DNA of 43,291 bases from Bacillota bacterium. Lineage in GTDB: Bacteria; Bacillota; Clostridia; Peptostreptococcales; Anaerovoracaceae. Made by a program: the position numbers and the translations under genes. Shown piece by piece: positions 1 to 43,291 of the stretch. The stretch covers positions 1-43,291 of the forward strand of contig JAFRVY010000039.1 in NCBI GenBank assembly GCA_017438285.1, written 5' to 3'. The stretch's first letter is position 1. The number at the start of each line of letters is the position of its first letter. The notes beneath the pieces are model-generated. The model worked only from the letters and a program-made list of their open reading frames with translations, had not been told where the DNA came from and made no database searches.

Positions 1-1
1 A

Positions 2-196
2 ATGGTCGCCGTCGAGTCCAGAAGCTCATCACCGGTGAGAATAAAAAGAGATGAAAATATGCAATCGAACGTGCGGGGCATCATCCCTGCCGGCGAAGGT
101 CCGGGCTATGCGGGCGGCATCATGTCGGCGGCAGTGGACGGAATCAAGGCGGCTGAGCGCGTGATTGAGGATTTAATTGAAAAAGGAGAAGAATGA
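2..196 (+). CDS. FAD-dependent dehydrogenase, C-terminal end (partial)
   Basis: Only the last 64 codons are in the window; the gene begins upstream. The visible piece reads SRSSSPVRIKRD, then GIIPAGEGPGYAGGIMSAA and GIKAAERVIEDL. That is the C-terminal FAD-binding segment of the COG2509-type NAD/FAD-dependent dehydrogenases, where a Gly-rich GEGxGYAGGI element contacts the flavin. The substrate of this family is not established. Its stop codon overlaps the phoH start (ATGA), so it is probably translationally coupled to the genes that follow. The family call rests on this short motif-rich tail only. Confidence 0.7.
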   Translation: MVAVESRSSSPVRIKRDENMQSNVRGIIPAGEGPGYAGGIMSAAVDGIKAAERVIEDLIEKGEE

Positions 197-1200
197 ACAG
201 AAATTCATACGGATGTACGGACAGAATGAAGGTAGTCGGTCTGGGCGAGGGCATTGACAGAGGAGAACTTTTTGGAAGCCTGGACAGCAATCTCAAAAAT
301 ATAGAAAGGGAACTCGGCGTGGACATCATCCAGCGCGGAAACGATCTCGTCCTCAAAGGGGCGAAGGTCGATGAGGCGGAGAAAATCCTAAACGAGATGG
401 TCGATGTGCTGAGCAAAGGAGAAAAATTGGACGAACAGAAAATCGGTTACATTGCGGACCTGAGCAAGCAGGGAATCTCGTACAAGGAGGAGAACGCAGG
501 GGAACGTCTCTCCAGAGACATCATCTGCTTCACTCATGACGGCAAACCCCTCAGTCCGAAGACCGTCGGACAGAGAAAATATGTGGAGACGATCCGCGAA
601 AAGGACATCGTCTTCGGCATCGGTCCTGCGGGAACGGGCAAGACGTACATTGCCGTCGCCATGGCGGTCAACGCATTCAAGAACAGAGAGGTCCAGAAGA
701 TCATCCTGGCAAGACCCGCAGTGGAAGCGGGCGAACGGCTGGGATTTCTTCCGGGCGATCTGCAGGAAAAGGTGGACCCGTACCTCAGACCGCTTTATGA
801 CGCACTCTATGATGTGCTGGGAAGGGAAAGCGCTTTGCGCCTGAAGGAAAAGGAGATCATCGAGGTTGTACCGCTCGCCTACATGAGAGGAAGGACTCTG
901 GACAACTCCTTCATCATCCTGGACGAGGCGCAGAACACGACGCCGGAACAGATGAAGATGTTCCTGACGAGAATGGGCTTCGGCTCCAAGGTGGTCGTCA
1001 CGGGAGACATTACGCAGATCGACCTTCCGAGAGGGAAGCGCTCCGGTCTGATCGAAGCGAAGAACATACTGAAGGATGTTGAAGAGATCGGCTTCTGCTT
1101 CCTCAAGGACGTGGATGTGGTCAGGCACCAGCTGGTCAAGAAAGTCATCAGCGCCTACGAAGAATATTACAGAAAGAACCCGCCGAAGGACGAGGACTAG
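193..1200 (+). CDS. phoH: PhoH family ATPase
   Basis: A 335-residue cytoplasmic P-loop ATPase of the PhoH/YbeZ family, thought to act with YbeY in RNA processing and ribosome maturation. An N-terminal KH-like part (residues 1-95) precedes the ATPase. Walker A GPAGTGKT lies near residues 143-150 and Walker B FIILDEAQN near 239-247. A KVVVTGDITQIDLPRG segment follows, typical of the family. An AAAAGGAGAAG-type ribosome site directly precedes the ATG, and that ATG overlaps the preceding stop. The gene is followed after 2 bases by ybeY, the usual partner. Length and motifs are all normal. The exact RNA role is family knowledge and is not shown here. Confidence 0.93.
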   Translation: MNRNSYGCTDRMKVVGLGEGIDRGELFGSLDSNLKNIERELGVDIIQRGNDLVLKGAKVDEAEKILNEMVDVLSKGEKLDEQKIGYIADLSKQGISYKEENAGERLSRDIICFTHDGKPLSPKTVGQRKYVETIREKDIVFGIGPAGTGKTYIAVAMAVNAFKNREVQKIILARPAVEAGERLGFLPGDLQEKVDPYLRPLYDALYDVLGRESALRLKEKEIIEVVPLAYMRGRTLDNSFIILDEAQNTTPEQMKMFLTRMGFGSKVVVTGDITQIDLPRGKRSGLIEAKNILKDVEEIGFCFLKDVDVVRHQLVKKVISAYEEYYRKNPPKDED

Positions 1201-1202
1201 AA

Positions 1203-1697
1203 ATGGAAATACTGACAAACGACACAAATGAACTGACAGAATCACTCATGGAGGATTTCATCGGCGCAGCCGAAGCGTGCGTGCGCCTGGAACGGGAGGA
1301 CACGGGGCTCACGGTACTGGACCCTGCGATCACGGAGATCAGCCTGTCCTTCGTTTCCATGGACGAGATCCACGAACTCAACAGGACTTACCGGGATATC
1401 GACAGACCGACAGACGTCCTGTCTTTCCCGATGGTCGATGATTTCGACGAGCTGCAAAAGCTTGTCGACCAGACCGGAGAATTGCCCGACGAGCTTTTGC
1501 TCGGAGATGTGGTGATCTGTCTCGAGAAGGCTTTGCAGCAGGCGGAGGAGTACGGTCACTCGAAAGAGCGGGAGATCGTTTATCTGTTCACTCACAGCGT
1601 CCTGCATCTGCTGGGATACGATCATATGGACGAGGAATCGAAGAAGGTCATGAGAGCCCGCGAGGAGCAGGTCATGGCGGAAAGGCAGTTGGTATGA
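1203..1697 (+). CDS. ybeY: Endoribonuclease YbeY (rRNA maturation factor)
   Basis: A 164-residue metal-dependent endoribonuclease family member involved in 16S rRNA 3'-end maturation and ribosome quality control. The defining zinc-binding motif HxxxHLxGYDH is seen as HSVLHLLGYDHM at about residues 131-142, and the upstream DRPTDVLSFPM segment is also family-typical. It sits between phoH and era with almost no spacing, the common Bacillota order. The start follows the phoH stop by 2 bases. The C-terminus overlaps era by 4 bases (ATGA), indicating translational coupling. Confidence 0.95.
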   Translation: MEILTNDTNELTESLMEDFIGAAEACVRLEREDTGLTVLDPAITEISLSFVSMDEIHELNRTYRDIDRPTDVLSFPMVDDFDELQKLVDQTGELPDELLLGDVVICLEKALQQAEEYGHSKEREIVYLFTHSVLHLLGYDHMDEESKKVMRAREEQVMAERQLV

Positions 1698-2572
1698 GAT
1701 CTGGATTTGTTGGAATCGTCGGACGCCCGAACGTGGGCAAGTCGACGCTGCTGAATGCGATACTGGGCGAGAAGATCGCCATCACCACGGACAAGCCGCA
1801 GACGACGCGGAATGCCATCCGCGGCATCTATACGAAGGACGACCTGCAGATGATCTTCATCGACACGCCGGGCATCCACAAGCCGCGGAACAAACTGGGC
1901 GAGTACATGACATCTGCCGCGACAAATACCTTTGAAGAGGTGGATGCGATCATTTTCATCGTTGACGATGCGCTGAGCAAAGGCCCGGGAGACAAATATA
2001 TCGTGGATCTGCTCAAACAGACCGATACGCCGAAGATCCTTGTGATCAACAAGATGGATCGGATGAAGCCGGACGAGTTCGCGGAGATCTACGGCGAGTA
2101 TGAGCAGCTGGGGATGTTCACCGAAATTCTGGGGACGGCTGCCATCGACGGGACGAACGTGCAGGATGTCATCGACGCGGCGGCGCGGTTCATGGAAGAG
2201 GGACCGATGTACTTTCCGGAGGATATGATCACGGAAGACCCGGTGCGTTTCGTCGTCAGCGAGATCATCCGCGAGAAGATTTTGATGTATCTGCAGGATG
2301 AAGTGCCTCACGGCGTTGCTGTAGAGATCGAAAGCTTCGAGGAAGAAGAGGGTCTGACCAGCATCGGCGCGGTCATCTACTGCGAGCGAAAGTCTCACAA
2401 GGGCATGATCATAGGCAAGGGCGGCAGGAAGCTCAAAGGCATCGGCAAGAGCGCCCGCGAGGAGATCGAAGGACTTCTCGGAACGAAAGTATTCCTGCAG
2501 ACATGGGTCAAGGTAAAGGAAAACTGGCGCGACAGCGATATCGCGCTGAGCAATTTCGGATATAAGGAATAG
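1694..2572 (+). CDS. era: GTPase Era
   Basis: A 292-residue GTPase that binds 16S rRNA and the cell membrane during small-subunit assembly. G1 is GRPNVGKS near residue 10, the effector region contains TTRNAIRG, G3 is DTPGIHKPRN, and G4 is NKMD near residue 122. The C-terminal KH domain carries GMIIGKGGRKLKGIG around residues 236-250, which would bind the 3' end of 16S rRNA. Length matches bacterial Era (about 300). It overlaps ybeY by 4 bases and is followed by recO 21 bases later. Confidence 0.97.
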   Translation: MRSGFVGIVGRPNVGKSTLLNAILGEKIAITTDKPQTTRNAIRGIYTKDDLQMIFIDTPGIHKPRNKLGEYMTSAATNTFEEVDAIIFIVDDALSKGPGDKYIVDLLKQTDTPKILVINKMDRMKPDEFAEIYGEYEQLGMFTEILGTAAIDGTNVQDVIDAAARFMEEGPMYFPEDMITEDPVRFVVSEIIREKILMYLQDEVPHGVAVEIESFEEEEGLTSIGAVIYCERKSHKGMIIGKGGRKLKGIGKSAREEIEGLLGTKVFLQTWVKVKENWRDSDIALSNFGYKE

Positions 2573-2593
2573 GGGATAAGGAACAGGAAGCAT

Positions 2594-3343
2594 ATGCTGA
2601 CCGATACTGAAGGCATCGTCTTGAGACAGACCAAAACTTCATACAACAGGCGAATGATCCTGCTGTTTTCGAAGAAGTACGGCAAGATCAGCGCAGGTAC
2701 CAGTCTGGGAGACAAGGGCAGGAGCAAAAGCTCTCTGGCGCTGCGGCCTTTTACCTTCGGCAGGTATGAACTGTTCGCGAATGCCAACAGCTACAACATC
2801 AACAGCGCCGAGGTTTTGAGGAGCTATTTCGGAATCGGCGAGGACGTGGACAAGTACATGAACGGCGCGTACGTCCTGGAATTTACGGAGAAGGTGCTGG
2901 AAGAGGGCGTTCCTCAGCCGGGGATCTTCAACCTGCTGCTGGATTTCTTCGATCTGCTGGAGAACCGTGAAAAAGGAATCGGGACGCTGGTGCTCGCCTA
3001 TCAGACGAAGCTGTTCAAACTGGCCGGCGTGTTCCCGGAACTGGACCGATGCACCGTCTGCGGCAAGAAGCGCAGCGAGTGCGAAGGAGACGCCTATTTT
3101 GGGATCGAATCCGGCGGGTTTATCTGCGGAGAGTGCGCCCAAAAATCAAAACCCAATTCGTTGATTTACAAGGATGCTTTTGGTATAATTGACATATTAA
3201 AATACTTTGCGGCAGTGCCGCTGAAAAAACTCGAAAATATTGCGCTGAATGAGACAACAGGTAAGGAACTTCAGCATTGGATCAGGGAGTATGCTGCCTA
3301 CTATCTGGACGTCTCGAACATAAAAAGTGAAAAGCTCATTTAA
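2594..3343 (+). CDS. recO: DNA repair protein RecO
   Basis: A 249-residue recombination mediator acting with RecF and RecR in loading RecA onto SSB-coated gaps. The N-terminal OB-fold begins TDTEGIVLRQTKTSYNRRM. The four-cysteine zinc site is intact: CTVCGKKRSEC near residue 152 and CGEC near residue 177. The era-recO order is standard. The 3' part of the gene is strikingly AT-rich compared with its start and contains a consensus promoter (3161-3189, listed separately), so its last 55 codons also carry the promoter of the next transcription unit. Confidence 0.94.
   Translation: MLTDTEGIVLRQTKTSYNRRMILLFSKKYGKISAGTSLGDKGRSKSSLALRPFTFGRYELFANANSYNINSAEVLRSYFGIGEDVDKYMNGAYVLEFTEKVLEEGVPQPGIFNLLLDFFDLLENREKGIGTLVLAYQTKLFKLAGVFPELDRCTVCGKKRSECEGDAYFGIESGGFICGECAQKSKPNSLIYKDAFGIIDILKYFAAVPLKKLENIALNETTGKELQHWIREYAAYYLDVSNIKSEKLI
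3161..3189 (+). promoter_or_regulatory. Internal sigma-A promoter inside recO
   Basis: TTGATT (3161-3166) and TATAAT (3184-3189) are separated by exactly 17 bases, and TG lies just upstream of the -10 (TGGTATAAT). This is the best sigma-A match in the first 8 kb. It lies in the recO coding region about 170 bases before the DUF4342 gene. It would give DUF4342-glyS-ppdK expression independent of the phoH-recO operon. Prediction from sequence only. Confidence 0.6.
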
Positions 3344-3355
3344 GGAGGAAGAAAA

Positions 3356-4129
3356 ATGGAGATTACATTAGAAAAAATCGAACTGGTCAAGGACAGAACA
3401 GGTGTGACCTATGCCGAAGCTAAACAGGCTCTCGAAGATGCAGACGGCAGCGTAGTGGATGCTATCATCTCGATCGAAGAGACTGTAAACGCCGGCGAAA
3501 AAGCAAGAGGTTTTGGTGAAAAGGGAGAAGCACTCTTCGCGAAGCTCAAGGAGCTTGTCAAGAAAGGAAACGTTGCGAAGATCCAGATCAAGAAGGATGA
3601 CGACAAGATCGTCAACATCCCTGTTAACGTAGGTATCCTCGGAATCTGCATCGCTCCGCTGGCATCCGTAGTTGCTCTGGTTGCAGCATTCGGATTCAAG
3701 TGTGTCATCGAAGTCGTCAAGACTGACGGAACGATCATCGACATCAGCGACGCTGTTTCAGATACTGTTTCAAACATGGCCGAAAAAGGAAGCGACAAGG
3801 CTGACTACCTGAAAGAAAAGGGCAAAGAGTACTTTGAAAAGGGTAAGGAATACTACGAAAAGGCTAAGGACAGCGAGTTCGTAGAAAAAGCCAAGGAAAG
3901 CGATTTCGTAGAGAAGGCCAAGGACAAGGTTGACGAAGTCAGAGAAAAGGCAGAAGATCTGGCAGAAAAGGCTAAGAAGGAAATCAACGAATTTGATATC
4001 AACGACTTCAAGAAGAAGGCAGACGACCTCAAGGAAGAGATCGAAGACGCCATCGAAGAGGCTGCTGAAGAGGCAAAGAAGGAAGTTGAAGAAGTCAAAG
4101 AAGAAATAAAAGAAGAAGACGGAGAATAA
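3356..4129 (+). CDS. DUF4342 protein with UBA/TS-N-like N-terminus and charged helical repeats
   Basis: A 257-residue protein of unknown function. Residues 1-45 resemble the three-helix UBA/TS-N fold of EF-Ts (GVTYAEAKQALEDADGSVVD). A basic patch (KIQIKKDDDKIVNIPVN) leads into a hydrophobic segment at about 96-124, typical of DUF4342. The last 120 residues are a long amphipathic helix built from 11-residue-like repeats such as EKGKEYFEKGKEYYEKAKD and FVEKAK, ending in a Glu/Lys tail. Such helices often lie on membranes or lipid surfaces. A strong AAGGAGGAAG ribosome site precedes the ATG. It sits 9 bases before glyS, so it is co-transcribed with that gene. Role unknown. Confidence 0.75.
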   Translation: MEITLEKIELVKDRTGVTYAEAKQALEDADGSVVDAIISIEETVNAGEKARGFGEKGEALFAKLKELVKKGNVAKIQIKKDDDKIVNIPVNVGILGICIAPLASVVALVAAFGFKCVIEVVKTDGTIIDISDAVSDTVSNMAEKGSDKADYLKEKGKEYFEKGKEYYEKAKDSEFVEKAKESDFVEKAKDKVDEVREKAEDLAEKAKKEINEFDINDFKKKADDLKEEIEDAIEEAAEEAKKEVEEVKEEIKEEDGE

Positions 4130-4138
4130 TAGCTCGCA

Positions 4139-5539
4139 ATGACAGAAATCACAATGGAAAAAATCACAGCTCTGGCTAAGAACAGGGGTTTTGTATTCCC
4201 TGGCTCAGAGATCTACGGCGGACTGGCAAACACCTGGGACTACGGTCCTCTCGGCGTCGAACTGAAGAACAACATCAAGGACGCATGGAGACAGAAATTC
4301 GTCAGAGAATCGAAATACAACGTCGGACTCGACGCTTCGATCCTGATGAATCCGGAGACCTGGGTCGCCTCAGGACACGTCGGCGGTTTCTCCGATCCCC
4401 TGATCGACTGCAGAGCCTGCAAAGCTAGATTCAGAGCTGACAATCTTATTGAGGACTATCTCAAGGCTCAGGGCCAGGAAGACGTACAGGTCGACGGCTG
4501 GTCCAACGAAAAACTGGAAGAGTTCATCAGCGAGAACGGAATCGTCTGTCCGGAATGCGGCAAGTCCGACTTTACGAAGATCAGACAGTTCAATCTCATG
4601 TTCAAAACCTTCCAGGGCGTTACAGAAGACTCAAAGGCTGAGATCTATCTGAGACCTGAAACCGCACAGGGTATTTTCGTAAACTTCAGGAACGTGCAGA
4701 GAACTGCCAGGAAGAAGATTCCGTTTGGTATTGCCCAGGTAGGCAAATCCTTCAGAAACGAGATCACACCGGGCAACTTCATCTTTAGAGTGAGGGAATT
4801 CGAGCAAATGGAACTGGAATTTTTCTGCAAGCCGGGAAGCGAACTGGAATGGTTCGATTTTTGGCGTGGGTATTGTGCAGACTTCCTCAAGTCCCTCGGA
4901 CTCAAAGAAGAAAACATCAGACTCAGAGACCACGACCCTGAAGAGCTGTCCCACTACAGCAATGCAACGACGGACATCGAATATCTCTTCCCGTTCGGAT
5001 GGGGAGAACTCTGGGGCATAGCTTCCAGAACGGACTTTGACCTCATGGCTCACCAGAACCACTCCGGACAGGACATGAGTTATCTGGACCCTGAGACGAA
5101 TGAGAGATATGTGCCTTACTGTATCGAACCGTCGGTCGGCGTGGAGAGACTGTTCCTCGCCTTCCTTACGGATGCCTATGACGAAGAGATCCTTCAGGAC
5201 GCAAAGGGCAACGAAGACGTCCGCAAAGTCCTGAGACTGCATCCTGCACTGGCACCGTTCAAGGCTGCGGTTCTGCCTTTGAGCAAAAAGCTCTCCGAAC
5301 CTGCAGAGAAGATCTTCGAGGATCTGCAAAAGCATTTCAATGTCGATTACGATGCTGCAGGCTCCATCGGCAAGAGATACAGGAGAGAAGACGAGATCGG
5401 AACTCCGTTCTGCATCTGCGTCGATTTTGACACACTCGAGGATGACTGCGTCACAATCAGAGACCGTGACACCATGGATCAGGTAAGAATACCTGTAAGT
5501 GATGTTAGGAAATATATTGAAGAAAGAATCATTTTTTAA
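4139..5539 (+). CDS. glyS: Glycine--tRNA ligase, single-chain dimeric type
   Basis: A 466-residue class II aminoacyl-tRNA synthetase charging tRNA-Gly, of the single-chain (alpha2) type rather than the two-subunit GlyQ/GlyS type. The N-terminus has [19 protein letters not shown]; zinc-type cysteines occur in CRACKARFR and CPECGK. Motif 2 is [19 protein letters not shown] near residues 205-223. Motif 3 is [12 protein letters not shown] near residue 331, and the C-terminal anticodon-binding domain follows. No T-box leader precedes it; it is only 9 bases behind the DUF4342 gene. It shares an operon with ppdK downstream. Confidence 0.96.
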
Positions 5540-5551
5540 GAGGAGACTAAA

Positions 5552-8173
5552 ATGAAGAAGTTTGTTTATTCATTCAATGAAGGATCAAAAGACATGAGAG
5601 ACCTTCTCGGCGGCAAGGGTGCAAACCTGGCTGAGATGACCAAGATCGGTCTTCCGGTGCCTTTTGGTTTCACAGTAACTACGGAAGCTTGTACCAGATA
5701 CTATGACGAAGGACAGACCATCGGACAGGACATCGTAGATGACATCTATGTAAAGCTGGCTGATCTGGAAAACGTTACCGGTAAGAAGTTCGGCGACGCG
5801 TCAAATCCGCTTCTCGTATCGGTAAGATCCGGTGCAAAAATCTCAATGCCCGGAATGATGGACACTATTCTGAACCTTGGATTAAATGATGAAACTGTAG
5901 AGGGACTTTCCGCACTTACAGACAATCCTCGTTTCGCTTATGACAGCTACAGAAGATTCATCCAGATGTTCGGCGATGTAGTAATGGGTATCTCAAAGAG
6001 CAAGTTTGACGAGATCTTTGACGGACAGAAGGACAAGAAGGGCGTAATGTTCGACGTTGATCTGGACGTTGACGATCTGAAGGAGATCATTGCCGGTTAC
6101 AAGGCACTCTACAAAGCTGAGATCGGAAAGGACTTCCCGCAGGATCCTAAGGAACAGCTGATGGAAGCTGTCATGGCAGTATTCAGATCATGGAATACTG
6201 ACAGAGCTATCCTTTACAGACAGCTCAACGAGATTCCTGATGACATCGGAACTGCTGTAAACGTACAGTCCATGGTATTCGGTAACATGGGTGACACTTC
6301 CGGAACAGGCGTTGCTTTCACAAGATCACCGGTCAATGGCGAAAAGGCCATCTTCGGTGAATTCCTGGTTAACGCACAGGGCGAAGACGTAGTAGCAGGT
6401 ATCAGAACGCCGCAGCCGATCGCTGAGATGGCACAGGCATTCCCTGCAGTATATGACGACTTCGTAAAGATCGCGAATACGCTGGAAGAACACTACAAAG
6501 ACATGCAGGATATGGAGTTTACCGTTGAAAGAGGCAAGCTCTTCATGCTGCAGACAAGAAACGGCAAGAGAACTGCTCCTTCAGCAGTTAAGATCGCTGT
6601 AGATATGGTTGCAGAGGGACTCATCAGCAAGGAAGAAGCTGTTATGAGAATCGAACCTGATCAGATCGATCAGCTGCTCCACCCGATGTTTGACGGAAGA
6701 GAACTGGACGCAGCCGAAAAGATGACAAAGGGACTCCCTGCATCACCTGGCGCTGCATGCGGACAGATCTACTTCAACGCTGCTGACGCTGAAGCGGCAG
6801 TTGCAAATGGTCAGAAGGTTATCCTGGTAAGACTGGAAACATCACCTGAGGACCTGGCAGGCATGGTTGCTGCAGAAGGTATCCTGACAGCAAGAGGCGG
6901 CATGACTTCCCACGCTGCAGTAGTTGCAAGAGGCATGGGTAAGTGCTGCGTATCCGGATGCTCAGAGATCAAGGTCAATGAAGAAGCAAAGACTCTCGGC
7001 ATCGGCGAAGACGTCTTCAAGGAAGGCGACTTCATCTCACTGAACGGTACTACAGGCGACGTCATCAAGGGCGAAGTCAAGACAGTACCTCCTGAACTCT
7101 CCGGTGACTTCGGAACAGTTATGGAATGGGCAGATGAGATCAGAACCCTGAAGGTAAGAACAAATGCAGACAACCCTAGAGATGCACATCAGGCTGTCGA
7201 ATTCGGTGCGCAGGGCATAGGCCTTTGCAGAACTGAGCACATGTTCTTCGAAGAAGAAAGAATACCTGCAATCAGAAGAATGATCATGGCTGACACCGTT
7301 GAAGAGAGAAGAGAAGCACTCAGCTTCCTGCTCCCTTATCAGAAGGGCGACTTTAAGGGCATCTATGAGGCCATGGAAGAAAGACCTGTTACGATCAGAC
7401 TTCTGGACCCACCTCTCCACGAGTTCATTCCGCATACTGATGAAGAACTCCACGAGCTGGCAGATCAGATCGGCAAGCCATATGAGAAACTGGCTAAGAA
7501 GGCCGAAGAACTCCACGAGTTCAACCCGATGCTCGGACACAGAGGCTGCAGACTTGCTGTTACATATCCTGAAATCGCAGAGATGCAGGCAGAGGCGATC
7601 ATCATGGCTGCTATCGAAGTAAGAAAAGAAAAGGGCTATGACATCGTTCCTGAAATCATGGTTCCACTGGTAGGCATGGTAACAGAACTGGCTGACGTCA
7701 AGAAGACTGTAGTTGACACGATCAACAGAGTATTCGAGAGAGAAGGAGTTGAATTCCCTTATCTCGTAGGTACCATGATCGAGATTCCAAGAGCTGCACT
7801 CACAGCTGATGAGGTTGCTCAGGAAGCAGAATTCTTCTCATTCGGCACGAACGACCTGACTCAGATGGGATTCGGATTCTCAAGAGACGACACCGGCAAC
7901 ATCATCAAGGAATACAAGGAAAAGGGCATCTTCGAAGACGACCCATTCCAGAGCCTTGACCAGACCGGTATCGGCAAGCTGGTACAGATGGCAGTTGAAC
8001 TCGGCAAGAAGACGAGACCGAACATTCACCTTGGAATCTGCGGAGAACACGGTGGAGATCCTAAGTCCATCGACTTCTGCCACAGAGTAGGACTGCAGTA
8101 TGTATCGTGCTCACCATTCAGAGTACCGATCGCAAGACTGGCAGCAGCACAGGCAGCAATCAGAAACAAGTAA
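5552..8173 (+). CDS. ppdK: Pyruvate, phosphate dikinase
   Basis: An 873-residue enzyme converting pyruvate, ATP and phosphate to PEP, AMP and pyrophosphate, reversibly; in anaerobes it often works in the glycolytic direction with pyrophosphate. The N-terminal ATP-grasp domain starts KFVYSFNEGSKDMRDLLGGKG. The swivelling phosphohistidine domain has GGMTSHAAVVARGMG with the phospho-His near residue 454. The C-terminal TIM barrel carries GICGEHGGDP with the catalytic Cys near residue 830. Length equals the clostridial enzyme. AGGAG lies 8 bases before the ATG. Codon use is visibly that of a highly expressed gene. A perfect hairpin follows. Confidence 0.97.
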   Translation: MKKFVYSFNEGSKDMRDLLGGKGANLAEMTKIGLPVPFGFTVTTEACTRYYDEGQTIGQDIVDDIYVKLADLENVTGKKFGDASNPLLVSVRSGAKISMPGMMDTILNLGLNDETVEGLSALTDNPRFAYDSYRRFIQMFGDVVMGISKSKFDEIFDGQKDKKGVMFDVDLDVDDLKEIIAGYKALYKAEIGKDFPQDPKEQLMEAVMAVFRSWNTDRAILYRQLNEIPDDIGTAVNVQSMVFGNMGDTSGTGVAFTRSPVNGEKAIFGEFLVNAQGEDVVAGIRTPQPIAEMAQAFPAVYDDFVKIANTLEEHYKDMQDMEFTVERGKLFMLQTRNGKRTAPSAVKIAVDMVAEGLISKEEAVMRIEPDQIDQLLHPMFDGRELDAAEKMTKGLPASPGAACGQIYFNAADAEAAVANGQKVILVRLETSPEDLAGMVAAEGILTARGGMTSHAAVVARGMGKCCVSGCSEIKVNEEAKTLGIGEDVFKEGDFISLNGTTGDVIKGEVKTVPPELSGDFGTVMEWADEIRTLKVRTNADNPRDAHQAVEFGAQGIGLCRTEHMFFEEERIPAIRRMIMADTVEERREALSFLLPYQKGDFKGIYEAMEERPVTIRLLDPPLHEFIPHTDEELHELADQIGKPYEKLAKKAEELHEFNPMLGHRGCRLAVTYPEIAEMQAEAIIMAAIEVRKEKGYDIVPEIMVPLVGMVTELADVKKTVVDTINRVFEREGVEFPYLVGTMIEIPRAALTADEVAQEAEFFSFGTNDLTQMGFGFSRDDTGNIIKEYKEKGIFEDDPFQSLDQTGIGKLVQMAVELGKKTRPNIHLGICGEHGGDPKSIDFCHRVGLQYVSCSPFRVPIARLAAAQAAIRNK

Positions 8174-8201
8174 GAGCAATTTGCTGAAACGATTATTACC
8201 G

Positions 8202-8228
8202 GAAGAGGCTCTCCATATGAGCCTCTTC
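8202..8228 (+). terminator. Hairpin after ppdK, probable terminator
   Basis: GAAGAGGCTC (8202-8211) and GAGCCTCTTC (8219-8228) form a perfect 10-bp stem with a 7-base loop, 28 bases past the ppdK stop. The following bases (TGTATTCTAT) are only moderately T-rich, so termination may be partial. Confidence 0.6.
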
Positions 8229-8280
8229 TGTATTCTATGACCAAAGGTCCGGCAGACCGGACCGCAAAGAGGGATCCAAT

Positions 8281-8568
8281 ATGACTCATTTCCATGTAAC
8301 TTACAAGATGTCGAGCAAGGAAGCCAGAGACGGCTATTACAACGCTGTCAAGGAACGCGGCATCATCGATAAATCCAGAGCAGAAGACGGATGCATCCGC
8401 TACGACTTTTTCTTCCCGGCGGACTCGGATACGACCCTGTTCCTCTGGGAGCAGTGGGAATCCAGAGACCACCAGAAGGCTCATTGCCAGACAGCCCATT
8501 TCGCTGAAATGGGTCCGCTGAAGGATGAATTCGGCGTAACGACGGACATTGACATCGTAGACGCATGA
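8281..8568 (+). CDS. ABM-domain (antibiotic biosynthesis monooxygenase-like) protein
   Basis: A 95-residue dimeric alpha/beta ferredoxin-fold protein of the ABM/YgiN type. Seen are the N-terminal strand FHVTYKM, the DGCIRYDFFFP strand, FLWEQWESRDHQKAH and HFAEM, the usual order in quinol monooxygenase-like proteins. Relatives act as small cofactor-free oxygenases or quinone-interacting enzymes, but many have no known substrate. GAGGG lies 9 bases before the ATG, and a perfect hairpin (8246-8263) lies just upstream of it. The stop overlaps azlC by 4 bases (ATGA), so it is coupled to the exporter pair. Confidence 0.75.
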   Translation: MTHFHVTYKMSSKEARDGYYNAVKERGIIDKSRAEDGCIRYDFFFPADSDTTLFLWEQWESRDHQKAHCQTAHFAEMGPLKDEFGVTTDIDIVDA

Positions 8569-9299
8569 GGCGTTTGAGCAGTGAAGTCATAAAAAAAGCC
8601 TTTGTGGACAGCATCCCGATCATGGCAGGATATGTGTTCATCGGTATCGGCTTCGGTATCATCATGGTGGACAAAGGTATGGGGATCTGGTGGGTGCTCG
8701 CGGCATGCGTCCTCATCTATTCCGGCGCCATGCAGTTCGTGACCATCAATCTGATTACGGGCGGCGCTTCCTTTGTCGCGTCTGCAGTCACCGCGCTCAT
8801 GGTCAGCTGCAGACACCTGTTTTACGGTATTTCCATGATCGACGGGTACAAAGGCGCAGGCTGGAAGAAACCATATCTGATCTACGCGTTGACAGATGAG
8901 ACCTACGCGCTGGTATGCCGGGACAATCTGCCGGAGGGGATGGATAAACACACCTACAGCTTTCTTGTTTCCCTGTTCAATCAGTGTTACTGGCTGATTG
9001 GATGCGCACTCGGCGCACTGGCAGGATCAGTCATCGCCTTCAGTACGGAAGGGATCGATTTCGCCATGACGGCGCTCTTTGTCAGCATCTTCGTCGACCA
9101 GTGGACAGAAACGAAGGACAGATCCTCGGCCCTGACGGGCGTCGGCGTGAGTCTGCTGTGTCTAATCATATTCGGACCGCAGCACTTCCTGATTCCGACC
9201 ATGATCGGCATCACAGGCGTACTGACATTGATCGAACTGATCCGGACAAAGCGCAGAGCGATCGATCCATTTGAGAAGGGCGGTGATCAGAATGACTGA
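8565..9299 (+). CDS. azlC: AzlC family permease (large subunit of branched-chain amino acid exporter)
   Basis: A 244-residue inner-membrane protein with about six to seven hydrophobic helices, the large subunit of AzlCD-type exporters. Known members export branched-chain amino acids or analogues. Family signatures are FVDSIPIMAGYVFIGIGFGI at the N-terminus, SGAMQFVTINLITGGAS, MVSCRHLFYGISMID and ALTDETYAL. The small subunit gene azlD follows with an 8-base overlap, the classical arrangement. The pairing with an upstream ABM enzyme is not standard and the exported substrate is undetermined. Confidence 0.9.
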   Translation: MRRLSSEVIKKAFVDSIPIMAGYVFIGIGFGIIMVDKGMGIWWVLAACVLIYSGAMQFVTINLITGGASFVASAVTALMVSCRHLFYGISMIDGYKGAGWKKPYLIYALTDETYALVCRDNLPEGMDKHTYSFLVSLFNQCYWLIGCALGALAGSVIAFSTEGIDFAMTALFVSIFVDQWTETKDRSSALTGVGVSLLCLIIFGPQHFLIPTMIGITGVLTLIELIRTKRRAIDPFEKGGDQND

Positions 9300-9627
9300 C
9301 GCTGCAGCTTTTGCTCTGATCACGATCGTGATCTGCGGGCTGGTAACCCAGGCGCTGCGATTTCTGCCCTTTGCACTGTTCAGCGGCGGGCGCGGAACGC
9401 CGAGATACGTCGCATGGCTGGGCAAAGTCCTGCCGTACGCAATCATGGGCATGCTCTGCGTGTACTGCCTTAGGGACGTGACCTTCAGCGCGGCATCCGG
9501 CTGGGCACCATCGGCCATTGCGGTTGCACTGGTCATCGCGCTGCAGGCGTGGAAGCACAATTCGCTTCTCAGCATCGGCGCAGGCACCATCTGTTATATG
9601 TTTCTCGTGCAGGCAGTGTTCGTTTGA
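9292..9627 (+). CDS. azlD: AzlD family small membrane subunit
   Basis: A 111-residue protein with about four hydrophobic helices, matching the small AzlD subunit that partners AzlC. The family pattern is seen in TQALRFLPFALF, PRYVAWLGKVLPYAIMGML and AVALVIALQAWKHNSLLSI. I chose the ATG at 9292 rather than the upstream TTG (9271): MTDAAAFAL begins directly at the first helix and GGGCGGTGATC provides a weak ribosome site. It overlaps azlC by 8 bases. Confidence 0.88.
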   Translation: MTDAAAFALITIVICGLVTQALRFLPFALFSGGRGTPRYVAWLGKVLPYAIMGMLCVYCLRDVTFSAASGWAPSAIAVALVIALQAWKHNSLLSIGAGTICYMFLVQAVFV

Positions 9628-9667
9628 CGACAGTGATTACATTGTGAACTATTGAAAGGATATGACT

Positions 9668-9886
9668 ATGGAAACATTTGCACAGAAATTCATAAAGATA
9701 TATGACCGCAAGATCCTCAGCGGGGAAACGACTTTCGGAAGGTCGGGCATAAACTCCAGTGATTTTATTAGGATCTGCATCGACGGGGATTACGTCTTTT
9801 CGAGAGAAGCCATTGAGATCATCCGCGAGAAGATGCCGCTCACCGATGAGGAGTTTGAATCCCTCATCGAATACGTGGAGGACTAG
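9668..9886 (+). CDS. Small hypothetical protein
   Basis: A 72-residue soluble, acidic protein not recognised from any family. It begins METFAQKFIKIYDRKI and ends in an acidic helix (LTDEEFESLIEYVED). No transmembrane segment or cysteine pair stands out; the whole looks alpha-helical. The ATG at 9668 is preferred to the one at 9662 because GAAAGGA (9653-9659) is then 8 bases upstream. A rho-independent terminator follows 50 bases past the stop. It lies 40 bases after azlD and may be co-transcribed with it. Function unknown. Confidence 0.55.
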   Translation: METFAQKFIKIYDRKILSGETTFGRSGINSSDFIRICIDGDYVFSREAIEIIREKMPLTDEEFESLIEYVED

Positions 9887-9936
9887 CCGGTCATCTGCAT
9901 AGCAATTATTTTAATGATAGAAATAAGGAATGATAC

Positions 9937-9972
9937 GAGGAGAATGCTCTGCAGCGGAGCATCCTCTTTTTT
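9937..9972 (+). terminator. Rho-independent terminator
   Basis: GAGG...ATGCTC pairs with GAGCATCCTC (stem 9937-9966, with a three-base AGA bulge and a short loop TGCAGCG), followed by six T residues (9967-9972). It ends the ABM-azlCD-small-protein unit. Confidence 0.75.
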
Positions 9973-10030
9973 ATGGTCGCCGCGATATTGCGGCATCCTA
10001 TTCAACGAGCTGAGAAAGTGTCAAAAAGAG

Positions 10031-10059
10031 TTGACTTTTATGTAGGGATTTAATATACT
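10031..10059 (+). promoter_or_regulatory. Promoter of the fatty-acid synthesis operon
   Basis: TTGACT (10031-10036) and TATACT (10054-10059) are 17 bases apart, a near-consensus sigma-A promoter. Predicted transcription start is at about 10066, leaving an 80-base untranslated leader before acpP. The rest of the 260-base gap (9887-10147) holds the preceding terminator and the operator described next. Confidence 0.7.
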
Positions 10060-10067
10060 ACCAATAG

Positions 10068-10080
10068 TTAGATTATCTAA
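10068..10080. promoter_or_regulatory. FabT-like operator at the fab transcription start
   Basis: TTAGATTATCTAA is a perfect palindrome around a single central base. It resembles the FabT/MarR box known from Gram-positive fab promoters (TTTGATTATCAAA-like), differing at one symmetric position. It covers roughly +2 to +14 of the predicted transcript, so a bound protein would block initiation. The operon itself encodes a FabT-like MarR protein (15985-16458), the obvious candidate ligand. Site identity is inference from similarity and context. Confidence 0.6.
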
Positions 10081-10147
10081 TTGTTTAGCGCAAATTAGTT
10101 ATTTTAGCACGTTATATTTAATATTGAGAAAAAGAGAGGTAAGAAAC

Positions 10148-10369
10148 ATGTTATTTGATCAGATTGCAGAAATCGTTGCAGAACACCTGGATTGCGACAA
10201 GGAAGAAATTAAGGCAGAATCAACTTTTGAATCACTGGGAATCGACTCACTGGATGCAGTTGAACTGGTTATGAAGCTTGAAGAAAGCCTTGACGTTCAG
10301 CTTGACCTTGACAGAGATCTGGCAACGATCGATGAGCTGGTTAAGTTCGTAGAAGAAAAGATGAACTAG
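10148..10369 (+). CDS. acpP: Acyl carrier protein
   Basis: A 73-residue acidic four-helix protein that carries the growing acyl chain on a phosphopantetheine arm. The attachment serine is Ser34 in GIDSLDAVEL. The ATG at 10148 is used because AGAGAGGT lies just upstream; an in-frame TTG further upstream would add a basic tail not seen in ACPs. It is the first gene of the fab operon, under the promoter and operator at 10031-10080. Confidence 0.95.
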   Translation: MLFDQIAEIVAEHLDCDKEEIKAESTFESLGIDSLDAVELVMKLEESLDVQLDLDRDLATIDELVKFVEEKMN

Positions 10370-10409
10370 TACCAGAAGGTAAGGCTTAAGCCAGAAGGAC
10401 GGCAACATT

Positions 10410-11354
10410 ATGAAAAAAAGTAAAATAGCTGAAATGCTGGGCATCAAGTATCCGGTATTTCAGGGTGGAATGGCATGGGTAGCCGATGCGGAGCTCGCAG
10501 CGGCTGTTTCTAATGCCGGTGGTCTGGGAATCATCGCCGCAGGTAATGCTGACGGCGACTACGTAAGAGCCCAGATCAGAAAAGCAAAAGAGCTTACAGA
10601 CAAGCCTTTTGGACTTAATATCATGCTGCTGAGCCCATTCGTAGAGGAAGTGGCTCAGATCGCAGCAGAGGAAAAAGTTGCAGTAGTAACCACAGGCGCC
10701 GGGAATCCTGCGAAGTACATGGCATTATGGAAAGAAGCGGGAATCAAGGTCATCCCTGTGGTTCCTTCGATTACATTTGCTAAGATCGCCGTAAGAAACG
10801 GCGCAACAGCTGTTATCGCCGAGGGCGGAGAGAGCGGCGGCCATATCGGAGAACTGACTACGATGGCTCTCGTTCCGCAGGTCGTCGACATCGTCGACAT
10901 TCCTGTTATCGCTGCCGGCGGTATTGCTGATGGCCGCGGCGTGGCTGCAGCCTTTGCACTTGGCGCTGACGCCGTACAGCTGGGAACAAGATTCCTGTCT
11001 GCCAAGGAGTGCAACATCCATGAGAACTACAAGAAAAAGGTTCTCAAGGCAGGCGACACGGCAACCGTTGTTACAGGCAGAAGACTGGGACATCCGGTTA
11101 GAAGCATCAAGAACCAGTTTGCGAGAGAATATGGAAAGATCGAGTACACTGATATATCCGATCAGGAACTGGATGATTTCGCTGCCGGCAGACTGCGTAT
11201 GGCAGTCGTGGATGGCGACGAAAAGAACGGCTGCTTCCTGGCTGGACAGATCGCAGCAATGGTAAACGAAGAACAGACTTGTAAAGAAATCATTGAAGAT
11301 CTTATGAGCGACACTGAGAGAGTCCTCAAGGAAATGGCTCAGTACAGCGAATAG
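10410..11354 (+). CDS. fabK: Enoyl-ACP reductase FabK (FMN)
   Basis: A 314-residue flavoenzyme performing the last, NAD(P)H-dependent reduction of each elongation round. The TIM-barrel start reads IKYPVFQGGMAWVADAELAAAV, with GGLGIIAAGN. The FabK signature AEGGESGGHIGE near residue 135-146 includes the catalytic His, and AAGGIADGRG and GADAVQLGTRFL are the FMN phosphate loop. The position between acpP and fabD is the standard FabK location in Bacillota and distinguishes it from general nitronate monooxygenases. Its presence instead of FabI predicts low sensitivity to FabI inhibitors (family knowledge). Confidence 0.94.
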   Translation: MKKSKIAEMLGIKYPVFQGGMAWVADAELAAAVSNAGGLGIIAAGNADGDYVRAQIRKAKELTDKPFGLNIMLLSPFVEEVAQIAAEEKVAVVTTGAGNPAKYMALWKEAGIKVIPVVPSITFAKIAVRNGATAVIAEGGESGGHIGELTTMALVPQVVDIVDIPVIAAGGIADGRGVAAAFALGADAVQLGTRFLSAKECNIHENYKKKVLKAGDTATVVTGRRLGHPVRSIKNQFAREYGKIEYTDISDQELDDFAAGRLRMAVVDGDEKNGCFLAGQIAAMVNEEQTCKEIIEDLMSDTERVLKEMAQYSE

Positions 11355-11373
11355 GATCAGGGAGGAAACACTT

Positions 11374-12291
11374 ATGGGAAAGATCGCTTTTGTATTTGCA
11401 GGACAGGGTGCACAGTACCCTGGAATGGGTAAAGATGTGGCTGAATACAGTGAAGCGGCTGCAGCGGTTTTTGCAGCGGCGGACGAGGTACGTCCGGGCA
11501 CGAGCAGAATGTGCTTCGATGGCACAGAAGCCGAGCTTGCAGAAACCAAAAACACACAGCCGTGTATCTATACAGTCGACCTTGCTATAGCAGCTGCTTT
11601 GGAAGAAAAGGGAATCAAAGCTGATTGTACGGCAGGATTTTCTCTTGGGGAATTGGCAGCGCTGTCTTATGCAAAGGCGTTCGATTTCCAGAGTGGCCTT
11701 AAACTCGTCGGTGAGCGCGGCGCTCTGATGCAGACCGCATCGGAGAAGCACGACACCGGTATGGCAGCCGTACTGAAGCTGTCAGACGAAAAAATCGAAG
11801 AGCTGGCCGCAAAATATGAGAACGTATATCCTGTCAACTTCAACTGCAACGGCAACGTTACGGTAGCTGCTGACAGCGAAGAACTCAAGGCCTTTGCAGA
11901 AGATGTAAAGGCTGAACGCGGACTGGCAAGGTTCCTGAAAGTAAGCGGAGCTTTCCACTCACCATATATGTCTGAGGCTGCCGAAGGATTTGGAAAGGTC
12001 CTCGCAGACGCCGAGGTCAATGAAGTGGAAATCCCCGTTTATTCGAACCGCACAGCACTTCCGTATGAGGGAGACTATAAAGATCTCCTCCAGCAGCAGA
12101 TCATCAATCCGGTAAGATGGAAGACCCTTATCGAGAACATGATCGCGGAAGGCGTAGACACATTCATCGAACTGGGACCGGGCAAAGCCCTGACCTCGAT
12201 GATCACCCGTATATCTAAGGAAGTTACAGCTCTCAACGTCAGCGATGTTGAAAGTCTGGAAAAAACAGTAGAAAGGATATCAGAATGTTAA
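11374..12291 (+). CDS. fabD: Malonyl-CoA:ACP transacylase
   Basis: A 305-residue transferase loading malonate from CoA onto ACP. The start KIAFVFAGQGAQYPGMGKD is diagnostic. The nucleophile motif is GFSLGE (usually GHSLGE) with Ser91; the catalytic His is in GAFHSPYM near residue 196. The ATG follows GGGAGG by 8 bases. The last codons overlap fabG by 7 bases. The His-to-Phe change next to the nucleophile is a mild variation seen in some homologues. Confidence 0.95.
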   Translation: MGKIAFVFAGQGAQYPGMGKDVAEYSEAAAAVFAAADEVRPGTSRMCFDGTEAELAETKNTQPCIYTVDLAIAAALEEKGIKADCTAGFSLGELAALSYAKAFDFQSGLKLVGERGALMQTASEKHDTGMAAVLKLSDEKIEELAAKYENVYPVNFNCNGNVTVAADSEELKAFAEDVKAERGLARFLKVSGAFHSPYMSEAAEGFGKVLADAEVNEVEIPVYSNRTALPYEGDYKDLLQQQIINPVRWKTLIENMIAEGVDTFIELGPGKALTSMITRISKEVTALNVSDVESLEKTVERISEC

Positions 12292-13019
12292 AAGGAAAAA
12301 CAGCTGTAGTAACTGGGGGCAGCCAGGGGATTGGTAAAGTTACAGCACTTAAACTTGCCGCTGAAGGCGCCAACATTGTAATCATCCACATGGGAACAGA
12401 AGAAGATGCTGCTGCAGCATGTTCTGAGATCGAGGCTTTTGGTGTAAAGGCAAAGGCTCTGAGACTGGACGTTTCAGACTTTGAGGCTGTAAAGGCGGCA
12501 GTAGCAGACATTATCGGAGAATTCGGAACGATCGATGTTCTGGTCAACTGCGCAGGTATCACAAGAGACGGACTGATCGCAATGATGAAGGAAGAGAACT
12601 TCGATGCAGTTATCAACGTAAACCTGAAGGGTACGTTCAACATGATCAGACACTGCACACCGTTCTTCATCAAGCAGAAGGGCGGAGCGATCGTCAACGT
12701 TTCATCCGTATCCGGCATCATGGGCAATGCGGGACAGGCGAACTACAGTACTTCAAAGGCCGGCGTCATCGGTCTGACGAAGTCAACTGCAAAGGAACTG
12801 GTCGGCAGAGGCGTAAGATGCAATGCGGTTGCTCCGGGATTCGTCGCAACGGCTATGACAGAGAACCTGAGCAAGAACAACAAGCTGGTTGATGCTATTC
12901 CGATGAAGAGAATGGCTACCGCAGAAGAAGTCGCTGATGTAATCGTATTCCTCGCATCCGACAAGGCTAGCTATGTAACAGGCGAAGTCATCAAGGTTGA
13001 CGGCGGAATAGCAATGTAG
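12285..13019 (+). CDS. fabG: 3-oxoacyl-ACP reductase
   Basis: A 244-residue short-chain dehydrogenase reducing 3-ketoacyl-ACP with NADPH. The cofactor loop is TGGSQGIG (residues 9-16), followed by NCAG. The catalytic Ser-Tyr-Lys set lies in NVSSVSG and YSTSKAG. The C-terminus DGGIAM is typical of FabG. It overlaps fabD and precedes fabF by 15 bases. Confidence 0.95.
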   Translation: MLKGKTAVVTGGSQGIGKVTALKLAAEGANIVIIHMGTEEDAAAACSEIEAFGVKAKALRLDVSDFEAVKAAVADIIGEFGTIDVLVNCAGITRDGLIAMMKEENFDAVINVNLKGTFNMIRHCTPFFIKQKGGAIVNVSSVSGIMGNAGQANYSTSKAGVIGLTKSTAKELVGRGVRCNAVAPGFVATAMTENLSKNNKLVDAIPMKRMATAEEVADVIVFLASDKASYVTGEVIKVDGGIAM

Positions 13020-13034
13020 TGAGAGGTAAGATTT

Positions 13035-14270
13035 ATGGAAAGAAAAGTAGTAGTTACCGGGCTGGGAGCAATCACTCCCCTCGGCAATGATGTAGATACA
13101 TTATGGAACAACCTGATCGCAGGTAAGCTGGGAATCGGTCCGATCACCAGATTTGATACGACTGATTATGCCGTAAAAATCGGTGCAGAGGTCAAGGATT
13201 TTGACCCAAAGGACTGGATGGAAAAGGGTGATGTCAGAAAGTCTGACCACAACGTCCACATGGCAGTAGCAGCTGCGGCACAGGCTGTTAATGACAGCGG
13301 TATCGAAGGTCACTTCGAGCCGGAAAAGACCGGCGTATATTTCGGATCCGGAATCGGCGGAATCGAAACATTTGAAGATACATATCAGAAACTCCTCGAA
13401 AAGGGACCGAGATTCGTATCTCCATACTTCATTCCGATGATGATCCCGAACATGGCAGCAGGCACCATCGCCATCAGATATGGCATGAGAGGACCGGCGC
13501 TTCCGGCAGTTTCAGCATGTGCATCAGGAACGAACGCGATCGGTGAAGCTCTCAGAGCTGTAAGACACGGTTATTGCGATGTTATGGTCACAGGCGGTAC
13601 GGAAGCGGCACTGACAAGATCCAGCGTTGCAGGATTCATCAAGATGCAGGCCCTGAACATGACCGATGACGTTACACGCGCAAGTCTTCCGTTCCACAAG
13701 GACAGAGGCGGATTCGTAATTGGCGAGGGCGCAGGCGCAATGGTAATCGAAAGTGAAGAACACGCACTGGCAAGAGGCGCAAAGATCTACGCTGAACTTT
13801 GCGGCTACGGTTCCACATGCGACGCTCACCACATGACAGCTCCGGACCCTGAAGCAAAGGCCGGTTCAGCAGCCATTAGAGACGCATGGGTAGAAGGCGG
13901 ATCACCGGATGCATCGACGATCTATGTCAATGCACACGGCACAGGAACTCCGCTCAACGATAAATCAGAGACGATCGCACTGAAGAAAGTATTCGGCGAG
14001 GACGCCTACAAGCTGATCATCAGCTCCACTAAGTCCATGACCGGCCACATGCTGGGCGGAACCGGTGCAGTGGAAGGCATCGCATCGATCCTGGCAATCA
14101 AGGAAGGAATGATCCCGCCGACCATCGGTCTGGATGATCCTGACCCTGAATGCGACCTGGATTACACGCCGCTTACAGCACGCAAGGCAGACGTTGACTT
14201 CGCACTGTCCACATCTCTTGGATTCGGCGGACACAACGCTTGCATCGCATTCAAGAAGTACGAAGGTTAG
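13035..14270 (+). CDS. fabF: 3-oxoacyl-ACP synthase II (first copy)
   Basis: A 411-residue condensing enzyme elongating acyl-ACP with malonyl-ACP. The nucleophile Cys sits in VSACASGTNAIGEA near residue 162. The two histidines are in NAHGTGTPLND (about 301) and KSMTGHMLGGTGAVE (about 336), and the C-terminus FGFGGHNACI is standard. AGAGGT precedes the ATG. A second, clearly diverged KS gene lies beyond fabZ, so the two probably differ in chain-length or unsaturation preference. Confidence 0.95.
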   Translation: MERKVVVTGLGAITPLGNDVDTLWNNLIAGKLGIGPITRFDTTDYAVKIGAEVKDFDPKDWMEKGDVRKSDHNVHMAVAAAAQAVNDSGIEGHFEPEKTGVYFGSGIGGIETFEDTYQKLLEKGPRFVSPYFIPMMIPNMAAGTIAIRYGMRGPALPAVSACASGTNAIGEALRAVRHGYCDVMVTGGTEAALTRSSVAGFIKMQALNMTDDVTRASLPFHKDRGGFVIGEGAGAMVIESEEHALARGAKIYAELCGYGSTCDAHHMTAPDPEAKAGSAAIRDAWVEGGSPDASTIYVNAHGTGTPLNDKSETIALKKVFGEDAYKLIISSTKSMTGHMLGGTGAVEGIASILAIKEGMIPPTIGLDDPDPECDLDYTPLTARKADVDFALSTSLGFGGHNACIAFKKYEG

Positions 14271-14296
14271 TCTTTGGAAGAGATAGGAGAAAACCG

Positions 14297-14740
14297 ATGA
14301 ATAAACAGGAAATCATGGAGATCCTCCCGCATAGAGACAAAATGCTTCTCGTAGAAGAAGCGGAAGTCGAAGAAGTTGAGGGTAAGGACGGTGAAATGAA
14401 GAAAGTGTCCCACGGAAAGTACCACGTAAGAGGAGACGAGTTCTTCCTCCAGGGTCATTTCCCGGGCAACCCGATCGTTCCCGGCGTCATCCTTTGTGAG
14501 ATGATGGCGCAGTCCACATGTGTACTGCTGCAGGACGCAATGGAAGAGGGAATGTCATCTCTGTTTACAGGTCTTAAGGACGTCAAGTTCAAGAACCCTG
14601 TAAAGCCTGGCGACACATTCGAATCGACATGTGAGATCACCAGGAAGATGCCGCCGTTCTATTTCGCAAAGGGCGAAGGATATGTAAATGGAAAGCTGGC
14701 TGTTAAGGCTGAGTTCTCATTTGCACTGATCAAAGCCTAG
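14297..14740 (+). CDS. fabZ: 3-hydroxyacyl-ACP dehydratase
   Basis: A 147-residue hot-dog-fold dehydratase. The start MNKQEIMEILPHRDKMLLVEE is classic FabZ, and the catalytic motif GHFPGNPIVPGVILCEMMAQ is intact (His, then Glu four turns later in the helix). The ATG at 14297 follows AGGAGA by 6 bases; the longer in-frame extension would overlap fabF and lacks a ribosome site. Residues 25-40 carry an extra charged insertion (EEVEGKDGEMKK) compared with many FabZ proteins. Confidence 0.93.
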   Translation: MNKQEIMEILPHRDKMLLVEEAEVEEVEGKDGEMKKVSHGKYHVRGDEFFLQGHFPGNPIVPGVILCEMMAQSTCVLLQDAMEEGMSSLFTGLKDVKFKNPVKPGDTFESTCEITRKMPPFYFAKGEGYVNGKLAVKAEFSFALIKA

Positions 14741-14752
14741 GGAGACACACAT

Positions 14753-15982
14753 ATGAGCAAAAAACTTGTTATCACAGGCATGGGGGCAGTAACGCCGATC
14801 GGCATCGGCGTCGATGCGTATTGGGAGAACCTCATTGCCGGTAAAACAGGAATCGACTATATAACGAGTATCGACACAGAGGAACTGCCGGTCAAATTTG
14901 CCGGAGAGTGCAGGGAATTCGTAGCTAAGGAATTCATGCCGCGAAAGCTTTCCAGTGAGATGGACAGATTCATGCAGCTGGCATTCGTTGCAGCCAATCA
15001 GGCGATCGAGAACAGCGGCGGAGTCGTTGAACCGTACAGAACGGGTATCACAGTAGGTACCGCGCTGAACGGCATCAAGACCATCACAGAGACGGAGAGA
15101 CAGTATACCAAGTCCGCTTTCAAGAGAGTCGGACCGAGATTTTTGCCGAAATCACTGGGCAACGTCAGTGCCTCACAGATCGCCATCGCAAATGACATCC
15201 ACGGACCGAGCATGACGCTGAACACGGCGTGCGCATCGGGCGGAGACGCCATCACACTGGCATCTTTGATGATCAATGGCGGCATGGCGGACACCATGGT
15301 CGCTGTCGGAGCCGAGTCAGGTACAGAAACGATCCTGATCCAGTCTCTTGCAGGCGCACAGGCACTGTCGGTATTTAACGAGGACCCGAAGAGAGCATGC
15401 AGACCGTTTGACAAGGATAGAGACGGATTCGTTCTTGGCGAAGGCGCAGGCGCTCTGGTCATCGAGACAGAAGAACATGCAAAGGCTCGCGGAGCCAAAA
15501 TCTACGCCTACATTCTGGGCTGTGGAAACAATACCGATGCATATCATCCTGTTACGCCTAGACCTGACGGCGAAGGCGAGATTTTGTGCATGAAACAGGC
15601 TTTGGAGACAGCAGGTATCGGTCTCGAGGAGATCGGATACATCAACGCTCACGGTACGGCGACCATCAAGGGAGATATCGTGGAAAGCGAATCCGTGCGC
15701 GAGGTATTTGGCGATCATGCGGACAACATCGTTCTGAACTCGACAAAGGCCGCAACGGGGCACATGATGGGCGCTGGCGGAATCACGGAAGTGATCACCT
15801 GCGTTAAGGCTCTGGAAACAGGTCTCGTCGCTCCGACGCTGAACCTTGAGAACAAGGATCCTGAGTGCAACCTCAATTACGTATCAGAACTGACTAAGGT
15901 CGAAGGCCTGAAGTATGCCATGTCCAATGCATTTGGATTCGGCGGACAGAATTCCAGCATCATCGTTGGAAAGTATGAGTAG
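14753..15982 (+). CDS. fabF: 3-oxoacyl-ACP synthase, second divergent copy
   Basis: A 409-residue beta-ketoacyl synthase II-type enzyme. The nucleophile Cys is in NTACASGGDAIT near residue 163; the catalytic histidines lie in NAHGTATIKGD and STKAATGHMMGAGG. These motifs differ from the first copy (GTATIKGD against GTGTPLND; KAATGHMMGAGG against KSMTGHMLGGTG), so this is an old paralog and not a recent duplicate. It lies between fabZ and the MarR regulator. In other Bacillota a dedicated KS next to a dehydratase serves unsaturated fatty-acid synthesis (FabN/FabO). That role here is only a suggestion. Confidence 0.9.
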   Translation: MSKKLVITGMGAVTPIGIGVDAYWENLIAGKTGIDYITSIDTEELPVKFAGECREFVAKEFMPRKLSSEMDRFMQLAFVAANQAIENSGGVVEPYRTGITVGTALNGIKTITETERQYTKSAFKRVGPRFLPKSLGNVSASQIAIANDIHGPSMTLNTACASGGDAITLASLMINGGMADTMVAVGAESGTETILIQSLAGAQALSVFNEDPKRACRPFDKDRDGFVLGEGAGALVIETEEHAKARGAKIYAYILGCGNNTDAYHPVTPRPDGEGEILCMKQALETAGIGLEEIGYINAHGTATIKGDIVESESVREVFGDHADNIVLNSTKAATGHMMGAGGITEVITCVKALETGLVAPTLNLENKDPECNLNYVSELTKVEGLKYAMSNAFGFGGQNSSIIVGKYE

Positions 15983-15984
15983 TC

Positions 15985-16458
15985 ATGAAAGATTTTTCGA
16001 ATCAGTTCAATAAGAAGATCGTGGAAGCGTATCACAATCTGCTTCTGATGGAGGAAACGAAGCGCAAATACAGCAGCGCCAGTTTCTCCTTCAGAGACAG
16101 GAACGCGATCGCATTCCTCAAGATGAACCCGGACGAGACGAAGGTAAGCGATCTGGCGGACTACCTGAAGATCAGCAGACCGTCAGCGACGACGCTTGTC
16201 AAAAAGCTGGAAAAACACGGGTTGATTCAGCGTGTCCCGAAACCCGGCAACAGCAAGGTCACGCTCCTCAAACTGACGAGCAAGGGACGCAGATTCTCAT
16301 CCTATCACAAGCGATACACGGATCGGCTTATAGAAAGGATCAACGAAGAGTTCACGGACGAAGAAAAAGAGATCCTCTACAGAGGGTTTAGCAAACTCAA
16401 TGATTTCTTTATAGAGAGCATCAACGAGTCGAACGAAAAACATAAACGGAGAGATTAA
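15985..16458 (+). CDS. fabT: MarR family regulator, FabT-like
   Basis: A 157-residue winged-helix protein. The DNA-binding part reads VSDLADYLKISRPSATTLVKKL followed by a basic wing (IQRVPKPGNSKVTLLKLTSKG), with dimerising helices at both ends. It starts 2 bases after the second KS gene and is inside the fab operon. FabT proteins repress fab genes with acyl-ACP as co-repressor (family knowledge). The palindrome at 10068-10080 is the expected target, which would make an autoregulatory loop. Unusually, the regulator is at the distal part of the operon and not the first gene. The symbol rests on context as much as on sequence. Confidence 0.75.
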   Translation: MKDFSNQFNKKIVEAYHNLLLMEETKRKYSSASFSFRDRNAIAFLKMNPDETKVSDLADYLKISRPSATTLVKKLEKHGLIQRVPKPGNSKVTLLKLTSKGRRFSSYHKRYTDRLIERINEEFTDEEKEILYRGFSKLNDFFIESINESNEKHKRRD

Positions 16459-16459
16459 A

Positions 16460-17818
16460 ATGAGCAGAATAAGGTTTTATGCTGCACTGTATATTTCCAA
16501 GATACTGTCTTTCGGGATAAATCTTGTGGCGAAAGGGCGCGGAACGAATCTTCCGGGCTCTATTGCAATTAAAATAGACCCGGCGTTCATCAGCCATATC
16601 AAAGGACTGGACCCTGACAACACCATTTTTGTCACGGGCACCAACGGCAAGAGTACGACGACAAATCTCATGGCTCATGTCTTTGAAACGGCGGGAATCA
16701 AGGCCGCCGTCAATCTTGCGGGAGCCAACCTCATCGGCGGAGCTGTCGTGACGCTTCTGAAAAACGTCAGCCTCGGCGGACGTCTGAAGACGGATGTAGT
16801 GCTCCTTGAGACAGACGAGAGGTTTTTGCCGATCATCAGGGAACAGCTGCCGGCGAAGCACATCTGCGTGACCAACATCCAGAAGGATCAGGTGCAGAGA
16901 AACGGTGAACCGGACATCATCTGGCGAAAGATCGCATCGGCGCTGGATGACGATGTGACGCTCTATGTCAACGGCGATGAGCCTAACGCTCTGAGCCTGG
17001 GACGTACGGCAGGAAAGTGTGTGACTTACGGCGTCGACAAGAACAGTTCTTCCTTCGATAAAGAGGACGATTTCTTCTCGGTGACCATGCCGTGTCCGGT
17101 CTGCCACGAACCGATCGTTTTCGACAAATACAATATCGACAACATCGGCCCGTTCCACTGTCCGAGCTGCGGTTTCGGCGCTGCGAAGAACGACTATCAG
17201 GCCTATGATGTCGATTTTGAGAACAAGACATTCTGCGTAGACGGCGCTGCATATGATTTCAAGTACAGCACGCCGTATTTCCTCTATTGCTATGTGGGCG
17301 CGCTGGCACTGGCCAGAGAGTTCAACATTCCGGAGGGAAAGATCAGCAAGGCCTTTGAGGACTTCGTCAATGTCGGCGGCAGGATGGAGGACATCGTGGC
17401 CGGCGGCAAGACCATCAAATACCTGAGAATGAAGCAGGAGAACCCTGAGACGGTGCAGTCTGCCATCAATGTCATCGCAGACGATCCGGAAGAGAAACTC
17501 TTCCTGCTTGGGCTCGATGAACTTGTGGATTTCGATCCGCATTACACGAACACCTTCTACACATATGACTGCGATTTCAGACGGCTGATCGCATCCAACG
17601 TGGGAAGATGTATCTGTTTCTCGGGAACTGTTGCCTATGACGCAGCTCTGAGAATGCTCTATGACGGGTTCGATCCGGACAAGCTCACGATTCTTCCGAC
17701 CAATGACGACAAGGCGATCATCGATGAATTGGCGAAATACGATATCAACAACGTGTATCTGATTACCTGGCTGCACAAATTCGAGTCTCTGGCCGAATAT
17801 GCAAAGGCTCACATGTAA
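16460..17818 (+). CDS. murT: MurT-like Mur ligase family protein
   Basis: A 452-residue ATP-dependent Mur-ligase-fold protein resembling MurT, the subunit that with GatD amidates D-Glu of lipid II. Seen are the ATP loop GTNGKSTTTNLMAHVF near residue 61, NLAGANLIGG, VVLLETDERFLPII, VTNIQKDQ and a MurT-type zinc ribbon CPVCHEP...FHCPSCGF near residues 211-236. The C-terminal DUF1727 region contains GLDELVDFDPHY and YDCDF, where canonical MurT has a DGRDVSWIWDxDFE pattern that includes the triad Asp. So the Asp is kept but the surroundings are diverged. It starts 1 base after fabT, with gatD immediately behind it. Confidence 0.8.
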   Translation: MSRIRFYAALYISKILSFGINLVAKGRGTNLPGSIAIKIDPAFISHIKGLDPDNTIFVTGTNGKSTTTNLMAHVFETAGIKAAVNLAGANLIGGAVVTLLKNVSLGGRLKTDVVLLETDERFLPIIREQLPAKHICVTNIQKDQVQRNGEPDIIWRKIASALDDDVTLYVNGDEPNALSLGRTAGKCVTYGVDKNSSSFDKEDDFFSVTMPCPVCHEPIVFDKYNIDNIGPFHCPSCGFGAAKNDYQAYDVDFENKTFCVDGAAYDFKYSTPYFLYCYVGALALAREFNIPEGKISKAFEDFVNVGGRMEDIVAGGKTIKYLRMKQENPETVQSAINVIADDPEEKLFLLGLDELVDFDPHYTNTFYTYDCDFRRLIASNVGRCICFSGTVAYDAALRMLYDGFDPDKLTILPTNDDKAIIDELAKYDINNVYLITWLHKFESLAEYAKAHM

Positions 17819-18670
17819 ATGGTGAATGATATGAATAACTTTGAGAAATTCAACAGAATAAGAAGTGATGCCGACAGAAACAGGCTTGAGATCAGCAATG
17901 AGACGGAAGTCTCCGGCAGCAACGGATTCAGGTTTTTACATATCCTGTGGCTGTATCCGGATGTTCTGAACATTCACGGCGGGCGCGGCGATATCATGGG
18001 ACTCATGCACATCTGCAACATGCTGGATATTCCAGTTGAAATCAGACGCTGGGACAGCATGAAAGAGGATATTCCATATGATTGGGCCGACATGATCTAT
18101 CTGAACAGCGGAGAACTCAAATGCGCCGGCGACGTGGCAAAGGCCATGGGAAGGCAGCGTGCCCAGCTGGATGCTTATGTAGCAAGGGGCGGGTACATCA
18201 TCGCCACCGCAAGCAGCGGTGCGATCCTGGCGAAGTATACGGAGAAACTTGACGGCTCGGTCGTGAAAGGCCTTGGACTCCTCGATATGGAGTGGAAAGA
18301 GCGCGCGTCCGTATGGGGCGATGACATCTGGTTTAAGACCGAAGATGGTCAGGAAGTAATCGGCAACCAGATCCAGGTGGCCGATGTTCTCCTCCATGCG
18401 GGACAAAAGCCTTTGGGAACAATCATCTATGGTAGAGGCAACCACGGCAGCTTTGACGAGGGCGCAAGACGCGGCAACGTGATTTTCACCAGCTGTTTGG
18501 GACCGTTCGTCACGAAGAACCCGAAGTACGTTGCCGGACTTCTTGCAGATGCGGCCGAAAGGTCTGGAATCAAGGTAACGAAGACCCTTGCGGACGATGA
18601 TATCGAAATCGAAACAGAGTCTGCCAAATATATCAAAAACTTCATGCTGGATAAGATGAAAAACAAGTAG
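17819..18670 (+). CDS. GatD-like class I glutamine amidotransferase lacking catalytic Cys and His
   Basis: A 283-residue protein with the GatD layout: YPDVLNIHGGRGDIMGL near residues 46-62, DGSVVKGLGLLD near 146-156 and GPFVTKNP near 228-235. Canonical GatD has ICGGYQ(L/F)LG with the nucleophile Cys just before the DG...GLG(I/L)LD segment. Here that stretch is IATASSGAIL, with Ala131 or a Ser where Cys belongs and no Cys nearby. Canonical LHGPxLPKN carries the triad His; here it is CLGPFVTKN, so Leu227 replaces His. The protein therefore probably cannot hydrolyse glutamine. It follows murT with no gap; an internal Met at 17831 is an alternative start. Family placement is good; activity and role are unknown. 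Confidence 0.75.
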   Translation: MVNDMNNFEKFNRIRSDADRNRLEISNETEVSGSNGFRFLHILWLYPDVLNIHGGRGDIMGLMHICNMLDIPVEIRRWDSMKEDIPYDWADMIYLNSGELKCAGDVAKAMGRQRAQLDAYVARGGYIIATASSGAILAKYTEKLDGSVVKGLGLLDMEWKERASVWGDDIWFKTEDGQEVIGNQIQVADVLLHAGQKPLGTIIYGRGNHGSFDEGARRGNVIFTSCLGPFVTKNPKYVAGLLADAAERSGIKVTKTLADDDIEIETESAKYIKNFMLDKMKNK

Positions 18671-18687
18671 AAAAGGGATATTACACC

Positions 18688-18716
18688 TTGACAAGCATAG
18701 TGCTAAATGTTAATAT
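18688..18716 (+). promoter_or_regulatory. Promoter of the tRNA cluster
   Basis: TTGACA (18688-18693) and TAATAT (18711-18716) are 17 bases apart: a perfect -35 and near-perfect -10, with transcription predicted to start about 25 bases before tRNA-Met. Confidence 0.8.
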
Positions 18717-18750
18717 ATTTTTTGCGACGGCGCAGAGGTGTGTCGTGTGT

Positions 18751-18827
18751 GGCGGTGTAGCTTAGTTGGCTAGAGCGTCCGGTTCATACCCGGAAGGTCG
18801 GTGGTTCGACTCCACTCGCCGCTACCA
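18751..18827 (+). tRNA. tRNA-Met (CAU), elongator type
   Basis: A 77-base cloverleaf with encoded CCA. Anticodon loop TTCATAC gives CAU. The anticodon stem is TCCGG/CCGGA and lacks the three consecutive G-C pairs of initiators, so this is elongator Met. Positions 1-72 form a G-U pair. First tRNA of the six-gene array. Confidence 0.9.
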
Positions 18828-18831
18828 AAGT

Positions 18832-18907
18832 GGGCGCTTAGCTCAGCTGGGAGAGCACCTGCCTTACAAGCAGGGGGTCACAGGTTCGAGCCCTGTAGCG
18901 CCCACCA
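18832..18907 (+). tRNA. tRNA-Val (UAC)
   Basis: A 76-base cloverleaf with encoded CCA. Acceptor GGGCGCT pairs with AGCGCCC; the anticodon loop CTTACAA gives UAC. TTCGAGC is the T-loop region. It starts 4 bases after tRNA-Met. Confidence 0.93.
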
Positions 18908-18918
18908 AAAACAATCGC

Positions 18919-18995
18919 GGTCCGGTAGTTCAGTTGGTTAGAATGCCAGCCTGTCACGCTGGAGGTCGACGGTTCGAGCCCGTTCCGGATCGCCA
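18919..18995 (+). tRNA. tRNA-Asp (GUC)
   Basis: A 77-base cloverleaf with encoded CCA. Acceptor GGTCCGG pairs with CCGGATC (one G-U), discriminator G. Anticodon loop CTGTCAC gives GUC. Confidence 0.93.
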
Positions 18996-19033
18996 ATTTT
19001 TACCGGGAGAAGTTTAGAGACCTCTCCCTTTAT

Positions 19034-19108
<75 letters not shown>

Positions 19109-19148
19109 TCCCTTATGGGAGGCTCCACTTGGAGCAACTAAATAATGT

Positions 19149-19225
19149 GGTGGGTATAGTCAAGTGGTTAAGACAGCGGGTTGTGGCTCCGTTATGCGTG
19201 GGTTCGAATCCCACTATCCACCCCA
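19149..19225 (+). tRNA. tRNA-His (GUG)
   Basis: A 77-base cloverleaf with encoded CCA. Anticodon loop TTGTGGC gives GUG. The His-specific extra G at position -1 (19149) pairs with the discriminator C, so it is encoded in the DNA. Confidence 0.93.
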
Positions 19226-19250
19226 TTTTTTTAGGGAAATTCAATAGCGT

Positions 19251-19325
19251 TGGGGTATCGCCAAGCGGTAAGGCAACGGATTCTGATTCCGTCATGCGCA
19301 GGTTCGAATCCTGCTACCCTAGCCA
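19251..19325 (+). tRNA. tRNA-Gln (CUG)
   Basis: A 75-base cloverleaf with encoded CCA. Acceptor TGGGGTA pairs with TACCCTA (U1-A72, discriminator G, both Gln identity features). Anticodon loop TTCTGAT gives CUG, reading only CAG, so a UUG isoacceptor must exist elsewhere. Confidence 0.92.
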
Positions 19326-19330
19326 AAGCG

Positions 19331-19358
19331 AAAGACGAGCGAATGCTCGTCTTTTTTT
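19331..19358 (+). terminator. Terminator of the tRNA cluster
   Basis: AAAGACGAGC (19331-19340) and GCTCGTCTTT (19345-19354) form a 10-bp stem with a GAAT loop, running into seven T residues (19352-19358). It starts 6 bases after tRNA-Gln. Confidence 0.88.
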
Positions 19359-19387
19359 GATATACCGTATCCTTTTCTGTTTGGTCA

Positions 19388-19396
19388 TGCTAAAAT
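19388..19396 (+). promoter_or_regulatory. Extended -10 promoter before the CBM9-like gene
   Basis: TGCTAAAAT has an extended -10 element (TGN directly before TAAAAT) about 60 bases ahead of the 19459 start. No good -35 is visible at 16-18 bases upstream. Confidence 0.35.
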
Positions 19397-19458
19397 GATT
19401 ACGATAAGACAGCATTTTTCGGACAATTACAATCCGCACTCAACGGGAGAATTTCATA

Positions 19459-20076
19459 ATGAATCACAGAGCCTATCCCATAATCAAGCGCAGTGGATGC
19501 ATTAATTGGAGTGAGATACCAGTACTGAAGATAGATCATGTACTATGGCTGCCGGATGCGGGAATTCAGGCAGAAGGACAGCTTTACTACGATGAAGATG
19601 GACTGTATCTCCATATGCGCGCGACAGAGGAAAATATCAGAGCGGAGTATACAGAACCTTTGTCGCCTGTGTGCTGCGACAGCTGTCTCGAGTTTTTCTT
19701 TCAGATCGAAGGCGAAGAGAACTATTTTAATTTCGAGATCAATCCCAATGGATGTATGTGCATCCAATATGGGAAAGAAGAACGCTTTGACATCGTACAG
19801 GAAAATGGGAAAGAATACTTCTCTGTCACCACGAATGAGACAGATGACGGCTGGGAAGTGTTTTACAGGATTCCGTTGAAATTCATCAGATTGTTTCACC
19901 AGGATTATGCATTTGATCGGGACATCAAGGCGAACATGTACAAATGTGGGAATTATACTGTGACCAAGCATTTTCTTGCCTGGAAGCCGATCAACACGGA
20001 GAAACCCAATTTTCACAAACCTGAGTGTTTTGGAACAATGACATTTGAGGATGTTCACAGTACGGAACAGGATTGA
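19459..20076 (+). CDS. CBM9-like / DOMON-type carbohydrate-binding protein
   Basis: A 205-residue protein predicted to be one beta-sandwich domain of the CBM9-like family. Strand-rich segments are seen in DHVLWLPDAG, LYYDEDGLYLHMRATEENIR, CCDSCLEFFFQIEGEENYFNFEINPNG and DDGWEVFYRIPLKFI. The LEFFFQ...YFNFEINPNG pattern followed by GWEVFYRIPL is the recognisable family core. There is no signal peptide or membrane anchor, so it probably stays in the cytoplasm, unusual for a sugar-binding module. GGGAG precedes the ATG by 10 bases. A 6-bp hairpin (AACCGG/CCGGTT, 20081-20099) follows the stop. It may be functionally tied to the sugar cluster downstream. Confidence 0.65.
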   Translation: MNHRAYPIIKRSGCINWSEIPVLKIDHVLWLPDAGIQAEGQLYYDEDGLYLHMRATEENIRAEYTEPLSPVCCDSCLEFFFQIEGEENYFNFEINPNGCMCIQYGKEERFDIVQENGKEYFSVTTNETDDGWEVFYRIPLKFIRLFHQDYAFDRDIKANMYKCGNYTVTKHFLAWKPINTEKPNFHKPECFGTMTFEDVHSTEQD

Positions 20077-20093
20077 TATAAACCGGCATATAA

Positions 20094-20294
20094 CCGGTTC
20101 AGACATTCGCCTATGTGGACCTGACAACCTTATTATGGTATTACTTAAAGCATCAGAAACTGATCACCAGAGGTACGATAGTTGGATTCAAATACAATGA
20201 GTACCAGGTGCAGATCCGCGCCTTCACGAAGGCCAATGGCGACCTCTATAGCGGCGCATGGAGCAAGGTGAAGATCACAAAGAAGATCAAATAA
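20094..20294 (+). pseudogene. Remnant of a fibronectin type III domain (C-terminal end of a surface protein)
   Basis: This frame is open from 20094 to a TAA at 20292-20294 but has no start codon with a ribosome site. Its last part reads FKYNEYQVQIRAFTKANGD then LYSGAWSKVKITKKIK. That is the terminal strand pair of Fn3 domains as found in clostridial surface proteins (YxVxIRAY...G..Y.GxWSxxKxVK). The upstream residues (FAYVDLTTLLWYYLKHQ) do not look like Fn3, so the domain is cut. This is a decayed end of a once longer gene, left by deletion or rearrangement next to the accessory cluster. Confidence 0.55.
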
Positions 20295-20315
20295 TCGCAT
20301 GAATCAGTAAGAAAG

Positions 20316-20340
20316 ATGATCCCGGCAATGCCGGGATCAT
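20316..20340. terminator. Hairpin between convergent units
   Basis: ATGATCCCGGC (20316-20326) and GCCGGGATCAT (20330-20340) form a perfect 11-bp stem with a 3-base loop. It contains the stop codon of the minus-strand ATP-grasp gene and would act mainly on that strand, where CTTTCTTAC follows. T-richness is modest on both sides. Confidence 0.6.
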
Positions 20341-21503
20341 TCTCTATATTTGCGGATATCCTTATTGACGGTCCAAAAGCCGCGGGCCTGAAGCCCTTCC
20401 ATGCTCCGCCGGTGAAAGTAATCTTCCAGTATCCAGTCTGTCATCTCTCCGAAGAGGGGACGTCCGCTGACTCTCTGCGCATGGTCTCCCGGCGTGGAAT
20501 TGAGTTCGATCAGAAGTGGGTCGCCATCCTGATCCATCGTAAAGTCCCAGCCGATCCACTTGAAATGGCCGACTCTCGGATGGATCCGGCGAACCGTCTC
20601 AAGCATCTTTCCGATGCACGGGATAACGAAGTCTTCATCATAGAGGCCAGCATCGTGGGCGTTGATCCAGTAGCCTTCGTCGTGACAGGCCTTTGCGTGA
20701 ACGTGGCCGTCCGGAAAGATCTCAGCATTGTACTCTTCACCGACCACCACGTGGGTCGAACTGGAAGCTCCAAGTCTTAAATACACCTGCGGGATGTGGA
20801 TGCAGCCCTGCAGAAACAGTGACAGCACCCTGATGGTACAAACGTTATTCGGACTCACCGCCTCCAGAGTCTGGTGCTGAACTATCTTCTCCTGCACGAT
20901 GAAGTTTTGTCCGGTCTGAGCGAAATACTCCCTGATCTGCGCATCGTCGCATTTGGACGGGTCAAATCGCCTGACACCGTTTCCAAAGCCGCTGTATAAG
21001 GACGGTTTTATGAAGAGTTCACCGCCGCTTTTCGTACAGAGACTTACCGCATCCGTCTCCTGAATCAGATCCATATTGCCGTCGTAATACTCTCCGGCGA
21101 TTTTGCGGCATACGGTCTTCGCCTGCTTCACATCAGGGAACCGAAGTTCCAGATAGTTTTTGTCTTCCAAAGCCCAGCGAAAGGGCAGATTATTCATGTA
21201 TGGAAGCAGTTCAAGATAATATAGATCCGATGGGATGAAACGCGGATCCATTTTCTGCTCACGGCTGCCAGCAAGCTCGAACCAGAACTGTCTGGGCTGT
21301 CTGCCGAACTGCTGCCAGTAAGGCAGTACGGACTCAATATATTCTTCCGCCCGCGATCTAAGGTCCCAACCATCCGTCATAGATTTTGCCAGGGCACGGT
21401 TAGAGGTTTCCATCCTGTTTCTGTGATATCTGTTTTTTGTGTTGATCGCTGTCCTGAGGGACATGCTGTACAGCAGTCTGTTTAAGGTGTTTCCAATTCC
21501 CAT
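20337..21503 (-). CDS. Sugar-transfer associated ATP-grasp protein (copy A)
   Basis: A 388-residue ATP-grasp protein of the type associated with sugar-transfer loci (PF14397-like). Landmarks: VLPYWQQFGRQPRQFWFELAG near residue 60-80, DPRFIPSDLYY, GGELFIKPSLYSGFGNGV (ATP-binding lysine and loop), NFIVQEKIVQH, NNVCTIRVLSLF, and the metal site GWDFTMDQDGDPLLIELNSTPG. Such enzymes couple ATP to carboxylate activation and usually form amide bonds; the acceptor is unknown. It is a clear paralog of the protein at 22806-23942, including the shared C-terminal F(G)xxTDWILEDYF. It is the last gene of a three-gene minus-strand operon, 40 bases after the PP-loop gene. Confidence 0.8.
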   Translation of the reverse strand: MGIGNTLNRLLYSMSLRTAINTKNRYHRNRMETSNRALAKSMTDGWDLRSRAEEYIESVLPYWQQFGRQPRQFWFELAGSREQKMDPRFIPSDLYYLELLPYMNNLPFRWALEDKNYLELRFPDVKQAKTVCRKIAGEYYDGNMDLIQETDAVSLCTKSGGELFIKPSLYSGFGNGVRRFDPSKCDDAQIREYFAQTGQNFIVQEKIVQHQTLEAVSPNNVCTIRVLSLFLQGCIHIPQVYLRLGASSSTHVVVGEEYNAEIFPDGHVHAKACHDEGYWINAHDAGLYDEDFVIPCIGKMLETVRRIHPRVGHFKWIGWDFTMDQDGDPLLIELNSTPGDHAQRVSGRPLFGEMTDWILEDYFHRRSMEGLQARGFWTVNKDIRKYRE

Positions 21504-21543
21504 ACTGCTTCACTCTCTTTCTTTTTAGCAATCTTTTTTTGAA

Positions 21544-22806
21544 CTATTGCGTTATCGCATCGTATATTGACCGGAACAGCCGTCCGGCATCGTTATCGTA
21601 TTTATTCGCCAGCTGCAAAATCTGCTGAACGCTTTCTCTGGCAGAACTCGCCTCCGGACGCTGCGAGAAAAGAATCAGATCCTTGTACACATCTTCGCGC
21701 TCCGAATAGTATTTATTAAGATTGAAACTCTCTTCGAACTTATCCAGCTTGCCGATGATATCGAGAGGGATCATCGTTTTCATGCAGGCATAGCATCTGC
21801 CGCAGTTTTCCCCGTGCGGGCCGGTATCGTAGCAGACGGCGACGTATTTCTGCACGTCTTCATCGTCGACCAGTGCTTCCAGTTTTTCCGGCCTGGATGC
21901 GTCATCGCTTGTAACATAATGCAAAGTCTCCGTCTGACAGCAGTCACAGAGCAGCCCCTCATAATGCTGAGTCGGTACAGTCAGCGAGGCTTCCACCATA
22001 TTGCTGTCGTGACCGGACGATGAACTGATATATGTACTGTACAAAGGCTCCAGAGCCAGTGTGCACGCCAGAAATCTGTACATGGATCCGTAGATTCTGC
22101 CGCCTCTGTAAAAATCCTCATCCAGGTTTGACCTCATGACGATCAGAGGCAGATCATGATGATTTGCTATGCTTTTCGCATGGTCGATGATGTGCGAAAA
22201 AACCTGTTCCTTTTCCCTGTAGATCGCGTTGATGTCGTAAGGCGGTTCCAGAAAAGGAAGCAGATAATTGCAGTCATAGTATGCTAGGTGTGTGAGTCGC
22301 TTGCCTCCTGGCGTGTCCGGACGGTCGTAGCAATGCAGCGTATAGAGTGAATCCACACCGCAGGACATTCCTGTCAGCACGCCCCCTGCGCACTCGATCG
22401 GTTCACCGGTCACCGGCCCATCGAGCCGTATTTGGTTCTGCATGAGGGCAGGGATAAGCTTTTGCGTAAGCCCGTCATAGAGCTTGCGGGACATTGGCGC
22501 TTCGAAACGTATGTCAGATTCGGTGATCATGGCGTACCAGAGCATTGCGATCACAAAGGCGTTGCTGCGCTCCGTGGACAGATACTCCGCATATTGCGAA
22601 GGGGCGGAGAACCACAGATTGCAGTCTTCATCCTGCCATACGGCCGGCGGATAATCGAAGGCCGTCAGCCACGCGGTGTTCTTCAGAGGAGCGGTCTTTT
22701 CGAGATATACCCGGACCGTATCCTTTGATATGTGCACCGGTGCCCGCAGGTATGTCGTGTCATTTTCTGTTGTAATATATGGTTTACCTATAGTAATCAT
22801 TTTCAT
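21544..22806 (-). CDS. QueC-like PP-loop ATPase of unknown substrate
   Basis: A 420-residue protein. The PP-loop is GMSCGVDSL at residues 146-154 (canonical SGGxDS). A QueC-type zinc motif C-x9-C-x2-C-x2-C is formed by Cys325, 335, 338 and 341 (CGRCYACMKT), and another cysteine group, CDCCQTE, lies before it. QueC-type enzymes adenylate a carboxylate and convert it to amide or nitrile, or ligate it. The 145-residue N-terminal region is not part of QueC and I do not recognise it. I placed the start at 22806, where ATG overlaps the stop of the upstream gene (TGATG); a longer in-frame start would overlap by 40 bases. It sits between two paralogous ATP-grasp genes. Substrate unknown. Confidence 0.72.
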   Translation of the reverse strand: MKMITIGKPYITTENDTTYLRAPVHISKDTVRVYLEKTAPLKNTAWLTAFDYPPAVWQDEDCNLWFSAPSQYAEYLSTERSNAFVIAMLWYAMITESDIRFEAPMSRKLYDGLTQKLIPALMQNQIRLDGPVTGEPIECAGGVLTGMSCGVDSLYTLHCYDRPDTPGGKRLTHLAYYDCNYLLPFLEPPYDINAIYREKEQVFSHIIDHAKSIANHHDLPLIVMRSNLDEDFYRGGRIYGSMYRFLACTLALEPLYSTYISSSSGHDSNMVEASLTVPTQHYEGLLCDCCQTETLHYVTSDDASRPEKLEALVDDEDVQKYVAVCYDTGPHGENCGRCYACMKTMIPLDIIGKLDKFEESFNLNKYYSEREDVYKDLILFSQRPEASSARESVQQILQLANKYDNDAGRLFRSIYDAITQ

Positions 22807-23942
22807 CAATAAATCAGTACGTCCTGGCGGTGGTTCTGTTCCCATGTGCGGTGCAGGAAATAGTCCTCCAGGATCCAGTCGGTCTTATCGCCGAAGATCG
22901 GCTTGCAGCAGGTAAGCTGTGAACAGTCGATGCCCGGGAAGATGTTGAATTCGATCAGGATCGGATCTCCGTCTTCATCGACGGCAAAATCCCAGCCGAT
23001 GCATTTGAAATGAGCCATCCTCGGGTGGATGCGCTTGACTTCATCGCAAACTTTATCCATGGAAGGAACCATGAAATTGTCGTCAAAAGGCGCATTCTTC
23101 TGATCGATCCATGCTCCGTTGTTGTCGTAAACCTTCGGATACAGTTTTCTGTCTTCAAGTATCTCAGCATAGAAGCCGCCGTCATGCATGGATACATACG
23201 GCATGTCAGGGCTGCTGACGCGAAGCACCGCGCTCTCGACCGACACCTTGTCATCCAGAAGGAGTGACAGGATACGGATAGTGCTGACGGAAGACGGATT
23301 GATCTTTTCTATCTGCGGATGCTGCTTTATCTGCTCCTGAACGATAAAGGAAGAACCGGCATCTCTGAAGATACCGCTAATATCCTCATCCGTGCATGAA
23401 TCAGGTTCAAAAACAGTTATGCCTTTGCCGCCTTTGGAACCGGTGGAGCGCTTCAAAAACAGCGTGCCTCCGCGTTCACGGCACAGACCGATGAGAGTGT
23501 CCTCACTGATAATGTTCCTCTTCGCATCCGTGTAGACGCCTTCGATGTTCAGGGCGACCGTTTCAGGTCTCTTCACATCGCTGAAAAGGTAGTCCAGATA
23601 GCCTTTATTCATGAGACCGTGCTGCTGCATCCCGTTGTTCATATACGGCAGAATGTCGTTATAGTACAGATCTGCAGGCATAAAACGCGGGTCCATCCTG
23701 TGATCACGGGAGCCGTACAGATCAAACCACATCTGTTTCGGAGACTGTCCGAACTTTTTCCAATAAGGCAGCACTTCCTGCTCATATGCCAGTTGACGCT
23801 GCTCCTCGTCCCAGTCACTAAGATCGAGACGGTCGAGCAGGGACGAAGACTCCCGCTCCAGGGCATCCGCCAGATAGATTTTTTTTGTTTCTACGGCATT
23901 CTGAAATGCCGAATTATAGTTTTCTTCATATTTCTGGATCAT
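22806..23942 (-). CDS. Sugar-transfer associated ATP-grasp protein (copy B)
   Basis: A 378-residue paralog of the protein at 20337-21503. Matching landmarks are VLPYWKKFGQSPKQMWFDLYG, DPRFMPADLYY, GGTLFLKRSTGSKGGKGI (a Gly-rich ATP loop), SFIVQEQIKQH, SSVSTIRILSLL and GWDFAVDEDGDPILIEFNIFPG. I use the Met at 23942 and not upstream in-frame codons, because it matches the N-terminal length of copy A and lies right behind a consensus promoter. The likely transcript start falls on this ATG, so the mRNA may be leaderless. It is the first gene of the minus-strand operon and its stop overlaps the PP-loop start. Confidence 0.8.
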   Translation of the reverse strand: MIQKYEENYNSAFQNAVETKKIYLADALERESSSLLDRLDLSDWDEEQRQLAYEQEVLPYWKKFGQSPKQMWFDLYGSRDHRMDPRFMPADLYYNDILPYMNNGMQQHGLMNKGYLDYLFSDVKRPETVALNIEGVYTDAKRNIISEDTLIGLCRERGGTLFLKRSTGSKGGKGITVFEPDSCTDEDISGIFRDAGSSFIVQEQIKQHPQIEKINPSSVSTIRILSLLLDDKVSVESAVLRVSSPDMPYVSMHDGGFYAEILEDRKLYPKVYDNNGAWIDQKNAPFDDNFMVPSMDKVCDEVKRIHPRMAHFKCIGWDFAVDEDGDPILIEFNIFPGIDCSQLTCCKPIFGDKTDWILEDYFLHRTWEQNHRQDVLIY

Positions 23943-23948
23943 GTCTGT

Positions 23949-23977
23949 ATAATACCACACCGTAAACCCATGCTCAA
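23949..23977 (-). promoter_or_regulatory. Minus-strand promoter of the ATP-grasp/PP-loop operon
   Basis: Reading the minus strand, TTGAGC (23977-23972) and TATTAT (23954-23949) are 17 bases apart. Six bases (ACAGAC) separate the -10 from the ATG at 23942, so transcription should begin at or within a base or two of the start codon. No ribosome-binding sequence is present between them. Confidence 0.6.
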
Positions 23978-24000
23978 CGGGTGCAGGCTTTTGCATACTG

Positions 24001-24009
24001 TGATAAAAT
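24001..24009 (+). promoter_or_regulatory. Extended -10 promoter of the GT2 operon
   Basis: TGATAAAAT (24001-24009) is an extended -10 (TGN before TAAAAT). It lies 7 bases ahead of the ATG at 24017, again leaving no room for a leader. No clear -35 is visible. Together with the minus-strand promoter it fills the 74-base divergent gap. Confidence 0.5.
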
Positions 24010-24016
24010 ATTGGAT

Positions 24017-25417
24017 ATGAAAACACTACTGTCGATAATAATACCTACATATAATTGCGAGGAATTCGTTCACGAAGGAATCGAGTCAATTCTGCGCCAG
24101 CTGCCGGACGACTACGAGCTGATCATCGTAGACGACGGTTCCACCGACGGGACCGTGCAAAGGCTTGCGGATTACGAAGGCCGCCAGGCCAACGTTCATA
24201 TCTTTTATGGTGAGCACAAAGGCGCATCTGCTGCGAGAAATACTGGCCTCGATATGGCGACCGGAGAGTTCGTGGCATTCATGGACTGTGACGACTGTAT
24301 ACGTGATGATTTCTTCGAGCAGAGCAGACCCCTGATGGACGAAGGCGCGGACCTGTACATCTTTGGGATCGAGCGCGTTCACCTGCAGGGAAACAGCGAA
24401 TTCTGGACCGTCCGGGATCACCGTTACGAAACCGCATCGGATTTTGCGGATGAGTATATCAGGACGAGACAGCTTCTGGTCTATTCAAACTGCAACAAGT
24501 TTTACCGCAGGAGCATTTTGGAGGAACATAAGCTGAGATTCCGAGAGGATATCGCATTCGGTGAGGACCGTCTGCTCAATTACTATTTCCTCTCGTACTG
24601 CGGAACTATCGTTACATCTTCATTGATAGCACTGAGATATATTCAGCGAAGCAATGAGTCCATGTCCAACAAATATGTGCCGCATTACTTTGATCAAATC
24701 CTGATGCTTCACTTAGAAAAAATGAAGTGTTTCCTGAATCTTTCGAAGGGGACCGATCATGAAGAGCGCATGGATTTCGTGGCATACGATCTGTCGACGG
24801 AAATTGAAAGAACGCTGGAGCGTTTCGGTGAACATCCGGAAGAGAGGGAAGAAAATCTGCCGAGGATCAACGAGATCGTCTTTGGCGGCAAGTTTGACCC
24901 TGACGTTCCTATAGATACATTGATCATTCTGGGCAGTACCAACTGCGAATACAAGGCTGCGCAGGCCCTGCCGTTTTTCTACAAGAACCCTGAACTGCGG
25001 TTTGTCGTCAGTGGCGGAAATATCCACTTGAACGGCAGGCAGACCGAGGCGGAGTTCATGGCCGAATATCTGCAAAAGCACGGCGTGCCGGAGTCCCAGA
25101 TCTATCTGGAAAACAGAGCGAAATATACGAAACAGAATCTGGAGTTTTCCGAAGGCGTCGTCCACGAGATAAAGGCGGAAAAAATCGGCATCATGACCGG
25201 CGGTTTCCATATCCCGCGCACGAAGATACTTGCAAGACAGACGGGTGCCTTTGAAGGAAAAGAAATCCATTGGCTTCCGGCCTTTGGGCCAAACACCCAT
25301 ATTGATGACTGGTTTGAAAACCCGACGGGACTGTCGGTCATCTTACAGGAAATAAGAAAGACGATCAAACTGGATGATTACATTCTCACAATGTACATGG
25401 AGGAACATAAGAAATGA
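24017..25417 (+). CDS. GT2 glycosyltransferase fused to a DUF218 (YdcF-like) domain
   Basis: A 466-residue two-domain protein. Residues 1-240 are a family 2 glycosyltransferase: LLSIIIPTYNCEEFVHEGIES, LIIVDDGSTDGT, GASAARNTGLDMATGE, the DxD-type FMDCDDC and GEDRLLNYY. A helical linker leads to a DUF218 domain at about 300-466: DTLIILGSTNCEYKAAQ, RFVVSGGN, TEAEFMAEYLQKHGVP, LENRAKYTKQNLEFS and IMTGGFHIPRTK. DUF218 proteins (YdcF, SanA, ElyC) act in envelope metabolism, but here there is no membrane segment. The start MKTLLSIII fits the fold. The stop overlaps the PIG-L gene by 4 bases, so the two are coupled. It probably transfers a sugar whose product is trimmed by that deacetylase. Confidence 0.82.
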   Translation: MKTLLSIIIPTYNCEEFVHEGIESILRQLPDDYELIIVDDGSTDGTVQRLADYEGRQANVHIFYGEHKGASAARNTGLDMATGEFVAFMDCDDCIRDDFFEQSRPLMDEGADLYIFGIERVHLQGNSEFWTVRDHRYETASDFADEYIRTRQLLVYSNCNKFYRRSILEEHKLRFREDIAFGEDRLLNYYFLSYCGTIVTSSLIALRYIQRSNESMSNKYVPHYFDQILMLHLEKMKCFLNLSKGTDHEERMDFVAYDLSTEIERTLERFGEHPEEREENLPRINEIVFGGKFDPDVPIDTLIILGSTNCEYKAAQALPFFYKNPELRFVVSGGNIHLNGRQTEAEFMAEYLQKHGVPESQIYLENRAKYTKQNLEFSEGVVHEIKAEKIGIMTGGFHIPRTKILARQTGAFEGKEIHWLPAFGPNTHIDDWFENPTGLSVILQEIRKTIKLDDYILTMYMEEHKK

Positions 25418-26517
25418 GAGAAGAAATCATATTTCAGCCTGATGATAGAATAGCCATCATCGCACCACATCCTGACGACGAGTGCCTGGGAGTGGCTGCG
25501 GCATTGCTTAAGGCTCCGGAAAGGACGGATGTGTTTGTGCTGACCGACGGCAGCCACGGCTACCCGGGCCGCACCATAGAAGAGGAAGCCGAAGTAAGGC
25601 GCAGACAGTTCGAGGCGGAGATGGAATATGTGAAGCCGCGTTCATGGAAGTGGATAGGCGTTGAAGATACGAAACTCGCCGAGCACCAGGACGCTGCGGA
25701 TGAGATCGATTTTACCGTCTACACGAAGATCTTTCTTCCGTGGATAGAAAGCCTGCATCCGGATCACAGAGCGGCGGTGCAGATCTGCCGCACGGCGATC
25801 AAGAAGCAAAAGGCTCAGGCCGAGTGCTTTTCATACGAAGTGAACGCGCCGTTCTATAAACCAACACATTACGTGGATCTTACGGGGCTGGAGGAAGAGA
25901 AACTCAAGCTGGCTGCATTCCATGAGGATCAGAGCGAGCAGCCACCGATGACACTGGCGCTGAACCGCTTCCGCGCTGCTCAGATGCTCAAGCGCGAGGA
26001 TTTGAAGTGCATGGAATGCTACCTGAAGATCGATCCGTACGACCTGTCGGAGGCGCCGGATCTTCTGGCGAAACTGTACGAGATCAACGACGATCCTGCA
26101 ATAATGCAGCGCATGACCGATCAGGGTGTCCAGATCAAACAGGTCATGCCTATGAATACGACGAAAGTATATAACTTTATCAAAGATAATTTTGCGGCCA
26201 CATGGGCTGATGAGTGTCTACCGTCCATCCTGAACGGGGACTGCTTCGTGGCCGTTAAAGATAGAGAACTGCTTGGGTTTTTTGCCATCGATACGCCGGC
26301 AAAGGGCTTTACCGGTCCGATAGGCGTCCTGCCATCCGCCCGCAGAATGGGCATTTCACGCGCCCTGGGCCTGGTGGGAATGAAGGCCATGAGAGCCAAG
26401 GGCTACCGATACGCGGTATCGGGCAGAGTCCACCCGTGGTTCCAGACAGTGGAAAAAAGTATTGTAGGAGTAGTGCCGATTCCGAACAGCAAAGGCTCCT
26501 ATTCTGATATGATCTGA
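25414..26517 (+). CDS. PIG-L deacetylase fused to a GNAT acetyltransferase
   Basis: A 367-residue bifunctional protein. The N-terminal PIG-L/LmbE domain carries IIAPHPDDECLG with the zinc-binding HPDDE at residues 19-23, and the second metal site LHPDHRAAV near residue 115. These are the residues that deacetylate GlcNAc conjugates in relatives (MshB, BshB, PIG-L). From about residue 250 a GNAT domain follows: FIKDNFAATWADECL, GDCFVAVKDRELLGFFAID, GPIGVLPSARRMGISRALGL (acetyl-CoA loop R-R-x-G-x-S) and AMRAKGYRYAV. A deacetylase and an N-acetyltransferase in one chain suggests acyl exchange on an amino sugar. It overlaps the neighbours on both sides (ATGA and TGATG). Confidence 0.82.
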   Translation: MREEIIFQPDDRIAIIAPHPDDECLGVAAALLKAPERTDVFVLTDGSHGYPGRTIEEEAEVRRRQFEAEMEYVKPRSWKWIGVEDTKLAEHQDAADEIDFTVYTKIFLPWIESLHPDHRAAVQICRTAIKKQKAQAECFSYEVNAPFYKPTHYVDLTGLEEEKLKLAAFHEDQSEQPPMTLALNRFRAAQMLKREDLKCMECYLKIDPYDLSEAPDLLAKLYEINDDPAIMQRMTDQGVQIKQVMPMNTTKVYNFIKDNFAATWADECLPSILNGDCFVAVKDRELLGFFAIDTPAKGFTGPIGVLPSARRMGISRALGLVGMKAMRAKGYRYAVSGRVHPWFQTVEKSIVGVVPIPNSKGSYSDMI

Positions 26518-28256
26518 TGATTGAAAACAATTACGCTTTAGAACCGAATAACATGGAAATAGTCTTCCGACGAAAGGGGACGCTGACGAGCAGAAAACTG
26601 CAGGAATATATTCCTGTCATGATTCTGACGAATATGTCAGTGTTTCTTTTGGCGACCGTAGACGGACTGGTGGCAGGTAATATGATCAGCGGGAAAGCGC
26701 TGGCTGCGATCAATATCTTTTTCCCTGCGATGGTAATAATCTCCGTCATTTCGGCGCTGGTGGCTTCCGGCTGCGCAACCAGCATGGCTACCTGTATGGG
26801 AAGAAACGATGTGGAGGCGATCCGCCGCACAAAGAAAGCCGTAAAAATAGTGATGATCTCGGCTGCATTATTCACCGCAATCGTCCAGTTCCCGATCATG
26901 TATGCCGTCATCCATTCTTATGATCTTACACCCGAGGTCAGAGACATGGCGTGGGCATATTCCGCCGGTATCATGATCGCCATGCCTCTCGGACTCATAT
27001 CCTCGGTCGGCTCTTATCAGCTGCAGATCGCGGGAAAGATGCGGGTGCTGATGGTTTTGTCCCTCATGGAAGGCATCTTGAACACGTTGCTGGATCTGAT
27101 GTTTGCCGGAGCGATGCATATGGGGATAGCAGGTATTGGTCTCGGTACCGCCAGCGCAGCATTTGTCCGTTGCGTAGTTACAATCGTTTATATGATCAAA
27201 AAGACCGATATATTCCGATGCCAGGGCGCAAAGGCCGGATGGGCAGAGATCAAAGACGTTCTGTACTGCGGATGCCCAGATGCCGCAAACATGCTTATGC
27301 TGGCATTTCAGAATTATTTCGTGATGTGGGTCATCCTGTCCGAGTTCGGCGATGTGGGAGGCGTGATCAAGGGCGTCTGTTTCTTTGCGTTCAATGTGGC
27401 CAATATAGTGATATTGGGACTCATGGGTTCAATGCGCCCACTGGCAGGACTGTTGGCCGGCGCGGGAGACACCAGGGCGATGAGAATCCTGATGAGACAG
27501 TGCATATCCGTAACTGTCGTTCTGGTCGGGATCATTTCAATAGTGGTGGAAATATTTCCTGCATTGTTCTATCGTCTGAACGGCGTTACAGACATTCCGG
27601 AAGGCGGAATTCTGTCACTGCGACTGTTCGCGCTGTACTTCATTTTCGCGGGAATCAATTCCTTACTCCGCCTGTACTTCGCCAACCGCAAGGACTCTGC
27701 GGCCGCGACCGGACTGACTATAATAGGAAATGCAACGCTGCCGGTCTTTGCTTTTGCGCTCGGATATTTTCTGCCGTCGCCGTTTCTGTGGCTGGGATTT
27801 CTGATGACGGAGCTTTTGATATTTGCGGTAGGCGAATGCAGATACCTGTGGTGGCTGAAAAAAGATCAGGAGGTAAGCGATCCATCTGAGAGGGTGCTGT
27901 ACCTGAGCGTTCGACCGGAAGAGGCTATCGAGGCATCCAGAATGATCCGCCGCTTTGCCGATGATAATGGCTGCTCCGCCAGAGTCGCTTTCAGAATGGC
28001 GCTGTGTATGGAGGAAATGGTAGCTTACGTGGTACAGTCGCAGAAACAGGATGACGTCAATATCATGATCATGGCAAAATTCAAACCGCAAGAAGGGATT
28101 TTCTGTATGATCGATGACGGTCAGTGCATCGCGCTGGATGAGGACACAGAAACTACCAGGCTGATCACGAACAACTACGGCCTTATGAGGAAATTAGCAA
28201 AATCCGTAGAATATCAGTATGTTCTGAATATGAATTACACTATACTGCGATTTTGA
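26517..28256 (+). CDS. MATE transporter fused to a histidine-kinase-like ATPase (HATPase_c_2) domain
   Basis: A 579-residue protein. Residues 20-450 form about twelve membrane helices of a MATE family antiporter (MILTNMSVFLLATVDGLVAG, ASGCATSMATCMGRND, GIAGIGLGTASAAFVRCVV, LVGIISIVVEIFPALFYRLNG). The last 120 residues are cytoplasmic and resemble anti-sigma/serine-kinase ATPase folds: VRPEEAIEASRMIRRFAD, FRMALCMEEMVAYVV and CMIDDGQ. The usual N-box Asn after EE appears to be Tyr, while DDG of the G1 box is kept, so ATP binding may be altered. The start overlaps the PIG-L/GNAT stop (TGATG). Likely export pump for the cluster's product; the ATPase domain may gate it. Confidence 0.8.
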   Translation: MIENNYALEPNNMEIVFRRKGTLTSRKLQEYIPVMILTNMSVFLLATVDGLVAGNMISGKALAAINIFFPAMVIISVISALVASGCATSMATCMGRNDVEAIRRTKKAVKIVMISAALFTAIVQFPIMYAVIHSYDLTPEVRDMAWAYSAGIMIAMPLGLISSVGSYQLQIAGKMRVLMVLSLMEGILNTLLDLMFAGAMHMGIAGIGLGTASAAFVRCVVTIVYMIKKTDIFRCQGAKAGWAEIKDVLYCGCPDAANMLMLAFQNYFVMWVILSEFGDVGGVIKGVCFFAFNVANIVILGLMGSMRPLAGLLAGAGDTRAMRILMRQCISVTVVLVGIISIVVEIFPALFYRLNGVTDIPEGGILSLRLFALYFIFAGINSLLRLYFANRKDSAAATGLTIIGNATLPVFAFALGYFLPSPFLWLGFLMTELLIFAVGECRYLWWLKKDQEVSDPSERVLYLSVRPEEAIEASRMIRRFADDNGCSARVAFRMALCMEEMVAYVVQSQKQDDVNIMIMAKFKPQEGIFCMIDDGQCIALDEDTETTRLITNNYGLMRKLAKSVEYQYVLNMNYTILRF

Positions 28257-28289
28257 GATGAATACTATAATACGAGAGAGGTACGAAAA

Positions 28290-28898
28290 ATGAGCGAGGT
28301 AAAACTATTATTTCAGGGTCACGGAAGTTTACGCATCGTGACCGGCGAAAACAAAGTTATATATATCGATCCCTTTGCAGGAAGCGGATACGACCTGCCG
28401 GCGGACCTGATCCTGACCACCCACGATCACTATGATCACGTGTGTCTGGACCTGATCAAAAGCCGCACTGCGGATTGCCGCGTCATCATGCATAAGGAAG
28501 CTCTCAAGACCAAAAACTACGACCTGGGCTATGTCAAGGTCAGGGCGGTGCAGGCCGGAAACAATAAGAATCACAGCATCAGAAAATGCGTTGGTTATGT
28601 ACTGACCTTCGGCGATGGAAAGAAACTTTATGTTTCAGGCGACACGTCCACGACTGACGAGATGAAAACCCTCGCCGCAGATGAGATCGACTATGCGTTC
28701 TTCTGCTGCGACGGCATCTACAATATGGATCTTGATGAAGCTGCCGAGTGCGCAAAAACCGTTGGTGCAAAGCACAACATCCCATATCACATCGTGGATG
28801 CCAAGGACCCGAGTCACTTCAGCATGGAGCGGGCAGAGAGGTTCAACGCACCGAACAGGCTGATCCTGCAGCCGGGAGAGGAACTGACGATCAAATAG
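28290..28898 (+). CDS. MBL-fold metal-dependent hydrolase
   Basis: A 202-residue UlaG/YtnP-like metallo-beta-lactamase-fold protein. The metal motif is THDHYDHV near residue 48, with GHGSLRIVT at the start, GDTSTTDEM (metal Asp) and HFSMERAE at the end. Its own -10 (TATAAT, 28266-28271) and AGAGAGG ribosome site suggest separate expression from the MATE gene, 33 bases upstream. Substrate unknown. It could act on the cluster's product or be a housekeeping neighbour. Confidence 0.8.
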   Translation: MSEVKLLFQGHGSLRIVTGENKVIYIDPFAGSGYDLPADLILTTHDHYDHVCLDLIKSRTADCRVIMHKEALKTKNYDLGYVKVRAVQAGNNKNHSIRKCVGYVLTFGDGKKLYVSGDTSTTDEMKTLAADEIDYAFFCCDGIYNMDLDEAAECAKTVGAKHNIPYHIVDAKDPSHFSMERAERFNAPNRLILQPGEELTIK

Positions 28899-28909
28899 CC
28901 AACAGGTCA

Positions 28910-28938
28910 TAGACTAGAGCGGAATGCTGTAGTATATT
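28910..28938 (+). promoter_or_regulatory. Promoter before the DUF2442 gene
   Basis: TAGACT (28910-28915) and TATATT (28933-28938) are 17 bases apart, about 26 bases ahead of the 28964 start. It would drive DUF2442-RACo-activation protein. Confidence 0.45.
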
Positions 28939-28963
28939 AGTGGGAGAAAGGAAACTGTAGACC

Positions 28964-29344
28964 ATGAGCGACCCGAAAGCCCCGAAGATCATAAAAGCAG
29001 AGGCGTTGAACAACAGATCGATAAGAGTTGATTTTGATAACGGAGAGATCCGTCTTTTTGACGCGTACAGACTTCGAGGTCCGGCATTTGTGCCGATCAT
29101 CCATCCTGAGGTGTTTGGAACCGTATACGTAGATGATGGCAATCTCTGCTGGGAAGGGTTCGACGCAACAGTTTCTTCCAACTATGTTCACAAATTCAGC
29201 GTACACTTTGATCCAAACGCCAAGGCAAAAGAGTACGTTAAGACGAGAAGAGATATTATCGGAGAACGAATTGCAATCATACTGTTCCCGATCATGGCGA
29301 TCGCAGGGATTATTGGCACAGTTTTCTGGTATATCAATCATTAA
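28964..29344 (+). CDS. DUF2442-like protein with C-terminal membrane helix
   Basis: A 126-residue protein. Residues 8-85 match the small DUF2442 fold (IIKAEALNNRSIRVDFDNGE, LRGPAFVPIIHPEVFGTVYVDD). The C-terminal 30 residues form one transmembrane helix (IIGERIAIILFPIMAIAGII), which is not part of usual DUF2442 proteins. Function unknown. GAAAGGAAAC lies upstream of the ATG. The next gene starts 13 bases downstream, so it is probably co-transcribed with the corrinoid-activation pair. Confidence 0.65.
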   Translation: MSDPKAPKIIKAEALNNRSIRVDFDNGEIRLFDAYRLRGPAFVPIIHPEVFGTVYVDDGNLCWEGFDATVSSNYVHKFSVHFDPNAKAKEYVKTRRDIIGERIAIILFPIMAIAGIIGTVFWYINH

Positions 29345-29357
29345 GGAGGAGCACCAA

Positions 29358-30683
29358 ATGTATAAATGCAGCGGGGTCTGCAGTGGATGCGGGAGATGCT
29401 TCAGAAATGATAATGCCGTAAAAACTGCCGGACCTGAGCCGGCAGTTCTTTTATATCCGCAGGATTTTGTGCCTGAGAAGGGGACGGACAGATTGGGCGC
29501 GGCCCTCGACATCGGCACGACGACAGTCGCGGGGACTTTGTGGGATCTGGCTCGCGGCGTGCAGCTTGCCGCCGCATCGGCGCCGAATCCGCAGATCGAG
29601 TTCGGACGAGATGTGATTTCGCGAATCGCCTTTTGCAGCAGGGGAGAGAATAATCTGCCTCTGCTCAGGGGCCTGATCAGGTCGTGCGCAGATGACCTCA
29701 TCGCGGATCTTTGCGCGAAGGCCGGAGCCGACCCGGGCAGCATCGCCAGGGTGACGGTCTGCGGCAATACGACCATGTCGCACATCTTTGCCGGCTATTC
29801 ACCACAAAGCCTTGCCGTAGCGCCGTTTACACCTGCATATAAAGGGGAACTGATGCTGACAGGAGAAGCGTCAGGTCTAAACGTCAATGCAGAAGCTGCT
29901 GTCATCGTTCTGCCCGGGATCGCCGGGCACGTTGGCGGCGACATCACCGCAGGGATCGACGCGGTGCGTCTCGACAGGACGGTAGGAGAAACCGGCATCG
30001 TCATCTTTGTTGATATAGGAACAAACGGCGAAATCGTATTCTCCGACGGCGGCAGACTCTATGCATGCTCCACAGCAGCAGGACCGGCCTTCGAGGGAGG
30101 AAATATCTCCTGCGGCATGCGGGCTGAGGCGGGCGCGATAGAAGAAATAGACGTCGCCGGCGATGAAATCACCGCGAAGACCATCGGCGGGGCAAAAGCC
30201 GTCGGCATCTGCGGTTCAGGTCTGATCGATGCGGCTGCGAAACTGCTCGAAGCAGGACGGATCGACGAGACCGGAAGGCTGAGCGAGACGGTATATCTCG
30301 ACGAGCAGAGAACAGTCTTCATCAACCAGAAGGACATCCGTGAACTGCAGCTGGCTAAGAGCGCCATCAGAGCGGGAATCAAAGCCCTGCTCCTGCATGC
30401 GGAAAAGGGTGAGTCCGATATTGCGAAGATCATCCTGGCGGGAGCATTTGGAAGCAGCATAAATATCGCAAGCGCACTGAGAACTGGGCTTTTGCCGGAT
30501 ATCGGCGAGGAGAACATCATATCTGCCGGCAACGCCGCGGCGACGGGAACTGCAATGGCGCTGGTGAGCAGGCAGGAGGAGAAACGTATCTGTCATATCG
30601 CAGACCTGACGGAGCACGTCGAACTGGCGACGGATCCGGCATTTCAAGAACTGTTTTTAGACTATATCAATTTCACGAAATAA
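29358..30683 (+). CDS. RACo-like corrinoid-activation ATPase (DUF4445/ASKHA)
   Basis: A 441-residue ASKHA-fold ATPase of the RACo/RamA-type group that reductively reactivates corrinoid proteins. Seen are ALDIGTTTVAGTLWDL, a RISR...ENN-type segment, VCGNTTMSHIFAGYSP, VLPGIAGHVGGDITAGI, VDIGTNGEIVF, CGSGLIDAAAKLLEAG and LAGAFGSSINIA. Canonical RACo starts with a 2Fe-2S ferredoxin domain. Here only a short N-terminus MYKCSGVCSGCGRCF is present, with cysteines at 4, 8, 11 and 14 that could hold a small iron-sulfur cluster. The ATG at 29358 follows AAGGAGGAGC. Its partner gene follows; no methyltransferase or corrinoid protein is in the window. Confidence 0.82.
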   Translation: MYKCSGVCSGCGRCFRNDNAVKTAGPEPAVLLYPQDFVPEKGTDRLGAALDIGTTTVAGTLWDLARGVQLAAASAPNPQIEFGRDVISRIAFCSRGENNLPLLRGLIRSCADDLIADLCAKAGADPGSIARVTVCGNTTMSHIFAGYSPQSLAVAPFTPAYKGELMLTGEASGLNVNAEAAVIVLPGIAGHVGGDITAGIDAVRLDRTVGETGIVIFVDIGTNGEIVFSDGGRLYACSTAAGPAFEGGNISCGMRAEAGAIEEIDVAGDEITAKTIGGAKAVGICGSGLIDAAAKLLEAGRIDETGRLSETVYLDEQRTVFINQKDIRELQLAKSAIRAGIKALLLHAEKGESDIAKIILAGAFGSSINIASALRTGLLPDIGEENIISAGNAAATGTAMALVSRQEEKRICHIADLTEHVELATDPAFQELFLDYINFTK

Positions 30684-30699
30684 GGGAGTGAACGCAACA

Positions 30700-31389
30700 A
30701 TGAGTAGGAGTAAAGTATTCGAATACAATACGGAGAGCTGCATCCTGAAAGCGAGAACGACCTTTGAGGAGATGGCGCAGATCGGCGGAAGCGAAGTCAT
30801 GCGTGAGGAAGCAGGCAAGGCGCTGGAGGCGATCCGACCGAATATCAATGCAAAGGCTCTCTGTGAGTTCTACGACGATTTTAAGCTCGAGGGCGAATAT
30901 CTGACGCTGCGCGGCAGCCATGACGCGGACCATATATTGCTTTGCAAGGCCTTTGCGCAGATCGACCCAGCGACGATCAAGAGCGTCTGTGTATTTGCGC
31001 TGACGGCAGGGAACTGCCGGTATGACGGGGATAGGATCATGGCGCAGCTCTTTGCGGATTACTGGGGGACGGCCGTCGTTGAGGCCGTCAAACAGGAACT
31101 GGTCAGATCGCTGAAGCGGGAACTGGCATTCCAGTATGCAGAGGATTATCTGCTGAGCGAGTTCTTCGGGCCGGGTCTTTATGGAATGGATCTGAGTCAG
31201 ATGCGGGAATTGCCGGCGCTCTGTGATTTTGCAAAACTGGGACTGTCTGTCAGTGAAACCGGCTATCTCATGCCGGAGAAGTCTGTTGCAGGCCTGCTCT
31301 TCATCGTGAATGAGGACTACAAAGGGTTGGATGATAAATGCGAAAGCTGTGAGGGAAACACAGTTTCCTGCAATCTTTGCACAGCTTAA
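30700..31389 (+). CDS. Methionine synthase activation domain-like protein
   Basis: A 229-residue soluble protein resembling stand-alone B12-dependent methionine synthase activation domains of clostridia. Landmarks are a KSVCVFALTAGN strand, a helix YWGTAVVEAVKQELVRSL, FGPGLYGMDLSQM, LGLSVSETGYLMPEKSVAG and a C-terminal cysteine set CESCEGNTVSCNLC. These domains bind S-adenosylmethionine and help remethylate corrinoid. It lies 16 bases after the RACo-like gene, which supports a shared corrinoid-reactivation task. The ATG at 30700 is preferred to an upstream GTG (30688), with AGGGAG as ribosome site. A terminator follows. Confidence 0.7.
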   Translation: MSRSKVFEYNTESCILKARTTFEEMAQIGGSEVMREEAGKALEAIRPNINAKALCEFYDDFKLEGEYLTLRGSHDADHILLCKAFAQIDPATIKSVCVFALTAGNCRYDGDRIMAQLFADYWGTAVVEAVKQELVRSLKRELAFQYAEDYLLSEFFGPGLYGMDLSQMRELPALCDFAKLGLSVSETGYLMPEKSVAGLLFIVNEDYKGLDDKCESCEGNTVSCNLCTA

Positions 31390-31402
31390 TAAATCTGGAT
31401 AA

Positions 31403-31434
31403 AAAAACACCGCCGTATGTACGGTGGTGTTTTT
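31403..31434. terminator. Bidirectional terminator between corrinoid genes and spoVG
   Basis: AAAAACACCGCCGT (31403-31416) and ACGGTGGTGTTTTT (31421-31434) form a 14-bp stem with one G-U pair and an ATGT loop. It is flanked by A and T runs, so it works on both strands. Confidence 0.88.
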
Positions 31435-31471
31435 CTTACCATTTAGCGTTATATAGTTAATGTCACGCAGA

Positions 31472-31774
31472 TTACTCTTCCGCTGCGTCGCCAGCAGCTT
31501 CCTTCTCTGCTTCCTTCTCTGCCAGAACTCTCTCATATTCTTCAAAAATGGCATCTCTGATTTTGTTTCTAGTTTCAGAAACTAGTGGATGAGCGATATC
31601 TCTGAAGTCTCCTTCGCCCATTTTCCTGCTTGGCATCGCGATGAACAAACCGTTCTGTCCTTCGACTATCTTGATGTCATGTACTACGAATTCGTCATCG
31701 AAAGTTATTGAAACGACGGCTTTCATTTTTCCTTCATCGTTTACCTTGCGGATCCTAACATCTGTAATGTTCAT
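31472..31774 (-). CDS. spoVG: Septation/regulatory protein SpoVG
   Basis: A 100-residue SpoVG family protein, a small nucleic-acid-binding regulator linked to sporulation septation and virulence genes in Bacillota. The start [12 protein letters not shown] and the segments [33 protein letters not shown] and FRDIAHP are diagnostic. The ATG at 31774 is used because AAAGGCGG precedes it; an upstream ATG would add a non-conserved tail. The C-terminus is an [11 protein letters not shown]-type acidic tail. In many relatives spoVG lies beside glmU in the same direction; here it is divergent from murC. Confidence 0.95.
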
Positions 31775-31811
31775 AGTGTACCGCCTTTCATGCCGTATTT
31801 CAGATATAGTC

Positions 31812-31840
31812 ATTATACCCTAACACTTTAGCAGATACAA
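31812..31840 (-). promoter_or_regulatory. spoVG promoter
   Basis: On the minus strand TTGTAT (31840-31835) and TATAAT (31817-31812) are 17 bases apart, with a perfect -10. It lies 38 bases ahead of the spoVG start. Confidence 0.65.
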
Positions 31841-31905
31841 GCAAAAATACCCACTTTTCTGATAATTGAAGAACTATTCACATTACCGCTTTTTAAGGTA
31901 GTTTT

Positions 31906-31936
31906 TTGCCCACATTATAGTAAACTATGGTATACT
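31906..31936 (+). promoter_or_regulatory. Promoter of the murC-dapB operon
   Basis: TATACT (31931-31936) is a good -10. The nearest -35 candidate is TTGCCC (31906-31911), at a long 19-base spacing. It lies 26 bases before murC, whose ribosome site is TAGGAGG. Confidence 0.5.
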
Positions 31937-31962
31937 AAAACTGCCATTTTAGGAGGAAACAA

Positions 31963-33390
31963 ATGATAGATTTGTCGAAATATAAGAGGATACACTGCAT
32001 AGGCATTGGAGGCATCGGCCTCTCTGCTGTTGCAGAAATTTTTATGTCCAGAGGCTATGAGGTTTCTGGATCAGATATGCGAGAGAGCGATATTACCGAG
32101 AAGCTTTTGGACAACGGCGCGAGGATATATCTTGGACACAGAGCCAAGAACGTAGAGGACGCGGATCTTGTCGTATATACGGTAGCGGTGGGTGATGACA
32201 ACCCGGAACTTGCAAGAGCGAGAGAGCTTGGAATTCCAACGATAACCAGAGCGCAGGCTCTCGGTGCCCTGATGGAAGAATATGAGCACAGCATCGCTAT
32301 TTCGGGGACCCACGGCAAGACGACAACGACTTCCATGATCTCACTGATCCTCAAGCACGCGAATCGTCAGCCGACGATTCTGGTCGGCGGCAATCTGGAC
32401 GAGATCAACGGCAACGTTTACGTGGGTGACAGGAACTTTTTCGTCACAGAAGCCTGCGAATACAGGGACAGTTTCCTGGAACTCAGACCGAGCGTCGAAA
32501 TCATACTGAATATCGACTCGGATCATCTGGACTATTTCAAGGATGTGGAACACATCGCCAGGTCCTTCGAGAAATTTGCCCATCTGGTGCCGCCAAACGG
32601 CACAGTTATCGCTTACGACGGCAACGCATTCGTCAAGAGCGTCATAGAGGGAAGTCCGAATGCTGTCACATTCGGTCTCAACTCGGGCAGCGATTATTAT
32701 GCCAGCAACATCAGCTTCAGCAACAACGGAATGCCGCAGTTCGATGTCAATCATGACGGACAGGTGCTCTGCAGAATAGCGTTATCCATTCCGGGAGAGC
32801 ATAACATATTGAACGCCCTTGCAGCCTTTGCATGCTGCTACATTCTGGGCGTGGATCCGGCGGTGATCGTCAGCACGCTCAACGAATTCACGGGGACCCA
32901 CAGGAGATTCGACGTTCTGGGCAGAACGCAGAACAATGTGGGCGTCATCGACGACTACGCCCATCATCCAACGGAGATCAAGGCCACGCTGGCGGCCATC
33001 AAGAAGATGAGACACGAAGAACTCTGGTGCATCTTCCAGCCGCATACCTACACGAGAACGCTGGCTCTGCTGGACGACTTCGCAAGCGCCTTTGACGATG
33101 CAGATAAAATCGTTCTGGCAGAGATCTATCCGGCAAGAGAGAAGAACATTCACAAGATCAGCTCAACGCTGCTGATGGATAAGATCAAGGAGCATGACAG
33201 CTCCAAGGAAGTATATTATTTCAAGGACTTCGATGAGATCGCCGCTTTTGTCTACGCCAATGCACAGCCCGGAGATATGGCGCTGACCATGGGCGCGGGA
33301 GACATCTACAAGGTCGGCGAGATGATGCTTGAGATGGAGAAACCGCAGGCAAAGAAGACCGCAAGAGAATACAAGAAGATAGAGGACTAA
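31963..33390 (+). CDS. murC: UDP-N-acetylmuramate--L-alanine ligase
   Basis: A 475-residue cytoplasmic peptidoglycan ligase adding L-Ala to UDP-MurNAc. N-terminal substrate domain: RIHCIGIGGIGLSAVAEIFMSRG and VSGSDMRES. ATP loop: ISGTHGKTTTTSMIS near residue 111. Further signature parts are EACEYRDSFL, NIDSDHLDYF, HRRFDVLG and DDYAHHPTEI. AGGAGG precedes the ATG. It begins an operon of wall-precursor and housekeeping genes, 3 bases before the glmU-like gene. Confidence 0.97.
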   Translation: MIDLSKYKRIHCIGIGGIGLSAVAEIFMSRGYEVSGSDMRESDITEKLLDNGARIYLGHRAKNVEDADLVVYTVAVGDDNPELARARELGIPTITRAQALGALMEEYEHSIAISGTHGKTTTTSMISLILKHANRQPTILVGGNLDEINGNVYVGDRNFFVTEACEYRDSFLELRPSVEIILNIDSDHLDYFKDVEHIARSFEKFAHLVPPNGTVIAYDGNAFVKSVIEGSPNAVTFGLNSGSDYYASNISFSNNGMPQFDVNHDGQVLCRIALSIPGEHNILNALAAFACCYILGVDPAVIVSTLNEFTGTHRRFDVLGRTQNNVGVIDDYAHHPTEIKATLAAIKKMRHEELWCIFQPHTYTRTLALLDDFASAFDDADKIVLAEIYPAREKNIHKISSTLLMDKIKEHDSSKEVYYFKDFDEIAAFVYANAQPGDMALTMGAGDIYKVGEMMLEMEKPQAKKTAREYKKIED

Positions 33391-33393
33391 GAG

Positions 33394-34095
33394 ATGACAT
33401 ACGAAGAATACGAAAAGATCGAAAGAGAACGTATCGAGAGAAACATCGCATATATAGAGAATGGCGTCAAGTTTGTTGATCTGAAAATGGCTTACATCGA
33501 CGAAGGGGTCAAGATCGGCAGAGGTACGGTCATTTATCCATGCGTTGTCCTCGAAGGCGACGTCACCATCGGTGAGGATTGTGTTATCGGTCAGAACAGC
33601 AAAATCGTGGATTCGAAGATCGGTGACAGAACGAACATCCAGAGCTCAGTAATACTGGAGAGCACGGTGGGAAGAGACACCAAGGTCGGACCGTTCGCAT
33701 ACCTGAGACCGAATTCAAAGATCGGCGACGAGTGCAAGGTCGGTGACTTCGTTGAAGTCAAGAACTCCAGCATGGGCGACGGCGCAAAGGCTTCACATCT
33801 GACCTACATCGGCGACTCCGATGTGGGATGCAATGTCAATCTGGGATGCGGTGTGGTCTTTGTCAACTACGACGGGAGCAAGAAGTACCGCTCCGTCGTT
33901 GAAGATGGAGCCTTTGTCGGATGCAATTCCAATCTGGTGTCACCGGTACATGTGGGCAAAGGCGCCTACATCGCTGCGGGCAGTACCATCACGGAAGACG
34001 TACCGGACGGAGCGCTCTATGTGGCCAGGTCCCGCGGAACCGTACGCGAAGGCTGGGTAGAAAAGAAGGGGATCTTGAAGAAGGACAAGAAATAA
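33394..34095 (+). CDS. Stand-alone GlmU-type acetyltransferase (left-handed beta-helix)
   Basis: A 233-residue hexapeptide-repeat protein equal to the C-terminal half of GlmU. It lacks the N-terminal uridyltransferase (no GxGxRM pyrophosphorylase motif); instead a short charged helix (residues 1-25) leads into the beta-helix. Catalytic and binding residues of GlmU acetyltransferase are conserved: Arg105 in YLRP, Lys123 in FVEVKN, His135 and Tyr138 in SHLTYIGD, then VNYDG. It would acetylate glucosamine-1-phosphate. It lies exactly where full glmU sits in other Bacillota (before prs-pth-mfd), so the uridyltransferase half was lost or moved. Substrate is inferred from residue conservation. Confidence 0.82.
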   Translation: MTYEEYEKIERERIERNIAYIENGVKFVDLKMAYIDEGVKIGRGTVIYPCVVLEGDVTIGEDCVIGQNSKIVDSKIGDRTNIQSSVILESTVGRDTKVGPFAYLRPNSKIGDECKVGDFVEVKNSSMGDGAKASHLTYIGDSDVGCNVNLGCGVVFVNYDGSKKYRSVVEDGAFVGCNSNLVSPVHVGKGAYIAAGSTITEDVPDGALYVARSRGTVREGWVEKKGILKKDKK

Positions 34096-34134
34096 ATGAA
34101 TCAGTTAACACCAAGCAAATACGAGGAGAGAATT

Positions 34135-35085
34135 ATGAAGAACAGCATGTTTTCCGGCTACAAAATCTTTACGGCAAACTCACATCCTGAGCTTGCGGAA
34201 GAAATTTCATCCATCATCGGCAAGCCACTTGGCAAGCTGGAGGTAAAGAAATTCAGTGATGGTGAAATCAGTGTCAACCTGGGGGAATCGGTTAGAGGCG
34301 TCGACTGCTTCGTGATACAGTCGACATGCAATCCGGTCAATGACAATCTCATGGAACTGCTTATCACAATCGATGCTATGAAGAGAGCGTCAGCCGGAAG
34401 AATCAGCGCGGTCATTCCGTATTACGGCTATGCGAGACAGGACAGAAAGGCAAAGGCCAGAGATCCAATTACAGCGAAGCTGGTCGCCGATATGCTCGTG
34501 ACGGCCGGTGCAGACAGAGTTGTCACCATGGACCTTCATGCAGCGCAGATTCAGGGTTACTTCACGATTCCGGTGGATCACCTTGTTGGACTTCCTCTGC
34601 TGACCCGATATTTCGCAGAGCAGGAGATCGACGATATGGTCATCGTCTCACCTGACCACGGCAGCGTGCCAAGGGCGAGAAACATGGCGGAACCGCTTAA
34701 CTGCCCGATCGCTATCGTAGATAAGAGAAGACCGAAACCAAATGTCAGCGAGATCATGAACATCATCGGTGATATCGAAGGCAAAAACTGCATCCTCGTA
34801 GACGATATGATCGATACCGCAGGAACGATCACGAATGCGGCAAACGCGCTCAAGGAACTGGGCGCCAAGAGTGTTAAGGCCTGCGCAACTCACGCAGTAC
34901 TTTCCGGACCGGCCATCGAGAGAATCGAAGATTCGGCAATCGAGGAACTGGTTCTCCTGAACACCATGCCGATCAGTGAAGAAAAGAAACTGGCCAAGAT
35001 GAAGATCCTATCAGTTGCTCCGCTCTTCTCAGAAGCGCTGTACAGAATCCACACCAACGGTTCGATCAGCAAACTGTTTGATTAA
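34135..35085 (+). CDS. prs: Ribose-phosphate pyrophosphokinase
   Basis: A 316-residue enzyme making PRPP from ribose-5-phosphate and ATP. Motifs: [64 protein letters not shown] and the PRPP loop [16 protein letters not shown] near residue 222. The ATG at 34135 is chosen because GAGGAG lies 7 bases before it and the length fits the family; an upstream ATG (34096) would add 13 residues. Part of the murC operon. Confidence 0.96.
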
Positions 35086-35100
35086 TCGAGAGGAAATTAA

Positions 35101-35691
35101 ATGTACGTCATTGCAGGACTGGGAAACCCAGGAAGAAAATATGAAAATACAAGACATAACATGGGGTTCCTGGCCCTCGATGCATTGGCGGCCAGATGCG
35201 GCATCAAGGTAGGAAAGATCAGGCACAAGGCCCTCATCGGCGAAGGCATCATAGCCGGAGAAAAGGTCATTCTGGTCAAGCCCCAGACATACATGAATCT
35301 CAGCGGGGAATCTCTGCGTGAGGTCATGGCCTACTACAAAGTTCCTATCGAGAACCTTCTCGTCATCTATGACGACATGGATCTGGAAACGGGAACACTT
35401 CGTATCCGAAAAAAAGGAAGTTCCGGAAGCCACAACGGTATGAAGTCTGTGATTTACCAGCTTCAGGATGATGGGTTCCCGAGAATCAGAATCGGAATCG
35501 GCAGCTCGGATGCGGTTGACTGGAAGGACTACGTGTGCGGTGCCATCACCGAGAAGGAAGCCGGGATCCTGAAGGAAACCATCGACACAGCCGTCGATGC
35601 CGCCATCTGTATGATTGAAAACGGCATAGATATCGCCATGAACAGATACAACACCCGTAAGAAAAAAGAAGATGAAGCAGGGGATGATTAA
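35101..35691 (+). CDS. pth: Peptidyl-tRNA hydrolase
   Basis: A 196-residue hydrolase freeing tRNA from stalled peptidyl-tRNA. Motifs: IAGLGNPGRKYENTRHNMGF (catalytic His in TRHNMG), KPQTYMNLSGES and YDDMDLETGTLRIRKKGSSG then HNGMKS. GAGAGG precedes the ATG. The prs-pth-mfd order is standard in Bacillota. The C-terminus overlaps mfd by 20 bases. Confidence 0.96.
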   Translation: MYVIAGLGNPGRKYENTRHNMGFLALDALAARCGIKVGKIRHKALIGEGIIAGEKVILVKPQTYMNLSGESLREVMAYYKVPIENLLVIYDDMDLETGTLRIRKKGSSGSHNGMKSVIYQLQDDGFPRIRIGIGSSDAVDWKDYVCGAITEKEAGILKETIDTAVDAAICMIENGIDIAMNRYNTRKKKEDEAGDD

Positions 35692-38600
35692 CATTGCGGG
35701 CGCTGCCGAAGGCCGCGTCGCCCGTATCGCATCTAAAATAATTGAAGAAGAAAAAGGTCAAAGTCTGATTGTAGTGCCGACGTTGAACAGGGCTAAGCGG
35801 TTGGCTTGCGACCTTTCTTTTTTTAATGCCGAAATCCCGATCTATATACTGCCGCCGGAGGATGAGAGCCTCGTTCAGTACGAAGCCAGAAGCAATGACA
35901 CGCTCATGGAGAGAATGAAGGTGCTCAAGGCGGCCGCAGGGGGCGAGAACTGCATCATCATCGCGCCTGTCACCGGCGCGATCAGAAAACTGCCTCCAAA
36001 ATCTACATTCCAGTCAAATGTCATAGAAATCACCCGCGGACAGGATATCGATATCGATGCTCTCAAGGACAGGCTTCTGCTGATGGGCTACGAGCGCATG
36101 TCCGTCATCGAAGGCCGCGGCGAATACAGCATCCGCGGCGGCATCATCGACATCTTCACGCCGGAAGCGGATAACCCGTACAGAATCGAACTCTTCGACA
36201 CGGAAATCGATTCCATTAGAGTTTTTGATCTGGATACGCAGAGGTCCACAGAAAATCTCAAGGGGATCACCATCTCCCAGTGTGCGCAGATCACCAAAGA
36301 GAACGATCTGTTCGCAAAGGCTTCCGAACGTATCCGCAAAAGCTACGATAAACGCATTCGCCGACTCGAGAAGACCGGAGAAAAAACCGAGCAGGCATAT
36401 AATCTGAGACAGAGAAGAGACCAGCTCATCGAATACGCCGAGAATATGATCAATCTCCAGTACATGGAGAAGTTCCTGGGATATTTTTACGATGAGACAG
36501 AGTACATCTGGGATTACATGGACAAGCCGCTCGTTCTGATCGACGATCCGGCCAGGATCCTGGAGAGCCTTGAAGTTTTTGAAAAAGAGCGGGCAGATGA
36601 TATCGATACGATCATCAGCGAAGGCCGCGGGATCAGCGAAGACTTTGCGCTGCTTTCCGGAACACCGGATTACTACAGACTTTACGACCTGCCGGATAAG
36701 ATCGGCAGAGACGGATACATATTTACGCCGCTTCTCAGCACCATCAAGAACGCACCGTTCCTGACGGAGCTGATACAGGTCAGATGCAGACAGACGCCGG
36801 TCTACAACGGCATGATGAACATACTCAAGTCCGATCTGCAGGGGTATATCAAAAACGGTTATGATGTCACCATCGTCTGCAGCACGCCTGAGCGCGTTGC
36901 CAACATGAAAGAGTTCCTCGAAATCGAAAAACTGGACAGAAACATACATGTCGTCCTGGGAACCCTCACTGCAGGCATGGAATTCACCGACGATAAGGAG
37001 TGCTTCCTCTGGGACGGCGACATCTTTGGAGGCAGCCGCAGGACCAGGAAACCGCGAAGGAAAGAAGACTCCAGAGCGGCGCAGATCAAGAGTTTTGCGG
37101 ATATCAGGGAAGGAGACCTGGTCGTCCACGAAAGCCACGGAATCGGCAGATTTACGGGCATTGAGCAGCTCATCGTCCAGGGCGTGAAGTGCGACTATCT
37201 GAAGGTAAAATACGCAGGCACAGACGTGCTCTATATCCCGGTAGACCAACTGGGAATGCTGCAGAAATACATCGGCGGGGATTCCGCATCTCCGCGTCTG
37301 AACAAGCTATCAGGAAGCGAGTGGAAGGCCACCAAAGCAAAGGCCAAAGCCGCTGTCACAGACATGGCAGAGGACCTGATCAAGGTCTCTGCGGCCAGAA
37401 TGCACGAGAAGGGTTTCGCCTTCTCCGAAGATACTGTCTGGCAGGCGGAGTTCGAGGACAGCTTCCCATATACGGAAACGGATGACCAGTTGCGATGCAC
37501 CCGCGAGATCAAGACGGATATGGAACGGCCGATCCCGATGGACCGGCTCCTTTGCGGAGACGTGGGATTCGGCAAGACCGAGGTCGCGGCCAGAGCGCTC
37601 TTTAAGTGCGTTTCCGACGGCAAGCAGGCTGCCGTTCTCGTACCGACCACGCTTCTGGCGAATCAGCATTACTACACCCTCAAGGGCAGGTTCGAAAGAT
37701 TCCCGTTCAAGGTTGAGATGCTGTCGCGGTTCAGGACCGCCACACAGCAAAAGGAGATCCTCAAGAAACTCAAGCGGGGCGAGATCGATCTGGTCATCGG
37801 CACCCACAGGCTTTTATCCGAGGACGTCCAGTTCAAAGACCTGGGCCTGCTGGTCGTCGACGAGGAGCAGAGATTCGGCGTCAAACATAAAGAACGCATC
37901 AAGCAGATGCGTAAGAATATCGATATCCTGACGCTTTCGGCAACGCCGATCCCGAGGACGCTGCACATGTCTCTTTCGGGAATCCGTGACATGAGCACCA
38001 TCGAGGAGCCGCCGGAAGACAGATATCCGGTACAGACATATGTCATGGAGGAAGACGAATTCACCATTCGTGAAGCCATCGAAAAGGAGATGGCGCGCGG
38101 CGGGCAGGTATACGTTCTTCATAATAAGATCGAATCCATCAGCAGAGTGGCCAGCGAGATCAAAAGGCTCGTGCCGGAAGCCCGCGTGGCAGTGGGGCAC
38201 GGTCGTATGCGGGAGGCTGCTTTGGAAGACATGATCATGGATTTTGCCGAAGGCGAATACGATGTTCTGGTTTCCACCACGATCGTAGAGTCCGGCATGG
38301 ACATTCCGAATGTGAACACCATGATCATCCTCGATGCGGACCGGTTCGGTCTGGCACAGCTCTATCAGCTGCGGGGACGCGTCGGGAGGTCCGAGAGGAT
38401 CGCCTATGCGTATCTGATGTACAAGCGGGACAAAAACCTGAGCGAGATCGCGGAAAAACGCCTGCAGGCCATCCGTGAATTCACCGAGTTTGGCTCCGGC
38501 TTCAAGATCGCCATGAAGGACCTGGAGATCCGAGGAGCGGGAAATCTCCTGGGAACGGAGCAGTCGGGTCACATGCTGAACATCGGATACGAACTCTACT

Positions 38601-39145
38601 GCAAGCTTTTGGATGAGGCGGTGAAACGTCTGGAGTCGGGAGAACCCGAGACAGAAGCGGACGCTGCAGCGGCAGACGAGACCGTTTTCGGACTGCCGAT
38701 ACCGGCTCTCATTCCGCACAGATATATCACTGATGAGATCCTGCGGCTGCAGATGTACAAAAAGATCGCCATGATCGCAAGCAAGGAAGATGAAGACGAT
38801 GTCATCGATGAGCTCCTCGACAGATTCGGAGATATCCCGAAGGATACGATGAATCTCATCAAGATATCCAAAATCAGGACCATGGCCGGCAGGTCGGGCG
38901 TCAGAGAGATCAGCCAGCAGGGCAGGCGGGTCAAGTTCTCCCTTTGGCAGAGCACCAAATTCCCTGACGGCGTCATCCCGAATCTGGTCACGTCCTACGG
39001 AGGAAAGATCAAATTCCACGGAGGAAACGATCCGTACATCATGCTCACGGTGGCCAAGACCCCAGAGGAGAGCGGATATATCAGAAGTGTACTGAAAGAA
39101 CTGGAACTGTTTTTTGAAATCACAGACAGGAGGAAGGAATGTTAA
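35672..39145 (+). CDS. mfd: Transcription-repair coupling factor Mfd
   Basis: A 1157-residue ATP-dependent translocase that removes stalled RNA polymerase and recruits UvrA. N-terminal UvrB-like modules contain GYERMSVIEGRGEYSIRGGI. The RNA-polymerase-interacting domain has VVHESHGIGRFTGIEQL near residue 489. Helicase parts are MDRLLCGDVGFGKTEVAARA (Walker A), VVDEEQRFGVKHKE (DEEQ box), TLSATPIPRTLHMSLSGIRD and QLRGRVGRSERIAYAYLM. The TRCF C-terminal domain completes it. It overlaps pth by 20 bases; an internal ATG at 35684 is an alternative start. The stop overlaps dapB by 7 bases. Confidence 0.97.
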   Translation: MKQGMINIAGAAEGRVARIASKIIEEEKGQSLIVVPTLNRAKRLACDLSFFNAEIPIYILPPEDESLVQYEARSNDTLMERMKVLKAAAGGENCIIIAPVTGAIRKLPPKSTFQSNVIEITRGQDIDIDALKDRLLLMGYERMSVIEGRGEYSIRGGIIDIFTPEADNPYRIELFDTEIDSIRVFDLDTQRSTENLKGITISQCAQITKENDLFAKASERIRKSYDKRIRRLEKTGEKTEQAYNLRQRRDQLIEYAENMINLQYMEKFLGYFYDETEYIWDYMDKPLVLIDDPARILESLEVFEKERADDIDTIISEGRGISEDFALLSGTPDYYRLYDLPDKIGRDGYIFTPLLSTIKNAPFLTELIQVRCRQTPVYNGMMNILKSDLQGYIKNGYDVTIVCSTPERVANMKEFLEIEKLDRNIHVVLGTLTAGMEFTDDKECFLWDGDIFGGSRRTRKPRRKEDSRAAQIKSFADIREGDLVVHESHGIGRFTGIEQLIVQGVKCDYLKVKYAGTDVLYIPVDQLGMLQKYIGGDSASPRLNKLSGSEWKATKAKAKAAVTDMAEDLIKVSAARMHEKGFAFSEDTVWQAEFEDSFPYTETDDQLRCTREIKTDMERPIPMDRLLCGDVGFGKTEVAARALFKCVSDGKQAAVLVPTTLLANQHYYTLKGRFERFPFKVEMLSRFRTATQQKEILKKLKRGEIDLVIGTHRLLSEDVQFKDLGLLVVDEEQRFGVKHKERIKQMRKNIDILTLSATPIPRTLHMSLSGIRDMSTIEEPPEDRYPVQTYVMEEDEFTIREAIEKEMARGGQVYVLHNKIESISRVASEIKRLVPEARVAVGHGRMREAALEDMIMDFAEGEYDVLVSTTIVESGMDIPNVNTMIILDADRFGLAQLYQLRGRVGRSERIAYAYLMYKRDKNLSEIAEKRLQAIREFTEFGSGFKIAMKDLEIRGAGNLLGTEQSGHMLNIGYELYCKLLDEAVKRLESGEPETEADAAAADETVFGLPIPALIPHRYITDEILRLQMYKKIAMIASKEDEDDVIDELLDRFGDIPKDTMNLIKISKIRTMAGRSGVREISQQGRRVKFSLWQSTKFPDGVIPNLVTSYGGKIKFHGGNDPYIMLTVAKTPEESGYIRSVLKELELFFEITDRRKEC

Positions 39146-39921
39146 AAGTAATAATAACAGCACCGCGAGGCACAATGGACAGCCTGATCGTGCAGGAGGC
39201 GTATAAACACGCCGATATAGAAGTCGTAGGATGCGTCGGTACGCCGGGCAGAGATTACATCGGAAACGACGCAGGTCTGGTCGCCGGTGTCGGCAAGGAA
39301 ATCGGCGCGCTGGTCTATGAAGATCTGGAAGATCTGACAGACGACGGAACGCCGCTGATCGAAACCTGCGACGTGGTCATCGACTACTCGGCCATCGAAC
39401 TGAGCATGGCGGTTCTCGATAAGTGCGTGGAGTACCACAAAGCCTATCTCTGCGGTACGACTGGCTTCAGCGAAGAGCAGCTGCAGGCCTTTGCAAAGGC
39501 TTCCCAGGTCATTCCGATCATGCAGACCGCCAATACGTCTTATGTTGTTACCGTGATGAAAAAGCTGCTTGCGGAAGCAGCCGGTTATCTTGAAGAGAAA
39601 GCCGGCATGGAGATCATCGAGGCCCATTCCGACACGAAACTGGACGCTCCGAGCGGCACGGCCAAGGAGATGGCCCAGGCCATGGCTGACGGAATGAAGA
39701 ACAAAGGCTATGAGGACATCACGTTCCATTCGGTCAGGGCAGGGAACACGCCGTCCAGCCACCACGTCATATTCGGATGCCAGGGTGAAATGTTCCAGAT
39801 CACCCATGACGCCTATGACTGGAGATGCTATGCCACCGGCGCCTGCGATGCTGCCCTCTATCTCGGTCAAAAACTGGAAGAAGGCCAGACCGGTCTCTAC
39901 GAGATGTCTGACCTCCTGTAA
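39139..39921 (+). CDS. dapB: 4-hydroxy-tetrahydrodipicolinate reductase, divergent
   Basis: A 260-residue reductase of lysine and diaminopimelate synthesis. Recognised from YLCGTTGFSEEQLQAF, ANTSYVVTVMKKLL, EIIEAHSDTKLDAPSGTAKEM and FQITHDAYDWRCYATGA. Two deviations stand out. The nucleotide loop, GxxGxMG in most DapB, reads TAPRGTMD, and the catalytic EAHHxxK reads EAHSDTK, keeping the first His and Lys but not the second His. The AGGAGGAAGG ribosome site lies inside mfd, whose last 7 bases overlap. It is the last gene of the murC operon and supplies meso-DAP for the wall; a terminator follows. Confidence 0.9.
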   Translation: MLKVIITAPRGTMDSLIVQEAYKHADIEVVGCVGTPGRDYIGNDAGLVAGVGKEIGALVYEDLEDLTDDGTPLIETCDVVIDYSAIELSMAVLDKCVEYHKAYLCGTTGFSEEQLQAFAKASQVIPIMQTANTSYVVTVMKKLLAEAAGYLEEKAGMEIIEAHSDTKLDAPSGTAKEMAQAMADGMKNKGYEDITFHSVRAGNTPSSHHVIFGCQGEMFQITHDAYDWRCYATGACDAALYLGQKLEEGQTGLYEMSDLL

Positions 39922-39938
39922 TATCGAGCGAACACCTG

Positions 39939-39970
39939 AGCGCTGCAGGATCACTCCTGCGGCGCTTTAT
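39939..39970. terminator. Terminator between dapB and the beta-propeller gene
   Basis: AGCGCTGCAGGA (39939-39950) and TCCTGCGGCGCT (39955-39966) form a 12-bp stem with one G-U pair and a TCAC loop, followed by TTTATT. It serves dapB; the stop of the minus-strand gene abuts it. Confidence 0.7.
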
Positions 39971-41904
39971 TGTGCCTTGAATCCTTCGATGCTGTCATCA
40001 TCGCAAACGCCGTAGATATAGTCGCCGATGTAGATGCAGCGCATGACGGACCCGCTTGTCTCATATTTGTGGAAGCCTGCCAGTTTGCCGTTCTGTACCT
40101 TGAAAGTGAGAATGCCGTTCGTTTCCATATCAGAGTCATCACTGTACTCATAGAACGGAATCGCGTAGTAGGATGCATTCGGACCGACCAGCAGAGCCTT
40201 GTGATTGTACTGGACCTCACTTTCCATGCCGCGGAAAGCCTTTGCATCAGCGACCGTCGGGTTGGACGGATCGGTAATGTCGAAGAGAGAGAACTTGACG
40301 CCGTCAGTTGCTTCCATGTCGATCTCAGGGTCCTCCAGTTCCTCTGTTGAGAACCCCAGACCGAGGAGATGATCTTCTCCCGCCGGTACGAGAAGGGTGG
40401 AGAAACCGGTGATCTTGACATGACCTTCGATGACCGGATCGGTCGGATCCGCCAGATCGATGATGAAGAGCGGATCGACCTGCTCGTAGGTGATCACGTA
40501 GGCCTTGTCTTTGATATATCGGACGGCTTCGATGTGTTCGCCTCGTGCGAAGTTTCTGACACAGCCGACCTCCTTCATGTTTTCGTCCATGATGTATAAA
40601 TTGTTGGTGTCCTGACCGTCTGCGCTGTCAGTGACTGCGACCTTGAAATAACCGCCAGATTCGTCCATAGAGAACTGGTTGTTCACAGTTCCCTGGACAA
40701 GGGCACATTTTTTGTATTTCACATTGCCGTTCTTGATGGAGACCTTCAGGATGTTTGTCTGGATATCCGCATTGTTCCAGTAATCGCCGTACCCGCTGTT
40801 ATTGAATACGGTGCCGGTGATGTACAGGTTCTCATTGTTGCAGTAGATCTCCGAAGAGCCGCCCAGAACAGCCTTTGTCTTGATGGTATCCTGGCTGGAC
40901 TTTTCCGAAGAGATATCCATGCATCCGACGACGGTGTACGCCGGCTGGGTGCATCCAGGGAAGCAGCAGATGTCGCCGATCGGAAGCTGCTGCATTTCGT
41001 CGTTGTAGTAAACACGAGGAATGAACCCGCTTGGCGTTCGAACGTAGATGTAATCATTTGTCACGAGACACAGGTTGCTGCCGATGAGTCGTGAGGAAAG
41101 AAGGCTTCCGGACTGTGAATATGTGCGCAGCATGTTTGGCTTCTCCGGATCCGTAATATCAAAAACTGTGACGGTTGTGAATTCGTCTTCTTTCTCATTG
41201 TCGTAACCGATGACGATGAGCTTGTTCCCGCTCACGTACATATCCTCGACATAACTGCCGATCTTATTGGAACCGATGGCAGCCACGCGTTTGGCTTTGC
41301 CTTTGGCAGCTCTGGCGATGATGATCTGATTCTCCTCATAGGAGGAGAAGTAGATGTACTTGCCGTCGGTCTTGACGATATCGGCTTCATCGACGCCCTC
41401 GACCTGGGTATAAGTCTCGGAGTGGGATTCCGGACGCTTTTGCCCCACGGCATTTCCTGCCTCGCTGGTGACCGCAGGGGCCTCAGCCATATCTTCCGTT
41501 TCGGTCACCGCGTCTCCGTTGCCCAGCGCAACGGAATCTTCTTTATTGCTGTAGAGAATATGTCCGTTCTCCTCGCTCATGGCCTTGATCTTGCTGGTAA
41601 GCTCGTCGTAGTTTGAGAAATACTGGAGTTCTCCGGAGGCTGCATCCGATCCCTGCTGGCTGCCGAGGTTGAAGTTCATCAGCGGAACGAGTCCGACGAC
41701 CAAAGCCGCGCAGGCGGCCGCCGCAACGACCGGTCTGAACCAAGGGCGCTTCCTGATCGGCTTTTGCGCACGCTGCGAGACGGTCTGGCCCGGCTGCTCA
41801 CCGAGCATTTTCATCATATTGTCCGCCGACAGCTTTTCCGGCGTTTCGATGCCGTCGCCGTCGAACTTTTCTTTTACGAAATCAAAATCCTTGTTATCTA
41901 TCAT
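39967..41904 (-). CDS. Membrane-anchored beta-propeller protein with anti-sigma-like N-terminus
   Basis: A 645-residue type II membrane protein. Residues 1-52 are cytoplasmic and end in basic residues (RKRPWF). One helix follows (VVAAAACAALVVGLVPLM, about 56-75). The rest is outside the cell. From about residue 165 it matches the secreted beta-propeller family (PF09826-like): TYTQVEGVDEADIVKTDGKY, IYFSSYEENQIIIARA, YVSGNKLIVIGYDNE, DPEKPNMLRTYSQSGSLLSS and RLIGSNLCLVTNDYIYVRTP. The adjacent upstream ECF sigma gene overlaps by 4 bases. The short N-terminus with TPEKLSADNMMKMLGE is the likely sigma-binding part, and the propeller the external sensor. The anti-sigma role is inferred from context. 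Confidence 0.82.
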   Translation of the reverse strand: MIDNKDFDFVKEKFDGDGIETPEKLSADNMMKMLGEQPGQTVSQRAQKPIRKRPWFRPVVAAAACAALVVGLVPLMNFNLGSQQGSDAASGELQYFSNYDELTSKIKAMSEENGHILYSNKEDSVALGNGDAVTETEDMAEAPAVTSEAGNAVGQKRPESHSETYTQVEGVDEADIVKTDGKYIYFSSYEENQIIIARAAKGKAKRVAAIGSNKIGSYVEDMYVSGNKLIVIGYDNEKEDEFTTVTVFDITDPEKPNMLRTYSQSGSLLSSRLIGSNLCLVTNDYIYVRTPSGFIPRVYYNDEMQQLPIGDICCFPGCTQPAYTVVGCMDISSEKSSQDTIKTKAVLGGSSEIYCNNENLYITGTVFNNSGYGDYWNNADIQTNILKVSIKNGNVKYKKCALVQGTVNNQFSMDESGGYFKVAVTDSADGQDTNNLYIMDENMKEVGCVRNFARGEHIEAVRYIKDKAYVITYEQVDPLFIIDLADPTDPVIEGHVKITGFSTLLVPAGEDHLLGLGFSTEELEDPEIDMEATDGVKFSLFDITDPSNPTVADAKAFRGMESEVQYNHKALLVGPNASYYAIPFYEYSDDSDMETNGILTFKVQNGKLAGFHKYETSGSVMRCIYIGDYIYGVCDDDSIEGFKAQ

Positions 41905-42467
41905 TCTAAATACCCCCTGACTTTCTTAAGACTCCTCGATAGGCTGGAGCGGACCGAACCCGGTGTCATGCCGGTGTTTTCGGCGATCTCGCCGCTTTTG
42001 AGTCCGCCGACGACAGAGAGGAGGACGATGTTGCGTTCCGCTTCGGTCAGGCTGTCCAGCGCCTCCCGCAGAATCAGGACCAGGTCGGCGTTTCCCGGAC
42101 CAAGATCCTTGCCCACAGCCAACGCAGCGTCTGAGCTGTCCGCTGCCGCATCTGCAGCCGCCGCTTCCGCCCGGTAATCGTCGATGGAAACCGTCTTGCG
42201 GTCGTCGATCTGCCGTTTGATGACTTTGCCGCAGCAGGAAGACAGGATCCGGAAGGCCCACGCAGCAAAGGCGCCCGGCTTTCTCAGTGACCTGATCTGC
42301 TTCCACATCGAGAGCACGCACTCAGAGACGGCGTCCTCGGCATCCGGCCGGCTGCCGAGACGATAGAAGGCATAGCGAAACATACGGTCTTTGTAAAGAT
42401 CGTATACGTCGCAGAACGCTTTCTGGTCGCCATTCATGGCTTTTTTGATCAATTCCAGTTCCTGCAT
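41901..42467 (-). CDS. ECF-type RNA polymerase sigma factor
   Basis: A 188-residue extracytoplasmic-function sigma factor. Region 2 reads FCDVYDLYKDRMFRYAFYRLGSR and DAVSECVLSMWKQIRSL; region 4 contains LTEAERNIVLLSVVGGLKSGEIA and MTPGSVRSSLSRSLKKVRGYL as helix-turn-helix. An Ala/Asp-rich linker (AEAAAADAAADSSDAA) separates them. GGAGG lies about 10 bases upstream of the start. The stop overlaps the beta-propeller gene by 4 bases, the typical sigma/anti-sigma coupling. It probably responds to an envelope signal sensed by that partner. Confidence 0.92.
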   Translation of the reverse strand: MQELELIKKAMNGDQKAFCDVYDLYKDRMFRYAFYRLGSRPDAEDAVSECVLSMWKQIRSLRKPGAFAAWAFRILSSCCGKVIKRQIDDRKTVSIDDYRAEAAAADAAADSSDAALAVGKDLGPGNADLVLILREALDSLTEAERNIVLLSVVGGLKSGEIAENTGMTPGSVRSSLSRSLKKVRGYLE

Positions 42468-42509
42468 TCCTTAAAATCCTCCATGTTTTAGAACCTGAGA
42501 TTCGCCTGT

Positions 42510-42537
42510 CATAATATAAGTGCGCGATAAAAGTCAA
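42510..42537 (-). promoter_or_regulatory. Promoter of the sigma factor operon
   Basis: On the minus strand TTGACT (42537-42532) is followed after 15-16 bases by TATTAT/ATTATG (42516-42510). It looks like a housekeeping sigma-A promoter and lacks the AAC...CGT type elements of ECF autoregulation. Confidence 0.4.
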
Positions 42538-42620
42538 AGTGTTGCAATTATTTCTGGAATTATTATAACAAATCGTCGGAAAACTGTGTAGTTCGCTTCC
42601 GTCTTCACGTCGCAAAAGGC

Positions 42621-42656
42621 TTGACTTTTCAAGGGTCTCCATGTAAACTTACATGG
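42621..42656 (+). promoter_or_regulatory. Putative promoter with overlapping perfect palindrome upstream of the T-box
   Basis: TTGACT (42621-42626) and TAAACT (42644-42649) are 17 bases apart. The -10 lies inside a perfect 8-bp inverted repeat, CCATGTAA (42639-42646), AC, TTACATGG (42649-42656). A smaller symmetry CTTGA...TCAAG surrounds the -35. Such a palindrome on a promoter looks like a repressor or activator operator; the regulator is unknown. Confidence 0.45.
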
Positions 42657-42710
42657 TGTGGTCCGCAATGGCAGACAGGCCCTTTGCAGCGGACCTGCAA
42701 CAATTACATA

Positions 42711-42931
42711 TGTGGCTGAGACGAGGACAGTAGCCCCGCGTAAAATCCTTACAGAGATGCGCTCCGAAGCCTTTGCGAAAGAAGGCCGGCGGTGAGATGA
42801 GCGCTGGTGAGGCGGCAAGTGAAAATCACCTCTGAGCCAAACACAATAGAGAGACGGGATGATGGTCCCGTAACTAGGGTGGTACCGCGGTGAATAATCG
42901 TCCCTAACATTATGTTGGGGGCGTTTCTTTT
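42711..42931 (+). promoter_or_regulatory. T-box riboswitch (Ile specifier) controlling ileS
   Basis: The conserved T-box sequence AGGGTGGTACCGCGG is at 42876-42890. Stem I begins around GACGAGGACAGTAGCC (42719-42734). Its specifier loop (GTGAAAATCACCTCTGAGCC) presents ATC at 42825-42827, an isoleucine codon, matching the downstream ileS. The terminator is CGTCCCTAACAT/TTGGGGGCG with a T-rich tail (42899-42931). Uncharged tRNA-Ile is expected to stabilise the antiterminator and allow ileS transcription (established T-box mechanism). The stretch 42468-42710 holds promoter elements and the inverted repeat TTGCAG/CTGCAA (42684-42700) but no gene. Confidence 0.9.
42899..42931 (+). terminator. T-box terminator before ileS
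   Basis: CGTCCCTAACAT (42899-42910) pairs with the following TTGGGGGCG across a TATG loop, then TTTCTTTT. It is the alternative fold to the antiterminator containing the T-box sequence. Confidence 0.8.
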
Positions 42932-42965
42932 ATACTACATACGGTCCCCGGAAGAGAGGAAGGAA

Positions 42966-43291
42966 ATGATCAAAAACTTATCAGAAAAACCAATTGCAGA
43001 AGTGCAGAATGAACAGTCAGCCAAGTGGAGAGAAAGCGACCTGCTTGGCAAGTGCGTGAGCACCAGAGAAGGACAGCCTGCGTTCATATTCTATGAAGGC
43101 CCGCCGACAGCCAACGGCAAGCCTGGCATTCATCACATGATGGCAAGAACCCTGAAGGACTCCGTGAACAGATACTGGACCATGAAGGGTTACAGAGTAA
43201 ACAGGAAGGCCGGTTGGGATACCCACGGACTGCCTGTTGAGATCGAAGTGGAGAAGAAGCTTGGAATCGAAGGCAAACAGCAGATCGAAGA
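42966..43291 (+). CDS. ileS: Isoleucine--tRNA ligase, N-terminal part (partial)
   Basis: The first 108 codons of a class I synthetase; the gene runs off the window. [21 protein letters not shown] holds the HIGH-type signature (GIHH), followed by [28 protein letters not shown], characteristic of IleRS. The form [12 protein letters not shown] resembles the eukaryote-like type 2 IleRS, which in other bacteria is less sensitive to mupirocin; this subtype call from the N-terminus is tentative. AGAGGAAGGAA precedes the ATG. The isoleucine specifier of the T-box supports the assignment. Confidence 0.93.

Follow-up and report, generated by a model that had tools for sequence, protein, structure and literature searches.

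A divergent six-gene locus encoding two ATP-grasp ligases, a PP-loop enzyme with a QueC-type cysteine site, and a MATE-family exporter in a Bacillota bacterium

We present here the analysis of a six-gene locus from a Bacillota bacterium of the family Anaerovoracaceae whose habitat is probably the gut. The locus lies within a 43,291-nucleotide stretch of DNA, referred to below as the window (GenBank assembly GCA_017438285.1, contig JAFRVY010000039.1, positions 1 to 43,291). The locus and its surroundings contain the following features.

18751..19325, plus strand: six-tRNA array (Met-Val-Asp-Cys-His-Gln), upstream of the cluster
20315..20341, both strands: bidirectional terminator-like hairpin of 11-12 pairs (a consensus match, not proof)
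20337-28256: six-gene locus, two divergent operons around a 74-base gap, ORFs present
20337..21503, minus strand: ATP-grasp ligase A (ATPgrasp_ST), 388 aa, Pfam PF14397
21544..22806, minus strand: PP-loop (AANH) enzyme with a QueC-type four-cysteine site, about 420 aa, from motifs
22806..23942, minus strand: ATP-grasp ligase B (ATPgrasp_ST), 378 aa, Pfam PF14397
23943..24016: central gap between the divergent operons, 74 bases
24017..25417, plus strand: GT2 glycosyltransferase-DUF218 (ElyC/YdcF-like) fusion, 466 aa, Pfam PF00535 and PF02698
25414..26517, plus strand: PIG-L deacetylase-GNAT-like fusion, 367 aa, Pfam PF02585
26517..28256, plus strand: MATE-family exporter with a degenerate GHKL (HATPase-like) tail, 579 aa, Pfam MatE

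All six ORFs were found at these coordinates, and none is interrupted. A preliminary description of two compact operons of overlapping genes that diverge from a 74-base gap was borne out, with one overlap corrected; neighboring genes within the operons overlap or lie close together. The listed PP-loop ORF reaches 22845, but comparison with relatives puts the probable start of the gene at 22806 (M14), which would give an overlap of 1 base (TGATG) with the upstream ATP-grasp B gene instead of 40 bases. For ATP-grasp B, listed as 22806-24026, the most likely start is 23942, and for GT2-DUF218 it is 24017; these two positions define the 74-base gap. On the plus strand, GT2-DUF218 and PIG-L overlap by 4 bases and PIG-L and MATE by 1 base. 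The GC content of the cluster is similar to that of its flanks, and the hairpin, which is strong and terminator-like, would close the minus-strand operon.

Both ligases belong to the ATPgrasp_ST family, matching PF14397 at E values of 2e-19 (ligase A) and 2e-23 (ligase B) with 70 and 84 bits against a gathering cut-off of 31.4, and they share 41% identity. Residues D320, E333, and N335, which we take to be the ATP-grasp metal ligands, are invariant in the five-sequence alignment A2. The sister of ligase A in the tree (support 1.00, 58% identity) is encoded at 7271-8467 of a related locus, L021, described below. A PDB sequence search with the ATP-grasp retrieved D-Ala-D-Ala ligase (E 0.003) and TTL (E about 0.5). 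Two ATP-grasp enzymes, a GNAT-like domain, and an exporter resemble the microviridin set, as would suit a graspetide-like RiPP in which the ligases cross-link a precursor peptide that is then acetylated and exported. We regard this as very unlikely, given membership in ATPgrasp_ST and the failure to find a convincing precursor ORF: no gap within the operons exceeds 40 bases, the two operons are separated by 74 bases, and in 20077-20336 the ORFs that reach 20 aa resemble noise.

The PP-loop protein carries SCGVDS at residue 161 and four cysteines, C338, C348, C351, and C354 (C-x9-C-x2-C-x2-C), the two motifs lying 177 residues apart; E. coli QueC has SGGQDS and C-x8-C-x2-C-x2-C about 179 residues apart (by eye). 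G163, D165, and the four cysteines are invariant in a 12-sequence alignment, and S161 is nearly so. Pfam QueC matches below threshold (E 0.049, 13.6 bits against a cut-off of 22); with no Pfam match above cut-off and no NCBIfam match, the enzyme falls outside named families. The earlier label of a QueC-like enzyme is retained on the basis of SxGxDS and the four-cysteine (putative zinc) site at QueC-like spacing, not of the Pfam score. Alignment to E. coli QueC with hhalign covered 20 columns, at the cysteine site only, with a probability of 4%, and a PDB search with the PP-loop profile returned no PP-loop chain, its single match being irrelevant (E 0.15). No relative was found in phages at E<=1e-5. 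Two Paracoccus yeei plasmids encode a 29%-identical relative, which on the one plasmid inspected sits in a catabolic neighborhood. A role in anti-phage defense, such as that of QueC-like QatC, was rejected, as PADLOC gave chance-level matches only (E 0.04).

Three of the six proteins were described earlier as fusions. GT2-DUF218 matches both Glycos_transf_2 (E 5e-37) and DUF218 (E 2e-19), and in an alignment of eight sequences (the window and seven relatives) MDCDD and FGEDR are invariant in all eight and the DUF218 part shows conserved blocks. The protein at 25414-26517 matches PIG-L at E 1e-12; its PHPDDE and HPDH motifs are invariant in three of three aligned sequences, and a PDB search found chains named diacetylchitobiose deacetylase (E 2e-7). 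Its GNAT match is weak (6e-4, 20.5 bits against a cut-off of 20.7), and the L021 PIG-L protein has no GNAT by Pfam at E<=0.01. The exporter matches MatE (E 2e-15), and HATPase_c_2 in its tail is sub-threshold (0.0024, 18.3 bits against a cut-off of 27.4); in L021, L069, and L024, Pfam at E<=0.01 finds no HATPase in the MATE protein. For the relatives scanned, the GNAT and HATPase assignments come from alignment with the window proteins. All seven cassette-type MATE members aligned have Tyr in place of the N-box Asn (EEMVAY or a near variant), and the divergent L042 keeps the Asn (EEMAGN); as judged from these alignments the tail is degenerate, its N-box asparagine lost. The catalytic motifs of the window proteins are intact in the ATP-grasp, PP-loop, GT2-DUF218, and PIG-L alignments. 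Matches in PHROGs were to generic glycosyltransferases and, for the PIG-L and MATE proteins, to families of unknown function.

Mycothiol and bacillithiol are made by glycosyl transfer, PIG-L deacetylation, amino-acid ligation, and acetylation, in that order, and the locus shares these enzyme types. A product of this kind (a low-molecular-weight thiol or a comparable intracellular cofactor), the parallel drawn in the preliminary description, would also be in keeping with weak matches of the PIG-L part to BshB2 and BshB1 (E 5e-5 and 6e-5), but these reach 23.0 and 22.8 bits against cut-offs of 195.25 and 182.5. MshA and BshA belong to GT4, whereas the locus has a GT2 fused to DUF218, ATP-grasps, a PP-loop enzyme, and an exporter; neither a GT4 match nor a cysteine-ligase family (BshC/MshC) occurs among the six proteins. 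The most constant partner in related loci is, moreover, the exporter, and the locus family is rare and patchily distributed. The parallel is without support past the shared enzyme types, and such a product is improbable.

A second complete six-gene locus, L021, was found in the clostridial metagenome-assembled genome RUG12442 (G838), where the genes form a single operon in a changed order. Ten loci with GT2-DUF218 were collected, eight of them full-length, and nine encode the tailed MATE exporter with 0-3 ORFs between (the window, L010, L011, L021, L024, L068, L069, L070, and L071). A PP-loop or ATP-grasp gene led to several of the ten in the first place; among genomes found by the GT2-DUF218 search alone, the linkage holds in seven of eight. 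In L070 only the DUF218 end is in view and MATE is split, and L071 has a truncated GT2-DUF218 and a MATE with an internal deletion. The remaining locus, L067, has a different MATE, adjoins an A-PCP-C NRPS module, and encodes a Transgly/Amidase_2 protein two genes after GT2-DUF218. The amide-forming modules vary: L024 has GT2-DUF218, MATE, the PP-loop gene, and a pyruvoyl Arg decarboxylase in a row, and L069 has GT2-DUF218, ATP-grasp, and MATE, in that order. Among ten clostridial PP-loop loci, several on short contigs, ATP-grasp genes are present in three and PIG-L-GNAT in two. Genome G385 has the PP-loop, MATE, and GT2-DUF218 genes and no ATPgrasp_ST-profile gene genome-wide at E<=1e-10. Within the host family, close PP-loop genes occur in six genomes and GT2-DUF218 in eight, with both in five (Fisher P 8e-9 over 345 genomes). 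This value ignores kinship (all genomes with either gene except the window's belong to a single genus), does not count three weak PP-loop matches, and presumes that the six PP-loop genomes were all part of the 345 searched for GT2-DUF218.

We take the six genes to be a functional unit, as proposed earlier, because the set is complete but rearranged in L021 and partial elsewhere. The expected conservation across clostridial genomes was found in part: linkage recurs, but the full six are present in two loci only and in differing order. That scarcity is what a chance neighborhood of unrelated genes would have in its favor, an explanation we consider extremely improbable overall; reassembly of all six in L021 and the nine-of-ten linkage refute it for the core, and it is possible for single members. 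Several relatives look decayed, judging by their sequences. The PP-loop gene is split in L011 and its motif Ser is replaced by Ala in L010 and L020, the L020 MATE is cut short and followed by transposase-like ORFs (by eye), and L022 and L071 contain deletions. The modules of the locus recombine. Trees of ATP-grasp, PP-loop, and GT2-DUF218 are discordant, and what the parts make together may therefore vary.

The L021 operon is headed by genes for an amino-acid adenylation enzyme (AMP-binding), a carrier protein (PP-binding, E 8e-5), and a PLP decarboxylase (Orn/DAP-decarboxylase). The first and last match the exosortase-A-associated ligase/decarboxylase pair TIGR03098/TIGR03099 (E 7e-47 and 9e-50) at scores far under the cut-offs (160 of 592 and 170 of 478 bits); AA-adenyl-dom (315 of 317 bits) and lysA (174 of 298) match better. 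A canonical NRPS was rejected for the window, in whose six proteins no adenylation, carrier, or condensation domains were found (adenylation and carrier domains occur in L021 and A-PCP-C in L067). Side-chain assembly in butirosin, an aminoglycoside with a PIG-L deacetylase, employs an ATP-grasp enzyme together with a carrier protein and a PLP-dependent decarboxylase (BtrI/BtrJ/BtrK). L021 likewise unites ATP-grasp, carrier protein, PLP decarboxylase, and sugar enzymes; the locus differs in its GT2-DUF218, PP-loop enzyme, and tailed MATE exporter, and neither a carrier protein nor a decarboxylase is encoded by the six genes in the window. Decarboxylation by BtrK and carrier attachment are described in an excerpt of PMC2922099.

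Closthioamide biosynthesis (PMC6772006) uses the AANH enzyme CtaC, the ATP-grasp CtaD, carrier proteins, and the decarboxylase CtaF, and CtaC carries a TtcA-like Fe-S motif (CxxC plus a distant C). A comparable thiotemplate route, in which the PP-loop enzyme would install thioamides on carrier-bound peptides supplied by the ATP-grasps, is suggested by the AANH/PP-loop and ATP-grasp enzymes of the locus and by the additional carrier protein and decarboxylase of L021. In the locus family, however, the conserved cysteines (12 of 12 aligned sequences) form one C-terminal QueC-type four-cysteine site instead of that Fe-S motif, and no carrier protein is encoded by the six genes in the window. The locus also has sugar enzymes, of which the passages of PMC6772006 consulted mention none for closthioamide. 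We consider this route unlikely.

A surface-glycan module, in line with the glycopeptide or surface aminoglycan named in the preliminary description as an alternative product, is a possible but less favored reading, in which a lipid-linked or polymeric surface sugar would be built or decorated with amide-linked amino acids; that the MATE protein, a member of the MOP superfamily, flips its product like Wzx or MurJ is a tentative proposal as well. Four ATP-grasp-profile genes (E 9e-58 to 8e-12) come directly after a 40%-identical PP-loop gene in L031 (Prevotellaceae), in a cluster with PGA_cap and, by eye, flippase-like and sugar-transferase-like genes. The distant PP-loop genes of L012 and L014 adjoin flippase-like and glycosyltransferase-like genes (by eye), so that three of six distant PP-loop relatives lie in surface-polysaccharide-like clusters, which favors a surface product. 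The Transgly/Amidase_2 protein of L067 points the same way, as does an excerpt of PMC12419801 that describes DUF218 as ElyC-like and exopolysaccharide-linked. Other distant PP-loop genes lie outside glycan-like clusters (L013 and L016). The locus shares the ATPgrasp_ST family with surface-polysaccharide clusters, and the pairing of PP-loop and ATP-grasp with L031, but its six genes include no polymerase, Wzx, or initiating transferase, and no initiating transferase, polymerase, or O-antigen ligase is among the family matches of the window six or the L021 operon.

The reading we prefer, to which we give about an even chance, is a modular, horizontally mobile locus that would make and export a small aminosugar conjugate with amide-linked groups. 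Its steps are drawn from the chemistry of the families, to be set beside the gene content, conserved motifs, and linkage observed directly. GT2-DUF218 would transfer an N-acetylhexosamine-type sugar to an acceptor, and PIG-L would remove the N-acetyl group to give a free amine. Carboxylates would be converted to acyl phosphates by the two ATP-grasps and joined to the freed amine or the growing chain through one or two amide bonds. The PP-loop enzyme would adenylate a carboxylate (or amide) to give an amide or related group, as QueC does, and the GNAT-like domain may add an acyl cap to an amine. The MATE protein would export the product, its dead GHKL tail perhaps serving as a regulatory or protein-binding part. 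L021-type relatives would feed the core with a carrier-bound decarboxylated amino acid through the adenylation enzyme, carrier protein, and PLP decarboxylase; in other relatives the building block may be agmatine, from the pyruvoyl Arg decarboxylase, or may come from an NRPS module.

More speculatively, the loci could represent a class of natural products from gut anaerobes, modular and glyco-aminoacyl in kind and so far undescribed, with each strain exporting its own variant. GT2-DUF218 and the MATE with a pseudo-GHKL tail would then form an exchangeable core, with ATP-grasp, QueC-like PP-loop, carrier/decarboxylase, and NRPS modules swapped between strains. The earlier statement that no known pathway has this gene set agrees with the open-licence literature, in which no paper on the six-gene set was found. 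If the aminosugar-conjugate reading is right, ruminant-gut clostridia hold a family of small biosynthetic loci with a PP-loop enzyme outside named families, and ATPgrasp_ST and GT2-DUF218 proteins of unknown substrate gain a first context. The QueC-like family would occur beside metabolite-like as well as surface-glycan-like genes, and the locus would be a concrete six-gene target for heterologous expression.

An Rfam scan returned tRNAs only. In a search for an empty site, GatD matches were obtained in 8 of 18 congeners, and seven of those eight regions were retrieved. Four (L089, L090, L092, and L094) were scanned for tRNAs; the sequences of L091, L093, and L095 stop less than 600 bases from GatD. 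The same tRNA array follows GatD in L089, L092, and L094. In two of these congeners mobile-element-like genes come next, namely ParA/ParB-like genes in L092 and a recombinase-like gene in L094 (by eye); L089 ends at the array and L090 about 130 bases past GatD. No insertion boundary emerged from these comparisons. On the other side, a metallo-beta-lactamase-fold gene (28290-28898) has matches in 5 of 29 genomes, its own included. In the other four, all congeners, no other tested window gene adjoins it, so it does not serve as a flank marker, and it was excluded from the cluster because it does not adjoin the cluster in L021. It begins 33 bases past MATE, and co-transcription with the plus-strand operon is possible.

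The six genes at 20337-28256 all prove to be uninterrupted ORFs, in a 1.65-Mb genome of 126 contigs that is 80% complete. The 74-base gap in the preliminary description separates the start codons of the two divergent operons.

Genes of the cluster
20337-21503, minus strand, ATP-grasp ligase A (Pfam family); third in transcription order
22806 (most likely start) to 21544 (end), minus strand, PP-loop enzyme; second in transcription order
22806-23942, minus strand, ATP-grasp ligase B; first in transcription order
24017-25417, plus strand, GT2-DUF218 (Pfam families)
25414-26517, plus strand, PIG-L-GNAT (Pfam family; GNAT part below cut-off)
26517-28256, plus strand, MATE exporter with tail (Pfam family; HATPase part below cut-off)

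Plus-operon genes overlap by 4 bases (GT2-DUF218/PIG-L-GNAT) and 1 base (PIG-L-GNAT/MATE), the ATP-grasp B/PP-loop junction is TGATG, and a bidirectional terminator-like hairpin closes the minus operon. Of the three fusions originally proposed, two have a part (GNAT, HATPase) that scores below its Pfam cut-off, and Pfam at E≤1e-2 likewise misses these domains in the relatives scanned. ORF translations named by eye are MurT/GatD-like before the cluster (16460-18670) and MurC/GlmU-like after it (31963-34095). A metallo-beta-lactamase-fold gene (28290-28898), 33 bases past the MATE gene, is possibly co-transcribed; it has no link to the cluster in L021, a locus of clostridial MAG RUG12442. Six further, more distant matches to a five-sequence ATP-grasp profile (E 1e-20 to 5e-12) lie on contigs C13, C58, C80, C83, and C84 of the same genome.

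We give roughly even odds to a modular, horizontally mobile locus that makes and exports a small aminosugar conjugate with amide-linked groups, a chemistry predicted from family knowledge. The exporter and glycosyltransferase fusion form the constant core, and the amide-forming modules (ATP-grasp, PP-loop, carrier/decarboxylase, NRPS) vary. All six genes recur together in L021, in a different order; other loci carry subsets.

Gene content of related loci
L021 (apparently one contig with L027), one strand: AMP-binding enzyme, 76-aa carrier protein, Orn/DAP-type decarboxylase, two ATP-grasps, PP-loop, GT2-DUF218, MATE-tail, PIG-L-GNAT
L010: PP-loop, MATE, GT2-DUF218
L011: Mur ligase, ATP-grasp, split PP-loop, MATE, GT2-DUF218
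L024: GT2-DUF218, MATE, PP-loop, pyruvoyl Arg decarboxylase
L041: PIG-L-GNAT; other five genes absent from its 6-kb contig
L042: divergent MATE-tail, PIG-L without GNAT
L067: GT2-DUF218 beside A-PCP-C module, glutaminase, another MATE, Transgly/Amidase_2 protein
L068: GT2-DUF218, MATE, second MATE; radical SAM gene five genes past GT2-DUF218
L069: GT2-DUF218, ATP-grasp, MATE
L070: DUF218 end of GT2-DUF218 gene, split MATE, ATP-grasp
L071: deleted MATE, split Mur ligase, truncated GT2-DUF218

The MATE-tail exporter occurs in nine of 10 GT2-DUF218 loci (8 of the 10 full-length), and in 7/8 genomes from the GT2-DUF218 search itself. Ten clostridial PP-loop loci were counted (window, L010, L011, L020, L021, L022/L071, L023, L024, L028, and L030), leaving out distant matches and L031. 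Cassette-type MATE is present in eight (truncated or deleted in L020, L022/L071, and L030), GT2-DUF218 in six (the L022/L071 copy truncated, ~12 kb off on the same contig), ATP-grasp in three, and PIG-L-GNAT in two; absences from L020 and L023, on contigs of <4 kb, carry little weight. Genome G385 had no ATP-grasp of the profile at E≤1e-10. Because two unrelated decarboxylase families occur, PLP type (L021) and pyruvoyl type (L024), amine building blocks are suggested. The L021 decarboxylase had no match in the window's own genome (80% complete; search without a positive control), and the AMP-binding enzyme only distant ones.

A Mur ligase gene directly precedes ATP-grasp (L011) or GT2-DUF218 (L071), and another follows the PP-loop gene in L022. 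L067:312-11692, possibly a separate biosynthetic cluster, holds in a row a racemase-like gene, glutaminase, MATE, A-PCP-C NRPS module, GT2-DUF218, GT2, and the Transgly/Amidase_2 protein. At L068:13697-17186, near GT2-DUF218 and two MATE genes, one protein matches ATPgrasp_ST very weakly (E 0.007) and another is of the radical SAM/SPASM type. The ORF at L030:3604-4818, behind SpoIIE/STAS-like genes (by eye), begins with ~50 residues resembling an anti-sigma-type HATPase start and continues as the PP-loop enzyme; it looks like a chimera, natural or from assembly.

Modules seem to have been exchanged, since the ATP-grasp, PP-loop, and GT2-DUF218 trees conflict over the window's closest relative; ATP-grasp B is not sister to the second L021 ATP-grasp. 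The cluster begins ~1 kb past a six-tRNA array, itself after GatD, and that array also comes after GatD in L089, L092, and L094. The array is an apparent insertion hot spot, with mobile-element-like genes there in two congeners (L092 and L094), which would suit acquisition of the cluster at this site. In L092 the genes 3′ of the tRNA-Gln gene look, by eye, like ParA/ParB, and in L094 one looks like a recombinase. Against this, the eight window proteins that were scanned with Pfam in this region include no integrase.

PP-loop searches (E≤1e-3, own genome counted each time) gave 2/100 relatives, 9/349 family, 6/393 order, and 2/398 phylum genomes. The close relatives (51-57%) all belong to a single other genus, where five genomes carry them (G372, G385, G828, G829, and G838, which holds L021); the window's own genus gave a single other match in the family search (G036, 31% identical). 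GT2-DUF218 (E≤1e-60) was found in 8/345 genomes, seven in that same other genus, and PIG-L-GNAT (E≤1e-20) in 4/345, one (G341) without the GNAT part. A pattern scan of genome contigs matched 48 stretches, 10 encoding a relative. The titles of the MAGs concerned read Clostridiales, Lachnospiraceae, Mogibacterium, Ruminococcus, and Prevotellaceae; sections of the sheep gut appear in three of them, and we take the codes RUG and SIG to denote ruminant-gut sets. The closest PP-loop enzyme (L023, 71% identical) sits where its contig ends and comes behind a gene of the beta-lactamase family.

D320, E333, and N335, presumably catalytic, are kept in ATP-grasps A and B and invariant in the five-sequence alignment. 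All 12 aligned PP-loop sequences share the Gly and Asp of the motif as well as four cysteines; the last motif Ser is replaced by Ala (L010 and L020) or Cys (L014). GT2 motifs MDCDD and GEDR are kept in 8/8 aligned, and PIG-L motifs PHPDDE and HPDH in 3/3. The MATE tail is a pseudo-GHKL domain and probably not an ATPase: in 7/7 cassette-type members EEMVAY or a near variant stands at the site of the GHKL N-box Asn; the L042 tail retains this Asn.

We found no account of the six-gene set in the open-licence literature searched, in keeping with the initial view that no such pathway is described. Bacillithiol pathway membership is not supported by score. Closthioamide biosynthesis, as far as the portion of PMC6772006 consulted describes it, has AANH and ATP-grasp logic in common with the cluster but not its cysteine site or sugar enzymes.

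A surface-glycan product in place of a soluble one is the main rival, and we think it rather unlikely. In its favour, surface-glycan-like clusters surround three of six distant PP-loop loci (L012-L016 and L031), and L031 pairs its PP-loop gene with four ATP-grasp matches; two of the six lie outside such clusters, and L015 does not extend far enough for a call. At L031:10001-15850 (Prevotellaceae MAG), the PP-loop gene precedes these matches inside a polysaccharide-like cluster, and a gene of the opine-dehydrogenase family lies upstream.
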